Of a stretch of DNA of 38,508 nt, positions 1 to 38,508 are shown piece after piece. The stretch spans positions 1-38,508 of the forward strand of contig JAJDOB010000164.1 in the NCBI GenBank assembly GCA_022340385.1, written 5' to 3'. The notes under the pieces were generated by a model. It was not told the DNA's origin, did not search any database, and saw only the letters and a program-made list of their open reading frames with translations. A program made the translations under genes and the position numbers. The DNA comes from Rhodobacter sp. (GTDB lineage Bacteria > Pseudomonadota > Alphaproteobacteria > Rhodobacterales > Rhodobacteraceae). The stretch's first letter is position 1; the number at the start of each line of letters is the position of its first letter.

Positions 1-1
1 G

Positions 2-250
2 CTGTGGGCGCTGTTTGCGGGCCTGCGCAGCCATCAGGCCGCAAAGATTTTCCTGATCATCTTTGGTGCGCTTTATCTGGGCGATGGGGTATTCGGATAT
101 TTCACCGGCTACGGTTATCTCGATTTCGGCATTTTCAATAATGCCAACGAAGGTTTGTCGTTCACCCTGTTCCGGTTTCTCGCCAATGCGCCGCATGTCG
201 CGCTGGGTGGGTTCGCGTTGTTCAGCGGGCTGTTTCTGGATCGAAAATGA
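2..250 (+). CDS. C-terminal part of a small integral membrane protein (5' end outside window)
   Basis: An open frame enters from the left edge and ends with TGA, leaving 82 residues. The sequence is mostly hydrophobic, with one segment near LIIFGALYLGDGVFGYF and a second near ALGGFALFSGLFL separated by an aromatic, polar loop, so at least two membrane segments are likely. It resembles small uncharacterised DUF4383-like membrane proteins, but the fragment is too short to be sure. Its stop overlaps the next start (ATGA), so it is probably co-transcribed and translationally coupled with the following unknown gene. Function unknown. Confidence 0.6.
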   Translation: MWALFAGLRSHQAAKIFLIIFGALYLGDGVFGYFTGYGYLDFGIFNNANEGLSFTLFRFLANAPHVALGGFALFSGLFLDRK

Positions 251-1296
251 TCCGGCGGCTCGGGCGAATAGCTGGCCGCATCCTGTTGGCGGTGCTTGTG
301 GCGCTGCTGCTGCTTGGCGCGCCGGTCGCCTATAACGAAACCCTGTGCCGGGGAAAGCCGGTCGCACAGGACTACACTGCAATCCTGCCCCCGGAACATC
401 GCCGCGCGGAATCGCGCACATTCCTGACCTATCCGGAATGGCACATCGTGCATGCCTATGACGATTATGGCCGTGTCATTCAGGACGGCGACCCGCATGA
501 CTATCGCTATCTGAGTGGCATCAGCGGCTTTTGGTCCTCACTTTGCGCACTTTCCAGAGTCTCGGCACGGCACGGCGGCTTTGACTGGGAGACCAAGCAA
601 ACCATCTACACAATCGGTGTCAGTTTTTCCGTCGAACTGGCGCTGAAGGCGGCCTACGAGGAAACGATTGGCCGGATGTCCACCTGGATCCGGGGCCCGG
701 CGCACAGCCCGCTGGATGACGTGTCTGCGCTACAGGCAGCGGAATACGCCGAATTCCTGCAACAGGTGCCCTGGTATCGTTGGGATTTCGACGCGGATGT
801 CGCAAAGCTTGCCGCCGCCAGCACCGGCAGTTTCCGCGACCGCGAGCGCCGCTTTGCGCTTGGTGTCGAATTTGGCGTCAAGGCCGCCTACGCCCGCGCG
901 ATCGCGGCTGCCGTCGCCAACATCGGCCCCGATGCGCTGACCCTGCGGATGATCGTTCGGGGCGGCTCGGCGCAATCGCTTTCTGCCCATCAAGGGGTCA
1001 CCGTGATCTCGTCCGGCCCACAGACCGAGATCGAGACACCGCGCTACCGCGAACTGACGCATCTGCTGGAACGGCTTGCCGCGGACGGGGTGGATTTCGT
1101 CGAGATTGCGGGCAATGACGACATCATGCTGACCGCCATTTCAAGCCACGACTACCCCGGTGCGCTGTTCAGCTTTGACCGGCAGGGCTACGGCGACCGG
1201 CGGCATCTGATCGCACTGAAAGTCACAGAACTGGCAGACTGGCTGCGTCAGGCTGCCGACAGCGGTCTGCAACTGGAACATATCCATGATTATTAG
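247..1296 (+). CDS. Conserved hypothetical protein with N-terminal membrane anchor
   Basis: The 349-residue protein starts with basic residues followed by one long hydrophobic stretch (about residues 10-30), so it is probably anchored in the inner membrane with its body in the periplasm; a signal peptide is the alternative. The soluble part carries a striking aromatic block (TYPEWHIVHAYDDYG, about residues 59-73) and no catalytic motif I recognise. It begins inside the stop of the upstream membrane protein, and its own end overlaps the next ORF by 11 nt, suggesting a three-gene operon of unknown role. The start at 247 is supported by the ATGA overlap. I do not recognise the family and assign no function. 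Confidence 0.7.
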   Translation: MIRRLGRIAGRILLAVLVALLLLGAPVAYNETLCRGKPVAQDYTAILPPEHRRAESRTFLTYPEWHIVHAYDDYGRVIQDGDPHDYRYLSGISGFWSSLCALSRVSARHGGFDWETKQTIYTIGVSFSVELALKAAYEETIGRMSTWIRGPAHSPLDDVSALQAAEYAEFLQQVPWYRWDFDADVAKLAAASTGSFRDRERRFALGVEFGVKAAYARAIAAAVANIGPDALTLRMIVRGGSAQSLSAHQGVTVISSGPQTEIETPRYRELTHLLERLAADGVDFVEIAGNDDIMLTAISSHDYPGALFSFDRQGYGDRRHLIALKVTELADWLRQAADSGLQLEHIHDY

Positions 1297-1579
1297 GTGG
1301 GGCGGCGCGCTGTTGGCCGCAGTGCTTGGCTGGATCGCGATCATGGCCGTGGTCATGCGGTTTTCGGATGCCGCGCCCGCCGCGGTGGTGTTTTTCCCGC
1401 CAGAGGGGTTTGTCGCCAGCCTGCCCGAAGACACCACGATCCTGTCCTACACCCGTTACACTCTGACGCTGCAATCCGAACAGACCACCGGCTTTGGCGC
1501 GATCCTGTACCGTTCGGGCGCATGGCTGGTCCTGCCCGCCGGCCTAATCGGATGCCTGCCGCTATCCGGACCAAGGTGA
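1286..1579 (+). CDS. Small hypothetical membrane protein
   Basis: A 97-residue ORF whose ATG lies 11 nt inside the end of the preceding gene. It has a hydrophobic N-terminal segment (about residues 6-25) and a second at the C-terminus (about 76-92) around a short polar middle. This fits a small two-pass membrane protein or an exported protein with a tail anchor. There is no recognisable domain. The overlap and same strand favour a real third gene of the operon, but its size and lack of a family keep confidence moderate. A 166-nt gap with no clear gene separates it from the metal transporter downstream. Confidence 0.5.
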   Translation: MIIRWGGALLAAVLGWIAIMAVVMRFSDAAPAAVVFFPPEGFVASLPEDTTILSYTRYTLTLQSEQTTGFGAILYRSGAWLVLPAGLIGCLPLSGPR

Positions 1580-1745
1580 TTGCCGGCAAGTCCGGCGGTG
1601 CGCGGACAGGCTCAGGATGTACAAACCCGCTGGACTTACATCAGCGCGCGACCCAACATGCGCTTCAAAAAGACACCGCCGTTACAGAAGCCGCCAGCAG
1701 TAAAGGGTCCGGGATGCGCCTTGTCAGACATCGGGAGATGATCCG

Positions 1746-2717
1746 TTGAGCGGCCCGATCATCTTTGCCTACGCGCTGAATGGCCCGCGTGCCGGCCAGG
1801 CGTTGAGTGGGAGCGACATCAACGAACAGTTGCAAAGTGACGCGCTGGCCTGGGTTCATCTGGATCTGAACCATCCGGACGCCCGCAGCTGGTTACAGGA
1901 AAATCTGACCTATATCGACCACCACGCGCTTGACGCGCTGCTGGCCGAAGAGACCCGCCCGCGCGCCACCGAAATCGCCGGTGGCCTGCTGGTGAACCTG
2001 CGTGGGGTGAACCTGAATGAAGGTGCCGACCCCGAAGACATGGTGTCGATCCGGTTGTGGCTTGATCCGCACCGGATAATCTCTTTGCGCCGCCGCCGGG
2101 TACGCGCGGCCGTTGATATAGAAGAGCGTATTCAGAATGGCACCGGCCCCGAAACCGCCGGCCAGTTCATTGCACTGCTGGTCGAACGGCTGGCGACACG
2201 GGCAGAGCCTGTCCTGCGCGAGATAGACGATGCCGCCGACGCCCTGGAGGAAGACGTCGTTGCCCATGCCAGCCCCGACCTGCGCCGGCCGATCACCGAA
2301 ATCCGTCGCCGCACCATTCAGCTGCGCCGCTATATCGGCCCGCAACGGGACGCGGTGACTGCCATCAGATCCTCTCCGCTGGGCTGGATCGACGACCAGA
2401 ACAGGCGGCGGCTGACCGAAGCGCAGGATCGGCTGACGCGCTATGTCGAGGATCTGGATGCGATCCGCGAGCGCTCGCAGATCGTGAAGGATGAATTGAC
2501 CAATGCGCGTGCCGACCGGCTTAACCGCAACACCTACCTTCTGGGCGTGATTGCCGCGATCTTCCTGCCGTTGGGGTTTTTCACCGGCCTTCTGGGCATC
2601 AATGTCGGCGGCATTCCGGGCACGGACAATCCGGCGGCGTTCTGGATTTTCACCAGCGGGCTGGTTGTGGTGGTGGCGGTTCAGGTGGTGATTTTCCGCC
2701 TGCTGAAATGGTTCTGA
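1746..2717 (+). CDS. zntB: ZntB/CorA-family metal ion transporter
   Basis: The 323-residue protein has the full CorA-superfamily layout: a large cytoplasmic N-terminal domain with long charged helices (to about residue 265), then two closely spaced C-terminal membrane helices. The first helix ends in the family selectivity motif, here GIN followed by VGGIPG (about 284-292), a pattern typical of ZntB rather than of CorA, which has GMN followed by a different loop. ZntB proteins move Zn2+ across the inner membrane. The start is TTG, supported by a GGGAGA ribosome binding site ending 7 nt upstream. A strong intrinsic terminator begins at the stop codon, so the gene is probably transcribed alone. 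Its role looks housekeeping and unrelated to the sugar-acid locus. Confidence 0.85.
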   Translation: MSGPIIFAYALNGPRAGQALSGSDINEQLQSDALAWVHLDLNHPDARSWLQENLTYIDHHALDALLAEETRPRATEIAGGLLVNLRGVNLNEGADPEDMVSIRLWLDPHRIISLRRRRVRAAVDIEERIQNGTGPETAGQFIALLVERLATRAEPVLREIDDAADALEEDVVAHASPDLRRPITEIRRRTIQLRRYIGPQRDAVTAIRSSPLGWIDDQNRRRLTEAQDRLTRYVEDLDAIRERSQIVKDELTNARADRLNRNTYLLGVIAAIFLPLGFFTGLLGINVGGIPGTDNPAAFWIFTSGLVVVVAVQVVIFRLLKWF

Positions 2718-2745
2718 AGGCCGCCCATCAGGGCGGCCTTTATAT
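2717..2745 (+). terminator. Intrinsic terminator of zntB
   Basis: A perfect 10-bp stem (AAGGCCGCCC / GGGCGGCCTT) with a 4-nt ATCA loop starts on the last base of the zntB stop and is followed by the T-rich tract TATATT. Confidence 0.9.
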
Positions 2746-2813
2746 TGAAATCCTGCGACGGGCACGAATGCCTCGCCGTGTCGCGTTAGGCCGGACCCGT
2801 CAGAAAACCGCCC

Positions 2814-3050
2814 TTATTGCGATTTAAGCAGGATCGACCGGATATGCGCGTCGCGCGAACCGCCATCGTCACCGTTGTGAAGTGCGGCGATCAGTTGCTG
2901 AATCGTCCGGTCGGACAGTTGCGAAAGATCGACATTCGGCGCAGCGCCCTTCAGCTCTGAAAAATACGCGCCGCCGGGGTTGGTCATGGCCGAGGCCGCG
3001 CCGGTTGTTGCGGCGATTGCGATAGCGGTGATTGCGATAAAACGTTTCAT
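2814..3050 (-). CDS. Small exported protein of unknown function
   Basis: The ORF track runs to 3158, but the ATG at 3050 is the better start: it has an AAGGAAC ribosome binding site just upstream and opens a classical signal peptide (MKRFIAITAIAIAATTGAASA, cleavage expected after ASA). The mature part is about 57 residues, polar and helical (SQLSDRTIQQLIAALHNG), with no cysteines and no known domain. Small periplasmic proteins of this kind are common in Rhodobacterales and mostly uncharacterised. It converges on zntB. A near-perfect 20-bp palindrome lies about 140 nt upstream of its start and could belong to its control region. Confidence 0.75.
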   Translation of the reverse strand: MKRFIAITAIAIAATTGAASAMTNPGGAYFSELKGAAPNVDLSQLSDRTIQQLIAALHNGDDGGSRDAHIRSILLKSQ

Positions 3051-3191
3051 TTCTTGTTCCTTTTGGGTTTGCGGGTTGTTGTTTCCGCCGGCTTCCTGTG
3101 CCGACACCAGACAACCTAGGAGCACCAATTGCGGGTTCAAAATCACGATATGGGACACGGGAAATCACATGAAATTGGGGTTGAAGATCCC

Positions 3192-3211
3192 GGGAATGAC
3201 CAGTCATTCCC
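3192..3211. promoter_or_regulatory. Operator-like palindrome
   Basis: GGGAATGAC-CA-GTCATTCCC has perfect 9-bp arms around a 2-nt centre. It sits about 140 nt upstream of the small exported protein (leftward) and about 330 nt upstream of the tRNA. The tight centre and the absence of a T-run favour a dimeric repressor/activator site over a terminator. The cognate regulator is unknown. Confidence 0.45.
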
Positions 3212-3500
3212 TGACATTCACCGTCAGAAGCGCCGGTTCGGCATTCTCTCAACAAAGCGTTGAATCGACCGCTGTGCCGGCTGCTCCGGAACATGCGAGC
3301 GGGTTGTGAGATCGGGTCTCGGACCGGGCCAATTTTTTTTTGCAAGCTCACAATTCTGTGCGGCCGATGCGGCTTGCCGGTCGCGGCCTCGCGACCGACC
3401 GCCGGATTGTGCTCCCGTTCCTGTGCACCGGCAGGGTTTCACACAGTCGAATCGTCGAGGCGGCCCGCGCAAATGACCGACCCCGTCGTCAAAACCCCAC

Positions 3501-3529
3501 TTGATTCTGCGCGTCACCTGCCTTACCCC
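3501..3529 (+). promoter_or_regulatory. Possible promoter of tRNA-Trp
   Basis: TTGATT (3501-3506), a 17-nt spacer and TACCCC (3524-3529) place a start a few bases ahead of the tRNA at 3543. The -10 match is poor, so this is tentative. Confidence 0.35.
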
Positions 3530-3542
3530 GGCACTTGGCTTT

Positions 3543-3618
3543 AGGGGTTTAGCTCAGTTGGTAGAGCATCGGTCTCCAAAACCGAGGGTCGTGGGTTCGA
3601 GTCCCTCAGCCCCTGCCA
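3543..3618 (+). tRNA. tRNA-Trp (anticodon CCA)
   Basis: The 76-nt cloverleaf can be drawn by hand. The acceptor stem is AGGGGTT paired with AGCCCCT (one G-T pair). The D-arm is GCTC...GAGC with the GTTGGTA loop. The anticodon arm is TCGGT-CTCCAAA-ACCGA with anticodon CCA. The T-arm is GTGGG-TTCGAGT-CCCTC, followed by discriminator G and an encoded 3' CCA. In many alphaproteobacteria tRNA-Trp is followed by secE-nusG; here it is followed by a catabolic regulator, so the gene sits at the boundary of the sugar-acid locus. Confidence 0.97.
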
Positions 3619-3806
3619 AAGCCACGATAACACTCATGGGTTGGCGCGAAGCGCGACCTGCCGCTAATTTCACCCGAAATGATCCGGAAATTGCCCGCTG
3701 TGTGACAGCGCCGCAGGCAGGCCGCTGAGTCGTATCACTGCGGCGCGGTTTGTCGGGATGTTTGCCACCAAGGTCATTGCACTGGCTTGACGAACGGGCC
3801 GCATAT

Positions 3807-4589
3807 ATGACAATTTCAACTAGAAGTATGATGAGAAACCCGAATTCGGAACTGGTCGTGCATGAAATGAGATCAAGGCGCGGTCATATGGTTACCGATC
3901 TGGCGGACAAGCTTCGTCGCCAGATTTCGGGCGGCGAATATGTACCCGGCGACCGGTTGCCCAGCGAGGCCGAACTCTGCAAGACCCACGGTGTAAGCCG
4001 CACCGTTGTCCGCGAGGCGATTGCGTCGCTGAGAGCGGATGATCTTGTCGAGCCGCGCCAGGGTTCGGGTGTTTACGTGCTGCAGCCAAAACCTGTGGTC
4101 ACAGCCCCGTTCAGCGATGTCGATTACGACCGGATATCCTCGGTTGTCGAACTTCTGGAACTACGGATGGCAGTCGAGGCCGAGGCAGCCGCGCTTGCGG
4201 CGGCGCGGCGTTCGCCTGCCCAGGAAGAACAGATCGTCCATGCGCTTCGGGCCTTCGTATTGCAAGTTCGTGAACATCTGCCGACATCCGAGGCCGATTT
4301 CGCCCTGCACCTTGCCATTGCCGAGGCGTCCAACAATTCCCGGATTGTCGAGTTTCTGCGCCTGCTTGGCGTCAATTCGATTCCGCGCCAGGCGCTTCGG
4401 CCAAGTGGTACGGGGCAGAAGGTCGATGACGCCTACCTGACGCTGATCATCGGAGAGCATGAGAAGATCGTCGACGCGATTCTCGATGGAAGTCCGGGTG
4501 AGGCACGCCAGAAGATGCGCACACATCTTGAGGGCAGCCTGTCGCGGTATCGAAAACTGCTGCGCAGCAGCGGTGCCGAAGGGGCGTGA
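3807..4589 (+). CDS. GntR-family (FadR/FCD subfamily) transcriptional regulator
   Basis: An N-terminal winged helix-turn-helix (PGDRLPSEAELCKTHGVSRTVVREAI, WING near PRQGSGVYV) is followed by an all-helical FCD ligand-binding domain. FCD proteins bind small carboxylic acids through a metal site, and several relatives respond to uronates or aldarates. The track's TTG at 3750 has no RBS and adds an atypical leader. I chose ATG 3807 (260 residues), but ATGs at 3828 and 3867 remain possible because the conserved region begins only near TDLADKL. It converges on kdgD. The related sites at 5617-5630 and 9510-9523 are good candidates for its operators, so it probably controls the galacturonate genes. 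No clear terminator is visible in the 58 nt before kdgD ends. Confidence 0.88.
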   Translation: MTISTRSMMRNPNSELVVHEMRSRRGHMVTDLADKLRRQISGGEYVPGDRLPSEAELCKTHGVSRTVVREAIASLRADDLVEPRQGSGVYVLQPKPVVTAPFSDVDYDRISSVVELLELRMAVEAEAAALAAARRSPAQEEQIVHALRAFVLQVREHLPTSEADFALHLAIAEASNNSRIVEFLRLLGVNSIPRQALRPSGTGQKVDDAYLTLIIGEHEKIVDAILDGSPGEARQKMRTHLEGSLSRYRKLLRSSGAEGA

Positions 4590-4647
4590 CACGGCCACAG
4601 TTGGTGGCGATCGTGACTGGATGTCCCTGACCTTGCTGCAATCGCGA

Positions 4648-5565
<918 letters not shown>

Positions 5566-5616
5566 TCACATATATCAGATTTCTGTTCTCATATTGTCGA
5601 ATGGACTGTCAATAAT

Positions 5617-5630
5617 TTATCATACAAGTT
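5617..5630 (-). promoter_or_regulatory. Candidate GntR/FadR-type operator upstream of kdgD
   Basis: On the minus strand this reads AACTTGTATGATAA, matching the site at 9510-9523 (AACTTGTCTTATAA) at 12 of 14 positions. The core TTGT-NNN-ATAA is close to the FadR-type pattern TNGTNNNACNA. It contains TATGAT, a possible -10 element, so a bound protein could repress kdgD. Inference only. Confidence 0.45.
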
Positions 5631-5673
5631 TGTGACAGTTTTCCATTTTCCGCCCGACGCGCTGGCAGTGCGG

Positions 5674-6468
5674 TCAGGATTCGTGGATGCCGTCGCCGGC
5701 GAATGCGCCGCCCTGATAGACCGCATTTACGTCATCGCCTGCCGGTGGTTCCATCTGACCGTCGATCTTGGCGCGAAACATTTCGGCGTTGTCCTTTGGG
5801 TTCCAGCCCAGATACGCGACTTCGCGATTGTCCCACCACGACGCGCTGTTGGCCGATGCGCCGTAGATGATCGGGCAACCAAGACGGGGAACGGAAAAGA
5901 TCCGCTCGATCAACTGGACGAAATCGTCATAGCTCATCCAGGTCGACAGCATCCGGTGATTCCTTGGTTCGGGAAAACAGGATCCGATCCGCACGCAGGC
6001 CGTTTCGATGCCGAACTTGTCGTAGTACAGGCTGGCCAGCGCCTCGCCAAAGACCTTGGACACACCATAAAGCCCGTCCGGCCGCGGCACCGAATTGGCA
6101 TCCAGGCGCTGGGTCTGCTTGTAGAATCCGATGGCGTGGTTCGAACTGGCATAGACGATACGCGGATTGCCGTTCTTGCGAGCCGCCTCGTACAGGTTGA
6201 ACATCCCGTCGATATTGGCCGTGCGGATCACATCCCAGGGCGCTTCTGTCGATTGCCCGCCCATGTGAATGATACCGTCGCAGCCCTCGACCAGTTTCTC
6301 GACCGCCGCCTTGTCGCCAAGATCGCACAGCACGATTTCCTCGTTGGCGGCGGGTGCCCCCATGTCGCGGCGGGCCGACAGGCGCAGGATGTCGGCCATA
6401 TGCCTCAACCGTTCGCGGCAGACAGAGCCGAGACCGCCATTTGCGCCGGTGATCAGAAGTCTTTTCAT
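5674..6468 (-). CDS. udh: NAD-dependent uronate dehydrogenase (Udh)
   Basis: Udh oxidises D-galacturonate or D-glucuronate at C1 to the aldarolactone, opening the non-phosphorylative uronate pathway in the cytoplasm. The protein is an extended SDR (NAD-epimerase type): cofactor loop GANGGLG (residues 8-14), SSN near 108-110 and catalytic Y134xxxK138 in LYGVSKVFGEA. The short 264-residue length, the VRIGSCFPEP segment and the C-terminal SWWDNREVAYLGW stretch are characteristic of bacterial Udh. The track start at 6489 is replaced by ATG 6468, which has an AAGGACG ribosome binding site and begins directly with MKRLLITG. It follows the hydrolase gene by 20 nt in the leftward operon. Confidence 0.93.
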   Translation of the reverse strand: MKRLLITGANGGLGSVCRERLRHMADILRLSARRDMGAPAANEEIVLCDLGDKAAVEKLVEGCDGIIHMGGQSTEAPWDVIRTANIDGMFNLYEAARKNGNPRIVYASSNHAIGFYKQTQRLDANSVPRPDGLYGVSKVFGEALASLYYDKFGIETACVRIGSCFPEPRNHRMLSTWMSYDDFVQLIERIFSVPRLGCPIIYGASANSASWWDNREVAYLGWNPKDNAEMFRAKIDGQMEPPAGDDVNAVYQGGAFAGDGIHES

Positions 6469-6488
6469 TTGGTCGTCCTTTTCTTTCA

Positions 6489-7355
6489 CTAGGTCTGGCT
6501 GACAAAGCGGTTCAGAAATTTCAGCACCGCCTCGCGCATTTCGGGTGTTTCAAGGTGTCCCGTTTGAGGGGACAGGAATGTTTCCAGCCCGTTGCCACGG
6601 GCGTAGGCCACCCGCACCCGTTCAAGTGCGGGGTCGCGGGCCGGGGCCGGGGTCAGATGGTCCGCCGCACCGTGTGCGATGAATTGCGCGCGGGGCGCGA
6701 TCAACACGGCCACGTCGCCGGTATCGGCATGGTTCAGAAAGCCGGGAACGGTCAGGTAATCGCCATGCCGCGCATGGGTTCCGCTGGCGATCAGCGGGTC
6801 GATATCTGCCAGCATACATAGCTGTATACAGCCAGCAACCCCGGGCACCATCGCCGCCACCCACATCGCCAGCGCGGCACCCATCGACATGCCCAGCGTG
6901 ACGATGCGGGTCGGGTCGATATCGGGCTGCTGCTGAAGCCAGCCAAACGCGGAAAGCTGGTCCTTCAGCATTCGGGCGAACAATGGCTGGCCGCGCCAAA
7001 GTGCGGCCTTGGCCAGCGCGCTTTCGCTGCCTTCGGACCTGCGGTCGCCAAACCCCGGCATGTCAATGCACAACACCGCAAATCCGGCAGCGACAAGGTC
7101 GGGCGCATAGGGGGCTGCAAGCCAGCGCGCGCCCTCGGTCAGTTCGCGGCGGCCAAGGTCGTATTCGCCGCCATGCGCATGGCAATACAGCACCGCCGGA
7201 AACGGCCCGCTGCCCGGCGGTTTCAGATAAGCGGCGGGTAATCCGTCAAGCCGCAGCGCACCAGTCGACCCTTCGCCTACTGCCGCGGGGACGCTGTCGG
7301 GCAACGCCAGAAGCGCGCGCAACCGTCGGCGCAAGGTTTCATCCGGTCCGGTCAT
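6489..7355 (-). CDS. Alpha/beta-hydrolase, probable carbohydrate esterase
   Basis: A 288-residue alpha/beta hydrolase without a signal peptide, so probably cytoplasmic. The nucleophile elbow is GMSMGA (Ser157), the oxyanion strand is YCHAHGG (about 58-63), and the probable acid and histidine are in HGAADHLTP (about 235) and TGHLETP (about 267). The fold resembles acetyl-xylan-esterase-like and dienelactone-hydrolase-like families. Its ATG abuts the stop of the enolase-superfamily gene (TAGATG) and it precedes udh, so it likely removes acetyl, methyl or lactone ester groups from imported uronates or intermediates. The exact substrate cannot be read from sequence. Confidence 0.8.
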   Translation of the reverse strand: MTGPDETLRRRLRALLALPDSVPAAVGEGSTGALRLDGLPAAYLKPPGSGPFPAVLYCHAHGGEYDLGRRELTEGARWLAAPYAPDLVAAGFAVLCIDMPGFGDRRSEGSESALAKAALWRGQPLFARMLKDQLSAFGWLQQQPDIDPTRIVTLGMSMGAALAMWVAAMVPGVAGCIQLCMLADIDPLIASGTHARHGDYLTVPGFLNHADTGDVAVLIAPRAQFIAHGAADHLTPAPARDPALERVRVAYARGNGLETFLSPQTGHLETPEMREAVLKFLNRFVSQT

Positions 7356-8534
7356 CTAGACATACCAGGTCGAGCCGTCCGGACGTGTCGGAACCTTGCG
7401 TTCCCAATGGATATAACGGTCTGTTTTCAGATATTCCTCGTCGATCTCGACGCCCCAGCCGGGGCGATCAGGCCGCAGTTCAAGATAGCCGTCCCTTGGC
7501 AGGTAGGGGTCGAGGACATAGGCCGCCGAATCCTCTTCGGCCTGCATCCCGTCGGAATGATAGGCGGCCCCGGTCGGCAGCCGGTATTCGAGGATCTTGA
7601 AGTTCGGGCAAGCCGCCGAGAAGTGCAGGTTGATCGCGGTTGCAAGCGGCCCCATGGGGTTATGCGGCGCGACGGTGACATAATGCGCCTCGGCGATAGC
7701 GGCGATCTTGCGCATTTCCAGCAGCCCGCCGACAGCGCAGATGTCGGGTTGAATAATGTCGGCCCCCGCCACCTGCAGAAGCCGCAGAAACTCGAACCGG
7801 GAATACAGGCTTTCGCCGGTCGCCAGCGGGACGTGCAACTGTGCCTTCAGCCGGCCCCAGGCGTCGATGTTTTCCGGGCGAATCGGTTCCTCGTAAAACA
7901 GCGGGTGAAACTGGCCAAGGACATTGCCCAGCTCGACCGCTTGCCAGGGTTCGAACAGTTTTGCATGGGCGTCGAACGCGAATTCCAGATCGGGGCAAAG
8001 GTCGCTGAGGTCCTCGACCCAGTCGCCGGTCGATTTCAGCACCTTCCCCCAGGGGTTGTCGTGAATATCTATCCGGTAGGGCGACAGCTTGAACGCATCC
8101 AGGCCATAGCCGTCCTTCATCGCTGCGCAATAGTCGCGTGTGGTTTCAGCCTCGGGCGCGGAATATACACCAAGATAAACCCGCACCCGGTCGCGCACAT
8201 GTCCCCCCAGCAGCATGTAGACCGGCAGGTTCACCGCCTTGGCGGAAATATCCCACAGCGCATGGTCGATGGCCGCAATCGCGGCCAGCCCCAGAGCGCC
8301 GGGCGGAAAGCGCGACTGCTGCAAAAGCTTCAGGATCAGGCGCTCGATCCGACGCGGATCTTCACCGGTGATCTGCAGGAACAGGTAGTCCAGCAGCGGC
8401 GGCAGGGCGCGGTCGGGGCCGTGATTGTAACACTCGCCCCAACCGGTGATGCCCTCGTCGGTGTCAATTGCCACGATTACGCGCGGACGGTCACGGTCGC
8501 ATGTCATGAAGCTGCGAAGTCCGGTTATCTTCAT
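7356..8534 (-). CDS. Enolase-superfamily sugar-acid dehydratase, galactonate dehydratase-like
   Basis: The 392-residue protein has the mandelate racemase/muconate lactonising fold: an N-terminal capping domain and a C-terminal barrel. Metal ligands are probably D188 (in FDAHAK), E215 (YEEP) and E241 (GES), with general base/acid H291 (APHNPMGP) and H190. The D-x-H arrangement and the PHNPMGPLA segment match D-galactonate dehydratase (DgoD) more than cycloisomerases, and suggest removal of water from an aldonic or aldaric acid. It lies between the lactonase and the hydrolase in the uronate operon, where a galactarolactone cycloisomerase would also make sense; the motif pattern makes that less likely. 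Gene start is 5 nt after the lactonase stop. Confidence 0.8.
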   Translation of the reverse strand: MKITGLRSFMTCDRDRPRVIVAIDTDEGITGWGECYNHGPDRALPPLLDYLFLQITGEDPRRIERLILKLLQQSRFPPGALGLAAIAAIDHALWDISAKAVNLPVYMLLGGHVRDRVRVYLGVYSAPEAETTRDYCAAMKDGYGLDAFKLSPYRIDIHDNPWGKVLKSTGDWVEDLSDLCPDLEFAFDAHAKLFEPWQAVELGNVLGQFHPLFYEEPIRPENIDAWGRLKAQLHVPLATGESLYSRFEFLRLLQVAGADIIQPDICAVGGLLEMRKIAAIAEAHYVTVAPHNPMGPLATAINLHFSAACPNFKILEYRLPTGAAYHSDGMQAEEDSAAYVLDPYLPRDGYLELRPDRPGWGVEIDEEYLKTDRYIHWERKVPTRPDGSTWYV

Positions 8535-8538
8535 TGTC

Positions 8539-9420
8539 TCACCCCGCGAAACGGGTCTGTGCGACCCCTTTGATCCCCAGACCGGACACCGCGAAAAGGC
8601 TGCCCGCCTCTGGCTGTCTGGCCTCGCTGCCGGGGGTCAGACCGACGCCAAGCGAGGTGACGAACAGAATATCCAGATCCGGCCCGCCGAACATCGGCTT
8701 GCTGGGCTTTTCGACCGGCATGTCAACCGTCATGATGACCTTGCCCTCGGGCGATATCCGGTACAGCTGCCAGCCGTCGATACCTGCCTGCCAGTAACAA
8801 CCATCGGCATCGACCGTGCCGCCATCTGGGCGGCCCGGCAGGACGCCGGTATCAAGGAACACGCGCGGCGCGCCCGGTGTGCCGGTCCCGGCGTCATAGT
8901 CGCAGACCCAGATCGTGCGCACCGCCGCGTTGCTGTCGGAAAAATACATGCGGGCCCCGTCGGGCGAAAAGGCCAGACCGTTGGTGGTAAAGATGCCGCC
9001 CTTCCACAGGGTCACACTGAAATCCGGGTCAAGCCGGTAAAAGCTGCCCAAAGCCTCTGGTGGGCCGCCATCCTTCATGCTGCCGGCCCAGAATCGACCC
9101 CTGGTATCGGTCGCACCGTCATTGAAACGGTTTTGTTCAAGATGCGCCTCGGGGTCGGACAGGGGCTTGCGCTGGCCCGTCGCCGGATCGAACAGCCAGA
9201 AGCCCGATTTCGTCGCCAGAACCAGACCGCCGGATTCGCGCACCGCAAGGCACCCGACGGGTTCGCCATAATCGATGCTGCTGTTTTCCCCGGTGGCGGG
9301 ATCATGGCGATGAATAAGTCCGGCGGGGATATCGACCCACCACAGAACCTGATCGCGATCGTCCCAGAAAGCGCCCTCGCCGACCTTGCTTCGTGTTCTT
9401 GCCACGCATTCGATTCGCAT
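8539..9420 (-). CDS. SMP-30/gluconolactonase-family sugar lactone hydrolase
   Basis: A 293-residue six-bladed beta-propeller of the SMP-30/LRE (regucalcin, gluconolactonase) family. Expected divalent-metal ligands are present: Glu15 in VGEGAFW, Asn in TTNGLAFSPD (about 147) and Asp in GRPDGGTVD (about 199). No signal peptide is visible, so it acts in the cytoplasm. Being first in the operon with udh, it most plausibly opens the galactaro- or glucarolactone made by Udh to the linear aldarate. Hydrolysis of an aldonolactone in the arabinose/galactose branch is an alternative. A plausible promoter (-35 TTGTCT, 17-nt spacer, -10 TAGATT) is present upstream and overlaps a candidate operator. Confidence 0.9.
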   Translation of the reverse strand: MRIECVARTRSKVGEGAFWDDRDQVLWWVDIPAGLIHRHDPATGENSSIDYGEPVGCLAVRESGGLVLATKSGFWLFDPATGQRKPLSDPEAHLEQNRFNDGATDTRGRFWAGSMKDGGPPEALGSFYRLDPDFSVTLWKGGIFTTNGLAFSPDGARMYFSDSNAAVRTIWVCDYDAGTGTPGAPRVFLDTGVLPGRPDGGTVDADGCYWQAGIDGWQLYRISPEGKVIMTVDMPVEKPSKPMFGGPDLDILFVTSLGVGLTPGSEARQPEAGSLFAVSGLGIKGVAQTRFAG

Positions 9421-9491
9421 GTGTCCCTCATCTGTTCCGGCCGCTTCGAAACCGTCGGCCTGCCCGGTCGCGATCCGGGCGGCGCACGGCG

Positions 9492-9520
9492 AATCTACCG
9501 GGTTCCAGCTTATAAGACAA
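9492..9520 (-). promoter_or_regulatory. Candidate promoter for the leftward lactonase-udh operon
   Basis: Minus strand: TTGTCT (9515-9520), 17-nt spacer, TAGATT (9492-9497), each 4/6 to the sigma-70 consensus. The -35 lies inside the candidate operator at 9510-9523, suggesting direct repression. Confidence 0.45.
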
Positions 9521-9523
9521 GTT
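9510..9523 (-). promoter_or_regulatory. Candidate GntR/FadR-type operator in the lactonase/ABC divergent region
   Basis: Minus strand AACTTGTCTTATAA, 12/14 identical to the site upstream of kdgD. It overlaps the -35 of the leftward promoter and lies 12 nt upstream of the -35 of the rightward ABC promoter, so one protein could control both transcripts. Confidence 0.45.
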
Positions 9524-9535
9524 GGGTAAATTCAT

Positions 9536-9563
9536 TTGACTAATTTGGACGTTGCCTGATAAC
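9536..9563 (+). promoter_or_regulatory. Candidate sigma-70-type promoter of the ABC-transport/aldarate operon
   Basis: TTGACT (9536-9541, 5/6 match), 16-nt spacer and GATAAC (9558-9563, 4/6). The start would lie about 40 nt before the AGGGAGG ribosome binding site of the binding-protein gene. A 6-bp stem (GAAGCG/CGCTTC, 9573-9591) falls in the predicted leader. Confidence 0.5.
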
Positions 9564-9612
9564 CTTTTGGGTGAAGCGATTTGCGCGCTTCAAATCTAGG
9601 GAGGAATAATCA

Positions 9613-11544
9613 ATGTCAAAGATCTGGCGCACCATGCGTCCGTTTTCATTTGCCAGTGCCGCAGCGGGGGCGATCATGCTGCCGCTGGCGGCCTGGGCAT
9701 TCAATGAAGCTCCTTCGCTGGCCGAACAGGTTGCCGCCGGCAATCTGCCCCCGGTCGACGAACGGCTGCCCAAGGCCCCCGAAGTCATCACGCCCCTGCA
9801 AGAGGTCGGCGTCTACGGCGGCACGATCCGCCGTTTTCTGTCGGGGTCCAACGACCACAACTCGATCCTGCGATTCGTTTCTCCGCAGGGCCTGACGCGG
9901 TGGAAGCCTGATTTTTCCGAAGTGATTCCGAACGTCGCCGAAAGCTGGACCGTGAACGACGACAGTTCAGAGTTCACGTTTCACCTGCGCGAAGGGATGA
10001 AATGGTCGGACGGCGCGCCCTTTACCGCCGATGACATCATGTTCTTTGTCGATGACCTGCTGAACAACAGCGAATTCTACCCCAATGCGCCGGCGCGCTT
10101 TGTGGTTGCCGGTGAAACCATGCAGGCCGAGAAGATCGACGATCAGACGGTCACGCTGAAATTCGCGGCCCCCTATGGCACCTTCCTGACAGAACTGGCG
10201 ACACCGCTGGCGCAGGAGCCGGTGATCTGGGCCAAGCATTTCTGCATGCAGTATCATCCCGCCTACAACCCCGATGTGCAGACGATGGTGGATGCGACCG
10301 AGGCCGTCGAGGACTGGCCAAGCCTGTTCCGCCTGAAATGTGGCGAAGTCGAAGCGCCCAATCGCTGGGCAAACCCCGACCGCCCGACGCTTGACCCCTG
10401 GGTCGTGACCGGAGACGGCTATTCCGCAGGTTCGACGCAGGTCATCATGGCGCGCAACCCGTATTTCTGGCAGGTCGACACGGCAGGCAACCAGTTGCCC
10501 TATGTCGACACGCTGACCTGGGGTGTCGCGCAGGACGCGCAGGCGATCCTGCTTGAAGCCATCGCCGGCCACGTCGACATGCAGGCGCGGCGGATTTCCA
10601 GCCTTCAGAACAAGCCCGTGCTGTCGCAGAACGCTGAAAAGGGCGGTTACCGGCTTTATGAGCGGCAGGAGTCCAACTCCAACGTCATGGCGATCCATTT
10701 CAACCACACCCACAAGGATCCGGTGATGCGCGAATTGATGACCAACAAGGACGTGCGCATCGCGCTGTCCCTGGGCATCGACCGTGACGAAATCATCGAT
10801 ATCGTCTGGCAGGGCGTGGGTGAGCCGTGGCAGATCGGGCCGACCGCCAAACATGTTCTTTATAACGAACAGCTTGGCCACCAGTACACCGAGTATGACC
10901 CCGAGCGGGCCAACGAAATGCTCGACGCCGCTGGCTATTCCGAGCGCGACAGCGAAGGCTACCGCCTGTTGCCTGACGGTCGTCGTCTGGAATTCAACGT
11001 GAACTACACCGGCGTGGAAATGCCGCAGTGGGGCGATGCGCTTGAAATCATCCGCGAGCAGTGGGCCCAGATCGGCGTCGGTCTGAACGCCTCGTCTGTC
11101 GAGCGTTCGATCTATTACAGCCGCGGCGAAGCCAACGAACATGACTTCATGGTCTGGGGCGCACCGGGCGGTCTGGACCCGACGCTTTCGCCGCGCGATG
11201 TTCTGGCTGTTCACCCGCAGGCCAGTTGGTTCGCGATTCCGTGGACGCGCTGGTATCTGTCGGGCGGCACCGAAGGGCAGGAGCCAAGCGAATCGATGAA
11301 GAAGCGGCTGAAGCTTTACGATGCTTTCAAGGCCGAGGCCGATCAGGCAAAGGCGCTGGATATCTTCCGCCAGATCCACCAGATCGCCGCGGACGAGTTC
11401 GAGATCATCGGTATCTCGACCCCGCCGAACCAGTTCGGTGTGGTGAACGCCAAGCTGCGCAACGTGCCCGACAGCCTGCCGGGCGGCTGGATGTATCCTG
11501 ATCCGGGCCCGACCCTGCCACAGCAGTATTTCTACGCCGAATAG
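9613..11544 (+). CDS. ABC transporter periplasmic substrate-binding protein (SBP_bac_5 family), probably oligogalacturonide/oligosaccharide
   Basis: A 643-residue binding protein of the dipeptide/oligosaccharide class, with a signal peptide ending near PLAAWA-FNE (about residue 29). Typical family features follow: PNVAESWTVNDD, FTFHLREGMKWSDGAPFTADD and a C-terminal section with PGGLDPTLSPRD. It is longer than DppA (about 535), as is common in binding proteins for sugar oligomers in alphaproteobacteria. It is the first gene of an operon containing pectinesterase, gudD and garD, so the ligand is probably an oligogalacturonide; this is context-based, since the family also binds peptides. An excellent AGGGAGG ribosome binding site precedes the ATG. 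A strong hairpin separates it from the permease genes. Confidence 0.9.
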   Translation: MSKIWRTMRPFSFASAAAGAIMLPLAAWAFNEAPSLAEQVAAGNLPPVDERLPKAPEVITPLQEVGVYGGTIRRFLSGSNDHNSILRFVSPQGLTRWKPDFSEVIPNVAESWTVNDDSSEFTFHLREGMKWSDGAPFTADDIMFFVDDLLNNSEFYPNAPARFVVAGETMQAEKIDDQTVTLKFAAPYGTFLTELATPLAQEPVIWAKHFCMQYHPAYNPDVQTMVDATEAVEDWPSLFRLKCGEVEAPNRWANPDRPTLDPWVVTGDGYSAGSTQVIMARNPYFWQVDTAGNQLPYVDTLTWGVAQDAQAILLEAIAGHVDMQARRISSLQNKPVLSQNAEKGGYRLYERQESNSNVMAIHFNHTHKDPVMRELMTNKDVRIALSLGIDRDEIIDIVWQGVGEPWQIGPTAKHVLYNEQLGHQYTEYDPERANEMLDAAGYSERDSEGYRLLPDGRRLEFNVNYTGVEMPQWGDALEIIREQWAQIGVGLNASSVERSIYYSRGEANEHDFMVWGAPGGLDPTLSPRDVLAVHPQASWFAIPWTRWYLSGGTEGQEPSESMKKRLKLYDAFKAEADQAKALDIFRQIHQIAADEFEIIGISTPPNQFGVVNAKLRNVPDSLPGGWMYPDPGPTLPQQYFYAE

Positions 11545-11564
11545 GCGGGCACTCTGAAACCAAA

Positions 11565-11594
11565 TGTGCCGGCCGGCACCGACCGGCCGGCACA
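11565..11594 (+). other. Intercistronic hairpin between binding-protein and permease genes
   Basis: TGTGCCGGCCGG / CCGGCCGGCACA form a perfect 12-bp stem with a 6-nt CACCGA loop. There is no T-run, so it is unlikely to be a full terminator. It is placed where a 3' hairpin would stabilise the abundant binding-protein message relative to the permease part. Confidence 0.7.
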
Positions 11595-11624
11595 CCGCCG
11601 AAACAACAAACCGGATCGCATCCC

Positions 11625-12611
11625 ATGATTTGGCGCTTCATCCTCAAACGGATCATCTGGATGGTCCCGTTCATGTTCGCGGTCTCGTTGGTTGCCTTCC
11701 TGCTGATCCAGGCCCCTCCGGGCGACTATCTGACGACCTATATCGCCAAGCTGGGCGAATCCAACGAGGTGATGGATCAGGCCTCTGTCGACAATCTTCG
11801 CGCCCGCTTCGGGCTGGATAAACCGCTTTACGTGCAATATTTCAAATGGGTGTCGAACCTGCTGGTCGGCGATTTCGGCATGTCCTTCGAATGGCGACAA
11901 CCGGTGTCGGAGCTGGTCTGGCAACGGATGGGTCTGACGATGATGCTGTCCTTTTCCACACTGCTGTTCACCTGGGCCGTCGCCTTTCCGATCGGGGTCT
12001 ATTCCGCGGTGCGCAAATATTCGATCGGCGACTATATCGCGACCACCATCGGGTTCATCGGGCTGGCGACGCCGAATTTTCTGCTGGCGCTGGTGCTGAT
12101 GTATATCGGCGTCGTGCATTTCGGCAGCGATGTCGGCGGGCTGTTTTCCTCTGAATACAAGAACGCACCGTGGAGCTGGCCGAAGGTCTGGAACCTGATC
12201 CAGCATCTCTGGCTGCCGGTCGTCGTGCTGGGCACCTCTGCCACCGCCAGCCTGATCCGCATCATGCGCGCCAACCTGCTGGACGAACTGAACAGACCCT
12301 ATGTCGACACTGCCCGCGCCAAGGGGCTGTCGGAATTCTGGCTGATCATGAAATACCCCGTCCGTGTCGCGCTGAACCCCTTCGTTTCGACGATCGGCTG
12401 GGTGCTGCCCAACCTGGTGTCCGGCGCAGTCGTCACGGCGATCGTGCTTAGCCTTCCGACGGCAGGCCCGCTGATGCTACAGGCGCTGTTGTCGCAGGAC
12501 ATGTATCTGGCCGGCGCCTTCGTGCTGCTGCTTTCGTCCCTGACGGTCATCGGCATGCTGATCTCTGACATCCTGCTTGTGCTGCTCGACCCGAGGGTCC
12601 GCTATGAGTAA
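11625..12611 (+). CDS. ABC transporter permease, DppB-type
   Basis: A 328-residue inner-membrane permease of the BPD_transp_1 family with about six membrane helices, the first at residues 9-29. The N-terminal GLDKPLYVQYFKWV segment and the EAA-like cytoplasmic loop around RIMRANLLDELNRPYVDTARAKGLS (about 210-235) are diagnostic of the DppB/OppB subgroup; this loop contacts the ATPase. It pairs with the next gene, whose start lies 8 nt inside its end, giving the heterodimeric channel of the importer. The family does not define the substrate; the neighbouring aldarate and pectin genes do so indirectly. Confidence 0.93.
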   Translation: MIWRFILKRIIWMVPFMFAVSLVAFLLIQAPPGDYLTTYIAKLGESNEVMDQASVDNLRARFGLDKPLYVQYFKWVSNLLVGDFGMSFEWRQPVSELVWQRMGLTMMLSFSTLLFTWAVAFPIGVYSAVRKYSIGDYIATTIGFIGLATPNFLLALVLMYIGVVHFGSDVGGLFSSEYKNAPWSWPKVWNLIQHLWLPVVVLGTSATASLIRIMRANLLDELNRPYVDTARAKGLSEFWLIMKYPVRVALNPFVSTIGWVLPNLVSGAVVTAIVLSLPTAGPLMLQALLSQDMYLAGAFVLLLSSLTVIGMLISDILLVLLDPRVRYE

Positions 12612-13800
12612 CCCCGGGCGCGACGACACCGAAGACACGCCGCACGCATTGGCGCTTCCGGCCGGATCGCACGTTCACGACGCACCCGCGCTCGCCGTGG
12701 ACATCGCGCCCGACAAGGTCGCCATTGCATCGCAGTGGCAGCTGACCTGGTGGGCGTTCAAGAAGCACAAGCTGGCGATGATCGGCCTTTGGGTGATCGC
12801 ATTCATGTACCTGATCTCGATCTTCGCCGAGGTCGTGGCGCCCGACAACCCGTCCAAACAGAACCGTCGCGCAGTCTATCACCCGCCCCAGATGATCCAT
12901 TTCATCGACAAGACCGACGACGGCACGCGCATTCGCCCCTATGTCTGGAAAATGGACCGCCAGCGCGATCCAGAAACACTGGCGATCAGCTATACGACGT
13001 CGGGCGAAAAGATCTACTTGCGGATGTTCGGCAAGGGCCCGGAGTATAAATTCTGGGGCCTGTGGAAGACGGACATCCATCTCTTTGCCACGGTCAGCCC
13101 GCGCGACAAATTCTTTATCTTCGGGGCAGACCGGCTGGGCCGCGACATGTTCAGCCGGGTGATCTATGGCACCAGGATATCAATGTCGATCGGCCTGATC
13201 GGGGTCGCGATCAGCCTTGTGCTGGGCATCGCGCTGGGCGGGCTGTCGGGATATTACGGTGGTCGCATCGACGCGGTAATCCAGCGCCTGATCGAGTTTG
13301 TTCTGTCGCTGCCGACGATTCCGATCTGGCTGGCGCTTGCGGCCTCGCTGCCACCAAGCTGGCCGATCTACCAACAGTATTTTGTCATAACCCTGATCGT
13401 CAGTCTTGTCGGGTGGACTGAACTGGGGCGCGTCGTGCGCGGCCGGTTCCTGGCGATGAAGAACGACGATTTCGTGATCGCCGCCCGGCTCGACGGCGCC
13501 ACGGAGGGGCGGATCATCTTTCGCCACATGCTGCCGTCGCTGACAAGCCATATCATCGCCTCGCTGACGCTGGCGATTCCGATGATGATCCTGGCGGAAA
13601 CCGGGCTGTCCTTCCTTGGGCTTGGGCTGCAACCGCCGGCGATTTCCTGGGGGGTTCTGCTGAAAGAGGCGCAGAACATCGTATCCATCAGCCAGGCGCC
13701 CTGGCTATTCATTCCCGGTGGCTTTGTGGTCATCGCGGTCCTGGCCTTCAATTTCCTTGGGGACGGCATGCGCGATGCCGCTGATCCATATGCCCAGTGA
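12604..13800 (+). CDS. ABC transporter permease, DppC-type
   Basis: The track start at 12577 is inside the upstream gene. ATG 12604 overlaps its stop and gives 398 residues. An N-terminal cytoplasmic tail (about 55 residues) and a first membrane helix (WWAFKKHKLAMIGLWVIA) are followed by a large periplasmic insertion of about 100 residues carrying many aromatic and charged residues. The conserved FGADRLGRDMFSRVIYGTR entry to the core and the EAA loop (VVRGRFLAMKNDDFVIAARLDGA) follow. Long insertions of this kind are seen in the YejE-like branch of DppC proteins that work with large ligands. It forms the channel with the preceding permease. Confidence 0.93.
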   Translation: MSNPGRDDTEDTPHALALPAGSHVHDAPALAVDIAPDKVAIASQWQLTWWAFKKHKLAMIGLWVIAFMYLISIFAEVVAPDNPSKQNRRAVYHPPQMIHFIDKTDDGTRIRPYVWKMDRQRDPETLAISYTTSGEKIYLRMFGKGPEYKFWGLWKTDIHLFATVSPRDKFFIFGADRLGRDMFSRVIYGTRISMSIGLIGVAISLVLGIALGGLSGYYGGRIDAVIQRLIEFVLSLPTIPIWLALAASLPPSWPIYQQYFVITLIVSLVGWTELGRVVRGRFLAMKNDDFVIAARLDGATEGRIIFRHMLPSLTSHIIASLTLAIPMMILAETGLSFLGLGLQPPAISWGVLLKEAQNIVSISQAPWLFIPGGFVVIAVLAFNFLGDGMRDAADPYAQ

Positions 13801-15484
13801 CACCCATCCGATCATCCGGGTCGACAATCTGAATGTCGGCTTTTCAATGCGTCAGGGCGTTGTCGACGTATTGCATGGCATCAGCTTTGACCTGCACCGG
13901 GGCAAGACCACCTGCATCGTCGGCGAATCCGGGTCCGGCAAATCCGTCACGGCACGCACGATCCTGAACATGGTGCCGCGTCCGGGGATCATCAACGGCG
14001 GGCGCATCATGTTCGACCCCGATGGCACCGGGCCCGTCTGCCTGACCGAGATGGACCCGCGCGGCAAGGAAATCCGCGCCATCCGGGGCGGCCGGATCGC
14101 GATGATCTTTCAGGAACCGATGTCGTCGCTGTCACCGGTGCACACCATCGGCAACCAGATCGTCGAGGCAATCCGCCTGCACCGGGATGTCGACAAGAAA
14201 GAGGCGCGCCGCATGGCCGCCGAGGCGCTGGCGCAGGTGGAGATACCGAACCCGGAAAAGGCGCTGGACAAATACGCCTTCGAATATTCCGGCGGCATGC
14301 GCCAGCGGGCGATGATCGCGATGGCGCTGTCCTGCCATCCCGACGTTCTGATCGCGGACGAGCCGACGACGGCGCTGGATGTCACCACGCAGGCCGAGAT
14401 CCTTGACCTGATGAAGAACCTGCAGACCGATCTGGGGATGGCGATCATGTTCATCACCCATGACATGGGCGTCGTGGCCGAAATCGCCGACGAGGTCGTG
14501 GTCATGGAACAGGGGCATGTCGTGGAAAAGGGCGGCATCGACCAGATTTTCAGCGCGCCCCAGCACCCCTACACGCAAAAGCTGCTGACGGCCGTGAAGA
14601 CGCTGGACGAGCCCGCACCGGGCAAGGTGCGCCCCGCCGCCGACGCCCGGGACATCCTGACCGTCAAGGGGCTGGAGTTGCGTTTCGAAAAGAAAGAGGG
14701 CTTTTTCCAGCGCGTCACCGAAGTCACCAAGGCGGTCGATGGCGTCAGTTTTACCCTTCGGCAGGGCGAGGCTTTAGGGATCGTCGGCGAAAGCGGATCG
14801 GGCAAGACCACGGTCGGGCGCTGCATCGCGCGGGTCTATGACCCGAATGCCGGCACCATCGACTATTCGGGGCAAAACCTGGTGACCGCAGGCGCGGCGG
14901 AACTGCGCGATACCCGCAAACAGATCCGGATGATCTTTCAGGATCCGTTCGCCTCGCTCAACCCGCGCATGACCGTCAAGCAACTGATCGCAGAACCGCT
15001 GATCGTGAATGGCATCGCCCGCGGAAAGGATCTGGAAGACCGGGTTGCAAAGCTGCTGACAGAGGTCGGCCTTGATCCGGGTATGATGGAACGCTACCCG
15101 CACGCGTTCTCTGGCGGCCAGCGCCAGCGAATCGTGGTGGCCCGCGCCATTGCGCTTGAACCCAAGCTGGTGATCGCCGACGAGCCAACCTCGGCGCTGG
15201 ACGTGTCGATCCGAACGCAGGTGCTGGATCTGCTGCTGCGCCTGCAGGCGGAAATGGGGCTGTCGTTCATCTTTATCAGCCACGACATGGCCGTGATCCG
15301 CTATTTCTGCGACCGGGTGGCGGTAATGTTCAAGGGCCGCATCGTCGAGATCGGCGAGACCGAGCAGATCATCACCGATCCGCAGCACCCCTACACCAAG
15401 GCGCTGCTGTCGTCGGTGCCGATCGCCGATCCGTCGCTGCGTGGCACGCGGCAACGGCATCGCTACATTCCGGAGCAGGCATGA
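13775..15484 (+). CDS. ABC transporter ATP-binding protein, fused DppD-DppF type
   Basis: About 569 residues with two complete ATPase domains in one chain. Domain 1 has Walker A GESGSGKS, signature YSGGMRQR and Walker B VLIADEPTTALD. Domain 2 has Walker A GESGSGKT, signature FSGGQRQR and Walker B LVIADEPTSALD. Each domain ends in the oligopeptide/dipeptide family C-terminal segment (QHPYTQKLL and QHPYTKALL), so this one protein supplies both halves of the importer motor. Start: ATG 13775 follows a GGGGACGG stretch within the end of the permease gene; ATG 13790 is an alternative without RBS. The stop overlaps the start of the esterase gene. Confidence 0.93.
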   Translation: MPLIHMPSDTHPIIRVDNLNVGFSMRQGVVDVLHGISFDLHRGKTTCIVGESGSGKSVTARTILNMVPRPGIINGGRIMFDPDGTGPVCLTEMDPRGKEIRAIRGGRIAMIFQEPMSSLSPVHTIGNQIVEAIRLHRDVDKKEARRMAAEALAQVEIPNPEKALDKYAFEYSGGMRQRAMIAMALSCHPDVLIADEPTTALDVTTQAEILDLMKNLQTDLGMAIMFITHDMGVVAEIADEVVVMEQGHVVEKGGIDQIFSAPQHPYTQKLLTAVKTLDEPAPGKVRPAADARDILTVKGLELRFEKKEGFFQRVTEVTKAVDGVSFTLRQGEALGIVGESGSGKTTVGRCIARVYDPNAGTIDYSGQNLVTAGAAELRDTRKQIRMIFQDPFASLNPRMTVKQLIAEPLIVNGIARGKDLEDRVAKLLTEVGLDPGMMERYPHAFSGGQRQRIVVARAIALEPKLVIADEPTSALDVSIRTQVLDLLLRLQAEMGLSFIFISHDMAVIRYFCDRVAVMFKGRIVEIGETEQIITDPQHPYTKALLSSVPIADPSLRGTRQRHRYIPEQA

Positions 15485-16371
15485 ACCTTGCCCGGGGCAT
15501 GCAGGAGGTGCTGGCGATGGACGGGCGCTTTGCCTCGCCGGCAGAGGCCGGGGCCTTCTGGATGGTCGGCGGCGCCGAGGTGGCGACGCGCGACCTGTCC
15601 TATCGCGGCGGCGCCGGGCAGGATCAGCGGCTTCGGCTGTATCGCGGCGCCGGCCCCGAGGCACCGACCCTGATCTATGTGCACGGCGGTGGCTGGGTCG
15701 GCGGCTCCATCGAACTGCACGATTATTCGGCCCGTGGCATGGCGGTTGCCGCCCCTTGCAACGTGGTCAGCCTGTCCTACCGTTTTGCGCCCGACCATCC
15801 CTATCCTGCCGGGTTGACGGATTGTCTTGCGGCGGTCGGCTGGCTGCATGAAAACGGGCCGGGCCTTGGGCTGAACACCGAACGCCTGCTGATCGGCGGG
15901 GCCTCTGCCGGGGCCAATCTGGCCGCGGCGGCGGCGCTGTCCCGGGATCGCGCGGTCTTTGCCGGTCTGCTGATTTTCTATGGCGTTTTGGGCTGTGATT
16001 TCGACACGCCCAGCTACCAGAAATACCGGAACGGCCCCGGCCTGACGCGGGCGCGAATGCAGGAACTGTTCGGCATGTATGACCCGGATGGCCAGCGCGC
16101 GCGCGACCCCCTGATCGCGCCACTGCAGTCAGACCGGCTGGGCGATCTGCCCCCGACCTGCATCATCGCGGCCGAACATGACGTATTGCTGGACGAGAAC
16201 CGCGCCATGGCCGAAGCCCTGCGTCAGGCCGGTGTCCCGACCGATTTTCATATCGAACCGGGGGTGACCCACGGGTTCATCAATCGCGGCCGGCTGGTTC
16301 CTGCCGCCGACGCATCCATCGCGCGCGCCGGCGAGTTTCTGACACGGCCTGCCCAACGAAAGACCGCCTGA
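15481..16371 (+). CDS. Alpha/beta-hydrolase fold-3 (HSL-family) esterase
   Basis: A 296-residue hormone-sensitive-lipase-type esterase without signal peptide. Visible signatures are the oxyanion motif HGGGW (about 65), nucleophile elbow GGASAGAN (Ser about 141), the acid in AEHDVLLDE (about 238) and the histidine in THGFINRG (about 264). It is coupled to the ATPase gene by ATGA and preceded by GGAG. Such enzymes cleave short acyl or methyl esters; in this operon it probably removes acetyl groups from imported pectic oligomers, which is an inference from context. It is unrelated in sequence to the other hydrolase at 6489-7355. Confidence 0.85.
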   Translation: MNLARGMQEVLAMDGRFASPAEAGAFWMVGGAEVATRDLSYRGGAGQDQRLRLYRGAGPEAPTLIYVHGGGWVGGSIELHDYSARGMAVAAPCNVVSLSYRFAPDHPYPAGLTDCLAAVGWLHENGPGLGLNTERLLIGGASAGANLAAAAALSRDRAVFAGLLIFYGVLGCDFDTPSYQKYRNGPGLTRARMQELFGMYDPDGQRARDPLIAPLQSDRLGDLPPTCIIAAEHDVLLDENRAMAEALRQAGVPTDFHIEPGVTHGFINRGRLVPAADASIARAGEFLTRPAQRKTA

Positions 16372-16372
16372 C

Positions 16373-17521
16373 ATGAAGATCGAAAGCCTTGGCGTCAAAA
16401 CCTTTCGCCACAAGACCAACACGGTTCGCGACAGCGATGGCCACGGTCATCCTGGCCCCGAAAGCGACAGCACCAGCGCGGTTCTGACCATCACCACGGA
16501 TACCGGCGACACCGGCCACATCCTGACCCGCCCGTCCGATCTGGCGGAACCGATCCTTGACCGGTTCGTGCGCCCCAACCTGATTGGACAGGATCCGCTG
16601 TGCACCGACAAGCTGTGGTACAAGGTCTATAAATGGCAGCGCCTCTCGGGGGGATTGCTGAACGACCGGGTGCTGGCGGCGGTCAATCTGGCGCTGTGGG
16701 ATCTGAAGGGCAAGGCCACTGGCCAGCCGGTGTGGAAACTGCTGGGCGGACATCGTGACAAGATACTGGCCTATGGCTCGACGATGTGCGGCGACGATCT
16801 GGAAAACGGGCTCGCCACGCCCGGGGACTATGCCCGCTTTGCCGACTGGCTGATCAACACGCGCGGCTACAAGGCGATGAAGCTGCATGGCTGGATGCCC
16901 CCGGTGCCCGGGGCGCCGGATCCGCGGATGGACTACCAGGCCTGCGCCGCCGTGCGCGAAGCGGTGGGTCCGGACGTTCCGCTGATGCTGGACCCGCATC
17001 ATTTCTATTCCCGCACCGATACGCTGTGGCTGGCCAACAAGCTGGCGGAACTGGATTTCCGCTGGATGGAAGAGCCGATGGAAGAGGCCTCTATCTCGTC
17101 CTACAAATGGCTGACGCAAAACACCGCGCTGAACATCCTTGGCCCCGAGACGATGACCGGAAAGCACTGGACGCGGGCCGAGTGGGTCAAGCACGACGCC
17201 TGTGACCTCGTGCGCGCAGGGGTGTGGGACGTTGGCGGCATCGACCCGGCGATGAAGATCGCCAACATGGCCGAAAGCTTTCACATGTCCTGCGAAATGC
17301 ACGGCACCGGCGCGGCCAATCTGACGGTCGCCTGCGCCATCGCAAACACCAGCTTTTACGAACGCGGGCTGCTGCACCCGTTCATCGACTACGACAAGCC
17401 GAAGGAATACCAGAACCGGATCGACGACGAGATGGACGCCGACGGCTATGTCCATGCCCGCCCCGATCCCGGTCTGGGGCAGGATCTGAACTGGGATTAC
17501 ATAGAGGCCAACCTTGTCTGA
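16373..17521 (+). CDS. Enolase-superfamily (mandelate racemase/MLE type) enzyme, substrate unknown
   Basis: A 382-residue enolase-superfamily protein. Likely metal ligands are D207 (LDPHHFY), E233 or E234 (WMEEP) and E259 (GPETM). H310 in EMHGTG sits where the catalytic histidine of the family falls. The usual KxK base motif reads K170-L-H172, so the second lysine is replaced by histidine. This differs from gudD next door and from the DgoD-like gene at 7356. It starts one base after the esterase stop and overlaps gudD by 8 nt. Dehydratase or epimerase activity on a sugar acid is likely; I cannot name the substrate. Confidence 0.8.
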   Translation: MKIESLGVKTFRHKTNTVRDSDGHGHPGPESDSTSAVLTITTDTGDTGHILTRPSDLAEPILDRFVRPNLIGQDPLCTDKLWYKVYKWQRLSGGLLNDRVLAAVNLALWDLKGKATGQPVWKLLGGHRDKILAYGSTMCGDDLENGLATPGDYARFADWLINTRGYKAMKLHGWMPPVPGAPDPRMDYQACAAVREAVGPDVPLMLDPHHFYSRTDTLWLANKLAELDFRWMEEPMEEASISSYKWLTQNTALNILGPETMTGKHWTRAEWVKHDACDLVRAGVWDVGGIDPAMKIANMAESFHMSCEMHGTGAANLTVACAIANTSFYERGLLHPFIDYDKPKEYQNRIDDEMDADGYVHARPDPGLGQDLNWDYIEANLV

Positions 17522-18761
17522 CACACGCATCGCCGACGTCCGCGTCACGCCCATCGCCTTTTATGACCCGCCGCTGCTGAACAACGCGGGATGCCATCAG
17601 CCGTTTGCGCTGCGCTCGATCATCGAGGTCGAGACAGAAGATGGCGTCGTCGGGCTTGGCGAAAGCTATGGGTCGCAGGCGGTGCTGGACGCTCTGGCGA
17701 AAGTGACCCCGAAACTGGCAGGCTTGGATGTCACCGATCTGAACGCGCTTTGGGCGCGTGCGCGGGCAGAAGTACAGGGCGAAATGCAGGGCTATACCGG
17801 CAACGAGCGCCTGTTGCCGCGCGTGGTCAGTGCGGTCGAAGTCGCGATGTGGGATGCCTTCGGCAAGTCCACCGGGCGGCGGGTCTGCGATCTGCTGGGC
17901 GGGCAGGTGCGCGAAACCGTCCCGTTTTCGGCCTATCTGTTCTACAAGTTCGCGCACCACATCACGGCCAGCGAACCGGATGCCTGGGGCGCGGCGCTGA
18001 CGCCCGAAGGTCTGGTCGAACAGGCCCGCCGGATGAAAGACCTGCACGGTTTCGACGCGATCAAGCTCAAGGCCGGAATCCTGCCCCCCGACGAGGAAAT
18101 CGCCGGCCTGCGGGCATTGCGCGCCGCCTTTCCCGACGCGCCGCTGCGCATCGACCCCAATGGCGGATGGACGGTCGCCACCGCGCTGCGCCTGCTGCCG
18201 CAACTGACCGGCCTGATCCAGTACCTCGAAGACCCGACCGTCGGCATTGACGGCAACGCGCAGGTGCAGGCGGCCACCGATATTCCGCTGGCCACCAACA
18301 TGTATGTGGTCGCCAATGAACATCTGCCCGCGAACATGGCACAGGATGCGTTTCGCGTGATCCTGTCGGATCATCATTACTGGGGCGGGCTTCAGGCCAG
18401 CCGCGAACTTGGGCGGATCTGCGATATCTGGGGCATCGGGTTGTCGATGCATTCCAATTCCCACATGGGGATCAGCCTTGCCGCGATGGCGCATCTGGCC
18501 GCCGCCACGCCCAACCTGACCTATGATTGCGACACGCATTACCCCTGGCAGACCGACGAGGTGATCGAGGGCGGCAAACTGGCCTTCGAGGCTGGGTCAC
18601 TGCGCCTGCCGGATGGTCCGGGGCTGGGGGTTACGCTGGATCGTGCCGAACTGGCGCGACTGCACCAGAATTACCTCGATTGCGGGATCACTGTGCGCGA
18701 TGATGCCACCGAGATGAAAAAGCACTGGCCCGACTGGGAATTCGGGCGACCGAAGTTCTGA
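17514..18761 (+). CDS. gudD: Glucarate dehydratase (GudD)
   Basis: Dehydrates D-glucarate (and often L-idarate) to 5-keto-4-deoxyglucarate, the substrate of KdgD. The 415-residue protein carries the glucarate-dehydratase pattern of the enolase superfamily: K184-L-K186 as one base, metal ligands D214 (RIDPNGGW), E239 (YLEDP) and N262 (ATNMYVV; Asn at the third ligand is diagnostic), and catalytic His313 in SMHSNSHMGIS. The signatures SDHHYWGG and CDTHYPWQ are also typical of this group. It starts with TTG overlapping the preceding gene by 8 nt; no better start fits. Together with garD it covers both aldarates made by Udh. Confidence 0.93.
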   Translation: MSDTRIADVRVTPIAFYDPPLLNNAGCHQPFALRSIIEVETEDGVVGLGESYGSQAVLDALAKVTPKLAGLDVTDLNALWARARAEVQGEMQGYTGNERLLPRVVSAVEVAMWDAFGKSTGRRVCDLLGGQVRETVPFSAYLFYKFAHHITASEPDAWGAALTPEGLVEQARRMKDLHGFDAIKLKAGILPPDEEIAGLRALRAAFPDAPLRIDPNGGWTVATALRLLPQLTGLIQYLEDPTVGIDGNAQVQAATDIPLATNMYVVANEHLPANMAQDAFRVILSDHHYWGGLQASRELGRICDIWGIGLSMHSNSHMGISLAAMAHLAAATPNLTYDCDTHYPWQTDEVIEGGKLAFEAGSLRLPDGPGLGVTLDRAELARLHQNYLDCGITVRDDATEMKKHWPDWEFGRPKF

Positions 18762-18764
18762 GCG

Positions 18765-20288
18765 ATGACCCGCGATCAGCCACGTATCATTGCCATGCAC
18801 AGCGGCGACAATGTTGCCATTGTCGCCAATGACTTCGGCTTGCCGGAAGGGGCCAGCCTGCCCGGCGGCATCCGACTGCGCGAGCGTGTTCCCCAAGGCC
18901 ACAAGGTGTCGCTTGTCGATATCCCCAAGGGGGGCGAGGTGCGCCGTTACAATGTCGTGATCGGCTTTGCGGCGCTGGATCTGCCCGCCGGATCCTGGGT
19001 CAACGAAAACCGGCTGGACATGCCAAAGGCTCCGGGAACGACCGGGTTGCCGATCTCGACCAACATCGCCGCGCCCGGCCCGGCACTGACCGGGCACAGC
19101 TTCTTGGGGTATCGCAACGCAAACGGCACTGTCGGCACGCGCAACCTGCTGGCGATCACCACCACCGTGCAATGCGTTTCGGGCATCGTCGATCACGCGG
19201 TGCGACGTATCCGCGCCGAACTGCTGCCCCGCTATCCAAATGTCGGCGGGATCCTGTCGCTGGAACATATCTATGGCTGCGGGGTTGCGATCGACGCGCC
19301 CGAGGCGGTGATTCCGATCCGCACCCTGCGCAATATCAGCCAGAACCCCAATTTCGGTGGCGAGATCATGACCGTCAGCCTGGGCTGCGAAAAGCTGCAA
19401 CCCGACCGGCTGTTCCCGGAATTCGAGATCCCCGACCTGGTGCGCCTGCAGGATGACAGCAACATCGGATTCGAGGCCATGATCCGCACGATCATGGAAA
19501 CCGCCGAGAAACACCTGGAACGGCTGAACCGACGAACCCGCGAACCCTGCCCGGCATCGGATCTGGTGGTGGGGCTGCAATGCGGCGGGTCCGATGCGTT
19601 TTCCGGCGTCACCGCCAACCCCAGCCTTGGTCACGCCAGCGACCTGCTGGTGCGCGCCGGGGGCACGGTGATGTTTTCCGAGAATACCGAGGTGCGCGAC
19701 GGCATCGACCAACTGACCGCGCGGGCCGCGACGCCAGAGGTGGCGAGGGCTCTGATCGAGCAATTGTCGTGGTATGACGCCTATCTTGAGCGTGGTCAGG
19801 TCGACCGTGCGGCCAACACCACGCCGGGCAACAAGGCGGGTGGGTTGTCCAATATCGTGGAAAAGGCGATGGGCTCGATCGTCAAGTCCGGAACCGCGCC
19901 GATATCCGGTGTGGTTGCGCCAGGCGAGCGCGCAGATCAAAAGGGCCTGCTGTTCGCAGCCACCCCGGCAAGCGATTTCATCTGCGGCACCCTGCAACTT
20001 GCCGCGGGCGCGACGCTGCATGTCTTCACCACCGGCCGCGGCACGCCCTACAGCCTCGAAGCATTTCCCACGATCAAGGTTTCGACGCGGTCCGAACTGG
20101 CCCGGCGCTGGCACGACCTGATCGACATCGACGCCGGCCCCGTCGCCACCGGCGAGACCAGCATCGAAGAAATGGGGCAACGGATGTTCCAGCACATGCT
20201 GGATGTTGCCAGCGGAACACCCACCTGGGCCGAACGGCACGGCATTCACAATTCACTGGCGCTGTTCAACCCGGCTCCGGTGACATGA
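18765..20288 (+). CDS. garD: Galactarate dehydratase (GarD)
   Basis: Converts meso-galactarate to 5-keto-4-deoxyglucarate. The 507-residue protein is a UxaA-family hydro-lyase with an N-terminal SAF domain (about residues 10-85) and a large C-terminal catalytic domain. Motifs typical of GarD rather than altronate dehydratase are [53 protein letters not shown] and the terminal LFNPAPVT. Conserved cysteines and histidines are expected to hold a metal. It follows gudD by 3 nt and overlaps the pectinesterase start (ATGA). With udh, kdgD and the semialdehyde dehydrogenase it completes the galacturonate oxidation route inside this window. Confidence 0.95.
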
Positions 20289-21676
20289 ATCGGGTCGCAT
20301 CCAATCCCCTGCGTCCGCAGCTTTGCGCGGATCAGGCGCGGGCCTATGACCGTGAAACAGTCTTGGGCGCATGGGATCCGGCAGACGATACATTCATGGC
20401 GGGCGCTGACAACCGTCCGATGAATGCCCGATGGAGATCCGAGGATTTTCCGACCCTTCAATCGGCGGTCGATCACGCCGTTCTTGACGCTTTGGATACC
20501 GGGCGAACCGACCGTATCTTCATCGCCGTCCCGCCCGGCTGCCACCAGGGCCCGGTCTGCCTGCCGGGCCTGTCGGTCAACGGATGCGATGTGCCCTTTA
20601 CCCTTTTCGGAACGGGTGCGGAGGCCTCCGAGGTCGAGATTGTGGCCCGCATCGACGCCAGAATGCCGGGTGCCGAATATGCCGCCCGGTACGATGCGCA
20701 TTTCGCGCGAAGCCCGCCTGACATTGCGAATAACCACGCGCGTGTACGGGCCCGCGACACGCTGTCGACCGGCAACGCGGCCGTCCTGCGGGTGCTGGGC
20801 GACGGGACGCAGCTGAAGAACCTGACCATTCGCAACGCCTATGGTTGCGACCGCGCCACGACCGACCCGGATGCCCGCCGCAACGCCCAGGGTCAGCTTT
20901 CCGACGAAACCCACCAGGCTGTCGCCCTGCTGATCGACGGGGCCGACCGGGTGCATTGCGAAAATGTCCACCTTCACAGCCATCAGGACACGCTTTTCCT
21001 CGACAGATCGCCACGGCATCCGGTTTCCCGGTCATATTTCCGCAACTGCCTGATCGAGGGCGACGTCGATTTCATCTTCGGGCCTGCCCTTGGATATTTT
21101 CAGGCCTGCGAGGTTCGCTCGCTGGGCTCACGCTCGCCGAATTCCTGGGCGACAGCCCCCAGCACCGATATCCGCGACCCGTATGGTTTCGTCTTCGACT
21201 ATTGCGACTTTACCCATGACGGCAGCGAAACCGCACCAAGGGGCCGCTTTCGCCTTGGCCGGCAATGGTTTTGCGGCGTCCGGGCTACCCCATACGGCAC
21301 CGCGCCGATTGCCGGGTATCAATGCCGCCTGGCAGACATCTCTGAATATACGCCGCCTGCCGGAACCATTAGCCGCACGACGCTGATGGCCGTCGGAAAA
21401 TGCGCGATCCTCAGATCCCGCATCGGCGCACATATCAACGCCCAGGCCCCGTGGGACGACTGGAAAGGTGGCCAGTACCGCGCTGACGGCAGCTATCACA
21501 ACGTCGCGTGGGATCCGCGATTCAGGCCGGTACAGTTCACCGCCGATGACATCGGATCGCACCTTGCAGATTGGCAGGATCTTGGCCATCTCGACCTTAC
21601 AACAACCGGACCGGGCCGGATCTTCCTGGCGGAATTCGAAAACATCCGCAGCGATACGCGCAGCGGCAACATATGA
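20285..21676 (+). CDS. Pectinesterase (CE8 family), apparently cytoplasmic
   Basis: Removes methyl esters from galacturonan. The 463-residue protein shows the CE8 right-handed beta-helix signatures: Q211 in [13 protein letters not shown], the [10 protein letters not shown] block with Q234 and acid D235, nucleophile D262 in [11 protein letters not shown], and R326 in LGRQW (usually LGRPW). The N-terminus ([17 protein letters not shown]) is polar, with neither a signal peptide nor a lipobox, and the start is fixed by the ATGA overlap with garD. The enzyme is therefore probably intracellular and works on methylated oligogalacturonides after import by the ABC transporter of the same operon. A non-classical export route cannot be excluded. 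Confidence 0.92.
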
Positions 21677-21689
21677 ACAGGAGCACAGC

Positions 21690-23216
21690 ATGCTTGATAA
21701 ATCGACATTCACCCCGCACGGAAAACACCTGATCGCGGGTGACTGGGTCGCCGGCGAGACCACGTTTTCATCGGAACCCGCCCACGGGCCGGTGCATGCG
21801 TTCAGCGTCGGCACTCCTGATCTGGTGGACCGCGCCTGCACCGCGGCCGAAGCGGCGTTTGCGACCTACGGGTATTCCAGCCGCGCCGACCGGGCAGCGT
21901 TTCTGAATGCCATCGCCGACGAGATCGAGGCGCGCGGCGAGGCGATCACCGAGATCGGCAGCCAGGAGACCGGTCTGCCAGAAGCACGGTTGCAGGGCGA
22001 ACGCGGACGCACCACCGGCCAGCTGCGTCTGTTTGCCGAACATATCCTGAAGGGCGATTACCTTGACCGCCGTCACGATGTCGCGCTGCCCGACCGCGCG
22101 CCGCTTCCGCGCCCGGACATGAAGATGGTGCAACGGCCCATCGGCCCGGTGGCCGTGTTCGGCGCGTCGAACTTTCCGCTGGCGTTTTCCACGGCGGGCG
22201 GCGATACGGCTGCCGCGCTGGCGGCGGGCTGTCCGGTGGTGGTCAAGGGCCACAGCGCGCATCCGGGCACGGGCGAGATCGTGGCCGAGGCGATTCACGC
22301 CGCGATCAGGTCCTGCAACCTGCATCCCGGCGTGTTCAGCCTGATCCAGGGCGGCAAGCGGGATGTCGGCACGGCGCTGGTCACACATCCGTTGATCCGC
22401 GCGGTCGGGTTTACCGGCTCGCTTGGCGGTGGCCGCGCCCTGTTCGACCTGTGCGCGCAGCGGCCAGAACCGATACCATTCTTCGGTGAACTCGGCTCGG
22501 TCAACCCGATGTTCATCCTGCCGGGCGCGATGTCGGCCCGGGGCGCGGCCATCGCCCAGGGCTGGGCCGGATCGCTGACCATGGGCGCGGGCCAGTTCTG
22601 CACCAATCCGGGCATCGCCGTACTGATCGACGGGCCCGACGCGGACGCCTTCACCGAAGCGGCAACCAGCGCGCTGCAACCAATAGCCGCGCAAACCATG
22701 CTGACCGACGGGATCGCCGCCGCCTATCGGTCGGGCCGCGACCGGGTCGCGGGCAGCGCGGGCGTGCAGGCATTGCTGACCTCGACCTGCGATTTGCGCA
22801 ACGCCACTCCGTATCTTTTTGCCACGACGGGCAAGCAGTGGCTGGCCAACGAGGCGCTGGGCGAAGAGGTGTTCGGCCCGCTTGGCCTGATCCTGCGTGT
22901 CGATGATGCAGGGGAAATGCTGGCCATTGCCCGTTCGCTTCACGGCCAGTTGACCTGCACCCTGCACCTGGATGCCAGCGACACGGCGCTGGGCCAGCAG
23001 CTGATGCCGGTGCTGGAACGCAAGGCGGGCCGGGTGCTGGCCAACGGCTTTCCGACCGGGGTCGAGGTTTGCGACGCAATGGTGCATGGCGGGCCCTATC
23101 CGGCCAGCACCAACTTTGGCGCAACTTCGGTGGGCACGCTGTCGATCCGCCGGTTCCTGCGGCCGGTCTGTTATCAGAACCTGCCCGATGCCCTGTTGCC
23201 CGCCGATCTGGCATAG
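21690..23216 (+). CDS. Alpha-ketoglutarate semialdehyde dehydrogenase
   Basis: Oxidises 2,5-dioxovalerate (alpha-ketoglutarate semialdehyde) to 2-oxoglutarate with NAD(P)+, the last step of the aldarate and pentonate routes. The 508-residue protein has N161 in GASNFPLAFST, E267 in FFGELGSVNP and nucleophile C304 in GQFCTNPG, with the ELGSVNP/FCTNPG pair typical of this subfamily. The track start at 21468 lies inside the pectinesterase gene; ATG 21690 has an AGGAG site and a normal length. It is the only such dehydrogenase in the window, so the uronate, aldarate and arabinose branches all appear to depend on it. It is the last gene of the rightward operon. Confidence 0.93.
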   Translation: MLDKSTFTPHGKHLIAGDWVAGETTFSSEPAHGPVHAFSVGTPDLVDRACTAAEAAFATYGYSSRADRAAFLNAIADEIEARGEAITEIGSQETGLPEARLQGERGRTTGQLRLFAEHILKGDYLDRRHDVALPDRAPLPRPDMKMVQRPIGPVAVFGASNFPLAFSTAGGDTAAALAAGCPVVVKGHSAHPGTGEIVAEAIHAAIRSCNLHPGVFSLIQGGKRDVGTALVTHPLIRAVGFTGSLGGGRALFDLCAQRPEPIPFFGELGSVNPMFILPGAMSARGAAIAQGWAGSLTMGAGQFCTNPGIAVLIDGPDADAFTEAATSALQPIAAQTMLTDGIAAAYRSGRDRVAGSAGVQALLTSTCDLRNATPYLFATTGKQWLANEALGEEVFGPLGLILRVDDAGEMLAIARSLHGQLTCTLHLDASDTALGQQLMPVLERKAGRVLANGFPTGVEVCDAMVHGGPYPASTNFGATSVGTLSIRRFLRPVCYQNLPDALLPADLA

Positions 23217-23239
23217 GGCAGCGCGACGGTGAAAGCTCT

Positions 23240-23255
23240 GCCGGAAACTTCCGGC
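23240..23255. terminator. Possible bidirectional hairpin between convergent operons
   Basis: GCCGGAA-AC-TTCCGGC, 7-bp arms, lies in the 90 nt between the semialdehyde dehydrogenase stop and the SDR stop. It has no T-run on either side, so it is a weak or Rho-assisted terminator at best. Confidence 0.35.
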
Positions 23256-23306
23256 GGGGCATTCACCTGACGGGCATGGCCACAGCCGCGACGCCGTATC
23301 CGATGT

Positions 23307-24041
23307 TCAGCCGCGTCCGATATACGGCATTGCGGGCGCCATCACGGTCATGAACTGAACATTCGCGTCCAGCGGCAGGCTGGCCATGTGCAAGACCGAC
23401 GACGCAATATGCGCCACATCCATCATCGGCTCGACCGCGATCGAACCGTCAGCTTGCGGCACGCCCTTGGTCATGCGCCTGGACAGTTCCGTCAGCGCGT
23501 TGCCGATGTCGATCTGTCCGCAGGCGATTTTGAACGCCCGCCCGTCCAAAGAAATGCTGCGCGTCATGCCCGTGATCGCATGTTTCGATGACGTATACGG
23601 CGCCGAACCCCAGCGTGGAACATGCGCGGAGACCGATCCGTTGTTGATGATCCGGCCACCCTGTGGATCCTGATTGCGCATGATCGAAAAAGCGGCCCGC
23701 GCGCAGATGAACGAGCCGGTCAGGTTGACCTCCATCAGGTTGCGCCATTCGTCCAGCGTGATCTCGTTGAACAGCTTGCCCGGCAGGCTGGCACCGGCAT
23801 TGTTGAACAGCGCGCCCAGATTGCCCCATTCCCCGACGGCCGCCGCAAACGCGTCTTCGACCTGCTGTTCCTGCGTCACGTCGCACGGCAGCACCAGCGC
23901 GGCCGGGTTTGCGTCCGCGGTTTCCGCCAGCGCATCGGCGCGGCGTCCGACCAGGCCGACATTCCAGCCCGCGTCAAGAAACGCCCTGGCTGTGGCGCGG
24001 CCGATGCCGCTGCCCGCCCCGGTGATTATGATGTTCTTCAT
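23307..24041 (-). CDS. Short-chain dehydrogenase/reductase (classical SDR)
   Basis: A 244-residue classical SDR: cofactor motif TGAGSGIG (7-14), NNAG (80-83), catalytic Ser in NNGSVSAH (about 136-138) and Y149xxxK153 in YTSSKHAITG. R33-R34 after the second strand could favour NADP(H), but this is not decisive. It is the last gene of the leftward TRAP operon, downstream of a UxaA-like dehydratase, where a reductase or dehydrogenase acting on a keto sugar acid (for example a tagaturonate- or fructuronate-type reductase, or a deoxy-keto acid dehydrogenase) would fit. The substrate cannot be read from the sequence. AAAGGAAAG supports the start. Confidence 0.88.
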   Translation of the reverse strand: MKNIIITGAGSGIGRATARAFLDAGWNVGLVGRRADALAETADANPAALVLPCDVTQEQQVEDAFAAAVGEWGNLGALFNNAGASLPGKLFNEITLDEWRNLMEVNLTGSFICARAAFSIMRNQDPQGGRIINNGSVSAHVPRWGSAPYTSSKHAITGMTRSISLDGRAFKIACGQIDIGNALTELSRRMTKGVPQADGSIAVEPMMDVAHIASSVLHMASLPLDANVQFMTVMAPAMPYIGRG

Positions 24042-24244
24042 GCCAGTCTTTCCTTTCCCCCCGACTGCATCACGGGGATGCCCGGTTCGGTTTCAGCAGT
24101 CTCGACCGTAATCGACCCCGTCGCAAGCCGGGCGCGCGCCATGTGGGTGTTCAGGATGCCGGGGCGATCTGGCGCGCTGCCCGGGGAATCGGTCAGATCG
24201 CGTGGCGGCCTGATGCCTGGACACCCGAAACGCTCCGCCTTCAA
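24038..24244 (-). CDS. Possible 68-residue small ORF filling the uxaA-SDR gap (doubtful)
   Basis: The 203-nt gap holds an open frame that begins (TTG) directly after the UxaA stop, in the same frame, and ends in an ATGA overlap with the SDR start. Codon third positions are mostly G/C, as in real genes here. It has no clear RBS, no hydrophobic segment and no recognisable domain. It could be a small gene, a decayed end of a once longer UxaA or another gene, or chance openness in GC-rich DNA. Confidence 0.25.
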   Translation of the reverse strand: MKAERFGCPGIRPPRDLTDSPGSAPDRPGILNTHMARARLATGSITVETAETEPGIPVMQSGGKERLA

Positions 24245-25780
24245 CTATCCGGTCACACCGATCGGCCAGGGCGCGAATTCTTCTGCACCGACCCCCAGTG
24301 CCTCGCTTTTCGAGGGTTTGCCAGAGGCGACCGCGAGGATCTCTTGGAATATCGCCGCAGCCATCTGGTCCAGCGTCGCGCTGCCGTCGATCACCATGCC
24401 GCAGTTGATGTCCATGTCGCCCTGCATGCGTGCATACATCGGCGTGTTGCTGGCCAGCTTGATCGTCGGAGACGGGTATGAGCCAAAGCAGGATCCGCGC
24501 CCGGTGGTGAAACAGATCAGGTTCGCCCCGCCCGCGATCTGCCCGGTGGCGGCGACCGGGTCATAGCCGGGCGTGTCCATGACAACCAGACCGCGCGCGG
24601 TCACCGGCTCGCCATAACGATACACCGCCTCGATGCCGGTAGAGCCGCCCTTTTTCGCGCCGCCCAGCGCCTTTTCGATGACATTGGCAAGCCCGCCGTC
24701 CTGGTTTCCTGGGCCGACGATGCCCTGCATCTGCACATCGCGCCCGTCAGTGTAACCCAGCCACCAGCCGATGCGATCCAGCAACTGACGCCCCACTGCC
24801 TCGGATCGCGCCCGCGCGGTCAGCGTGTGTTCGATTCCGAAAAGTTCCGGCGTTTCCGACAGGATCGCGGTGCCGCCCTGGCGCACAAGCAGATCGACCG
24901 CGCGCCCAAGTGCCGGGTTTGCCGACAGGCCGGAAAACCCGTCCGATCCGCCGCATTGCAGGCCGATGCGGATATGTTCGGCGGATTGCGACGTGCGCTC
25001 AGCACGGTTGGCACGCTGCAGCATGTCGGCGACCCGGGCAATCCCGGCCTCGATCGCGGCAGCGGTCCCGCCCACGGACTGCATCCGCACGGTATGCAGC
25101 ATGGTGCCGGTCTCAAGCGCGGTATCCGCGAAGAACCGGTCGAGATTGTTGCGCTCGCATCCCAGCGAGCAGATCAGAGCGCCCGCCATGTTGGCATGGG
25201 TGATGTAACCTTTCAGCGTGCGGCGCAGCAGGTCCATCGGTTCGCCTGTAGCCTCCATCCCGCAGCCTTGCTGGTGGATGAACGGGATCACGCCATCGAC
25301 ATTCGGATAGCCCGCCAGGCGTTCCGGCGTGAAATGCGCGGCGATCCGGCGTGCGACCGTGGCGGCGCAGTTCACCGTGATGAAGATGCCGATGTAGTTG
25401 CGGGTGCCGACACGTCCGTCCGCCCGGGCAAAGCCCCGAAACGTGGCGCGCTTATCCTGCGGCAACAGGTTTGCGGGCACATAATCCTGGGCAAAGCGAT
25501 AGTCCTTCTGCACCTCGTCCATCAGTACGTTGTGGACGTGCATCCATGTGCCGGGGGCCGTGTCTTCACCTGCAAAGCCGATGACCGTGGTGTATTTCAG
25601 TACCGGGTCGCCCTTGGCGATATGGCAAGTGGCCAGTTTGTGCCCGGCAGGAATGGCCTGCAACGCGGTCACGCCTTCGCCAGGTATCGCCGCCCCTGCC
25701 GGGATATCCCGCCGTGCGACAACAACATTGTCTTGCGGATCAAGGCGGATGACAGACGCAGTGCCGTCGGGGATGGTCAC
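24245..25780 (-). CDS. UxaA-family altronate dehydratase-like hydro-lyase
   Basis: A 511-residue UxaA-family protein with an N-terminal SAF domain (about residues 5-80) and catalytic domain with QQGCGME, CSLGCERNN, LQCGGSDGFSG and CFTTGRGS. The ending (GKPSKSEALGVGAEEFAPW) is like altronate dehydratase and unlike GarD, so it may dehydrate D-altronate or a related aldonate to 2-keto-3-deoxygluconate. The track start at 25897 runs into the esterase gene; GTG 25780 with a GAAAGG site leaves a 13-nt gap and a standard length. No tagaturonate reductase (uxaB) or isomerase (uxaC) is present, so the neighbouring SDR may take that role or the substrate may be different. Confidence 0.88.
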   Translation of the reverse strand: MTIPDGTASVIRLDPQDNVVVARRDIPAGAAIPGEGVTALQAIPAGHKLATCHIAKGDPVLKYTTVIGFAGEDTAPGTWMHVHNVLMDEVQKDYRFAQDYVPANLLPQDKRATFRGFARADGRVGTRNYIGIFITVNCAATVARRIAAHFTPERLAGYPNVDGVIPFIHQQGCGMEATGEPMDLLRRTLKGYITHANMAGALICSLGCERNNLDRFFADTALETGTMLHTVRMQSVGGTAAAIEAGIARVADMLQRANRAERTSQSAEHIRIGLQCGGSDGFSGLSANPALGRAVDLLVRQGGTAILSETPELFGIEHTLTARARSEAVGRQLLDRIGWWLGYTDGRDVQMQGIVGPGNQDGGLANVIEKALGGAKKGGSTGIEAVYRYGEPVTARGLVVMDTPGYDPVAATGQIAGGANLICFTTGRGSCFGSYPSPTIKLASNTPMYARMQGDMDINCGMVIDGSATLDQMAAAIFQEILAVASGKPSKSEALGVGAEEFAPWPIGVTG

Positions 25781-25793
25781 GCCGAAAGACCTT

Positions 25794-27434
25794 TCATTGG
25801 CAACTGAAACTGTCGGAACTGGCCGGATCGGCCCCGGTATAGCGCGCGACCTGCGGATAGGGGCAAAGCTTGCGACCGACCACGCCCAGCGCGGCACGCC
25901 CTTCGTTGTTGTCCTCTGTCACTTCGGTGTTTATCGCCCCGGGGCGAACACCGTTCTCGACCCAGTTCACAAGCGGCGTGAACATGTCGAATCCATCGGC
26001 ATGCGGCCCCCGCATCGAATGCGGTTGACCCGGATTGCGATAGAACAATACGAAATCCCCGGCGTTGCCGCCGTTGTTTTCATCAAGCTTCCGATACCAG
26101 CGCGCGGTATCCTGAACCGAAAACACCGGATCGCTGTTGCCGTGCAGGATCAGCATCTTGCCCCCGGCATCCCGGAATTCCGCCAGCGTCGGGTCGTCGA
26201 CATCGGGTGGCGTCATGACTGCCATCGCACTTTGATCAAATGACCCATCCGTGGCAAAAATCTTTTCCGCCTCGGCGGCGATATCAAAATCCATCAGGTA
26301 CTGTTCCAGCGCCTCGGGCGAGCCCTCGACACGCGTCGGCGGAGTCGTGAAGATCTGCGCCAGCGACGCCGCCCCCATCACCGCGATGATCGGCTTGTGA
26401 CCCCAGGGCGGGATCGGGCTTTCCAGTTTCCAGAACCGCCAGCTGCCAGAGGCGATGCCGGCATCCCAGGCCCAGTCGGAATAAAGCGCGCTGCCGTCCG
26501 CCGCCTTCGGTCCTGCATGGATCGTCTCAAGCGCCGCGACCTGTGCCGCACTCAGGCAATCAGAGTTCTGACCTTCCCGGCAAACCATGGCCTTGGGATC
26601 GAATGTATCCTGACAGCGATCCGCATCGGCGATCCAGCCGTCTTTCAGCCCGTCAAGCCCGTCGCAGGCGGCCAGGATCGCGGTGGCCACAAACTCCAGA
26701 TCTTCACGCGGGAATGCCGATTTCAGGTCGGCATCGACACTGCGAAAACTTTGCACATCCAAGGCGTGCTGCAGAGCCGCGCGCGGCAGGTTGAATCCGG
26801 GATAGCCGACCAGCAGCCCGTCAAAGGCCTCGGGCATCCGCGAGGCCGCGACCATCGCATGACGGCCACCGTTCGACCGGCCAACACCGTAGGCAAAGGC
26901 GATGTCCTGCCCGTAATAGGCCTCGGTCAGCGCGGTGGCGACCGGTTGCAGATCGGCGACGGCGGAATACCCATAGGCCGCACGCGCCGCCGGATCGAAG
27001 CCGAACCTGGCACCCCCGGCAAGACCCGCGTCGGGAAAGGCATCGCCGCTATGCCCGGCATCCGATGACACGACCGCATAGCCGCGGTTCAGCGCGGTGT
27101 CGTTTGTATAGCCGCTGTTCAATTCACCGATCGCGGGTTTGACCTCGCCGTCGTTGCCGCCGTTGAACTGGTGCACGAAGCGGCCGTTCCAGTCGTCCGG
27201 CAGGCGCAGTTCGAACTTCAGCGCATAGGACATGCCGTCAACACCGGTGCGATCGTTCATCCGTCCGGTAAAGCGGCAATGCGCCCGCTCGAACCCGTCA
27301 CCGACGGCCACCGCCTCTGCGGTCTCCAGCGTGACTCCGGCCGGAGGGGTCAGCCCCGCGACATTGCAATCCGCGCCAAACGCGCTTGAAGCCATCGACA
27401 GGCCGATGACCGTTCCGGCAAGGTAGCGTTTCAT
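25794..27434 (-). CDS. Exported tannase/feruloyl esterase-family protein lacking the usual cysteine pair
   Basis: From ATG 27434 (GGAGG-like site, MKRYLAGTVIGLSMASSAFGA signal peptide) the protein has 546 residues and is exported. The catalytic serine is S187 in GRSNGGRHAM, with acid D435 in LHGNSDPVFS and H472 in GQPHSMRG, the order expected for the tannase family. Characterised members have a CS-D-HC motif in which the two cysteines next to Ser and His form a disulfide; here they are R186 and S473. Other cysteines remain (for example CDGLDG and the C-terminus). It probably cleaves aromatic or acyl esters on plant polysaccharide pieces before uptake by the TRAP system; the substrate is inferred only. 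Confidence 0.85.
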   Translation of the reverse strand: MKRYLAGTVIGLSMASSAFGADCNVAGLTPPAGVTLETAEAVAVGDGFERAHCRFTGRMNDRTGVDGMSYALKFELRLPDDWNGRFVHQFNGGNDGEVKPAIGELNSGYTNDTALNRGYAVVSSDAGHSGDAFPDAGLAGGARFGFDPAARAAYGYSAVADLQPVATALTEAYYGQDIAFAYGVGRSNGGRHAMVAASRMPEAFDGLLVGYPGFNLPRAALQHALDVQSFRSVDADLKSAFPREDLEFVATAILAACDGLDGLKDGWIADADRCQDTFDPKAMVCREGQNSDCLSAAQVAALETIHAGPKAADGSALYSDWAWDAGIASGSWRFWKLESPIPPWGHKPIIAVMGAASLAQIFTTPPTRVEGSPEALEQYLMDFDIAAEAEKIFATDGSFDQSAMAVMTPPDVDDPTLAEFRDAGGKMLILHGNSDPVFSVQDTARWYRKLDENNGGNAGDFVLFYRNPGQPHSMRGPHADGFDMFTPLVNWVENGVRPGAINTEVTEDNNEGRAALGVVGRKLCPYPQVARYTGADPASSDSFSCQ

Positions 27435-27475
27435 CGGGGTTCCTCCGGTCATACGGGTATGGTGTGATGCGGCAA

Positions 27476-28195
27476 TCAGCGACCGTTGCCGGCGCGCCAT
27501 TCCTTGAATTTGTCCAGATTATCCTGCTTGGTCGCAGGGTAAAGTCCGATGATCGTCGCACCCGCCAGAACCTGTTCGGCGACGAAATCCTCATACGCCG
27601 TCATCTCGACCGCCTCGTCCGCGACCTCATCCGCCAGATGCGCCGGAATCACGATGACGCTATCGTCGTCGCCCACGATGATATCACCGGGAAAGACCGG
27701 CGCGTCGCCACAGCCGATCGGGACGTTGATGTCGATCGCCTCGTTGATCGTCAGGTTGGTGGGGCTGGCCGGGCGGCTGTGATAGGCGGGCATTTCCAGT
27801 GCGCCGATCCGCATCGCGTCGCGAAAACCACCATCGGTCACCACGCCAGCACCACCGCGCACCATCAGCCGGGTGATCAGGATGTCGCCCGCCGAGGCGG
27901 CGCGCGCGTCCTTGCGGCTGTCCATCACCAGAACATGCCCCGGCGGACAGGTTTCAATGGCGTGGCGCTGCGGATGCTGCGGGTTGCGGAACTCGGCCAG
28001 CGTGTTGCGGTCTTCGCGCGCGGGCATGTAACGCAGCGTGAATGCAGGCCCGACCATGTTGCGGCCCTTGGGGCCGATGGCGCGAACGTCCTGAATCACC
28101 TGGTTGCGCAGGCCACGCTTGAAAAGCGCGGTGGCCAGAGTCGCAACGCTGACGCCTTTCAGTTTCTCGATGGTTTCCGGTTTCACGTCGGTCAT
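27476..28195 (-). CDS. RraA-family protein (HMG-aldolase/oxaloacetate decarboxylase-like)
   Basis: A 239-residue RraA-like protein. Catalytic features of the aldolase/decarboxylase members are present: the SAGD turn (about 101-104) and D121-G-G-F-R125-D126, which bind the metal and the keto-acid. The well-studied RraA regulator of RNase E lacks catalytic function, but context here is metabolic, with IlvD/Edd and DapA-family enzymes directly upstream. It could split a 4-hydroxy-2-oxo acid into pyruvate plus a second product, decarboxylate a beta-keto acid, or act on a deoxy-keto sugar acid. It lies 15 nt after the DapA-family gene. Confidence 0.85.
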   Translation of the reverse strand: MTDVKPETIEKLKGVSVATLATALFKRGLRNQVIQDVRAIGPKGRNMVGPAFTLRYMPAREDRNTLAEFRNPQHPQRHAIETCPPGHVLVMDSRKDARAASAGDILITRLMVRGGAGVVTDGGFRDAMRIGALEMPAYHSRPASPTNLTINEAIDINVPIGCGDAPVFPGDIIVGDDDSVIVIPAHLADEVADEAVEMTAYEDFVAEQVLAGATIIGLYPATKQDNLDKFKEWRAGNGR

Positions 28196-28210
28196 GTGTC
28201 GTTCCTTGTT

Positions 28211-29119
28211 TCAGCCCCGGCCAGTCAGGCCATGTGTCTGCATGAATTCGGTCAGCCGCCCGATCTGTTGGCCCGAAAGCGGCCATGCGGCGGGTGGGCG
28301 GGCGCCGCCACAATCCTCGCCCATCAGCTGCAACGCCGCCTTGACGCCGGGCACGTTGGCGCCGCCCTGTTCCTCGGCGCGGATGTCCTCGAACACACGC
28401 ATCTCGGCGATAAGGCTGCGCGCCAAAGCGTAATCTCCGGCTTCCAGGGCGGTGCTGATCGCGACCGAGCGTTCGGGCCAGACATTGATCAGCCCGCTGG
28501 TAAAGCCCCGTGCGCCGACCGCATAGAATGTCGGGGCCCAGACCTCTGCAAGGCCACCGACCCAGACGATATGGTCGGGCGACGCCTCCATCGCCGCTTT
28601 CAGTTTCATCGGGTTGGGCGTGGCCCATTTGACGCCGATCACGCCGGGAACCGCGCAAAGCGCGGCAATCGCATCGGTTCCGATGGCGTCGTTGCGCAGA
28701 TAAAGCACCAGGGGCAGACCGCCCGCAGCCTGGCGCACGGCTGCAAGATAATCGACGATGCCGCGCGGCGCGACGAAGGGATCTGGCGGCTGGTGGATCA
28801 TCAGCGCATCCGCTCCCGCATTGGCCGAAGCTTCGGCAAGACGACAGGCATCGCGAATGCTGCGCCCGACGCCGGCGACCAGCGGGCAGCGCCCCGCGAT
28901 ATGGGCCGCCGCAGCCTGCACCATCGCCACCGCCTCGTCCGTATCGAGGCTGTAGAATTCGCCGGTGTTGCCGTTCACGGTAAGCACATGCACCCCCGCC
29001 GCCAGTGCGCGCTCCACAATCGGCGCCTGCCGTTCCGGTGCGATTTCGCCCGCACTGTCGAACGGGGTCACCAGGATGCCCGATATGCCCGTCAGCGCCC
29101 GTTTCAGGTCATGCGGCAT
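28211..29119 (-). CDS. DapA-family lyase/dehydratase (KdgD-like)
   Basis: A 302-residue DapA-superfamily barrel. Motifs are NGNTGEFYSL (about 49-58, as in KdgD), Tyr140 in VLYLRN and Schiff-base Lys164 in GVKWATPN. It is a cousin, not a copy, of kdgD at 4648: the GGTGEF motif is replaced by NGNTGEF and the Lys context differs. It likely acts on the 2-keto-3-deoxy acid made by the dehydratase upstream, either as an aldolase releasing pyruvate or as a decarboxylating/dehydrating enzyme. ATG 29119 overlaps the stop of the dehydratase gene, which decides against the longer frame to 29260. Confidence 0.87.
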   Translation of the reverse strand: MPHDLKRALTGISGILVTPFDSAGEIAPERQAPIVERALAAGVHVLTVNGNTGEFYSLDTDEAVAMVQAAAAHIAGRCPLVAGVGRSIRDACRLAEASANAGADALMIHQPPDPFVAPRGIVDYLAAVRQAAGGLPLVLYLRNDAIGTDAIAALCAVPGVIGVKWATPNPMKLKAAMEASPDHIVWVGGLAEVWAPTFYAVGARGFTSGLINVWPERSVAISTALEAGDYALARSLIAEMRVFEDIRAEEQGGANVPGVKAALQLMGEDCGGARPPAAWPLSGQQIGRLTEFMQTHGLTGRG

Positions 29120-30849
29120 CAGTTGATCTCTGGCTCTGGCACCGGCTCGCCGAATTCGGTGCGCAGAAAATCGAAATCGCAGCCCTTGTCGGCCTGCTCG
29201 ACATGACGCGAGAACATCCAGCCATAACCGCGCCCGTAGCGCGGTTCGGGAGCCTGCCATCTGGCGCGCCGCGCATCCATCTCGGCATCGGTGATCTGCA
29301 CGTTCAGCTTTCGGTTCGGCACGTCCAGTTCGATGATATCGCCGGTTTCGATCAAGGCCAGCGGCCCGCCGATGAACGCCTCGGGCGCGACATGCAGGAC
29401 GCAGGCACCATAGGATGTGCCGGACATCCGCGCGTCGGAAAGCCGGACCATATCGCGGTGCCCGTCCTTAAGCAGCGCCTGCGGCATCGGGATCATGCCC
29501 CATTCCGGCATCCCCGGCCCGCCCTGGGGCCCGGCGTTGCGCAGGACCAGCACGTGATCCGGTGTCATCGGATAGTCGGGATCATTGATGATCTTCTTCA
29601 ACTCGGGATAACTGTCGGCGACGATCGCCGGCCCCTTGTGACGGTGAAATTTGGGATCGCAGGCAGCCGGCTTTATCACCGCCCCGTCGGGCGCAAGATT
29701 GCCGCGCAGGACCGCCAGCGAGCCCTCGTGATACAGTGGGTTCGACAGCGGGCGGATCACGTCGTCATTGTAGTTGACCGCACCGGCGATATTGTCGCCC
29801 AGACTGCGCCCGTTCACCGTAGTGACGGACAAATCCAGCTTGTCGCCCAGTTCCTTCATCAGTGCCGGCAACCCGCCGGCATAAAAGAAATCCTCCATCA
29901 GGTATTCCTTGCCCGATGGCCGGATGTTGGCCAGAACCGGCACCTCGTGACCGATCCGGTCCAGATCGTCGAGGCCCCAGTCGACACCGGCGCGGCGCGC
30001 CATGGCGATCAGGTGGATGATCGCGTTGGTCGAACATCCCGTGGCCATCGCCACGGTCGTGGCATTGGCCGTGGCCTCGCGGGTGACGATCTTGTCAGGA
30101 GTCAGATCCTCCCACACCATTTCGACGATGCGGCGGCCGCAGGCAGAGGCCATGCGTTTGTGCCCGGCATCCGGTGCCGGGATCGACGAGGCGCCGGGCA
30201 GGGTCAGCCCGAAGCCTTCGGCAATCGACATCATCGTGCTGGCGGTGCCCATCGTCATGCAGGTGCCGTAACTGCGCGCGATTCCGCCCTGCACACCGTC
30301 CCACTGTTCCTTGCCGATGGTTCCGGCGCGGCGTTCGTCCCAGTATTTCCAGACATCGGTGCCGCTGCCCAGCTTCTGCCCCGCATAATTGCCGCGCAGC
30401 ATCGCACCGGCAGGCAGGAAGATGAACGGCAGCCCCATCGACAACGCGCCCATGATCAGCGCCGGAGTCGACTTGTCGCAACCGCCCATCAGCACGACGC
30501 CATCGACCGGGTGCGAACGCAGGGTTTCCTCGACCTCCATCGCGCCCATGTTGCGGTACAGCATCGAGGTCGGCTTCAGGAACTGTTCGGAAAAATCATG
30601 CACCGGCAATTCGGCCGGCATGCCCCCGGCCTGCAGGATGCCTTTGCGGACAAACTCTGCCCGGTCGCGCAGATGGTGGTGGCAGGGCGACAGATCCGAC
30701 CACGTATTGATGATCGCGATCACAGGCTTGCCGTCCCAGTCTCCGTCATCCAGCCCCATCTGCATCGCGCGGCTTCGGTGCCCCATCGAGCGCAGGTCAT
30801 CCGGCGCGAACCATCGGGCAGAGCGCAGGTCTTTGTATTCCTTGGGCAT
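29119..30849 (-). CDS. IlvD/Edd-family sugar-acid dehydratase
   Basis: A 576-residue Fe-S dehydratase of the sugar-acid branch of IlvD/Edd (L-arabonate, D-xylonate and similar dehydratases). Cluster cysteines are C56 (SPCHHHL), C124 (GGCDKS) and C197 (YGTCMTMGTAS); the catalytic serine lies in ARMSGTSYG. It removes water from an aldonic acid to give a 2-keto-3-deoxy acid. Its position next to a TRAP transporter and a DapA-family enzyme suggests import and dehydration of the same acid. A second, different member (37099-38508) lies in the arabinose cluster. GGAGA precedes ATG 30849; the 40-residue membrane protein ends 10 nt upstream. Confidence 0.9.
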   Translation of the reverse strand: MPKEYKDLRSARWFAPDDLRSMGHRSRAMQMGLDDGDWDGKPVIAIINTWSDLSPCHHHLRDRAEFVRKGILQAGGMPAELPVHDFSEQFLKPTSMLYRNMGAMEVEETLRSHPVDGVVLMGGCDKSTPALIMGALSMGLPFIFLPAGAMLRGNYAGQKLGSGTDVWKYWDERRAGTIGKEQWDGVQGGIARSYGTCMTMGTASTMMSIAEGFGLTLPGASSIPAPDAGHKRMASACGRRIVEMVWEDLTPDKIVTREATANATTVAMATGCSTNAIIHLIAMARRAGVDWGLDDLDRIGHEVPVLANIRPSGKEYLMEDFFYAGGLPALMKELGDKLDLSVTTVNGRSLGDNIAGAVNYNDDVIRPLSNPLYHEGSLAVLRGNLAPDGAVIKPAACDPKFHRHKGPAIVADSYPELKKIINDPDYPMTPDHVLVLRNAGPQGGPGMPEWGMIPMPQALLKDGHRDMVRLSDARMSGTSYGACVLHVAPEAFIGGPLALIETGDIIELDVPNRKLNVQITDAEMDARRARWQAPEPRYGRGYGWMFSRHVEQADKGCDFDFLRTEFGEPVPEPEIN

Positions 30850-30859
30850 CGGGGTCTCC

Positions 30860-30982
30860 TCAGGAGATGGAATTGGCGAAATGGAACATTACCCAGACCA
30901 GCACCAGACCAAGCACCACGCCGCCGATCCAGGGCCAGACGCCGTAACCGTCCATGTCGTCTCGGGAATCACGTCCGATCAT
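30860..30982 (-). CDS. 40-residue single-pass membrane protein in TRAP operon (not in ORF track)
   Basis: Hand translation gives MIGRDSRDDMDGYGVWPWIG, a hydrophobic helix (GGVVLGLVLVWVMFHFA) and NSIS, then TGA. A GGAGG site lies 6 nt ahead of the ATG, and the ATG overlaps the DctQM stop (ATGA). The acidic N-terminus and one membrane helix suggest a small inner-membrane subunit with its C-terminus at the membrane edge. The tight fit between the permease and dehydratase genes, with standard RBSs on both sides, argues that it is real. A modulator or assembly partner of the fused TRAP permease is a reasonable guess. Confidence 0.75.
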   Translation of the reverse strand: MIGRDSRDDMDGYGVWPWIGGVVLGLVLVWVMFHFANSIS

Positions 30983-33072
30983 AGGGAACCTCCATTCAGG
31001 ATTTCAGGCAACCACAAAGCGATCTGCGGGTACATCATTACCAGGAACAGGCCGAGGATCTGCAACCCGATGAATGGCAGCACAGAGATGAATATCTCTT
31101 GCAGCGTGACATCCTTGGGCGCGACCGACTTCAGCCAGAAACAGGCCGGACCAAACGGAGGCGACAGGAAATAGATCTGGATGTTCATCACGAAAAGGAT
31201 GCCGAACCAGATCTTGGCCTGATCGGGCGACAGGCCCAGGTCGGGGGCAAGTTCCATCACCACCGGCGCAAAGACCGGAACCGTGATGAACACGATCGCG
31301 ATCCATTCCATGAACGTGCCCAGCACCATCAGGATCAGCATCATCACCAGCACCGTGCCCATCGCCGACAGGCCGAGGTTCAGAAACAGCGAGCGCATGA
31401 AATCGCCGCCGCCGACCAGATTGAAGATGCCGACAAAACTGACCGCCCCCAGCACCAGCCAGATGATGGTGCCGACGGTGGACATCGTGCCTATCAGCGC
31501 CGCGGTCGTGACGCTCCAGTTGAAACGGTTGCGCACGGCGGCCACGAACAACGACCCGATACAGCCGACCGCAGCGGCTTCGGTGACCGAAGCCACGCCG
31601 CCATAGATCGAACCCATCACCGCCGCGATCAGGATGATACACAGCAGCACCGCCGTCAGACGGTCTTTCGACAGCTTCTGTTCGGTGCCGCCGGATATCG
31701 CCGCGACCTCGGCGGCAGTTGGGGCCAGTTTCGGGTTCAGGTTGACCCGGATCAAGACATAGCCGGCATAGAATATCGCCAGCATGATACCCGGTACGGC
31801 GCCCGCCATGAACAGATCGCCGATCCCGACTTCGGCCGACAGCCCGTAGACGATCATGATGATCGACGGCGGGATCAGCGTCGCCAGCGCGCCGGCCGCG
31901 CAGATCAGGCCGATCGACAGTTTCCGGTCATAGCCAAGGCGGAACATCTGCGGCAATGCAACCAGCCCCAGCATCACGATCTCGCCGCCCATGACCCCGG
32001 ACATCGCCGCAAGGATCACGGCCACCACGGTTGTCTGAACCGCCACGCCGCCGCGCAGGTTGCCCGCAAAGATCGACATCGCGTCGAACAGATCCTCGGC
32101 GATTCCGGCCCGTTCAAGGATCGAGGCCATCAGCACGAAGAACGGCACCGCAACCAGCGAATAATGTTCCAGCAGGCCGACCGCGATTGATGACACCAGA
32201 AACAGGCCGCGCGGCCCGAAAAAGGTGATCGCCATGATGACCGAGACGATCAGCGTCACGATGCCCAGCGGCATGCCCGTCATCATCAGCGAGATCAGCA
32301 GCGCCACCATGATCAGCGAGACCGTCCCAAGATCCATCGAGCGCATGTTCAGCGCCTTCGACGGGTCCATCGCCTTGCCGATATCCGAGAAGAAATCCGC
32401 AATCGCCGCGGCCCAGGAGATGTCAAAGGCATGGCCCAGCAGCGCCGCCACGAAATAGAAGCCAATGTATGCCGCGACCGCCTTGACCACGAGCCTTGCG
32501 CCACGGCTTTCGAAATGACGGTTCAGGTTCACCAGAAGCTGCGCCAGATACAGGAACGCGCCGGTGACCATCAGGGATTTCAGAACCATGGGCAGCGGCG
32601 AATTGAACGCCGATCCGGATTTCTCAAGCCGCCCGATACTGTCATAGGCACGGATCGCGGCATCCGAGAGCAGGAAATAAAGCGCAATGACTCCGACCGT
32701 CATCGCGAACAGATCCAGCCACCAGCGCTGGCGCGGACTGGCGAGGATATGGAAGACGGTGATCGCGATGTGACGCTGCTTCAGCGTGATGAAGCCCGAC
32801 GACAGCATCCAGGCAGCGGCGCAAAGCATCATCACCGTCTCGAACGCCCAGTAGGTTGGCGCGTTCAGAACATAGCGGGAAAACACCTCGTAAAGCGTCG
32901 CAAGCGCGGCAATCAGATAAAAGCAGGAAATGGCGATGCCAAGGAGATGGCTGAAATGATCCACCGGGGTGTAGTCGGCCCGATCGACGACATTTTCCTC
33001 TTCGTGCACGGGATCAAGGCCCGATACCTCCAGCGGCGCGTCGTTCAGCTTGTCTTCGTAGTTTCCGCTCAT
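30979..33072 (-). CDS. TRAP transporter permease, fused DctQ-DctM
   Basis: From ATG 33072 (GGGGG site; the track start 33111 is less likely) the protein has 697 residues. The N-terminal fifth to third is a DctQ-like four-helix domain (ISCFYLIAALATLYEVFSRYVLNAP, FETVMMLCAAAWMLSSGF). The rest is a DctM domain with about twelve helices, including GMPLGIVTL, VPFFVLMASILERAGIAEDLFDAM, IPPSIIMIVYG and FLSPPFGPACFW. This permease uses an ion gradient to import acids delivered by the periplasmic DctP protein encoded just upstream. Q-M fusion is known in the family. A sugar acid is the likely cargo given the operon. Confidence 0.93.
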   Translation of the reverse strand: MSGNYEDKLNDAPLEVSGLDPVHEEENVVDRADYTPVDHFSHLLGIAISCFYLIAALATLYEVFSRYVLNAPTYWAFETVMMLCAAAWMLSSGFITLKQRHIAITVFHILASPRQRWWLDLFAMTVGVIALYFLLSDAAIRAYDSIGRLEKSGSAFNSPLPMVLKSLMVTGAFLYLAQLLVNLNRHFESRGARLVVKAVAAYIGFYFVAALLGHAFDISWAAAIADFFSDIGKAMDPSKALNMRSMDLGTVSLIMVALLISLMMTGMPLGIVTLIVSVIMAITFFGPRGLFLVSSIAVGLLEHYSLVAVPFFVLMASILERAGIAEDLFDAMSIFAGNLRGGVAVQTTVVAVILAAMSGVMGGEIVMLGLVALPQMFRLGYDRKLSIGLICAAGALATLIPPSIIMIVYGLSAEVGIGDLFMAGAVPGIMLAIFYAGYVLIRVNLNPKLAPTAAEVAAISGGTEQKLSKDRLTAVLLCIILIAAVMGSIYGGVASVTEAAAVGCIGSLFVAAVRNRFNWSVTTAALIGTMSTVGTIIWLVLGAVSFVGIFNLVGGGDFMRSLFLNLGLSAMGTVLVMMLILMVLGTFMEWIAIVFITVPVFAPVVMELAPDLGLSPDQAKIWFGILFVMNIQIYFLSPPFGPACFWLKSVAPKDVTLQEIFISVLPFIGLQILGLFLVMMYPQIALWLPEILNGGSL

Positions 33073-33166
33073 CCCACGGCCCCCTGCAGGCATATGCCAT
33101 GCTGATTTCATACTGAAACGACACCCCAGCGCGCCGGGCGGATTCCCCCGGGTCCAGGTTGGCCGT

Positions 33167-33198
33167 TGGACACCGCCGGCGCAAACCGGCGAGGTCCA
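33167..33198 (-). other. Intercistronic hairpin between dctP and dctQM
   Basis: TGGACACCGCCGG and CCGGCGAGGTCCA pair over 13 bp with two mismatches around a CGCAAA loop, in the 145-nt gap after the DctP stop. There is no T-run. It occupies the same place as the hairpin between the ABC binding-protein and permease genes (11565-11594). Confidence 0.6.
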
Positions 33199-33217
33199 TG
33201 TTCTTGATGACCGACGG

Positions 33218-34249
33218 CTACAGCAGGCCGGCTTCTTTCATGAAGGCGATATGCGCGTCATAGACTTCTTTCGCCAGATCGGACTGGCCGGCGAAATCGC
33301 TCCAGGCTTCCTGCGCGATTGCACGCAGCGCGTCACGCTCGGACTGCGGCCAGTCGATGATTTCCAGGTCGCCGGCGGCCTTGTCACGCGCAACCAGCTG
33401 GCGGTCGAGCCGGTCGAAATACTGGCGCAGGCCGTTGTAGGCGGCGAGATACCAGACTTCGAGCGCAGTCTGCTCCTGCTCGGTCAGTTCATCCCAGACA
33501 GCTTGCCCGACGGTGAATTGCAGGATCGGGGTCGAGTGGATGCCGGGGAAGATCGGGAATTTCGCGATCTTGTGCATGCCATTGGCGTCGTTGTTCGCGT
33601 AGGCAGAGTTGTCCGCCGCGTCGATCACGCCTTTTTCAAGTGCGCCGTAGGTTTCCGAACCGGACATGGAGACCGGCGCCGCGCCCGCACGCTTGAACAC
33701 GTCGGCGGCAAGACCTTCGGGAGAGCGGATCTTCAGCCCGGCCAGATCGGCCACACCGCGCACCGGAACCTTCGAGACGAACGCCTCGCGGGCATAGGCG
33801 CCGCAACCCACGACATGAACACCTTCGTAATGGGCGTCGAACAGTTTTTGCAGCATCTCCTTGCCGCCACCTTGCGCACAGAATGCCTGAATCTGGTCGG
33901 CGCTGTCATAGCCTGCGATCAGATCGCCCATAAGCGCGAATGCCGGATCGACACCCGCGAAGTAGTTGATCGAGGTCAGGTCGCCGTCGAGGATACCGAC
34001 GCTGATCGCTTCGGGGGTTTCACGGCGCGGCACGACGGCGTCGACAGGCAACAGTTCGATCGCAAGCGTTCCGCCTGTCATCGTTTCCAGCTTTGGCAGC
34101 CATTCCTTGTTCAGATAGGCCAGCGACGCATGGCTTGCATTCGACGAAGTCTGGATCTTCAGGACGCGGTCAGCGGCATCCGCCGCGCCCGCGCCGATTC
34201 CCATCACGGCCGCGATGGTCAGGGCTGTGCCCAAAGATTTGATATTCAT
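33218..34249 (-). CDS. TRAP transporter substrate-binding protein (DctP family)
   Basis: A 343-residue periplasmic protein starting at ATG 34249 behind a GGGAGGA site; the longer track frame has no RBS. The signal peptide ends near GAADAADRV (about residue 25). Family features include LKIRSPEGLAADVFKRAGAAPVSM with the conserved arginine that holds the ligand carboxylate, and ETYGALEKGVIDAADN. The family binds organic acids, and here the neighbours point to a uronate or aldonate. It is the first gene of the leftward operon and lies 140 nt from a divergent FadR-type regulator, which probably controls it. Confidence 0.93.
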   Translation of the reverse strand: MNIKSLGTALTIAAVMGIGAGAADAADRVLKIQTSSNASHASLAYLNKEWLPKLETMTGGTLAIELLPVDAVVPRRETPEAISVGILDGDLTSINYFAGVDPAFALMGDLIAGYDSADQIQAFCAQGGGKEMLQKLFDAHYEGVHVVGCGAYAREAFVSKVPVRGVADLAGLKIRSPEGLAADVFKRAGAAPVSMSGSETYGALEKGVIDAADNSAYANNDANGMHKIAKFPIFPGIHSTPILQFTVGQAVWDELTEQEQTALEVWYLAAYNGLRQYFDRLDRQLVARDKAAGDLEIIDWPQSERDALRAIAQEAWSDFAGQSDLAKEVYDAHIAFMKEAGLL

Positions 34250-34325
34250 GAAATTCCTCCCGGGGTGTTCATACGAATTATTGTCCGCCTGCCGCCAAAG
34301 CGAGGTCGGTGCCAAACTGATATAT

Positions 34326-34335
34326 TAGTTGACTA
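34326..34335. promoter_or_regulatory. Candidate FCD-type GntR operator in the dctP/gntR divergent region
   Basis: TAGTTGACTA fits the TNGTNNACNA pattern used by FadR/VanR-type regulators and is a perfect 4+4 palindrome around TG. It overlaps the -35 of the regulator's own candidate promoter, suggesting autoregulation and joint control of dctP. Confidence 0.45.
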
Positions 34336-34356
34336 GTTCTCGCAACGCCCTATTTT
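34329..34356 (+). promoter_or_regulatory. Candidate promoter of the divergent GntR regulator
   Basis: TTGACT (34329-34334), 16-nt spacer, TATTTT (34351-34356), with the ATG 33 nt further on. The -35 shares TTGACTARTT with the ABC-operon promoter at 9536. Confidence 0.45.
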
Positions 34357-34388
34357 GAACATCTCCGCTGCAAAGGAACCATACCCGG

Positions 34389-35105
34389 ATGCAGATGCCT
34401 CACAGTTCCGGCGAACAGTTGCACGCCACCGCCGCAAGTACGGCACCCGAACGGGTCTACCGGGATTTACGCGCGCGCATCATCAGTTTCGATCTGCCGC
34501 CGGGCACCACACTTGGCCGGATCGAACTTGCGGACCGATACGGCGTCAGCCAGACCCCGGTGCGCGAGGCATTGCAGCGGCTGGAAATGGATGGGCTTAT
34601 CCTGATCTTTCCGCAGTCGAAAACCGTCGTTGCCCGCATCGACGTGCGCCAGCTTTCGGAAACCCAGTTCCTGCGGGTATCCATCGAAACCGAAGTCGTG
34701 CGGCGTCTTGCAACCGCACAACGCCCGGATGTCATCAAGCGGGCGCAGGCCATCCTCGAGATGCAGCGCACACTGACCGCCTCGGGTGATGAAGTGTCGA
34801 TGTTCACCGAACTGGACCGGTCATTCCATCTGACACTGTTCAAGGGCGTCGGCATGGAATCCCTGAATGCCATGTTGCTGGATCGTTTGGGACACCTTTA
34901 TCGGTGTCAGCGCCTGGAATTGCCGCGCAAGGGCAAGATGCAGAACATCGTCGATGCCCATCAGGCCATTCTCGACGGTCTGGCCGCGGGCGATCCGGAA
35001 CTAGCATCCGCCGCCATGCGTGAACATCTTTCCGGAACCATCAGCCAGATCGAGATGCTTCGCGACGAATATCCCGACTTTTTTACCAGGGACGAGCTTA
35101 GATAG
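34389..35105 (+). CDS. GntR-family (FCD subfamily) transcriptional regulator
   Basis: A 238-residue regulator. The winged helix-turn-helix spans about residues 20-85 (LGRIELADRYGVSQTPVREALQRL) and the FCD effector domain about 95-225. FCD proteins typically release DNA on binding a carboxylate sugar or organic acid. It is divergent from the TRAP operon and faces araD tail-to-tail, so it most likely controls the TRAP-tannase-UxaA operon and perhaps the arabinose genes. It is clearly different from the first FCD regulator at 3807. AAGGAA lies about 10 nt ahead of ATG 34389; a second ATG 6 nt later is also possible. Confidence 0.9.
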   Translation: MQMPHSSGEQLHATAASTAPERVYRDLRARIISFDLPPGTTLGRIELADRYGVSQTPVREALQRLEMDGLILIFPQSKTVVARIDVRQLSETQFLRVSIETEVVRRLATAQRPDVIKRAQAILEMQRTLTASGDEVSMFTELDRSFHLTLFKGVGMESLNAMLLDRLGHLYRCQRLELPRKGKMQNIVDAHQAILDGLAAGDPELASAAMREHLSGTISQIEMLRDEYPDFFTRDELR

Positions 35106-35167
35106 CACTCAAGTCCGAACGTGCCGCGGATCCGCCGCGACGCCCGCTCAATGTGAACCAGCGGCGT

Positions 35168-35204
35168 GGTTCCGGGGTTCTAGGCGCAATTCATTCCGGA
35201 AACC
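35168..35204. terminator. Weak stem-loop between convergent gntR and araD
   Basis: GGTTCCGG (35168-35175) can pair with CCGGAAACC (35196-35204) with one bulged A and a 20-nt loop. It lies in the 126 nt between two stops and has no T-run, so a terminator role is uncertain. Confidence 0.25.
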
Positions 35205-35231
35205 TTCCATCGCCGGATTTCGGTTGCCCCG

Positions 35232-36149
35232 TCACTTGCCCCATTTCAACGCGATCAGGTCCATATCACGCGCCAGTTGCAACAGCCGGTCCCTTGTCCG
35301 CTGCGACAGGGGTTTTTGCGGATGGCGTACATAATCGCTGCCGATCACGCCGCCCTCGGCATAGACCGTCTTGCAGGCGCGCAGCCCGCATTGCCGGTTC
35401 TCGTGATTGATCAGCGGCAGGCATTTCGCCCACTGCGCCAACGCGGCATCCCTGTCGCCCGCCAGAAAATGCGTGACAATCGGGCGGATATGTTCGGGGA
35501 AAAGCCCCGACGTCATCGACGCGGTACAACCCGCATCCAGATCGGCCAGCAGGGTGACCGCCTCTTCGCCGTCCCACGGACCAAGGATATCCTTGCCGCC
35601 TGCCTCGATCAGCGCGGCAAGCTTGTCCGCGGCGAACGGGCACTCGATCTTGAAATAGCCGACATGCTCCAGTTCGCGCGCCATTCGCACCAAAAGCGGA
35701 ACCGAAAGGACCACCCCCGACAGTGGCGCATCCTGCACCATTATCGGAATGTCGATGGCATCGCTGACGGCCTGGAAATGTTCGAAAATGCCCTGATCGT
35801 CGGCCTTCAGCCCGGACCCGTGATAGGGCGGCATCATCATCAGCATGGACGCCCCCAGCGCCTGGGCGTCACGGGCGCGCCGGGTCACGATGTCGGTGGA
35901 ATAATGGCTGATCGTGACGATCATCGGCACCCTTCCCGCGACATGTTCCAGGCTGACCCGCATCAGCGTTGCGCGCTCGTCATCCGACAGAACGAACTGC
36001 TCGGAATAGTTCGCAAGTATGCAGATCGCATCGACGCCCTGATCAATCAGGCAGTCGAGCACCCGGCGCATGCCTTCCTCGTCGATACGGCCGTCGGCAT
36101 GGAACGGGGTCGGGGCGACAGGCAGAATGCCGGTGAGTGGGGTTTTCAT
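35232..36149 (-). CDS. araD: L-2-keto-3-deoxyarabonate dehydratase (AraD type)
   Basis: Converts L-2-keto-3-deoxyarabonate to alpha-ketoglutarate semialdehyde. The 305-residue DapA-superfamily protein carries the pattern of the Azospirillum enzyme: CILANYSEQF (about 43-52), TISHYST, MPPYHG, IMVQDAPLSG, Schiff-base Lys167 in YFKIECP, GPWDGEEA and LINHENRQ. This set is distinct from both other DapA-family proteins in the window. It is downstream of the dehydrogenase (26-nt gap) and the arabonate dehydratase, in pathway order. The symbol follows the non-phosphorylative pathway and not the E. coli ribulose-5-phosphate epimerase gene. Confidence 0.92.
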   Translation of the reverse strand: MKTPLTGILPVAPTPFHADGRIDEEGMRRVLDCLIDQGVDAICILANYSEQFVLSDDERATLMRVSLEHVAGRVPMIVTISHYSTDIVTRRARDAQALGASMLMMMPPYHGSGLKADDQGIFEHFQAVSDAIDIPIMVQDAPLSGVVLSVPLLVRMARELEHVGYFKIECPFAADKLAALIEAGGKDILGPWDGEEAVTLLADLDAGCTASMTSGLFPEHIRPIVTHFLAGDRDAALAQWAKCLPLINHENRQCGLRACKTVYAEGGVIGSDYVRHPQKPLSQRTRDRLLQLARDMDLIALKWGK

Positions 36150-36175
36150 ATCGGGATCCTCGTGATGGTCGTGGC

Positions 36176-37099
36176 CTACCAGTCGAACGGCGCCACATTT
36201 GTTCTGCGGCCCAGGGTAAAGGCGTCGGCGACATGGCGCATGGGCGAAAGATCGACATCGCTTGCCCCCGCCGCGATAAGCTGGCCGAACCGGGCATAAA
36301 GACCTGCATATTCGGCATTCGCTCCGGCGGCAATTTCTGCGCCGTCCACGTCTAGCCGGGCACCGCCCTGGCCCAGAACGGCCCTGCCACCGTCGGTGGC
36401 GATATGGATATCCCAGGCGGGCGGTCCGGAATGCAGCCAGTCGAATTCGGCGGTAACCTCGGCCCCGCCGGGGTCGTGAAATGCAAGCGTGGCGGCGACA
36501 GGCGTGTCGCGGTTTGACGGAAACTGCAATTCGGCGCGGGTCAGATGCAGCGCTCGGGGAAAGATTTCAGTCAGGACCGACAGCGCATTGATGCCGGGGT
36601 CGAACACCCCCAGCCCGCCGGGTGTCCAGACCCAGTCCTGCCCGGGATGCCAGTGGCGGACGTCCTCTTTCCACTGGATATCGACCTTGTGGATGGTTCT
36701 GTCCTTCAACCAGTCTCGCGCCGCCGCCACCGCCGCGGCGTGACGCGAATGCCAGGTCGCGAACAGCGTGACGCCCTTCGACTCGGCCACGCCGATCAGG
36801 TCATGGACCTCTGACAGCGTCGCGCCGGGCGGCTTTTCCAGCATCACGTGACAGCCGGCCTCCAGTGCGCGCCGGGCGTCGGCGTAACGCACATGCGGCG
36901 GCGTGGCGAGCGAGATGGCCGGGATATCGGAGCGCGCGTTCAGCAACCTGTCCAGATCAGTGAACGCCTCGGCCCCGCTGACCTGGGCGTTGCGGCTGGC
37001 GGTTGCCGCCAGCTCGAAATCGGGCCCCGCCGAGATTGCGGGGATATGCTGGTCGCGGGCGATCTTGCCGATGCCGACAAGGGCGAGCTTCATTGCCAT
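36176..37099 (-). CDS. L-arabinose/D-galactose 1-dehydrogenase (Gfo/Idh/MocA family)
   Basis: Oxidises L-arabinose (often also D-galactose) at C1 to the lactone with NAD(P)+. The 307-residue protein has the Gfo/Idh/MocA layout: N-terminal Rossmann domain (VGIGKIARDQHIPAI) and catalytic lysine in MLEKPPGATL, followed by the subfamily signatures TLFATWHSRHA, WKEDVRHWHPGQDW and GGLGVFDPGINALS. These match the Azospirillum L-arabinose 1-dehydrogenase. The ATG at 37099 overlaps the dehydratase stop (ATGA); the track's 37102 is a TTG, and ATG 37093 is also possible. No dedicated lactonase follows, so spontaneous hydrolysis or the SMP-30 protein may open the lactone. Confidence 0.88.
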   Translation of the reverse strand: MAMKLALVGIGKIARDQHIPAISAGPDFELAATASRNAQVSGAEAFTDLDRLLNARSDIPAISLATPPHVRYADARRALEAGCHVMLEKPPGATLSEVHDLIGVAESKGVTLFATWHSRHAAAVAAARDWLKDRTIHKVDIQWKEDVRHWHPGQDWVWTPGGLGVFDPGINALSVLTEIFPRALHLTRAELQFPSNRDTPVAATLAFHDPGGAEVTAEFDWLHSGPPAWDIHIATDGGRAVLGQGGARLDVDGAEIAAGANAEYAGLYARFGQLIAAGASDVDLSPMRHVADAFTLGRRTNVAPFDW

Positions 37100-38508
37100 C
37101 AATGTGAATCCTTCGGCACGGCCGCCCCCCGGCAGCCCTTGAGAAAGTCGAAATCGGCACCGGTATCGGCGCCCTCGACATGGTCATGGAACAGCCGGGC
37201 AAACCCGCTTTCGGGCGGGGTCTGCGGGCAGGACCATGCGCCAAGCCGCGCCGCGATCTCTGCGTCCGGCACGTCCAGATGGATGCGCCGCGCCGCGACG
37301 TCGATCTCGATCATGTCGCCGTCACGCACGATGGCCAGCGGGCCGCCGCGCGCTGCTTCGGGCGAGGTATGCAGAACCACCGTTCCATAGGCGGTGCCCG
37401 ACATCCGCGCATCGGAAATCCGCACCATGTCGGTGATGCCCTTCTTCAGGACCTTCGCGGGCAGGCCCATGTTGCCCACCTCGGACATGCCGGGATAGCC
37501 GCGCGGGCCGCACATTTTCAGGACCATGATGCAGGTCTCGTCAATATCCAGATCGTCGTCGGCGATCTTTGCCTTGTAGTCGTCGATATCCTCGAACACG
37601 ACCGCCCGGCCCCGGTGCTTCATCAGATGCGGCGACGCGGCAGAGGGTTTCAGAACCGCGCCGTCAGGCGCAAGATTGCCGCGCAACACGGCGATGCCGC
37701 CCTGCGGGGTCAGCGCCCTGTCGACCGGCAGGATCACATCCTCGTTCCAGTTGGTGACGTCTTTCACCTCTTCCCAGACGGTCGCGCCGGACACGGTCAG
37801 GGCGTCCTTGTGCAGTTGCCCGGCCTCGCCCAGCCGTTTCAGCACAACAGGCAGACCGCCGGCATAAAAGAACTCTTCCATCAGGTATTTGCCCGATGGT
37901 TGCAGGTTGACGATGGTGGGAATGTCGCGGCCCAGCCGGTCCCAGTCGTTCAGCGTCAGGTCGATTCCCACCCGGCCGGCGATGGCCATCAGATGGATCA
38001 CGGCGTTGGTCGAGCCACCGATGGCGCCATTGGTGCGGATTGCGTTTTCAAAGGCCTGCCGGGTCATGACATGCGACGGGCGCAGGTCGTCCTTGACCAT
38101 CTGCACGATGCGCCGCCCGGTCAGTTGCGCCATCACGCGACGGCGCGCATCCACCGCCGGAATCGCCGCGTTGCCCGACAGCGCCATGCCAAGCGCCTCT
38201 GCCATGCTGGCCATTGTCGAGGCTGTGCCCATCGTGTTGCAGGTGCCGGTCGACCGGGTGACGGCAACCTCTGCGTCGACAAATTCCTGCTGCGTCATCT
38301 CTCCGGCCTTCACCGCTTCCGAGAATTTCCACAGATGTGTGCCGGCGCCGACCCGCTCGCCCCGAAACCAGCCGTTCAGCATCGGCCCGCCGGTCACGAC
38401 GACCGACGGAATGTCGGTCGAGGCCGCGCCCATCAGTAGCGAAGGCGTGGTCTTGTCGCAGCCGACCAGCAACACGGCGCCGTCGATCGGCTGGGCGCGC
38501 ATTGTTTC
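37099..38508 (-). CDS. L-arabonate dehydratase (IlvD/Edd family), 5' end outside window
   Basis: Dehydrates L-arabonate to L-2-keto-3-deoxyarabonate. The frame is open to the right edge; 469 residues are present, so roughly the first 110 of about 580 are missing, including the first cluster cysteine. Visible are GCDKTTP and STGTCNTMGTAS with two cluster cysteines, FFYAGGLP, VLRGNLAPDGAV and ARMSGTAYG with the catalytic serine. Sugar-acid rather than branched-chain dihydroxyacid specificity is supported by PSGKYLMEEFFYAGG and by the neighbouring dehydrogenase and keto-deoxyarabonate dehydratase. It differs clearly from the other IlvD/Edd protein at 29119. Confidence 0.88.
   Translation of the reverse strand, partial: ETMRAQPIDGAVLLVGCDKTTPSLLMGAASTDIPSVVVTGGPMLNGWFRGERVGAGTHLWKFSEAVKAGEMTQQEFVDAEVAVTRSTGTCNTMGTASTMASMAEALGMALSGNAAIPAVDARRRVMAQLTGRRIVQMVKDDLRPSHVMTRQAFENAIRTNGAIGGSTNAVIHLMAIAGRVGIDLTLNDWDRLGRDIPTIVNLQPSGKYLMEEFFYAGGLPVVLKRLGEAGQLHKDALTVSGATVWEEVKDVTNWNEDVILPVDRALTPQGGIAVLRGNLAPDGAVLKPSAASPHLMKHRGRAVVFEDIDDYKAKIADDDLDIDETCIMVLKMCGPRGYPGMSEVGNMGLPAKVLKKGITDMVRISDARMSGTAYGTVVLHTSPEAARGGPLAIVRDGDMIEIDVAARRIHLDVPDAEIAARLGAWSCPQTPPESGFARLFHDHVEGADTGADFDFLKGCRGAAVPKDSH

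Follow-up and report, generated by a model that had tools for sequence, protein, structure and literature searches.

A conserved alphaproteobacterial TRAP transporter operon and a proposed IlvD-RraA route from aldarates to alpha-ketoglutarate

An operon of Rhodobacter sp., predicted to be under GntR control, probably imports aldarates and converts them to alpha-ketoglutarate by means of a dehydratase of the IlvD type and an enzyme of the RraA family. We hold this reading with modest confidence, and within it we infer the substrate, each activity, the division of isomers among the enzymes and the role of a 40-residue membrane protein. The operon itself is real and is conserved widely across alphaproteobacteria. 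Sequence comparison establishes its gene content and conservation, a shared operator, co-location with genes for uronate dehydrogenase (Udh), a lactonase, KdgD and an aldehyde dehydrogenase (ALDH), and the subfamily differences described below. An earlier note on this DNA had proposed a sugar-acid import and catabolic operon, and that description is supported; all of the genes it named were recovered, at their positions, on the minus strand. The operon lies in a window of 38,508 nucleotides, the whole stretch of DNA analysed, and is laid out with its regulator as follows:

34389..35105, plus strand: GntR/FCD regulator, divergent from the operon (Pfam FCD and GntR)
34315..34330, no strand assigned: predicted GntR operator AACTGATATATTAGTT, consensus AACTAATATATTAGTT, a single site in the window (chance 0.01)
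33218..34249, minus strand: DctP, TRAP substrate-binding protein of the lactate/2-keto-acid-binding branch (Pfam PF03480; best PDB sequence matches 4PE3 and 2ZZV)
30979..33111 (alternative start 33072 possible), minus strand: DctQM, fused TRAP membrane subunits (Pfam DctQ and DctM)
30860..30982, minus strand: 40-residue microprotein with a single transmembrane segment, MIGRDSRDDMDGYGVWPWIGGVVLGLVLVWVMFHFANSIS (open reading frame and orthologue conservation)
29119..30849, minus strand: IlvD1, IlvD/Edd dehydratase, proposed aldarate dehydratase (Pfam; 46.7% to IlvD2; C-terminal Asn, not His)
28211..29119, minus strand: DapA1, lyase/dehydratase of the DHDPS family, distinct from KdgD and KdaD proper (PF00701; best PDB 3D0C/3E96)
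27476..28195, minus strand: RraA-family enzyme, proposed 2-keto-3-deoxyaldarate dehydratase/decarboxylase of the FlDet type (NCBIfam PRK08245, 348 bits)
25794..27434, minus strand: tannase/MHETase-like esterase, exported (PF07519; best PDB match MHETase)
24245..25780, minus strand: GarD2, full-length member of the galactarate/altronate dehydratase (GarD/UxaA) family (PF20629/PF04295/SAF)
23307..24041, minus strand: SDR oxidoreductase, peripheral, membership uncertain (PF00106)

The genes are tightly packed. The start of the 40-residue reading frame overlaps the DctQM stop codon (ATGA), IlvD1 and DapA1 overlap by TGATG, and the gaps that follow are 15 bp between DapA1 and RraA, 41 bp between RraA and the tannase and about 13 bp between the tannase and GarD2. 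The SDR is the least certain member, because 203 bp separates it from GarD2. The earlier note had counted it as part of the operon; the gene is present, but its homologues near RraA in relatives are rare and distant. DctP, DctQ and DctM domains were all detected, and the closest PDB match of DctP points to no ligand by sequence. Promoter and terminator scans gave counts no higher than those of shuffled sequence, within about 1 SD.

Comparison of 160 related loci gave a conserved core that consists of a GntR gene on one side and, on the other, DctP, DctQM, the 40-residue membrane protein, IlvD, an optional DapA, RraA and an optional GarD-like gene. This order is not due to chance, since it recurs in many genomes. 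IlvD lies immediately upstream of RraA in the same direction in 77 of the 105 loci with room for it, and is missing from about a fifth of them (21/105). RraA of the operon type was found in 88 of the 395 Rhodobacterales genomes sampled, and hundreds of alphaproteobacterial plasmids, mainly rhizobial, carry it too. Most relatives have the GntR gene in divergent orientation to either DctP or IlvD1. A common operator core was present in all 18 DctP-GntR intergenic regions examined, and in relatives the palindrome AACTAATATATTAGTT lies upstream of DctP, IlvD1, RraA, GarD2 and ABC genes (SBP5b). If the proposal is correct, this operator would define a single regulon.

Two further parts of the window bear on the substrate:

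21690..23216, plus strand: aldehyde dehydrogenase, proposed alpha-ketoglutaric semialdehyde (KGSA) dehydrogenase (PF00171; orthologue of the ALDH in relatives' operons)
4648..9420, minus strand: uronate oxidation cluster of KdgD, Udh, a hydrolase, an enolase-superfamily dehydratase and an SMP-30 lactonase (KdgD above cut-off; Udh substrate residues)

In the proposed pathway, the TRAP transporter and its 40-residue partner would import hexose acids in oxidised form, namely aldarates and perhaps also uronates. Different aldarate isomers, or different ends of them, would then be dehydrated by IlvD1 and by GarD2 to 2-keto-3-deoxyaldarates. RraA would dehydrate and decarboxylate one isomer to KGSA as FlDet does, DapA1 or KdgD would perform the same reaction on another, and the ALDH would convert KGSA to alpha-ketoglutarate. 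The tannase and SDR would be local additions. The earlier note had assigned these genes to another acid; aldarates explain IlvD1, DapA1, RraA and GarD2 best, and are favoured because relatives join the operon genes to Udh, the lactonase, KdgD and KGSA dehydrogenase.

Udh and SMP-30 lactonase genes adjoin the IlvD1-RraA pair in loci L066, L022 and L166/L224, and a Udh-like gene lies further off in L173; either gene stands beside the pair in few loci only. Four substrate-site residues of characterised uronate dehydrogenases (Ser110, Asn111, His112 and Gly163 in UdhAt) are present as S109, N110, H111 and G162 in the Udh of the window (5674-6468) and in that of L066. Among the 395 genomes, Udh was found in 27 of 88 with the operon-type RraA and 16 of 307 without it (p=1e-9), and KdgD in 29 of 88 and 19 of 307 (p=8e-10), by statistics that ignore genome relatedness. 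One genome (G015) holds Udh, ABC, enolases, RraA, KdgD, TRAP, IlvD1, an enolase and GarD2 as a single island, together with the arabinose cluster. Another (G204, 99% complete) carries SMP30-Udh-IlvD1-RraA and a single DHDPS gene without KdgD. Its GarD-family, enolase-superfamily and HpaI-family genes elsewhere make an alternative lower route possible there. An ALDH orthologue lies in 56 of 113 RraA loci, no more than 2.2 kb downstream of RraA in 38 of 111; its KGSA role is assumed, as it is not an NCBIfam equivalog. The ALDH of the window is on the opposite strand, 4.3 kb from RraA and outside control of the operator.

The proposed route shares its start (uronate/aldarate) and end (alpha-ketoglutarate) with the oxidative uronate pathway of Agrobacterium and Pseudomonas (Udh, lactonase, GarD/glucarate dehydratase, KdgD, KGSA dehydrogenase), several genes of which neighbour the operon in relatives and in the window. 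It differs in that an IlvD-family enzyme would replace the enolase-superfamily or GarD dehydratase, and RraA would replace or join the DapA-type KdgD.

The part assigned to RraA has a precedent in FlDet of Flavobacterium sp. UMI-01, an RraA-family protein of 237 aa and a proven 2-keto-3-deoxyglucarate dehydratase/decarboxylase, encoded beside a KGSA dehydrogenase (PMC8563752). RraA (PF03737, PRK08245) has 239 aa, near the roughly 237 aa of FlDet, and matches its N-terminus at 10 of 19 positions; the best of 15,209 non-RraA reading frames matched at 8 of 19, and the shared 'VS..T' is partly a family trait. Family, length, these 19 residues and context are the grounds for a possible homology of RraA to FlDet. 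The operon shares an RraA-family enzyme with the oxidative DEHU pathway of strain UMI-01 (FlDet/FlDeg); a putative KGSA dehydrogenase gene nearby and the partly matching N-terminus may be further likenesses, and the same reaction is proposed here. The source of the ketodeoxyaldarate differs: in the Flavobacterium pathway it is alginate-derived DEHU via FlRed (PMC8563752), whereas in the alphaproteobacterial operon an IlvD- or GarD-type dehydratase would act on TRAP-imported aldarate. AlphaFold models had a mean pLDDT of 52 for RraA and 41 for Udh.

RraA is also related to HMG/CHA aldolase, with which it shares the family and the metal and catalytic residues, and it would be a metal-dependent pyruvate aldolase if it split a ketodeoxyaldarate into pyruvate and tartronate semialdehyde, the latter then being reduced by a 2-hydroxyacid dehydrogenase or a GarR-like enzyme. 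We consider this version of an aldarate pathway unlikely. The Gly-Asp, Arg-Asp and Glu of the aldolase are kept (Arg123-Asp124, Asp102 and Glu199 as R125, D126, D104 and E202), and 2-hydroxyacid dehydrogenases neighbour 26 of 113 RraA loci. However, Lys147, Arg195 and Gly144 of the acceptor/phosphate site are replaced by N151, M198 and L148, ALDH is the commoner neighbour, and the genome has family members below the NCBIfam cut-off for GarR and no equivalog above it. The aldolase acts in an aromatic context, in contrast to the sugar-acid context of RraA. FlDet catalyses dehydration and decarboxylation instead (PMC8563752), and in its light a pure aldolase was demoted. RraA is more likely a dehydratase/decarboxylase of the FlDet type than the C-C lyase put forward earlier. 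None of the open papers found connects RraA with a uronate, aldarate or arabinonate route in this group of bacteria, and to that extent 'undescribed', the earlier word for the route, holds.

The operon could instead serve an aldonate or pentonate such as L-arabinonate, galactonate or fuconate, with IlvD1, DapA1 or RraA and the ALDH forming a non-phosphorylative pathway. The NCBI name of IlvD1 would then be right. This is rather unlikely, and part of the evidence comes from the cluster beyond the regulator:

35232..38502, minus strand: L-arabinose cluster of KDA dehydratase, Gfo/Idh dehydrogenase and IlvD2 (PDB 7C0C/3FKK, 5J83/9EVV)

IlvD2 (37099-38502, cut by the contig end) lies next to an L-KDA dehydratase, and the arabinose gene context is its own and not that of IlvD1. 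IlvD2, not IlvD1, is the predicted true L-arabinonate dehydratase of the window, and the separate L-arabinose route recognised earlier is borne out by this pair. IlvD1 does exceed the cut-off of the NCBIfam L-arabinonate dehydratase model NF009559 (1056 against 882 bits), and loci of the TTT type are ordered IlvD-DapA-ALDH-RraA, as an aldonate pathway might be. But members of both subfamilies pass this model, and the true arabinonate type gets the lower score, 947 bits. IlvD1 belongs to the same IlvD/Edd family as RlArDHT, the L-arabinonate dehydratase of Rhizobium leguminosarum bv. trifolii (PDB 5J83, 9EVV), with Fe-S cysteines and catalytic residues aligned. It differs from the RlArDHT type (IlvD2) in being only about 47% identical and in its C-terminal residue and operon. 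Sugar-acid dehydratases are described as having a C-terminal His without exception (PMC11316719); IlvD1 ends in EPEIN, and 94 of 98 orthologues have Asn, Phe or Tyr there, with His in 4. By identity and C-terminus, IlvD1 belongs to a subfamily distinct from L-arabinonate dehydratase. GarD2 and Udh indicate diacids. L-arabinonate as substrate was set aside as the main reading on the grounds of IlvD2 with KDA dehydratase, the IlvD1 C-terminus and the NF009559 scores.

DapA1 and GarD2 likewise fall outside the named equivalogs. The earlier label 'KdgD-like' is weakly true of DapA1, which scores 126 bits against a cut-off of 374 for the KdgD model TIGR03249. KdaD, the L-KDA dehydratase, has a catalytic Glu in place of Tyr (PMC13398020), and DapA1 keeps the Tyr in a conserved LYLRND motif, which also counts against an aldonate substrate. 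GudL of Enterocloster, a DapA-like 5-KDG aldolase (PMC11775122), is a precedent for a DHDPS-family enzyme acting on a glucarate/galactarate intermediate, although the genome contexts differ. GarD2 reaches 359 bits against a cut-off of 731 for galactarate dehydratase (TIGR03248), which GarD1 elsewhere in the window passes with 822; by these scores GarD2 is not the GarD equivalog.

If the aldarate proposal is true, a widespread mis-annotation of the IlvD-RraA pair would be corrected, and marine and root bacteria would have a second way of processing aldarates, which arise by oxidation of pectin, alginate and other uronates. The database labels 'L-arabinonate dehydratase' (IlvD1) and 'ribonuclease activity regulator RraA' are probably wrong. 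More tentatively, and with the balance somewhat against it, IlvD1 may be the founding member of a subfamily of aldarate dehydratases that has gone unrecognised, with an RraA-type ketodeoxyaldarate dehydratase/decarboxylase as its partner enzyme. An Fe-S enzyme and RraA would then take uronates to alpha-ketoglutarate without enolase-type dehydratases or KdgD, and the 40-residue protein would be an extra, obligatory subunit of this class of TRAP transporter.

The exported tannase had suggested to the earlier note that the substrate arrives as an ester. An acyl or aromatic ester would be cleaved outside, and the acid imported by TRAP and degraded by IlvD1, DapA1 and RraA. The gene does sit inside the operon and has a signal-peptide-like N-terminus, and in a relative with 69% identity (L226) a tannase adjoins an ALDH of the same type. 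The idea is nonetheless very improbable, and was set aside given the absence of the tannase from related RraA loci: none of 160 has one within about 8-10 kb of RraA, and the operon of relatives is complete without it. Of the IlvD-DapA-RraA-UxaA-tannase set proposed for a neighbourhood search, IlvD-(DapA)-RraA-(GarD-like) therefore recurs and the tannase does not. Tannase genes were detected in 18 of the 395 Rhodobacterales genomes; where a genome has both, the tannase lies at least 200 kb from RraA or on another contig. Tannases carry a CS-D-HC motif, with one Cys beside the catalytic Ser and another beside the catalytic His; the protein of the window has GRSNGG and PHS and lacks this motif. 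Its gene was apparently inserted locally, between RraA and GarD2.

Finally, the 40-residue reading frame is, by its conservation, a real gene, and its product is a predicted, undescribed partner of the TRAP transporter. It offers a clean case for whether some TRAP transporters carry a fourth subunit. Pfam and NCBIfam searches gave zero matches. Its length is exactly 40 aa across 25 distinct orthologues, and pN was below pS in 300 of 300 orthologue pairs (pN/pS 0.38). Among 385 genomes it had 12 matches, in genomes carrying the TRAP-IlvD operon.

The TRAP operon of the window is a conserved operon whose parts, as inferred from gene neighborhoods together with a single biochemical precedent, belong to aldarate catabolism. 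The window spans an entire contig of a draft assembly from Rhodobacterales (305 contigs, 3.93 Mb in total, completeness 90.6%). All nine features listed in the earlier note were found on the minus strand, at 23307-34249. Several of the operon genes overlap by a few bases, consistent with co-transcription from DctP through GarD2; GarD2 and the SDR gene are 203 bp apart. The flanking clusters are:

4648-9420, minus strand: KdgD, uronate dehydrogenase (Udh), an enolase-superfamily enzyme and an SMP-30-type lactonase
9613-23216, plus strand: an oligopeptide-type ABC transporter, a hydrolase, two enolase-superfamily dehydratases, GarD1, a pectinesterase and an aldehyde dehydrogenase (ALDH)
35232-38502: an L-arabinose cluster, with PDB matches for its DHDPS protein and IlvD2

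With uronate, pectin-type and L-arabinose genes on the two sides of the operon, the window is a pectin/uronate/arabinose island. The pectinesterase family gene (20285-21676, between GarD1 and ALDH) supports a pectin role of the island, and GarD1 is a true galactarate dehydratase (822 bits vs a cut-off of 731). The arabinose enzymes lie outside the operon, as had been proposed: the DHDPS protein of the cluster matches L-2-keto-3-deoxyarabonate dehydratase (7C0C, E=7e-104), and IlvD2 matches RlArDHT with 870 bits, compared to 582 bits for IlvD1. A 349-aa protein at 247-1296 had no match in Pfam or PADLOC.

The NCBIfam model NF009559 ("L-arabinonate dehydratase", cut-off 882) gives 1056-1138 bits to IlvD1-type proteins and 947 to one full-length protein of the RlArDHT type. 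All exceed the cut-off, so the name does not discriminate. The model spans two subfamilies (29119-30849 and 37099-38502 in the window), with the non-arabinose one scoring higher, and many database names derived from it are therefore doubtful. The C-terminal residue is Asn, Phe or Tyr in 94/98 IlvD1 orthologues and His in 4/98; a C-terminal His is reported to be fully conserved in known sugar-acid dehydratases (PMC11316719).

Neighborhoods were compared at 80 loci that carry the nearest relatives of RraA and at 80 more drawn from 395 evenly sampled genomes of this order, and partners were counted per locus in the RraA group of at least 61% identity (113 distinct loci). IlvD1 was present in 89, ALDH in 56, DapA1 in 41, TRAP in 21, KdgD in 20 and GarD2 in 19. 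The usual roseobacter order is a divergent GntR gene, then DctP-DctQM-IlvD-(enolase)-DapA-RraA-GarD2-ALDH-KdgD. The rhizobial version has an ABC transporter, 2-hydroxyacid dehydrogenase, IlvD, enolase, RraA and ALDH, and further versions substitute a TTT transporter or add a nickel-dependent racemase.

Two genes of the window stand apart. It had been suggested that the exported tannase releases the substrate of the TRAP transporter from an ester, yet nothing ties the two together: the tannase occurs in none of the 113 RraA loci and is sporadic (18/395 genomes). The CS-D-HC motif of tannases places one Cys beside the catalytic Ser and another beside the catalytic His. In the window protein (25794-27434), whose nearest PDB match is MHETase, Arg and Ser replace both cysteines. 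It may release pectin-bound acyl groups. The SDR, also counted in the operon by the earlier note, has no conserved link to it; homologues (≥45%) occur in 3/113 loci, each more than 2.5 kb away.

Several relatives connect RraA with uronate oxidation. Gene order is IlvD-RraA-SMP30-Udh at locus L066 and SMP30-Udh-IlvD-RraA in genome G204; at L022, Udh-SMP30-GntR-TRAP is divergent to IlvD-RraA, and at L173 IlvD-RraA-ALDH adjoins more distant Udh-like and lactonase genes. The G204 genome lacks KdgD, and its single DHDPS-family gene scores like lysine-pathway DapA, so another enzyme must complete uronate oxidation. This evidence is strong but not exclusive, because GarD-, enolase- and HpaI-family genes lie elsewhere in that genome. 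Another genome (G015) resembles the window, with Udh, ABC, enolase, RraA, KdgD, TRAP, IlvD1, GarD2 and arabinose genes in one island. Across the 395 genomes, RraA presence tracks Udh (odds ratio ~8) and KdgD (~7), a statistic that ignores kinship.

The most telling precedent for RraA is FlDet, an enzyme of the same family with 237 residues that was purified from Flavobacterium, which converts 2-keto-3-deoxy-D-glucarate to alpha-ketoglutaric semialdehyde (KGSA) and whose gene adjoins that of KGSA dehydrogenase (PMC8563752). Window RraA is identical at 10 of the 19 published N-terminal residues of FlDet; RraA orthologues reach up to 11, and other ORFs at most 8. Aligned to HMG/CHA aldolase (residue roles from PMC5065237), RraA keeps G103, D104, R125, D126 and E202, and Gly144, Lys147 and Arg195 are replaced. 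DapA1 has a conserved core (LYLRND...GVKWATPNP), scores under the KdgD cut-off and lacks the glutamate described for KdaD (PMC13398020).

In the pathway we propose, TRAP would take up an aldarate (or uronate), IlvD1 or GarD2 would dehydrate the aldarate, RraA and DapA1/KdgD would convert 2-keto-3-deoxyaldarate to KGSA, and ALDH would oxidize KGSA. PMC8563752 assigns the FlDet substrate to the L-erythro form and the intermediate from galacturonate to L-threo, so RraA may act on one isomer and the DapA-type enzymes on another. Mannarate, or the other end of glucarate, could for example be the erythro source. The end products and enzyme families are known; no description of their combination was found in the open papers searched.

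The AT-rich palindrome AACTAATATATTAGTT (core CTAATATATTAG) is common to 18/18 DctP-GntR intergenic regions examined, and marks a predicted GntR regulon over Rhodobacterales and Rhizobiales (63 loci). The window has a single site, at 34315-34330, with one mismatch (chance expectation 0.01). In relatives the palindrome lies 5′ of IlvD1, RraA, GarD2 or SBP5b (ABC-transporter) operons, mostly beside a GntR gene, and GntR presumably binds it. Because it precedes both GarD2 and IlvD1, these are tied to the same inducer regardless of gene order.

A 40-residue single-TM protein (30860-30982, minus strand) starts inside the DctQM stop codon. It is exactly 40 residues long in 25 distinct sequences (pattern MIGRDSr.DidGYG.WPW..G..la..ii..Mf.fA.PIS), shows purifying selection, with a median pN/pS of 0.38, and matches no model in Pfam or NCBIfam. 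It occurs in 12/385 scanned genomes, all with the TRAP-IlvD operon, in the DctQM-IlvD1 gap; in more distantly related TRAPs of this type, the counterparts are 53-58 residues long and end in a TG motif. The 40-residue protein probably serves this transporter as a dedicated partner.

Other RraA loci differ in composition. In four (L035, L015, L023, L144), RraA comes after a membrane protein of 346 aa that carries a conserved SLSFDNAIVNANIL motif; in most of them ALDH is next, and IlvD is absent. A second RraA clade (53-60% identity, L187-L212) has a different TRAP, an SDR and an ALDH, sometimes Udh/KdgD, and mostly no IlvD. Sulfitobacter-type loci (L092, L145, L148, L153, L155) carry an extra nickel-dependent LarA racemase with LarB/C/E, which suggests 2-epimerization of a sugar acid.
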